Shown here piece after piece: positions 1-20,835 of a DNA stretch of 20,835 nucleotides. Location of the stretch: IMG/VR virus record IMGVR_UViG_3300017773_000193, positions 1 through 20,835 of that record; one strand, 5' to 3'. Below the pieces are notes generated by a model. It saw only the letters and a list, made by a program, of their open reading frames with translations. It made no database searches and was not told where the DNA came from. The stretch is from a virus. Within the stretch, counting starts at the first letter, position 1, and the number at the start of each line of letters is the position of its first letter. The position numbers and the translations under genes are program-made.

Positions 1-1
1 A

Positions 2-505
2 AAGTTCCTTGGTGCGTATGGTGACCGAACTCCGTTCAACCATGTCGTAACCAATACCGAGAGAAAGAAAATTGCAAGACACCTGTACCTACAAGCAGAA
101 GCAATTAGAATCATCAATGGTAACACCAAGAACTTTAATGACGTTCGTTTGATTGTCTCTGAAGGAGTTTATCAGATGAGAGAACCAGATGTGAATGATG
201 AAGTGATGCAGAAGAAGTCTGATGGTAGATTGGTGTATTACCAAGTAGTAGACCAAGAAGGTAATATTGACTTAGAAAGAACATTTGATGTTGCGGAATA
301 CTGGAAGGATTATGTCAAGTTTGGTAAGTTGTATCTTGACTATGACAACTATAATCCCGATGGGAGTCTTTGTGCATCAATAGGATTAGAGTTTCCAGAG
401 ACCCCCGAATCATTTGATATTAATTTTGCTGGGGATGTGGAAACTTATTATAATAATGAGTTAATGAGTAAGGATGAATTAGTAGAAATTAAAGAAACCG
501 AGTAA
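2..505 (+). CDS. C-terminal part of an unrecognised phage protein (5' truncated)
   Basis: The frame is open from the window edge to TAA at 503-505, giving 167 visible residues; the true start lies upstream, and the ATG at 149 is probably internal because the codons before it read as ordinary protein (for example RKKIARHLYLQAEAIRII). The visible part is mixed charged and aromatic, with a basic helix-like stretch near residues 20-40 and an acidic tail (ETYYNNELMSKDELVEIKETE region). I do not recognise the family. It sits directly before gp25, where T4-like phages often carry baseplate or cell-wall-degrading tail genes, so a virion-associated role is plausible but not shown. No membrane segment or catalytic motif is visible in this part. 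Confidence 0.75.
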   Translation, partial: KFLGAYGDRTPFNHVVTNTERKKIARHLYLQAEAIRIINGNTKNFNDVRLIVSEGVYQMREPDVNDEVMQKKSDGRLVYYQVVDQEGNIDLERTFDVAEYWKDYVKFGKLYLDYDNYNPDGSLCASIGLEFPETPESFDINFAGDVETYYNNELMSKDELVEIKETE

Positions 506-512
506 AAAGGGT

Positions 513-520
513 TATAAATA
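513..520 (+). promoter_or_regulatory. T4-type late promoter, TATAAATA, before gp25
   Basis: An exact TATAAATA octamer lies in the 20-base gap between the upstream stop and gp25. In T4 this -10-like element is read by the phage sigma factor gp55 with gp33 and the sliding clamp, with no -35 box. The expected start point, six to seven bases past the octamer, falls on or next to the gp25 ATG at 526. The promoter may therefore give an almost leaderless gp25 message, or mainly serve gp6 and later genes. Confidence 0.75.
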
Positions 521-525
521 GAAGT

Positions 526-975
526 ATGGCGATACGAAGAGCATTTGCACAAGAAGACAACAACCTACAAACCTCGTCAATATCGAGCAGTCGTACACGA
601 CAGTATACTGATATTGATTTGACACTTGCGATTAAACCTACTAGTGGTGAAGTCTACAAGAAGTCAAATGGTGGTGCGGTTAAACAGGCTGTCAAGACTT
701 TAATCCTTACAAATTTGTTGGAGAAACCATTTCGTCCAGATTTTGGTGGAAACTTAGCAAGTCAGTTGTTTGAGTTGGCAGATGGCGGTAACTCTGGGAT
801 AGTGAAAAGAAATATCAGGGAGAGTATAGAGATTTATGAACCTAGAGCAGAGGTTATATCTATCGATGTATTCCCACAATCAGATAACAATCTTTTAGAT
901 GTAACAATAACATTCAAAGTAGTTAACACAGAAGAAGAGACCACGTTCACTACAACACTTGCAAGGTTAAGATAA
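526..975 (+). CDS. 25: Baseplate wedge subunit, gp25 (GPW/gp25 family)
   Basis: This 149-residue protein matches the gp25-like family (132 residues in T4), the small core piece of the contractile-tail baseplate wedge that joins gp6 and initiates sheath contact. The hallmark is the stretch near residues 56-76, a hydrophobic helix followed by LLEKPFRPDFG, then a Gly/Asn/Leu-rich helix and a beta-strand end with IEIYEPRAEV and VTITFKV. It has about 30 extra residues at the N-terminus. ATG 526 is the only reasonable start, since no in-frame Met follows for a long stretch. AAGGG at 507-511 is too far upstream to be a good ribosome site. The gene ends one base before gp6, as expected for co-expressed wedge components. 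Confidence 0.93.
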   Translation: MAIRRAFAQEDNNLQTSSISSSRTRQYTDIDLTLAIKPTSGEVYKKSNGGAVKQAVKTLILTNLLEKPFRPDFGGNLASQLFELADGGNSGIVKRNIRESIEIYEPRAEVISIDVFPQSDNNLLDVTITFKVVNTEEETTFTTTLARLR

Positions 976-976
976 A

Positions 977-2803
977 ATGGCGACAACAATAAAATCAACC
1001 TCATTAGACTTTGATGCAATCAAGAACAACTTAAAGACGTTCCTTGCACAGAAGGATGAATTTGCGGATTATAACTTCGAGGCGTCTGGTCTGTCAAACA
1101 TTCTGGATGTTCTTGCATATAATACACACTACAATGGATTGACCGCAAACTTTGCTTTGAACGAATCATTCCTTGGGACTGCACAACTTCGTAGTTCGTT
1201 GATTTCTCTTGCCGAAGGTATTGGTTACATTCCAGATAGTATGACATCATCTCAGGCAATTGTCAAGTTATCTTTGAATCTTTCTGGTGTTGTAGATCGT
1301 ACCGCAACTATACAGATTCCTGCTGGATATAAGTTTAACGCAACAGTTGATGAACAAGAGTTTGTTTTTCAGACACAAGAAGACATCAGTGCGGAAGACA
1401 ATGGTTCTGGTTTTTATGAATTTACTGATGCAAGTGGCAGTAAAAATATTAAAATTTTCGAAGGGACAGAGAGGGTTAAGACTTTCTTGGTGCATCGTGC
1501 AGAAGACAATGCAGTTTATATTGTTCCAGATAAGACTATAGATATAGATACTGCGATTGTTCGTGTTTATCAAACAGCATCAGGTTCAGTCTTCACACCA
1601 TACACAAGTATACTGAATGCAAACACCATCAATGAAAACTCTACGTTATACATCCTAAAAGAATCACCCAATGGTTTCTTTGAATTGTCATTTGGTAATG
1701 GTTCCACTTTGGGTAGAGCGCCCAAGACAGGTTCAAAGGTCACCCTAACTTACCTTTCAGTTAGTGGTACAGAATCAAACACTGCGAAAGTGTTTGAACC
1801 ACAATCAGGTGTCAATGTTTCTGGTAGTTCATATGATTTGACGGTATCAACAGTCGCAAAGGCGGTAGGTGGTTCGGAAAAAGAGTCGATGGAATCTATT
1901 CGTCAGACTGCACCATTTCAGTATGCATCTCAGAATCGAATGGTAACCGCTGTAGATTACTCTACCTTGGTATTGAGAAACTTTTCTACACTCATTAAGG
2001 ATATGCAATCCTTTGGTGGTGAGGATGCACTAGAACCAGAATTTGGTACAGTCTTCTTGTCGATTCTATTCAATGCGGATGTCGATGCGGTTACCGAACA
2101 GGTGACAAAAGATGCAATTCAAGACCTTGCAAAACAATTATCGGTTGCATCGTTTAGTCTTAAATTCACTGACCCTATTAAGACTTTTGTTGAGACTAGA
2201 ACATTCTTCCAGTTTAACCCAAACTTGACTACATTGTCAAGGAATACTATTCAAGATACAGTGAACAATACAATCAAAACTTATTTTGATGATAACACTG
2301 GTAAGTTCGGACAGTCCTATAGACGTTCTAATCTATTGTCATTGATTGATGATGTGAGTCCTGCTATTCTATCTTCTCGTTCAGAAACATTTGTTCAGAG
2401 ACGATTCTCACCGATACTGACTGCGATTCAAGATCATACATTAAGATATGCTGTTGAGTTGTCAGTTTTCGATGATGTTAATCACACCATAACATCAAAT
2501 CAATTTACCTTACAGAACAAAACTTGTGTCCTAAGAAACAAACTAAATAGTAATAAATTAGAAGTGTTCAATACCGAAGATAACGAGGTTCTTGTTGACA
2601 ATGTAGGTTCTTATGATGGTGATACTGTGTTTATCGTAGGTCTTCAGGTGGATAACTTTCTTGGTTCAGACACTTTCATCAAGTTAAGTGCAAAACCTGC
2701 CAATGAAAGTGCAATTACTCCATTTAGACAAGACATTCTCGAATTTGATCAGTCTAGTTCGTTCTCACGTATAGTTGAGGTTGAATCTGGAGTGACTAAC
2801 TAA
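977..2803 (+). CDS. 6: Baseplate wedge subunit, gp6 (baseplate J-like)
   Basis: This 608-residue protein is close to T4 gp6 (660 residues), which dimerises to form the inner ring of the baseplate wedges with gp25 and gp53. The N-terminal 40-95 region carries the family signature: ILDVLAYNTHYNGL, an aliphatic helix with NESFLGTAQLRSSL, then GIGYIPDS. Middle residues about 290-330 (GGSEKESMESIRQTAPF and RMVTAVDY) match the baseplate J core found in gp6 and P2 gpJ. The remainder is beta-rich with an Asn-rich segment. ATG 977 follows the gp25 stop by one base, with a weak AAGG at 963-966. The stop TAA overlaps the next ATG by one base (TAATG), suggesting translational coupling. Confidence 0.93.
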   Translation: MATTIKSTSLDFDAIKNNLKTFLAQKDEFADYNFEASGLSNILDVLAYNTHYNGLTANFALNESFLGTAQLRSSLISLAEGIGYIPDSMTSSQAIVKLSLNLSGVVDRTATIQIPAGYKFNATVDEQEFVFQTQEDISAEDNGSGFYEFTDASGSKNIKIFEGTERVKTFLVHRAEDNAVYIVPDKTIDIDTAIVRVYQTASGSVFTPYTSILNANTINENSTLYILKESPNGFFELSFGNGSTLGRAPKTGSKVTLTYLSVSGTESNTAKVFEPQSGVNVSGSSYDLTVSTVAKAVGGSEKESMESIRQTAPFQYASQNRMVTAVDYSTLVLRNFSTLIKDMQSFGGEDALEPEFGTVFLSILFNADVDAVTEQVTKDAIQDLAKQLSVASFSLKFTDPIKTFVETRTFFQFNPNLTTLSRNTIQDTVNNTIKTYFDDNTGKFGQSYRRSNLLSLIDDVSPAILSSRSETFVQRRFSPILTAIQDHTLRYAVELSVFDDVNHTITSNQFTLQNKTCVLRNKLNSNKLEVFNTEDNEVLVDNVGSYDGDTVFIVGLQVDNFLGSDTFIKLSAKPANESAITPFRQDILEFDQSSSFSRIVEVESGVTN

Positions 2804-3816
2804 TGAGTAATAGAAACGATGTCACTTTAACTGATCTCGATCGAAGGGAACTCTCCTTTACTGATCATAAAGTTGAGGATATCCTTCCAGAGTTCTTTAG
2901 AACCGAATATCCTAAACTCATCTCGTTATTGAAAGAATACTATGAGTTTGAAGGGAGTGATGATTCGCCCGCAAAACTCATACATGAATTATTCTATAGT
3001 AGAGACATCACACAAACAGACATAGACCTTCTATCATATATTGAAGATGAACTGTTGTTGGGACAATCCTACTTTGAGGGATTCAAAGACAAACGTGCGG
3101 CTGCGAAATACTCTAATCAGTTATATCGTTCAAAAGGAACTAAGTTCTCTATCGAACAGTTCTTCCGAACCTTCTTTGATGTTGACCCTGATGTCGAATA
3201 TACTAAAAACCAAGTCTTCAGGGTTGGAGAAACTGGTTCTGAAATTGGATTTAACTCACAGAAATATCTGACCAATGATAAATTGTTTCAGACATTTGCA
3301 ATTCTGATTAAAACAGATATATCTCAATCCGAGTGGATAGAACCTTATAAACTATTTGCCCATCCTGCTGGTATGTTTGTGGGTTCGGAAGTTCAGATAA
3401 TGTCGGTCGTAGAAGACACGGTAACTGCACCACAAGTTATCGATGAACCACCACCACCTTTTGCAGTACATTCATCTGCAAGTTTTGGGGATACAGGAGT
3501 TACAGATTTGACTGCTATTGTTGATGACCTATATACTGATTCAGATGGTGTTTATAGTCGAATCAATGCGGAGTTCACCACACTTGAAGACTTCTCTGTA
3601 GAACAGATAACAACAATTGATGAACAGTATTCGTCTCTACGTGAGGCACAGAGTGCGAGTTCACCCACATTTGATGATTCAGATCAGTCAGGAACCACCA
3701 ATGGTATGGACTTGAGTAACGACTTTAGTTTTGAAACACTTGATCAACAGAAACATCAATGGTGGAGTGCGGATTCAGACCAATATGTAAAGAGTTTAAT
3801 ATTAGACAATACCTAA
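2803..3816 (+). CDS. Virion structural protein in the gp7 position (marine T4-like family)
   Basis: This 337-residue protein has a conserved-looking N-terminal domain (about residues 20-205): FFRTEYPKLISLLKEYYEF, a helix with the DITQTDIDLLSYIEDELL motif, KGTKFSIEQFFRTFF and a final AHPAGMFVGSEV. I recall this pattern from uncharacterised structural proteins of cyanophages and other marine T4-like phages. The last 130 residues are acidic, low in complexity and rich in Asp, Ser and Thr, with many DSD and DDS motifs. It starts by a one-base overlap with gp6. In T4 that slot holds gp7 (1,032 residues, wedge), but length and sequence give no direct support for calling it gp7. A baseplate-associated role is likely from context; the biochemical role is unknown. 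Confidence 0.8.
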   Translation: MSNRNDVTLTDLDRRELSFTDHKVEDILPEFFRTEYPKLISLLKEYYEFEGSDDSPAKLIHELFYSRDITQTDIDLLSYIEDELLLGQSYFEGFKDKRAAAKYSNQLYRSKGTKFSIEQFFRTFFDVDPDVEYTKNQVFRVGETGSEIGFNSQKYLTNDKLFQTFAILIKTDISQSEWIEPYKLFAHPAGMFVGSEVQIMSVVEDTVTAPQVIDEPPPPFAVHSSASFGDTGVTDLTAIVDDLYTDSDGVYSRINAEFTTLEDFSVEQITTIDEQYSSLREAQSASSPTFDDSDQSGTTNGMDLSNDFSFETLDQQKHQWWSADSDQYVKSLILDNT

Positions 3817-3830
3817 AAAGTTTAATATTA
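3793..3830 (+). repeat. 12-bp direct repeat flanking the end of the gp7-position gene
   Basis: AGTTTAATATTA occurs at 3793-3804, inside the last codons of the upstream gene, and again at 3819-3830, just past its stop, 26 bases apart. The second copy leads into a seven-codon open frame (ATG 3830 to TAG 3851-3853) that overlaps the late promoter. It looks like a small duplication at the gene end; no function is evident. Confidence 0.6.
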
Positions 3831-3844
3831 TGAAGTATAAACCT

Positions 3845-3852
3845 TATAAATA
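3845..3852 (+). promoter_or_regulatory. T4-type late promoter, TATAAATA, before the 3877 gene
   Basis: An exact TATAAATA lies in the 60-base gap. The flank TAAACC before the T of TTATAAATA is shared with the promoter at 17705-17712. A start point near 3858 would leave a leader of about 18 bases without a strong ribosome site. No -35 box or terminator hairpin is visible in the gap. Confidence 0.8.
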
Positions 3853-3876
3853 GTTAGATAACAAACGGACTATAAA

Positions 3877-4902
3877 ATGTCAAGACAGATACTAAACAGA
3901 GGAACAACAGCGAACGATGGTACAGGTGATACCTTACGTGTTGCTGCCCAAAAAATAAACGAAAACTTTCAAGAAATCTATGCAAACTTTGGGGGAGATA
4001 ACGTTAGCCCAATCGTAACATTGACTGATGTTGGTGCAATTTTTGAAGGTTCTTCTCCCGATGCATACGAGACCAATCTTGTTGCGGCAGAACCTACTGC
4101 GGATAATACAGTAACAATTCCTAATTCATCAGGTACTCTAGTCTTAGACACTACTACTCAGACATTGACTAATAAGACTCTTACTGCACCAGTTCTTTCT
4201 TCGGTTCAAATTGATGACACTTCGGGTGACCATCAGTACATCATCGGAGTAAGTGAACTTGCGGCAGACAGGACTGCGACACTACCCTTACTGGGTGGTA
4301 GTGATACGTTTGTATTTGCAAACCACACCGAGACTTTATCTAACAAAACATTAGTGACACCAGTAATTAAAACCCCAACTCTTGGTGGTGCCGATGGTGG
4401 TGCATCGTTACTTGATAGTGCAAGTAATGAATATCTTACATTTAATAATGTTTCAAGTGCGATTAACCACGTAAATATTTCAAACTCTGCGACAGGTAAC
4501 AACCCATCTATAGATGTGGGAGGTGGGGATACAAATATTGGTCTTGAACTATCTGCTAAAGGCACAGGTGGTATTGAGATTAAGAACAAATTAGTTCTAG
4601 AGAAAGGAACAGATGTTTCTGCGACTGAGGCGGTTGACCTTAATGAACCATTGACAGTATTCAACTCAGGTAGTTTGATTTTACCCACTCTCGCTGATGG
4701 TACAACCCAAGGTGAGATGAAGACTTTCGTGAATATTGCAGCGGGTGAAGCGAGATTAACTACAAGTTCACCATCAAATATTTATGGTGTGGGTGCGAAT
4801 GGTCATGTTTCGTTTAGTCAAGGTGATGGATGTATTCTTGTATGGAACGATACAGCAAGTAAATGGTTTTTCGTATCTAATAACGGAACAACAATAGGAT
4901 AA
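3877..4902 (+). CDS. Short tail fibre / baseplate-attached protein with gp9/gp10-type N-terminus
   Basis: The first 40 residues (NRGTTANDGTGDTLRVAAQ, then KINENFQEIYANFG) match the attachment module at the start of T4 gp9 and gp10, which reads 'DDGTGDYLRKGGIKINENF' in gp10. This module joins trimeric peripheral proteins to the baseplate. The rest of the 341 residues is beta-rich, Thr/Ser/Asn-rich fibre sequence with the common phage-fibre motifs TLTNKTLTAPV (about residues 90-105) and TLSNKTLVTPV (about 150-165). The C-terminus (GDGCILVWNDTASKWFFVSNNG) is a typical fibre cap. It is probably trimeric. ATG 3877 follows its own late promoter. Whether it replaces gp9 or gp10 or is an extra fibre cannot be decided from sequence alone. 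Confidence 0.8.
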   Translation: MSRQILNRGTTANDGTGDTLRVAAQKINENFQEIYANFGGDNVSPIVTLTDVGAIFEGSSPDAYETNLVAAEPTADNTVTIPNSSGTLVLDTTTQTLTNKTLTAPVLSSVQIDDTSGDHQYIIGVSELAADRTATLPLLGGSDTFVFANHTETLSNKTLVTPVIKTPTLGGADGGASLLDSASNEYLTFNNVSSAINHVNISNSATGNNPSIDVGGGDTNIGLELSAKGTGGIEIKNKLVLEKGTDVSATEAVDLNEPLTVFNSGSLILPTLADGTTQGEMKTFVNIAAGEARLTTSSPSNIYGVGANGHVSFSQGDGCILVWNDTASKWFFVSNNGTTIG

Positions 4903-4910
4903 TATAGAAA

Positions 4911-6269
4911 ATGGCGATTATAACAAACCCAATTAAAAAGCAAGTAATCCAAGACCTGAAGGATGATATAGATTCTTCAGGTACGCACTACTATGCGGTA
5001 ATTGGTCGTTCAGAAGATTGGAACGATTCGGACATTGCACCGACACCACTAAACACTGCACGAGAGGAAAGAGACTTCCGTCTTGGAATGCAATCTGCCA
5101 AAAAGATAGTTGACCTTTCGTTTGTTGTTCCTCGTTACAACTGGTCATCTGGTTCAATCTATTCTGCATATGACGATGCACAAGTTGGTTATCCTACTCA
5201 AACTTACTACGTTATGAACGACAACAACCAAGTTTATTTGTGTATCCAACAGGGTAGAAACTCTGCTGGTCAACCACAGGTATCAACTGTGCAACCGACA
5301 GGTGGTACAGAGGGTACTCCATTTGATACTGCGGATGGTTATATCTGGAAGTTCTTGTACTCTATCGGTGCATTGGATGCCACTAAGTTTGTTTCTGCAA
5401 ATTACATTCCTTCTAAACTTGTAACTTTTACTGACTCGGATTCACCTGCTGCTGACATCGAACAACAGGTAGTACAGAACAATGCTATCGTTGGTCAGAT
5501 TGTCGGTTACCACGTTGACTCTGGTGGTGCTGGTTACTCATCATCACCTACCTTAACTATTAGGGGTAATGGAACAAAGGCAAAGGCAGATGCAACAATA
5601 TCTGGTGGACAAGTAGTAGATGTCAAGTTGATTGACAGTTCTGGTTCTTACACAATGGGTTCTGGATATACCTTTGGTGAAGTTCTTGTAACAGGTGGTG
5701 GTTCACCCACGAAACCCGCTAAGATTCGTCCAATCATTGGTAGTGTCCTTGGATTTGGTGCAGACCCAAGAGATGACTTACGTTCTACCGCAATCATGTT
5801 GAACAGTAAACCAGAAGGTGTTGAAGGTAATGACTTCATTATTGGCAATGACTTCCGACAGGTCGGGTTATTGAAGAATCCTTTAGATTCCATTGGTACT
5901 TCGCCATTCACTGCCGACACCGCTTTGTGTCTTAAAAGAATTAACTTCAGTAGTGTGACCCAAGGATTCACCGCTGACAATAGAATTGTAGGTGGTACTA
6001 CAGGTGTTGAGGCGTTTATTGATAAAGTTGACTCTGATGATATATGGTATCACCAAACAACAGAAACTGGTTTTGGTAACTTCCAAGCTGGTGAGTCGAT
6101 CTCAGAAACCAATGGTAATGGTGTCGGTGTACTGAATCCTTCAATCTCACCTTATGTAAATCCAGAGATAGATACCTCTACTGGGGAAGTCCTATATATT
6201 GATAACCGTGCTTCTGTTACCCGTAGTTCAGGTCAGACCGAAGATATTAAACTCGTAATACAAATTTAA
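4911..6269 (+). CDS. 8: Baseplate wedge subunit, gp8
   Basis: This 452-residue protein resembles T4 gp8 (334 residues), a dimeric wedge protein that connects gp7 and gp10. The N-terminal part has YAVIGRSEDW, matching 'FITFGRSEPW' of T4, then PRYNW (T4 'PRRDW'), a YVMNDNNQVYLCIQ strand and DGYIWKFLYSI (T4 'DGYVWEYLFEI'). The C-terminus STGEVLYIDNRASV followed by QTEDIKLVIQ matches T4 'SGEMIYMENR' and 'QTEEINILF'. The extra 120 residues lie mostly in the middle (about 200-400), Gly/Asp-rich and beta-like, with a repeat-like GGAGYSSSPTLTI segment. ATG 4911 is the natural start, eight bases after the preceding stop, without a strong Shine-Dalgarno sequence. Confidence 0.93.
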   Translation: MAIITNPIKKQVIQDLKDDIDSSGTHYYAVIGRSEDWNDSDIAPTPLNTAREERDFRLGMQSAKKIVDLSFVVPRYNWSSGSIYSAYDDAQVGYPTQTYYVMNDNNQVYLCIQQGRNSAGQPQVSTVQPTGGTEGTPFDTADGYIWKFLYSIGALDATKFVSANYIPSKLVTFTDSDSPAADIEQQVVQNNAIVGQIVGYHVDSGGAGYSSSPTLTIRGNGTKAKADATISGGQVVDVKLIDSSGSYTMGSGYTFGEVLVTGGGSPTKPAKIRPIIGSVLGFGADPRDDLRSTAIMLNSKPEGVEGNDFIIGNDFRQVGLLKNPLDSIGTSPFTADTALCLKRINFSSVTQGFTADNRIVGGTTGVEAFIDKVDSDDIWYHQTTETGFGNFQAGESISETNGNGVGVLNPSISPYVNPEIDTSTGEVLYIDNRASVTRSSGQTEDIKLVIQI

Positions 6270-6280
6270 GGTAATAACCG

Positions 6281-9200
6281 ATGCCAAAGCCATTTACATC
6301 AAACGTATTTTCATCGACATACAAGGATGATTTCAAGGATAGTGATAACTATCATCGAATCCTCTTTAATAGTGGTCGTGCATTGCAGGCAAGGGAACTT
6401 ACCCAACTGCAAACAATTATTCAGGAAGAGATCGGTCGTTTTGGTCGAAACATATTCAAGGAAGGTGCCGCAGTAAACCCAGGCGGGCCAACCTGTACGA
6501 ATGATTACGAGTTCATTAAACTAAACGTATTGACACATCCTCTACCAAGTGACCCACAGACACTAGTTGGAACAACTCTTACTGGGCCGAACATCGGTGG
6601 TGGTAGTGGTATTCAGGTACGAGTACTAGAATTTGTTGCTGCAGAAAACAGTGACCCAGCAACTCTTTATGTTCAGTATATCAATACTTCATCGGGGGAT
6701 TCTGGCGAAGAACCTATCCGATTATCTGCTGGTGATGTAATGACCAATACAGGTGCATCAGTCACACTACAAGTTGCCAATGCAGTCGGTACTGATTTAC
6801 CTGTTGGTCGTGGTTGTATGATTGCGAACTCAGAGGGTGACTTCTTTACTCGTGGTCACTTTGTATTTGCAAAGGGTCAGTCAATCATTCTTTCTAAATA
6901 TAATAGATATGCAACTGCGACTGTTGGTTTCAAAGTAACCGAAGACATCGTAACTGTTGCGGATACTGAAGACCTATATGATAACCAAGGGGCGACTCCA
7001 AACTTATCTTCGCCTGGCGGAGATCGTTATCGTATCAAACTCTCGTTGATAAATAAAGCAGACATTACGGAAGACGAAAACTTTGTTTATTATTGTGACG
7101 TAGTAGATGGTGTGGTTGTTGACCAAGTAACTGGTACAGATGATTATAACAAAATTAACGATGTCATGGCAACAAGGACTGAAGAAGAGTCTGGTAATTA
7201 TATTGTTGACCCATTTACTGTAGATTTCGCAGATTCTGGTGATAATTTTATTGCCACTGTATCTACTGGTGTTGCATATGTGAATGGTTATCGTGGTGAT
7301 ACCGAGAAACCTACTCCACTTACAATTGCAAAACCTCGTACATCTCAAATAATTCCGAATGAAGTATCTGGTATCTCATATGGTCAGTACTTCATCTGTA
7401 GTAATCTGAAAGGTCTACTTAATGTAGGGACTTTCGCTACACAAAATCTATCAACAAGTACAGATGACCCAAGTGGTAGTGTGATTGGTACTGCACGAGT
7501 TCGTTTCGTTGAAGAAGATGGTTCAAACTTCCGAGTTTACTTGTTCGACATCAAGATGAACTCTGGTCAGTCTTTGCGTAATGTTAAGACTGTTGGTACT
7601 AACTCAACTAATCGTGCGGTTCTTGTTTTAGAGAATAGTAAGGCAGTAATTAAAGAATCACAAAAAGTTAATTTGATATATCCATTACCTCAGGCACGAC
7701 CCAAGTCACTTACTGACTTCGACTTTGAGGTACAACGTATCGTAACTGGTACCCCAGTAAGTACTTCTTTAACATTGTCTGCATTGACAGTTGCGGGTGA
7801 GACATGGACAAATACTTCTGATTGGATTGTTACTCGTAATGACACTGGTGCGGTGGTTACTGGTGCAGCGTTTACTGCTGTTGGTAGTCAATCGATGACA
7901 GTTTCAAGTCTCCCTAGTGGTCAAGCAGTCACCATATATGCAAGAGTAAACAAAGGTTCTCCTGCAATTAGACAGAAAACTCTTGAACTTGATGCAACTG
8001 TTGCTGCTGCTGTTCAAACTGTTGATGGTGTTAAGTTTGTTGACATGAACGCTTCGGATATCTATGAAGTAGAGTCTATCAAACAAACCGATTCAGATGG
8101 TGTAGACCTTTCTCACTTGTTTACTGTGGACAATGGTCAACGTGCTGGTTTTTATGGAAATGGTCGTTTAGTTCTAGAAACTGATGCAACCGCTCCAACA
8201 GGTAATGTGTTTTGTAGATTCAAACACTTTACTCATGGTACTGGTGACTTCTTTGCTGTTAACTCATATATTGGTCATGTAAACTACGAAGACATCCCAG
8301 ACTTCGAAGTCAATCAACGTACCTCGGTCAATTTAAGAGACGTGATAGATTTTCGTTCTACCCACAATACAAGTGATACCTTTGTTGGAAGTGGTGTGAA
8401 TGAACTACCCCAGAATGGTGATGTATTCCAAGCAGATGTTGAATACTATCTACCTCGTGCAGATAAGATAGTTGTAACCACACAAGGTGAAGTTAAGAAC
8501 CTTGTTGGTGAGGCTGGTTTCGGTTCACAAGTTCCTGATACTCCAGAGAACACTCTTGCACTATTTAACTTAGAACTTAATGCATATGGTCTGGATGATG
8601 AAGATGTTGTGATGACACCGATCAAAGCAAAACGATTCACCATGGCAGACATTTCTGAATTAGAGAAAAGAGTTGACAAACTAGAAGAAGTCACTTCTTT
8701 AAGTTTACTTGAACTAGATACATCTTCTCAATTAGTATTGGATGCGGATGGTTCACCAAGAACTAAGTCTGGTTTCTTTGTAGATAACTTTACAGACCGA
8801 AGTTTCTCGGATGGAGACAACCCAGAATATCGTGCTGCAATTGACCCATCAGAAAAACTATTGAGTGTTGGTACAGAAGAAGATGATGTGGTTTTGGCGT
8901 ATGATTCAGATTTGTCAACCAACACTATAATGAAGGGTGACTCTATCTATCTGAAGTATTCTGAGAAAGAAGGTATAGTTCAGAACCTTGTATCTACTGC
9001 AATGAATGTTAACCCATTCGCAGTTATTACTGGTGAGGGTCATCTAAAGTTATCTCCCGCTAGAGACAATTGGTTTGAAACAAAATACGCTCCTGCAAAC
9101 GTTATTAATCAGACTGCAACCGAAACTCTTGCAGATTTGAATCTTGGTGATCGTGTCGTAAGTACACAAGAACATCGAATGAACAGAAGCGCTCGTTGGA

Positions 9201-9463
9201 GATGGAGACTAGGACAAGTTCATATTCCAGTGCCAGGATTCGGTACTATAGGTGGTACTGCTAGTGAGGCCACAGGCGGTTTCAGAAGAAGAGGTTGGAA
9301 CTGGGGTGGTTGGAGACGTGCGGCCGCATGGAATTGGGTAGGTGTACCTAATAACGCAAGGGTAACCGAAGTGGGTGCGACTGATCGAAGTTCGGGAGGT
9401 TTTGACCTCACTCGATCGTTCTCACAACGTGTTGTTGTTGGTCAAAGAACTGTACGTAAATAG
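6281..9463 (+). CDS. DUF4815-type tail protein, N-terminal 1,060 residues ending at an in-frame amber codon
   Basis: The N-terminal 100 residues carry the DUF4815 pattern of marine T4-like phages: NVFSSTYKDDF, RILFNSGRALQARELTQLQ, EEIGRFGRNIFKEGAAV. The middle is beta-rich and virion-like. A short coiled coil lies near residues 787-812 (ISELEKRVDKLEEV). Near 970-1,021 come an Arg/Trp-rich stretch (RWRWRLGQVHIPVPG) and a Trp/Gly-rich stretch (GWNWGGWRRAAAWNWVG). The frame stops at TAG 9461-9463, directly after GQRTVRK, but continues in the same frame to 11527 with sequence I recall as part of the same polypeptide in relatives. AAGG at 6269-6272 precedes ATG 6281 and gp8 ends just upstream. It probably sits in the baseplate periphery or fibre network. 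If TAG is read through, the product is 1,748 residues; otherwise a 1,060-residue short form is made. Confidence 0.88.
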   Translation: MPKPFTSNVFSSTYKDDFKDSDNYHRILFNSGRALQARELTQLQTIIQEEIGRFGRNIFKEGAAVNPGGPTCTNDYEFIKLNVLTHPLPSDPQTLVGTTLTGPNIGGGSGIQVRVLEFVAAENSDPATLYVQYINTSSGDSGEEPIRLSAGDVMTNTGASVTLQVANAVGTDLPVGRGCMIANSEGDFFTRGHFVFAKGQSIILSKYNRYATATVGFKVTEDIVTVADTEDLYDNQGATPNLSSPGGDRYRIKLSLINKADITEDENFVYYCDVVDGVVVDQVTGTDDYNKINDVMATRTEEESGNYIVDPFTVDFADSGDNFIATVSTGVAYVNGYRGDTEKPTPLTIAKPRTSQIIPNEVSGISYGQYFICSNLKGLLNVGTFATQNLSTSTDDPSGSVIGTARVRFVEEDGSNFRVYLFDIKMNSGQSLRNVKTVGTNSTNRAVLVLENSKAVIKESQKVNLIYPLPQARPKSLTDFDFEVQRIVTGTPVSTSLTLSALTVAGETWTNTSDWIVTRNDTGAVVTGAAFTAVGSQSMTVSSLPSGQAVTIYARVNKGSPAIRQKTLELDATVAAAVQTVDGVKFVDMNASDIYEVESIKQTDSDGVDLSHLFTVDNGQRAGFYGNGRLVLETDATAPTGNVFCRFKHFTHGTGDFFAVNSYIGHVNYEDIPDFEVNQRTSVNLRDVIDFRSTHNTSDTFVGSGVNELPQNGDVFQADVEYYLPRADKIVVTTQGEVKNLVGEAGFGSQVPDTPENTLALFNLELNAYGLDDEDVVMTPIKAKRFTMADISELEKRVDKLEEVTSLSLLELDTSSQLVLDADGSPRTKSGFFVDNFTDRSFSDGDNPEYRAAIDPSEKLLSVGTEEDDVVLAYDSDLSTNTIMKGDSIYLKYSEKEGIVQNLVSTAMNVNPFAVITGEGHLKLSPARDNWFETKYAPANVINQTATETLADLNLGDRVVSTQEHRMNRSARWRWRLGQVHIPVPGFGTIGGTASEATGGFRRRGWNWGGWRRAAAWNWVGVPNNARVTEVGATDRSSGGFDLTRSFSQRVVVGQRTVRK

Positions 9464-9481
9464 ATTGCGGATAGAACTGTA
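9446..9481 (+). repeat. 9-bp direct repeat, 27-bp period, enclosing the amber codon
   Basis: AGAACTGTA occurs at 9446-9454 and again at 9473-9481. The period is 27 bases, exactly nine codons, and both copies encode Arg-Thr-Val in the main frame. TAG 9461-9463 lies between them. Deleting one repeat unit would remove the TAG and join GQRTV to SLTFIPF in frame. Confidence 0.8.
9461..9463 (+). other. In-frame TAG (amber) inside the long DUF4815 tail gene
   Basis: The TAG is 3,180 bases (1,060 codons) from ATG 6281. The same frame then stays open from 9464 to TAA 11525-11527 with normal protein sequence beginning in the first codon after the stop. The codon before is AAA and the next bases are ATT. 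CAG, AAG, GAG, TTG and TCG are each one substitution away. No ribosome site and no ATG in frame is found between the TAG and about 10086. Confidence 0.9.
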
Positions 9482-11527
9482 TCATTAACATTCATACCAT
9501 TTATACGTTCACGTAAAGTATTCTTCAAGGCAGAGGGTCTACGACCAAATACTCGTTACTTCCCATTCTTTGATGGTAAAAAAGTAGATCAATTCTGTAG
9601 AGAAGAGACATCTTTCAAACGTTATGGTAGAAAGTCGAACGCAGCTGATGTAGCGATTGCGAGAAGATATAGAAATAGTACTTCACACCCACAAGGTAGT
9701 ACTATCTTAGAATCGGATGTGAAGGGTGAGATTGTCGGTTCGTTCTTTATTCCTTCTAGAAAGGGTTTGCGTTTCCGTGCTGGTGTACGTGAGTTCAAAC
9801 TTCTTGACATTAGTAAGAATGATGACAATGCTGCACTATCACGTGCAACATTCAACTATACCGCACAGGGTACTCTGGATACTAGACAGAAGACTATTAC
9901 TTCTACTCGTATCACTACAGTCCAAACAAGACGTTGGACAGAGACTACTCGTGTTCGATTTACTGACCCACTTGCACAGTCTTTCCAAGTTACAAACCCA
10001 AGTGGTATCTATGTAACTAAAGTACAGTGTTATTTCAAGAGTAAGGATACCAGTAATGTTCCTATTCAATTACAGATTCGACCAATGGTTAATGGTGCGC
10101 CAAGTGCGACTGACATCCATTCGCAATCTATTGTATTCTTACCACCGAGTTCAGTGAACTTACCTTCGGCACAAACACAGTCTGCGGTAGTTGCTGCACC
10201 TACTACGTTTGAGTTCGATGAACCAATCTTCTTGAACCCACAGACAGAATATGCGATTGTACTTCTTGCAGAATCTACTGAGTATGAGGCGTATGTTGGT
10301 GAAACATATGCATTCGAGTTAGGTTCAACCGAGAAGAGAATCTCTCGTCAACCATCTATGGGTTCATTGTTTAAGTCACAGAATGGTACGACTTGGGAAC
10401 CAGACCAAACTAAAGATATGGCGTTCAAAATCTTCACTGCTGACTTTGTAAGTTCTGGTAATGCGGTATTTGAGAACCGAGATGTTGATTTAGATTTACT
10501 TGATGAAAACCCACTATTCATGACTTCTGGTTCATCAACAGTGACTGTTCTTGGTGTTCATCATGGTTTCCATGTTGGTGATAAAGTTAATATGTCTGGT
10601 CTTGTTGATGCTACCACATACAATGGTGTACTTGGTTCAAATATTAATGGTGAAAGAACTATTACTGCGGTAGATGGATTTGCTTTCCAATTCGCTGCAG
10701 GGTCTAATGCGACTTCTTCGGGTAGATTCGGGGGTGACGATGTATTATTTGACAAACAAATTATATTTGATACCTGTATACCTCAGTTCACAACTTTGAT
10801 GCCCGATGACACTTCGTTGACATATAATGCGAAATTCACTACTGGTAAATCACTTGCCTCACCTTCTGGTTCACAAGTTAAATATGGGAAAGATGGTTCG
10901 TTCAGTAGTGACTTGAGTATCGGTGATGTAAATAGATTTGTTGCACCAAGAATGATTGCAAACCCATCAAACGAGACTGCTCAGTTAGGTTCGGGGAATC
11001 GTTCTTGTACATTCAAGATTGATATGTCAACAGTACGTTCGGATGTAAGTCCTGTTATTGATGCACAGAATGCATCCCTAACAACCGAAGCGAACTTAAT
11101 TGATAATCAGTCATCTTCTGTTGCAAACGGATTTAATGTTCCAATTAACTATGTTGCAGAAACGAATGCATTTGGTGGTTCTTCACTCGCAAAACACGTT
11201 ACTAGTGTAGGAGAACTCGAAGAACCTGCTGTTGGTCTGAAGGTGATGCTTGCCGCAATGAGACCTTCTGGTAGTAGTTTTGATTTGTATTGGAGAGTTG
11301 CGAATGGTGACCAAAACATCTTTGATGTGGATTGGACGTTAGAAACGGTAGAGGATGCAGTTGCACCAGACGAAAATAATTTCCGAGAGTATCGTTACCT
11401 AATTGGTGGTGATGATGGTACGGTTGACCCATTCACATCATATCAGTTTAAGATTGTAATGAATGGTAACAATTCAGCTAAACCACCTGTGTTTCGTGAT
11501 TTCCGTTCAATTGCATTGGCAGTATAA
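9464..11527 (+). CDS. C-terminal continuation of the DUF4815-type tail protein (after the amber codon)
   Basis: There are 687 sense codons in the same frame as 6281-9463, ending at TAA. The first residues (RTVSLTFIPFIRSRKVFF, then GLRPNTRYFPFFDG) form a conserved-type segment that cannot be a fresh N-terminus: its codons run up to the TAG. Next come GSFFIPSRKGLRFRAG and FKLLDIS, then residues about 165-330 with DPLAQSFQVTNPSGIYVTKV and VPIQLQIRPM, and LNPQTEYAIVLL, typical of long marine T4-like tail proteins. The only early start codon is GTG at 9719, 85 codons in, which cuts through the domain and has no Shine-Dalgarno. The part is therefore made by readthrough of TAG, or the gene is broken in this copy. 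The sequence shows no further stop or frameshift. It overlaps the next gene by one base (TAATG). Confidence 0.82.
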   Translation: MADRTVSLTFIPFIRSRKVFFKAEGLRPNTRYFPFFDGKKVDQFCREETSFKRYGRKSNAADVAIARRYRNSTSHPQGSTILESDVKGEIVGSFFIPSRKGLRFRAGVREFKLLDISKNDDNAALSRATFNYTAQGTLDTRQKTITSTRITTVQTRRWTETTRVRFTDPLAQSFQVTNPSGIYVTKVQCYFKSKDTSNVPIQLQIRPMVNGAPSATDIHSQSIVFLPPSSVNLPSAQTQSAVVAAPTTFEFDEPIFLNPQTEYAIVLLAESTEYEAYVGETYAFELGSTEKRISRQPSMGSLFKSQNGTTWEPDQTKDMAFKIFTADFVSSGNAVFENRDVDLDLLDENPLFMTSGSSTVTVLGVHHGFHVGDKVNMSGLVDATTYNGVLGSNINGERTITAVDGFAFQFAAGSNATSSGRFGGDDVLFDKQIIFDTCIPQFTTLMPDDTSLTYNAKFTTGKSLASPSGSQVKYGKDGSFSSDLSIGDVNRFVAPRMIANPSNETAQLGSGNRSCTFKIDMSTVRSDVSPVIDAQNASLTTEANLIDNQSSSVANGFNVPINYVAETNAFGGSSLAKHVTSVGELEEPAVGLKVMLAAMRPSGSSFDLYWRVANGDQNIFDVDWTLETVEDAVAPDENNFREYRYLIGGDDGTVDPFTSYQFKIVMNGNNSAKPPVFRDFRSIALAV

Positions 11528-11736
11528 TGAGTAAAAGATACATAATGGTGGAAGGTCACAGTGGTTTAGCAAGAGACCCAAATAGTGGGGCAATTGTTAA
11601 TATAAATAAAGATGAGATACAAAAGGCACGTGCAGCGAAAGCAAAGAGACAGAAACAAAAATCAGAGTTCCAAGAGTTGCGACAAGATGTCGATGAACTA
11701 AAGGTACTTCTCAATAAACTAGTAGAGAAACTATAA
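11527..11736 (+). CDS. Small coiled-coil protein of marine T4-like tail loci
   Basis: This 69-residue protein starts on a TAATG overlap with the DUF4815 gene and ends immediately before the next ATG. The first 28 residues (MVEGHSGLARDPNSGAIVN) are followed by a Lys/Gln/Glu-rich helix from about residue 29, with a heptad-like end (ELRQDVDELKVLLNKLVEKL). I recall similar small proteins beside DUF4815 genes in cyanophages, with no known role. The coil suggests an oligomeric linker or an assembly helper for the long tail protein or the next fibre. Position and coupling give real support for expression; function is inferred only. Confidence 0.8.
   Translation: MSKRYIMVEGHSGLARDPNSGAIVNINKDEIQKARAAKAKRQKQKSEFQELRQDVDELKVLLNKLVEKL
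11601..11608 (+). promoter_or_regulatory. Possible late promoter inside the 69-residue gene
   Basis: An exact TATAAATA lies within the coding sequence (codons AAT ATA AAT AAA). It would start a transcript near 11614, about 120 bases before the NELD-repeat fibre at 11737. It may be a chance match in AT-rich sequence, though it has the correct strand and a reasonable place for the fibre genes. Confidence 0.35.
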
Positions 11737-12831
11737 ATGGCGACTAATAAACCCACAATCACAGATATTCAGGATACCTTCACTACGTTGGTAACCAATC
11801 AAAACACCATATCATTGGATTTGGGTGCGACTGGTCGTCTGAATACCAATGAAGACTCTAGTGCAGTTGCTGCTATCAACGAACTTGAATTAGGGATTCG
11901 TGGCACCTCTGACAATCTAGTCGCAACTGACCTTGCAGACTTCACTTCCGACAACATTGTTTCTGCGTTACACGAACTTGACAGCGACCTTCACGGTGCT
12001 GGTGGTGGTAATGCCAAGACAGACTTGACTACCAATGCGGATGACATCGTATCAGGTATCAATGAACTTGAAGTTGCAATTAGAGGAACATCAAACAATC
12101 TGGCAGCTGGCCAACTGCGTACTACTAAGACACATCTTGTAGGTGCGGTCAACGAACTAGATTCTGACATTGGTGCGAGACCACATACTACTCTAACCAC
12201 TGATGCGAAAACTCTTACAGGTGCAGTCAACGAACTTGATGCAGAGTTAGGTACAATCACTGATACTGCAATGGGTACTACTGCAACAACTGTATCAGGT
12301 GCGATTGCAGAACTTGATTCTGATAGAGATAGACAGATAACCTACACAGGTATTGATGGAACTGCATTAACCACAACCGCAACAACACTTACTACTGCTG
12401 TCAATGAATTGGATGCAGAGATTGGTGCCGCAGTTCTTGTTACTTCTGCGACTACTCTTCGTGGTGCGATAAACGAATTACACATTGAAATGGGTGCAAT
12501 TCCAGACTCAAATGGTTCAGGAAATCTCAGGTCAGACCGCATAGGTCAATCTATTAGACTACTAGATAGTGCTGTAGGTAATCTTGCACAACTAAATACT
12601 GATGGTTCCATATCAAGTAGAACAAGTCTTGTAACTGTAGTCAATTCACTCGCAGATGACATTTCTCTTTTAGACTCTGATGCTGGTGTACGTGACAATC
12701 GTTTGGGAAGTTTAAGTAATCTTACCGCAGGATTTGTAGGTACAGAACGAGATAACTTTGTAAATGCACTTAACGCTCTAAGAGCAGATGTCCCACTTAT
12801 ATACGATGTAAATGGAACTCAACTAAACTAA
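11737..12831 (+). CDS. NELD-repeat tail fibre protein
   Basis: This 364-residue protein consists mainly of a degenerate repeat of about 20-35 residues, each ending in a helix such as AAINELELGIRG, SALHELDSDLHG, GAVNELDSDIGA, GAVNELDAELGT, TAVNELDAEIGA or GAINELHIEMGA. At least eight clear copies lie between residues about 40 and 250, with weaker ones after (NSLADDISLLDSDAG, NALNALRADV). The linkers are Thr/Ala/Asp-rich (TTTATTL type). Similar 'VGAINEL' repeats are common in phage tail fibres and suggest a trimeric coiled or mixed shaft. The last residues (PLIYDVNGTQLN) may be a cap. ATG 11737 immediately follows the upstream TAA. It is probably an elongated part of the baseplate fibre set; receptor or partner unknown. 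Confidence 0.8.
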   Translation: MATNKPTITDIQDTFTTLVTNQNTISLDLGATGRLNTNEDSSAVAAINELELGIRGTSDNLVATDLADFTSDNIVSALHELDSDLHGAGGGNAKTDLTTNADDIVSGINELEVAIRGTSNNLAAGQLRTTKTHLVGAVNELDSDIGARPHTTLTTDAKTLTGAVNELDAELGTITDTAMGTTATTVSGAIAELDSDRDRQITYTGIDGTALTTTATTLTTAVNELDAEIGAAVLVTSATTLRGAINELHIEMGAIPDSNGSGNLRSDRIGQSIRLLDSAVGNLAQLNTDGSISSRTSLVTVVNSLADDISLLDSDAGVRDNRLGSLSNLTAGFVGTERDNFVNALNALRADVPLIYDVNGTQLN

Positions 12832-12847
12832 TCGGAGTATAGACACG

Positions 12848-15793
12848 ATGACCGCCGGTGTTCCATTAAAATTAAAAGATAGTGACCATCCTGTAGAACT
12901 TCAGAAGTTTGATACTACTGGAGGGGGTTCTTCTGACCAGAACTATCTTGCATATCAAGCGAGTCTATATCTAGCAGACCAAGATTCTAGTAATACTGGT
13001 AGAATTGCTACGGAATATTTGGGAAGTGTTGATAGTGGCGAAACTAGTGTTGAATATAATACTCGAATTGTTGGTACTTATGTTAATACCTTTTTTGATT
13101 CTGCGGTAGGTACTTCCGCTGGAACTGGCGGATTATACACTGTCAGCACTACAGGTACAACCCTATTACAACATGGTCACTATGAATTTAATGATGACAG
13201 TGATGTACGTAGACTTATCTATTTGGATTCTGATGCTAGTATAGGTTATACTCAGACTGATGGTGGTGTAGATACAGTTATACCCCAACTTAAAATCAAG
13301 GAGATGGATTCGGATACTGAAAATCGTTTGGTTGACAGAATCAATTCTTACATCTATACAAACGATTATCCAGGCACATATAAATTATCTTCTTCCAACT
13401 CAATTACTGATTATAGTGTTGAAAAACAGATTTTTACTGATACTAGGACAGATAATACTACTGTTCCATACTTTCTTCACAAAAGAACCACCATAACCGC
13501 ACCAACAGTTGTGCGACCATTTGCGATAAAACGATCTAATGGTGATAGTGGTGACTATCAAGGTCTTCAGGAAATGACAGACCGACAAATTCAACAAAGT
13601 CTGGGTTGTGCATCGAAGAACCGAACTGCTACACAGGACGGAGGTGTTGGTTCATACGCACTTTTAAGTTCTGCACAGGGTACTCCCGCCTCAACTGGAA
13701 AGTCTGGTACATGGGTCTCAAAAGGTACTGCAACAGACACCCGACAAGTGATCGAAGATGCAACCTATACTCGTAGTAGGTCTTCAACGTATTTGATTCA
13801 AAGAAATTCTACCTACTCACAAACATATAGTAGAGATAGAGCTTCTACATTCACACAAGACTTTATAGGTAACTACAGTCGTAATTTTCAGGACACTTAT
13901 ACCAAGACTCGTACAAGTGTCTACTCGCCAGGATTTGTTGGTGACTTTACTGGTAACTACACCAGAGAAAGAGATCAAAACTTTACTCGAACTTCTACGA
14001 GAACCTCTACGTACACTAGAGATAGGAATGCAGAACGTGATACTAATTTCTCACGCACACAACTGTATGCTGGTAACTTCGCTAGAAACTTTATTGGTGA
14101 CTATGTGGGTACTGCTACAGTATCAATAAATGCGGGTCAAAAACCAACAGCACTAGATGGTTTTGTATCTGGAACACATACTGGGGTTGTTGACGCTGAT
14201 GTATATCGCAGATACACTCTTCCAAATGGTTCTATAGCTAGAGTTTATTACAAATTTTTCGTAGGTTGGTACACCCCTAGCTCAAATATTCTTTGGTGTT
14301 CCTCAATAGGTATACTAACTACAGATTCTGCTAATGGCACAGTACAAAGTTGGAATGGATTATACGCTGACTCAGTTGCTGCCATGGCCGGCCCAGTGGC
14401 TCAGATGTTCGCAGGCGATGCAGGCTCGGCCGCTTGGAGTGCGGGTGGTTTCACCCAATCATCATGGGCGGCTAATATTGCTCATTCTTCACTTGTCAAC
14501 AGCGGCTCAGCTGTTTCGAAAAATCTAGGTAGTCAAACAGATTCTAAGGACTATCTAGGTAACTATAGTCGTGGATTCGCTCGAAACTTTAGTAGAACGG
14601 CTGACTATACTGGCGATTTCCACGGTGATTTCCAAGGTAACTATTCAAGAACTCTTTATTTCAAAGGGAACTATACTGGTGACTTTACTGGTAACTACAC
14701 CCGACAAAGTAGTAGAACAAGAGAAGATAGTTTTGCTCGTAACTTTGCTGGTGATTTCCAAGGTAACTATCTTAGAACCAGTACAAGAAATTTTACAAGA
14801 GAGAGGAATACACAGTTTCAGAGAACACGTGAATCTACTTATGCTGGTGATTTTACTGGAAACTATGCCCGTGACTATCATGGCGACTTTACTGGTGACT
14901 ATACTGGTACTGCTGTCGTTACTCTGGAATACGATGAAGCTGTAACTAGTTTGAGTAGTGGCACCACCTCCCACCCAAGAAATTTTAGCGGTCTAACACC
15001 AACCCAATACAGTGGTGGCATCATTGGTCAAGGCCCAAATGGTGCTTATGTAAGTGCTGGTTATAGGACAGGTTATGTTGACAGTGGTCAACGTCTGATG
15101 AGATTCTATTTAGTGGTATACTTTAACGATTTGGGCACCTATTACCCAGGCGGCCAACCACAATTCTGGTCTTTCATATACATGGCAGAAAATAGTAATT
15201 CTGGGGCGGTATCAAGCAATTGGGTTGCAGAAGGAGCTAACCACGGTGGTTTTTCAGGTGCAATTGATACGGCATGGGCAAATCTTCAGAGTACTACAGG
15301 TTATGGTTTTACCTCCGGCGGCAACTATGCCTACTGGACAGATAGGCAGACACAAACCATTGGTAGTGGTACAGCTGATTACACTCGTGATTCTAATCGA
15401 CAATCCAATAGAGACTCCCAATTAGATTCCAACAGGACTAGTACAAGAGAATTTGAAGGAAACTATACTGGTGACTTTACTGGTAATTACTCTAGAAACT
15501 TTACTGGTAATTACCTTCGTGATTCTAATCGAACAAGAACATCCAGTTACATTGGCGCACAGGAATTCGCAAGAGACTTTTCTGGTAACTTTGTTGGTAA
15601 CTATGCTCGTGGTTTCACACGCACTTCTAGTAGAACAATCGGTGCAAACTACATAGGTAACTATACTGGTAATTATCAGAGGAGTTTCTTGGGTAATTAT
15701 GCCAGAACATTTGCTGGCAACTATGTTGGTACGGAGATAGGAAGTAGTAACACAAATATTGAGACCTACACTCTCTATGTAAGAACTGCATAA
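12848..15793 (+). CDS. Large rod-like virion protein with Gly-Asn-Tyr repeats and two inserted domains
   Basis: This 981-residue protein has a good ribosome site (GGAG 12834-12837) before ATG 12848. Residues 1-300 are a non-repetitive head; NYLAYQASLYLADQDSSNTG and MTAGVPLKLKDSDHPVEL read like N-termini of marine T4-like virion proteins. From about residue 305 the chain is dominated by short Arg/Tyr/Phe/Gly/Asn repeats of the type F-x-G-N-Y-x-R (for example FTGNYTR, FIGNYSR, FQGNYSR) and Ser/Thr-Arg runs. Two non-repeat domains interrupt them, about residues 420-566 and 686-842, each entered through 'GDY-x-GTA'. A last copy of the boundary (NYVGTEIG) leads to the short C-terminus ETYTLYVRTA. 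It probably forms an extended fibre or whisker. I know no function for the repeat. Confidence 0.82.
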   Translation: MTAGVPLKLKDSDHPVELQKFDTTGGGSSDQNYLAYQASLYLADQDSSNTGRIATEYLGSVDSGETSVEYNTRIVGTYVNTFFDSAVGTSAGTGGLYTVSTTGTTLLQHGHYEFNDDSDVRRLIYLDSDASIGYTQTDGGVDTVIPQLKIKEMDSDTENRLVDRINSYIYTNDYPGTYKLSSSNSITDYSVEKQIFTDTRTDNTTVPYFLHKRTTITAPTVVRPFAIKRSNGDSGDYQGLQEMTDRQIQQSLGCASKNRTATQDGGVGSYALLSSAQGTPASTGKSGTWVSKGTATDTRQVIEDATYTRSRSSTYLIQRNSTYSQTYSRDRASTFTQDFIGNYSRNFQDTYTKTRTSVYSPGFVGDFTGNYTRERDQNFTRTSTRTSTYTRDRNAERDTNFSRTQLYAGNFARNFIGDYVGTATVSINAGQKPTALDGFVSGTHTGVVDADVYRRYTLPNGSIARVYYKFFVGWYTPSSNILWCSSIGILTTDSANGTVQSWNGLYADSVAAMAGPVAQMFAGDAGSAAWSAGGFTQSSWAANIAHSSLVNSGSAVSKNLGSQTDSKDYLGNYSRGFARNFSRTADYTGDFHGDFQGNYSRTLYFKGNYTGDFTGNYTRQSSRTREDSFARNFAGDFQGNYLRTSTRNFTRERNTQFQRTRESTYAGDFTGNYARDYHGDFTGDYTGTAVVTLEYDEAVTSLSSGTTSHPRNFSGLTPTQYSGGIIGQGPNGAYVSAGYRTGYVDSGQRLMRFYLVVYFNDLGTYYPGGQPQFWSFIYMAENSNSGAVSSNWVAEGANHGGFSGAIDTAWANLQSTTGYGFTSGGNYAYWTDRQTQTIGSGTADYTRDSNRQSNRDSQLDSNRTSTREFEGNYTGDFTGNYSRNFTGNYLRDSNRTRTSSYIGAQEFARDFSGNFVGNYARGFTRTSSRTIGANYIGNYTGNYQRSFLGNYARTFAGNYVGTEIGSSNTNIETYTLYVRTA
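13770..14104 (+). repeat. Gly-Asn-Tyr / Ser-Thr-Arg repeat block 1
   Basis: In-frame short repeats encode RSRSSTYL, TFTQDFIGNYSRNF, GDFTGNYTRERD and FTRTSTRTSTYTRDR. DNA copies such as GGTGACTTTACTGGTAACTA recur in the later blocks. The period is irregular (mostly 4-10 residues), unlike a simple tandem repeat. Confidence 0.75.
14105..14545 (+). other. Inserted globular domain 1 in the rod protein
   Basis: About 147 residues without the G-N-Y repeat, from VGTATVSINAG to LGSQTDSKDY. It is rich in Trp, Ala and Gly (SWNGLYADSVAAMAGP, WSAGGFTQSSWAANIAH). Bases about 14380-14480 are visibly GC-richer (GCCATGGCCGGCCCAGTGGC) than the flanks, and the codons used there differ from the neighbours. It looks like a swapped-in domain, a possible receptor- or glycan-binding tip. 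Confidence 0.6.
14546..14903 (+). repeat. Gly-Asn-Tyr / Ser-Thr-Arg repeat block 2
   Basis: This block encodes LGNYSRGFARNFSR, GDFHGDFQGNYSR, GNYTGDFTGNYTRQSSR, AGDFQGNYLR and AGDFTGNYARDYHGDFTGDY. The motif density is higher than in block 1, and several 15-20 base stretches are shared with blocks 1 and 3. Confidence 0.75.
14904..15372 (+). other. Inserted globular domain 2 in the rod protein
   Basis: About 157 residues from TGTAVVTLEYDEAV to QTIGSGTADYT. It enters by the same boundary as domain 1 (GDYTGTAVV against GDYVGTATV) and has similar length and aromatic/Gly/Ala content (FYLVVYFND, SSNWVAEGANHGGFSG, DTAWANLQSTTGYGF). A distant duplication of domain 1 is possible: both carry a strand-rich first half and an Ala/Trp-rich helix near the end. 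No catalytic motif is evident. Confidence 0.55.
15373..15746 (+). repeat. Gly-Asn-Tyr / Ser-Thr-Arg repeat block 3
   Basis: This block encodes SNRQSNRDSQLDSNRTSTREF, EGNYTGDFTGNYSRNFTGNYLR, SGNFVGNYARGFTRTSSR, IGNYTGNYQRSFLGNYARTF and AGNYVGTE. It has the same repeat type as blocks 1 and 2 and runs almost to the end of the protein. Confidence 0.75.
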
Positions 15794-15833
15794 AAAAACA
15801 TATATATAATTGTGAATGAATTAGGAGACGATA

Positions 15834-16283
15834 ATGTCTAGAACATGGTTAGATAATGCATTTTGGGAAACCCCTCGAAAACAAACTCTAAATGCGATTA
15901 GTGAAGAGGTCATTGGAAACCAGACCAAACGCCAAGTGTACAAACTCAACAAGTTAAATGATGATGGAACAGAAAACGAAATGTTCCAAGAGGTCGTTGC
16001 ATTTCTTGGTATGGAAAAGATTGACGCTTCTAGTAAGAGAAGACTTGAATCTAAACAAGAAGAAGCAGAGGTTGAAAAACAGAACAAACTGGAAGAGGAA
16101 CGTGCAAAGAAACTAGAGAAACTCTTTGCATACAAATTAGAAACCTTCGAAATTCCAGAAATCAAAGCATCTAAAAACCGTTTACTGAAATCTAAACTAA
16201 GACGTTCGAAGTCTGTTCCCGAAGTGAATCTTTACGCTATTTTAATTATACAGGACGCTATGAAAAATGAAGGAACTGACTAA
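15834..16283 (+). CDS. Conserved coiled-coil protein of unknown function in the fibre locus
   Basis: This 149-residue protein has a strong ribosome site, AGGAG at 15823-15827, seven bases before ATG 15834. The N-terminus (MSRTWLDNAFWETPRKQ) is followed by a Glu/Lys-rich helix (about residues 60-105: KRRLESKQEEAEVEKQNKLEEERAKK region), then KLETFEIPEIK, a basic patch (SKNRLLKSKLRRSKSVPEVN) and a helix LYAILIIQDAM. I recall similar sequences in cyanophages, annotated hypothetical. An assembly-helper or scaffold role for neighbouring fibres is possible but unsupported by motif. Its 3' end overlaps the next gene by 17 bases. The gap before it (15794-15833) is AT-rich (TATATATAAT at 15801-15810) and might hold a weak promoter. 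Confidence 0.8.
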   Translation: MSRTWLDNAFWETPRKQTLNAISEEVIGNQTKRQVYKLNKLNDDGTENEMFQEVVAFLGMEKIDASSKRRLESKQEEAEVEKQNKLEEERAKKLEKLFAYKLETFEIPEIKASKNRLLKSKLRRSKSVPEVNLYAILIIQDAMKNEGTD

Positions 16284-17010
16284 AGGTTTTGTAATTGTTG
16301 CATCTAAAAATCCTAACTTCTACATTTACGCCTGCAACCTAATAGAATCAATCCGAGACTGGTATCCTGATGCCAACATAACACTTTTCACCGAAGAAAG
16401 GTTTATTGATCATCGTGCAGATGAAGCGGATAATGTTGAAATATGTGACAATCATTATCGTGCAAAACTAACTGGCATGGCCCAAACACCTTACGATATT
16501 ACCATGTATGTCGATGCAGACATGGAATGTGAACACGAAGACATCGCAAAGGTCTGGGATGAGATGAAAGACTATGATATGGTCTTTCACGAATTGAGCA
16601 AGGAACGTGAAAAGTTTTATGCAATTCGGGAATTTAATCATGAGAATAAAACCGAGAAGTACAGGTTATGTGGGGGTGTGTGTCTCTATCGTAGTTCCAA
16701 TCCATTAGTAAAAGAGTTCATGGAGGATTGGGATGATTTGTATCGTAGACAACACTCAGGACAATGGAGACCCGAAGGATTCGATGATAATTTGTGGAAC
16801 GACCACCTAAAATACTTTGATCAAACTACACTTTGGTGGTTGACCGAGAAGGTGGAAAAGTATAAAGACTTAAAGATTGGAATCTTTGACGATGATATTC
16901 GGTGGAATTACTTCACACAATACGATTATTGTGGTTTACCGAAACCAGAAAAACCCCCAATATTGAGACACTATTCTGGATGTTTGAAAAAGGATAAGTT
17001 GATTGTGTAA
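16267..17010 (+). CDS. Putative GT-A-fold glycosyltransferase (GT8-like)
   Basis: This 247-residue protein has the layout of a small nucleotide-sugar transferase. Strand 1 is GFVIVASKNPNFYIYACNLIESI (about 7-29), then DANITLFTEE (35-44). The metal-binding DxD is D83-A-D85 in MYVDADMEC, LCGGVCLYRSS (134-144) is the acceptor-side loop, and H235-Y-S-G238-C-L-K241 near the end matches the GT8 HxxGxxK pattern. The donor and acceptor cannot be read from sequence. ATG 16267 overlaps the upstream gene end by 17 bases; AGGA at 16252-16255 is the likely ribosome site. The stop overlaps the next gene by one base (TAATG), pairing it with the oxygenase-like gene. It might decorate phage fibres, host surface sugars or DNA; position favours the first, by inference. 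Confidence 0.8.
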   Translation: MKELTKGFVIVASKNPNFYIYACNLIESIRDWYPDANITLFTEERFIDHRADEADNVEICDNHYRAKLTGMAQTPYDITMYVDADMECEHEDIAKVWDEMKDYDMVFHELSKEREKFYAIREFNHENKTEKYRLCGGVCLYRSSNPLVKEFMEDWDDLYRRQHSGQWRPEGFDDNLWNDHLKYFDQTTLWWLTEKVEKYKDLKIGIFDDDIRWNYFTQYDYCGLPKPEKPPILRHYSGCLKKDKLIV

Positions 17011-17684
17011 TGAAAAATATTCCTATAAGAAATAAGGAAGTTATTGAACTTCTTGAAGAAGTAAAAAAATACTATGATGATCGTGAACATTTAACAACAC
17101 TTTTACGTGTTAATGGAAGTGAAAAGGATGCGGATTGGTTTACAGGTGATGAGTATCGTGACCAAATTATAAACATGGATACCGACCATGATGGGTATCC
17201 AGAATCTACTCACTCAATATCACTAAAAAACACTCACTTAGACACTAGTGGTAAGACCAAAAATGATACTGAAGTAGCAAAACTTATAGAACGATATGGT
17301 AAACTCAATGAAAAATTGTGTACCATATTCTCAACAAGAAATTGTGCATTATTTACAATGTATCCGCCAGGTGGGTATCTCTCGTGGCATAACAATGCAA
17401 ATGCGTGTGCATATAACCTAATCTTCTCTTGGTCAGAAACAGGAGATGGGTACTTCAAATATGTTGATGGTAAGACTGGTGAAGATGTTGTTATGCAAGA
17501 TGTTCAGGGTTGGCAGTGTAAAGCAGGGTACTTTGGTTCGTATGATGAACCTTGGGATAAACGAGTCTATCATGCCGCAAAAACTAATTGTTGGAGAATA
17601 ACAGTTTCTTTTATATTCGACCAGAGTGATATGTCTATGGGTTTACAAGATGAAATCATAGAAGAAATAATGTCAGATTACTAA
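17010..17684 (+). CDS. 2-oxoglutarate/Fe(II)-dependent oxygenase-like protein
   Basis: This 224-residue protein's second half looks like a double-stranded beta-helix oxygenase: MYPPGGYLSWHNNANACAYNLIF (residues about 117-139), GDGYFKYVD, and WQCKAGYFGSYDEPWDKRVYHAAKTNCWRITVSFIF to about 203. Expected ligands are H127, the third residue of the HxD triad, H188 and R196 (2-oxoglutarate contact, eight residues after H188). The acidic ligand is replaced: the triad reads H127-N128-N129. Related cyanophage oxygenases I recall also carry an HTN-type motif here. It may hydroxylate a residue of a virion or host protein, or be inactive in iron binding. It starts on the TAATG overlap with the glycosyltransferase, so the two are co-expressed. 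N-terminal residues 1-110 are helical and charged. Confidence 0.75.
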   Translation: MKNIPIRNKEVIELLEEVKKYYDDREHLTTLLRVNGSEKDADWFTGDEYRDQIINMDTDHDGYPESTHSISLKNTHLDTSGKTKNDTEVAKLIERYGKLNEKLCTIFSTRNCALFTMYPPGGYLSWHNNANACAYNLIFSWSETGDGYFKYVDGKTGEDVVMQDVQGWQCKAGYFGSYDEPWDKRVYHAAKTNCWRITVSFIFDQSDMSMGLQDEIIEEIMSDY

Positions 17685-17704
17685 ATTGTTGGACTTCTAA
17701 ACCT

Positions 17705-17712
17705 TATAAATA
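17705..17712 (+). promoter_or_regulatory. T4-type late promoter, TATAAATA, before the 17749 gene
   Basis: An exact TATAAATA with the TAAACC upstream flank seen at 3845-3852. The expected start near 17718 leaves a leader of about 30 bases with AAAGG at 17720-17724. A three-codon frame, ATG 17736, GGT, ATT, TAG 17745-17747, ends one base before the real ATG 17749. Confidence 0.8.
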
Positions 17713-17748
17713 AACACATAAAGGTCTTATTTAACATGGGTATTTAGA

Positions 17749-18117
17749 ATGTCGTTAACAAATTACGAAGATATAGTCATAAATCAAGGAACTGATGTTA
17801 CCATTGAAGTACATCTAGTTCATGATAGCGGAAGTTCACTGAATTTAACAAACAGAACAGTGTCTGCTATGATGAAACGCAGATACACAGATTCCGCAAA
17901 TGACCCAGATTCATTACAGTTTACAACTGCAATAGCGTCTCCAGCTAGTGATGGAGTTCTCACATTATCACTTACTAATACACAAACAGATACCTTGAAC
18001 CCTAGAGGTAGGTATGTCTATGATGTAGAACTATCCCATCTTGATAGTGATTCCAATACAATAACTCAGCGAGTACTCGAAGGTCATATCGAAGTATCTC
18101 CCTCGGTTACAAAATAA
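17749..18117 (+). CDS. Small Ig-like virion protein (baseplate/fibre linker type)
   Basis: This 122-residue protein is all beta in appearance: INQGTDVTIEVHLVHDSG, LNLTNRTVSAMMKRRY, a middle GVLTLSLTNTQTDTL, RGRYVYDVELSHLD and a final RVLEGHIEVSPSVT. This layout (strong 'QG-D' start and 'VLEGxxxVxPxVT' end) is common in phage structural proteins and recalls the N-terminal sandwich of baseplate upper proteins. Length is typical for one domain. It follows a late promoter and precedes the long fibre by 13 bases, so it may join that fibre to the baseplate. No enzyme motif is present. Confidence 0.78.
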   Translation: MSLTNYEDIVINQGTDVTIEVHLVHDSGSSLNLTNRTVSAMMKRRYTDSANDPDSLQFTTAIASPASDGVLTLSLTNTQTDTLNPRGRYVYDVELSHLDSDSNTITQRVLEGHIEVSPSVTK

Positions 18118-18130
18118 GAAGAGGAAACAA

Positions 18131-20835
18131 ATGACTATCGAAGCTACGTATAATGACAAAATTGTAGTCAAAAAGGTTGTTAGTGACAGAATTGTAGTCA
18201 AAAAAGTTATTGTCGGAACACCAATAAAAAGAGTCAAAAGTGGTGCATTTGCCCTCAACAACTTGGCTGGTGTAGATGTATCTGCGACTGAATCTGATGG
18301 TTCAATCCTTGCTTACAATCCGACAACAAGTAACTATGAAGTAACGAACCTACGTACCGATGCAAACATCTCGTTGGTGTTTGATAGTGCAGCAAATACT
18401 TATACTTGGGGATTAATAAAAAATCTCGACAGTGCAAACATCATCTCACTCGGTGGTGTCACAGGAGTGGACGAATCGACAACTTCTACCATACGTGGGT
18501 TGTTCTCTGCGGGCGGAGATTTATCTTATGATTCTTCTACTGGTGCATTCTCGTTTGATGTAGAACAAGTTTATACTAAGACCAATTTCGATTCGGACTT
18601 GGGTGATGCACTAGATGGTGGAACGGGCATTTCATATGACTCTTCTACCGACACAGTTTCTATTAGTGATACTGGAGTGATAGCAGATACTTATGGTTCT
18701 GCGACACACATTCCAGTGTTTACAGTAAATGCACAGGGTCAATTAGACAGCGCTGGAACAGTTGCTGTTGCTGGTGTTACATCATTTGATTTTGATTCTG
18801 CAAATGGTAACCTTACTATCGGTACTGCTGATGGTGCATCCTTTGTTACCACCACAACTCTAGACCCATTCTCAACGACCAATTTAACCGAAGGGAATAA
18901 TCTTTATTATACAGATACACGATTCGATACTAGACTTGGTACTAAAACAACAAGTGACCTTACGGAAGGTACAAACCTATATTATACCACTGCACGTGCT
19001 GATAGTGATGCAAAAAACTCGATATCTGTTACCGATGCTGGTGGGGATGGTTCTCTTTCTTATGATAACACCAGTGGTGTAATTACATACACTGGGCCGA
19101 GTGCATCTGAAGTTAGATCACACTTTAGTGCTTCGGGTGACTTATCTTACGAGTCTTCTACTGGTGTATTCTCGTTTGATGTAGAACAGGTTTATACTAA
19201 GTCTAACTTTGATTCAGACTTAGGTGCAGCACTGGATGGTGGAACAGGTATTACCTACGACAATTCCACCGACACGATTTCTATCACGGACACTGGTATC
19301 ACTTCGGGGACATATGGTTCTGCAACACAGATTCCTGTATTCACTGTAAATGCACAAGGTCAGTTGGATAGTGCAGGCGCAGTTGCTGTTGCTGGTGTTA
19401 CATCTACTTCTTACGACTCTTCTACTGGTATCGTTACTATCAGTACTGCGGATGGTAATTCGTTTACATCTACCATAAACCTCAGTCCATTCACTACAAA
19501 TGACTTGACCGAAGGGTCTTCTAATCTGTACTATACTTCTGCTCGTGCAGACTCAGATGCGAAGAATGCAATATCTGTTACCGATGCAGGCGGAGATGGT
19601 TCTCTTTCATATGAATCTACGACTGGTGTGGTGACCTATACAGGGCCGAGTGCCGCAGAAGTAAGAGCGCATTTCAGTGCTGGTGGTGACATAACATATG
19701 ACAATTCAACTGGTGAGTTTAGTATTGATGTAGAACAAATCTACACAAAAGTAAACTTTGATAGTGACTTCAACAGTCGATTGACCGCAATGATTGATAG
19801 TGCAAGTTTCAATGTGATTACTGCACAATCCATTCATACCGATTCCGCATCATTCGACTCTGCATCCATTACGAACCTTGCGACTACTCAGATAACAGGA
19901 AGTCAGGCGACTTTTGACTCTGCGAACATCACCTCTTTAGGTGCGGTTGGTAGTGTAGATGCGACAACAACTTCTACCATTCGTGGACTCTTTACTGGTG
20001 CTGGTGACCTAACATATGACAATTCAACTGGTGAGTTCACCTTTGATGTAGAGAGTGTATACACCAAGGCGAACTTTGATTCAGACCTTGGACTTGCGAA
20101 CACTGGTCAATTACCAGAAGGAACAAACTTATACTACACCACTACTAGGGCAGACAGTGATTTTGATGTCAGACTTGCTACCAAAACAACAGCAAATGTG
20201 GCAGAAGGTACGAACCTCTATTACACTACTACTCGTGCGGATTCTGATTTTGACGTTAGACTCGACACGAAATCAACAACGAATCTCAGTGAGGGCAGTA
20301 ACCTCTATTACACCACCGCACGTGCTGATTCAGATTCCAAAAACTCAGTATCAGTAACAGATGCTGGTGGGGATGGTTCTTTATCTTACAGTTCCGCAAC
20401 TGGTGTCTTTACATACACAGGGCCGAGTGCATCCGAAACGAGAGCGCATTTCTCTAATGGAACTGGTGTCACAATCACTAATGGTCAAGTTGCAATTGGT
20501 CAATCAGTTGGAACTACCGATGATGTAACATTCGGTAAGGTAACTCAAGATAGTGCGGTATCTAAGGGTGTTCAGTTCTTACCACAGTCAACCGCATTCT
20601 CTCAGACTGCTGGTTCATTGTACTTTGACTCTGAACAGAACAAAGGTCTTTCGGTTAGACTGCGTACTCCCGAAAACGCAAATCCCGATGTAAGTCTAAA
20701 CGTTGGTCAAGAGACATTCCTGTATGTTTATAATGATACTGGTGCTCAGATTGACAATGGTGATGCAGTATACATCTCAGATACACATACAGATGGTACA
20801 CCAAAAGTAACACTTGCACGTGCAAATACATCTAC
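18131..20835 (+). CDS. Long repetitive tail fibre, 3' truncated by the window
   Basis: The frame is open without a stop for 901 codons to the window edge. The ribosome site is GAAGAGGAA (18118-18126) before ATG 18131. The start has a small duplication (DKIVVKKVV, then DRIVVKKVI). From about residue 120, a module is repeated: FSAGGDLSYDSSTGAFSFDVEQ, VYTKTNFDSDLG, then GTYGSA-type strands with FTVNAQGQLDSAG, and TEGTNLYYTTARADSD. Modules begin near 18515, 19136, 19685 and 20003; the first is 621 bases, the next two are shorter. The 'TEGxNLYYTxARxDSD' motif is found in many phage tail fibres and occurs at least six times. After about 20455 the repeat ends and a non-repeat part begins (FLPQSTAFSQTAGSLYF, VSLNVGQETFLYVYN, NGDAVYISDTHTDGTP), probably the distal region. 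It is probably a receptor-binding fibre; the tip is not visible. Confidence 0.85.
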   Translation, partial: MTIEATYNDKIVVKKVVSDRIVVKKVIVGTPIKRVKSGAFALNNLAGVDVSATESDGSILAYNPTTSNYEVTNLRTDANISLVFDSAANTYTWGLIKNLDSANIISLGGVTGVDESTTSTIRGLFSAGGDLSYDSSTGAFSFDVEQVYTKTNFDSDLGDALDGGTGISYDSSTDTVSISDTGVIADTYGSATHIPVFTVNAQGQLDSAGTVAVAGVTSFDFDSANGNLTIGTADGASFVTTTTLDPFSTTNLTEGNNLYYTDTRFDTRLGTKTTSDLTEGTNLYYTTARADSDAKNSISVTDAGGDGSLSYDNTSGVITYTGPSASEVRSHFSASGDLSYESSTGVFSFDVEQVYTKSNFDSDLGAALDGGTGITYDNSTDTISITDTGITSGTYGSATQIPVFTVNAQGQLDSAGAVAVAGVTSTSYDSSTGIVTISTADGNSFTSTINLSPFTTNDLTEGSSNLYYTSARADSDAKNAISVTDAGGDGSLSYESTTGVVTYTGPSAAEVRAHFSAGGDITYDNSTGEFSIDVEQIYTKVNFDSDFNSRLTAMIDSASFNVITAQSIHTDSASFDSASITNLATTQITGSQATFDSANITSLGAVGSVDATTTSTIRGLFTGAGDLTYDNSTGEFTFDVESVYTKANFDSDLGLANTGQLPEGTNLYYTTTRADSDFDVRLATKTTANVAEGTNLYYTTTRADSDFDVRLDTKSTTNLSEGSNLYYTTARADSDSKNSVSVTDAGGDGSLSYSSATGVFTYTGPSASETRAHFSNGTGVTITNGQVAIGQSVGTTDDVTFGKVTQDSAVSKGVQFLPQSTAFSQTAGSLYFDSEQNKGLSVRLRTPENANPDVSLNVGQETFLYVYNDTGAQIDNGDAVYISDTHTDGTPKVTLARANTS
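18515..20454 (+). repeat. Degenerate in-frame modules of the tail fibre shaft
   Basis: Four module starts lie at 18515, 19136, 19685 and 20003, each encoding GD(L/I)(S/T)YD/E-x-STG and FDVE or IDVE. Spacings are 621, 549 and 318 bases, all multiples of three. Long stretches remain similar at DNA level (for example AATGCACAGGGTCAATTAGA against AATGCACAAGGTCAGTTGGA). The third module has a unique DSAS-rich segment, so the array has been edited by recombination. Confidence 0.75.

Follow-up and report, generated by a model that had tools for sequence, protein, structure and literature searches.

Locus organization and reading frame

The window, that is, the entire stretch of DNA analyzed here, comprises 20,835 bases and covers its source record completely. 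It contains a large open reading frame (6281–9463) that encodes 1060 amino acids and ends with TAG. The initial annotation noticed that this TAG, codon 1061 at 9461–9463, is in the same frame as the ATG at 6281 and that the frame remains open to 11527; the sequence confirms both points, with 687 codons following the TAG before the TAA at 11525–11527. The features of the locus are as follows.

6281–9460, plus strand: VrlC/DUF4815 gene, N-terminal 1060 codons (Pfam DUF4815, E 5e-61; phrog_358; 82–90% identity to the closest IMG/VR loci)
9461–9463, plus strand: TAG, codon 1061, where the column is variable (close relatives have Val, Ile, Leu, Glu, Gln or Lys, never a stop)
9464–11527, plus strand: VrlC/DUF4815 gene, C-terminal 687 codons and TAA (alignment of relatives; conserved columns intact)
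9074–9493, plus strand: low-confidence stretch holding the TAG, residues 932–1071, a probable linker (AlphaFold2 model, pLDDT <50)
From about residue 1072, plus strand: C-terminal part, better predicted and beta-rich (structure model)

Because the 687 amino acids after the TAG align with 22 IMG/VR loci (55–85% identity, nearly all full-length alignments) and, at lower identity, with 1,353 annotated phage records, this part of the frame is, on the evidence of sequence comparison, genuine coding sequence and not a chance open frame. Separate translation of the C-terminal part was considered as well. The claim that no usable start lies between 9464 and 9718 holds, in that this interval contains no in-frame ATG, GTG or TTG; the earliest in-frame start is GTG 9719, which has no evident ribosome-binding site, and re-initiation after the TAG was rejected on these grounds.

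The two halves form one gene, which encodes the large baseplate protein VrlC/DUF4815. The half preceding the TAG matches PF16075 (DUF4815) with an E value of 5e-61 and 207 bits (cut-off, 30), and in phrog_358, the part before the TAG matches positions 577–1134 and the part after it positions 1193–1605. A structure has been solved for a related protein, the DUF4815 component of the phi812 baseplate (Staphylococcus phage; PDB 9euf). VrlC is the name of the DUF4815 baseplate protein in pelagimyophages and cyanomyophages; the genomes compared all share five proteins, of which VrlC is one, and in a baseplate with two layers it is thought to take the place of T4 gp7 (PMC7029224). As expected, the genes upstream of the VrlC gene in the window match T4-like wedge and gp8 families. 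The region immediately before the TAG (9290–9460) contains abundant Gly, Trp and Arg, and its length differs from relative to relative; several of their contigs stop in or near it.

Downstream of the baseplate gene, a 981-codon gene (12848–15793) is much less conserved than its neighbors (53% in G001, which is among the nearest relatives with a complete VrlC gene, and 28–37% over parts in some other relatives). Pelagimyophages have a host recognition cluster, and this gene seems to fit the description of that cluster (PMC7029224).

The TAG column in relatives and conservation of the downstream part

Among the 80 loci of relatives that include the start of the gene (68 of these distinct), there is not a single internal stop in 121,545 codons, and every relative that could be aligned at the TAG column has a sense codon there; compared with the relatives examined, the stop is therefore unique to this record. 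The end of the gene is reached in 51 of the 80 loci, and 3 of these 51 terminate with TAG. The residue at the TAG column in close relatives is mostly Val, with Ile, Leu, Glu, Gln and Lys also represented, and codon 1061 tolerates several residues. The conservation that the initial annotation placed right after the TAG is thus found in the downstream sequence, whereas the TAG codon itself occupies a variable column. As for the suggested change from CAG to TAG, the homologs do not single it out, Gln being present in only one close-relative record. The closest relative, L023 (90% identity over residues 1–1033), ends 28 codons before the TAG and thus gives no indication of the sense codon that preceded it.

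Exact DNA searches of IMG/VR for near-identical contigs did not turn up the sequence surrounding the TAG a second time, although near-identical records may be kept out of such searches, and no relatives emerged when contigs from bacterial and archaeal genomes were scanned. Some phages produce hits over two annotated features, which was considered as a candidate natural split of the gene at the TAG; this was rejected, the second feature being only the small next gene.

Defining conserved columns as those kept in ≥90% of the remaining members in the family comparison, 4 of 277 such columns are changed in the window after the TAG against 16 of 396 before it, and none of the 4 changes has a negative BLOSUM62 score. 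The Ka/Ks ratio, with G001 as the reference, is 0.20 before the TAG and 0.26 after it, both well below 1. No decay is apparent downstream of the TAG, and therefore the stop is very recent, or an error, or steadily read through; the undecayed sequence speaks against a long-broken gene.

Possible readthrough of the TAG

Under leaky or programmed readthrough, the majority of ribosomes would terminate after residue 1060, while some would add an amino acid at the TAG and go on to complete a protein of 1,748 residues, so that the baseplate would contain a short and a long protein, as the initial annotation proposed for a tail protein. Such an arrangement agrees with the persistent conservation of the part after the TAG and with the acceptance of several residues at codon 1061; furthermore, the base after the TAG is A, which favors suppression in E. 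coli. The location of the codon is suggestive, too. In an AlphaFold2 model of residues 900–1420, the TAG corresponds to model residue 162 and falls within model residues 33–172, for which the pLDDT is below 50; this stretch (residues 932–1071) is probably a linker, immediately preceding the beta-rich C-terminal part, and an arrangement with two products would require the stop to fall at a linker. The overall confidence of the model is low, with a pLDDT of only 55, so the linker assignment is tentative, and because the stretch covers about 8% of the protein, a stop within it is no strong evidence. Programmed readthrough would be expected to leave the stop codon conserved, but none of the aligned relatives has it. 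Neither is there a stimulating RNA structure 3' of the TAG, a feature of some although not all known readthrough cases: folding of the downstream RNA is no better than that of shuffled sequence (z between −0.9 and +0.9). In addition, the phage relatives inspected annotate a single full-length gene. With the stop not conserved and no RNA structure downstream, we regard leaky or programmed readthrough as improbable. A narrower version, in which a real, fixed amber codon would split the baseplate protein at the linker and be read through at a set rate, yielding two forms in this one lineage, has a slim chance of being correct.

Possible recoding of TAG by a suppressor tRNA

Alternatively, TAG might be decoded by a suppressor tRNA, encoded by the phage or by the host, with late genes recoded as in crAss-like phages, in which incipient cases of TAG recoding are known (PMC7886860). 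The usage of stop codons in the window could be taken to point in this direction: at all 14 gene ends seen (1–18117), the stop is TAA, and TAG terminates nothing in this block. However, TAA likewise ends all 14 orthologs in the two closest relatives, which nevertheless carry a sense codon at the site; since they share it, the exclusive use of TAA is a trait of the block in this clade and no sign of recoding. Moreover, in G002, a relative 83% identical in the VrlC gene, TAG ends the major head, large terminase, prohead, head closure and baseplate hub genes, and hence this clade does use TAG as a terminator of late genes. The genes of the window contain a single in-frame TAG, in contrast to the many in code 15 phages. 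No tRNA genes were detected in the 20.8 kb window, which is part of an incomplete genome, and the relatives searched for a tRNA with the CTA anticodon, as the initial annotation recommended, have Gly and Arg tRNAs only, including the 149 kb relative G006, with just two tRNAs, both Arg. A lone TAG, the lack of a CTA tRNA in the sequences searched and the use of TAG at the ends of G002 late genes all disfavor suppressor decoding, which we consider extremely unlikely.

As a separate observation on G002, downstream of the TAG of its major head gene (L114:230-360) come a G+C-rich inverted repeat and a T run, beside a tRNA-Gly gene; the repeat and T run look like an intrinsic terminator.

A probable isolated nonsense codon

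The TAG very probably represents a lone nonsense codon, present in one record, in an otherwise intact core baseplate gene of a T4-like phage, and attributable to recent mutation or to error, the two taken jointly. We infer a recent origin or an error from the absence of the stop in relatives combined with the undecayed state of the downstream part; the same two observations uphold point mutation and assembly error among the four causes listed in the initial annotation, at the expense of suppressor decoding and programmed readthrough. The codon could have arisen by a very recent mutation in this phage, or in a minority of its population, or else as a base error in the metagenome-derived contig, and it would have no conserved regulatory role. 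Under normal translation, the protein would stop at residue 1060 and lose the C-terminal 687 residues, which are kept across the family. Because VrlC is a core component thought to stand in for T4 gp7, the loss of the last third should be costly. A survey of in-frame stops in prokaryotic genes found these to be mostly short-lived (PMC7918605). Two considerations weigh against an isolated nonsense codon, namely, that constant readthrough would likewise leave the sequence after the TAG undecayed, and that the TAG falls just ahead of a folded part, within a probable linker, which is where one might expect a programmed stop.

A variant of the nonsense-codon explanation, which overlaps with it, is damage to more than one base, for example, two compensating small indels, natural or introduced in assembly, that would place one or two codons at the TAG out of the true frame. 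The window and G001 disagree at 6 of the 9 bases in positions 9461–9469, a divergence shown by 1.5% of the codon triples of the gene; Ala replaces a nearly invariant Gly at the second codon after the TAG; and the contigs of relatives end in this neighborhood somewhat often, with 7 of 29 ends within residues 1013–1102. This clustering is weak and was noticed after the fact, and simple substitutions account for the pattern equally well; a scan for one-base shifts gave no signal at the site, although it has little power on so short a stretch. We consider local damage of this kind rather unlikely.

Unless backed by relatives or reads, a single stop in a single record of an uncultured phage gives no ground for postulating recoding or readthrough. 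Were the TAG real and tolerated, it would point to amber suppression in the host.

Comparison with known systems

The extension of the Q-beta coat protein is produced by stop-codon readthrough of a phage structural protein, at UGA. The present case resembles it in having an open, conserved protein frame after the stop but differs in that the stop is not conserved in relatives, that no readthrough signal was found and that the codon is TAG. With the amber-recoded late genes of crAss-like phages (genetic code 15), it shares a TAG inside a late structural gene; here, however, there is a lone TAG where those genes have many, the searches turned up no suppressor tRNA, and a close relative of the window phage ends late genes with TAG. 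A further parallel is offered by the transient stops seen in frame in prokaryotic genes that are under purifying selection (PMC7918605): here, too, a single stop sits in a conserved gene and is short-lived by comparison with relatives. The difference is that, with one record of an uncultured phage, error and mutation are indistinguishable. Compared with the VrlC/DUF4815 proteins of pelagimyophages and cyanomyophages (phrog_358, PF16075) and with the phi812 protein (9euf), the product of the window gene has the same length, domain order and neighborhood, with T4 gp8-like and wedge genes upstream, and is similar in sequence over both halves; the window gene alone has one internal TAG.
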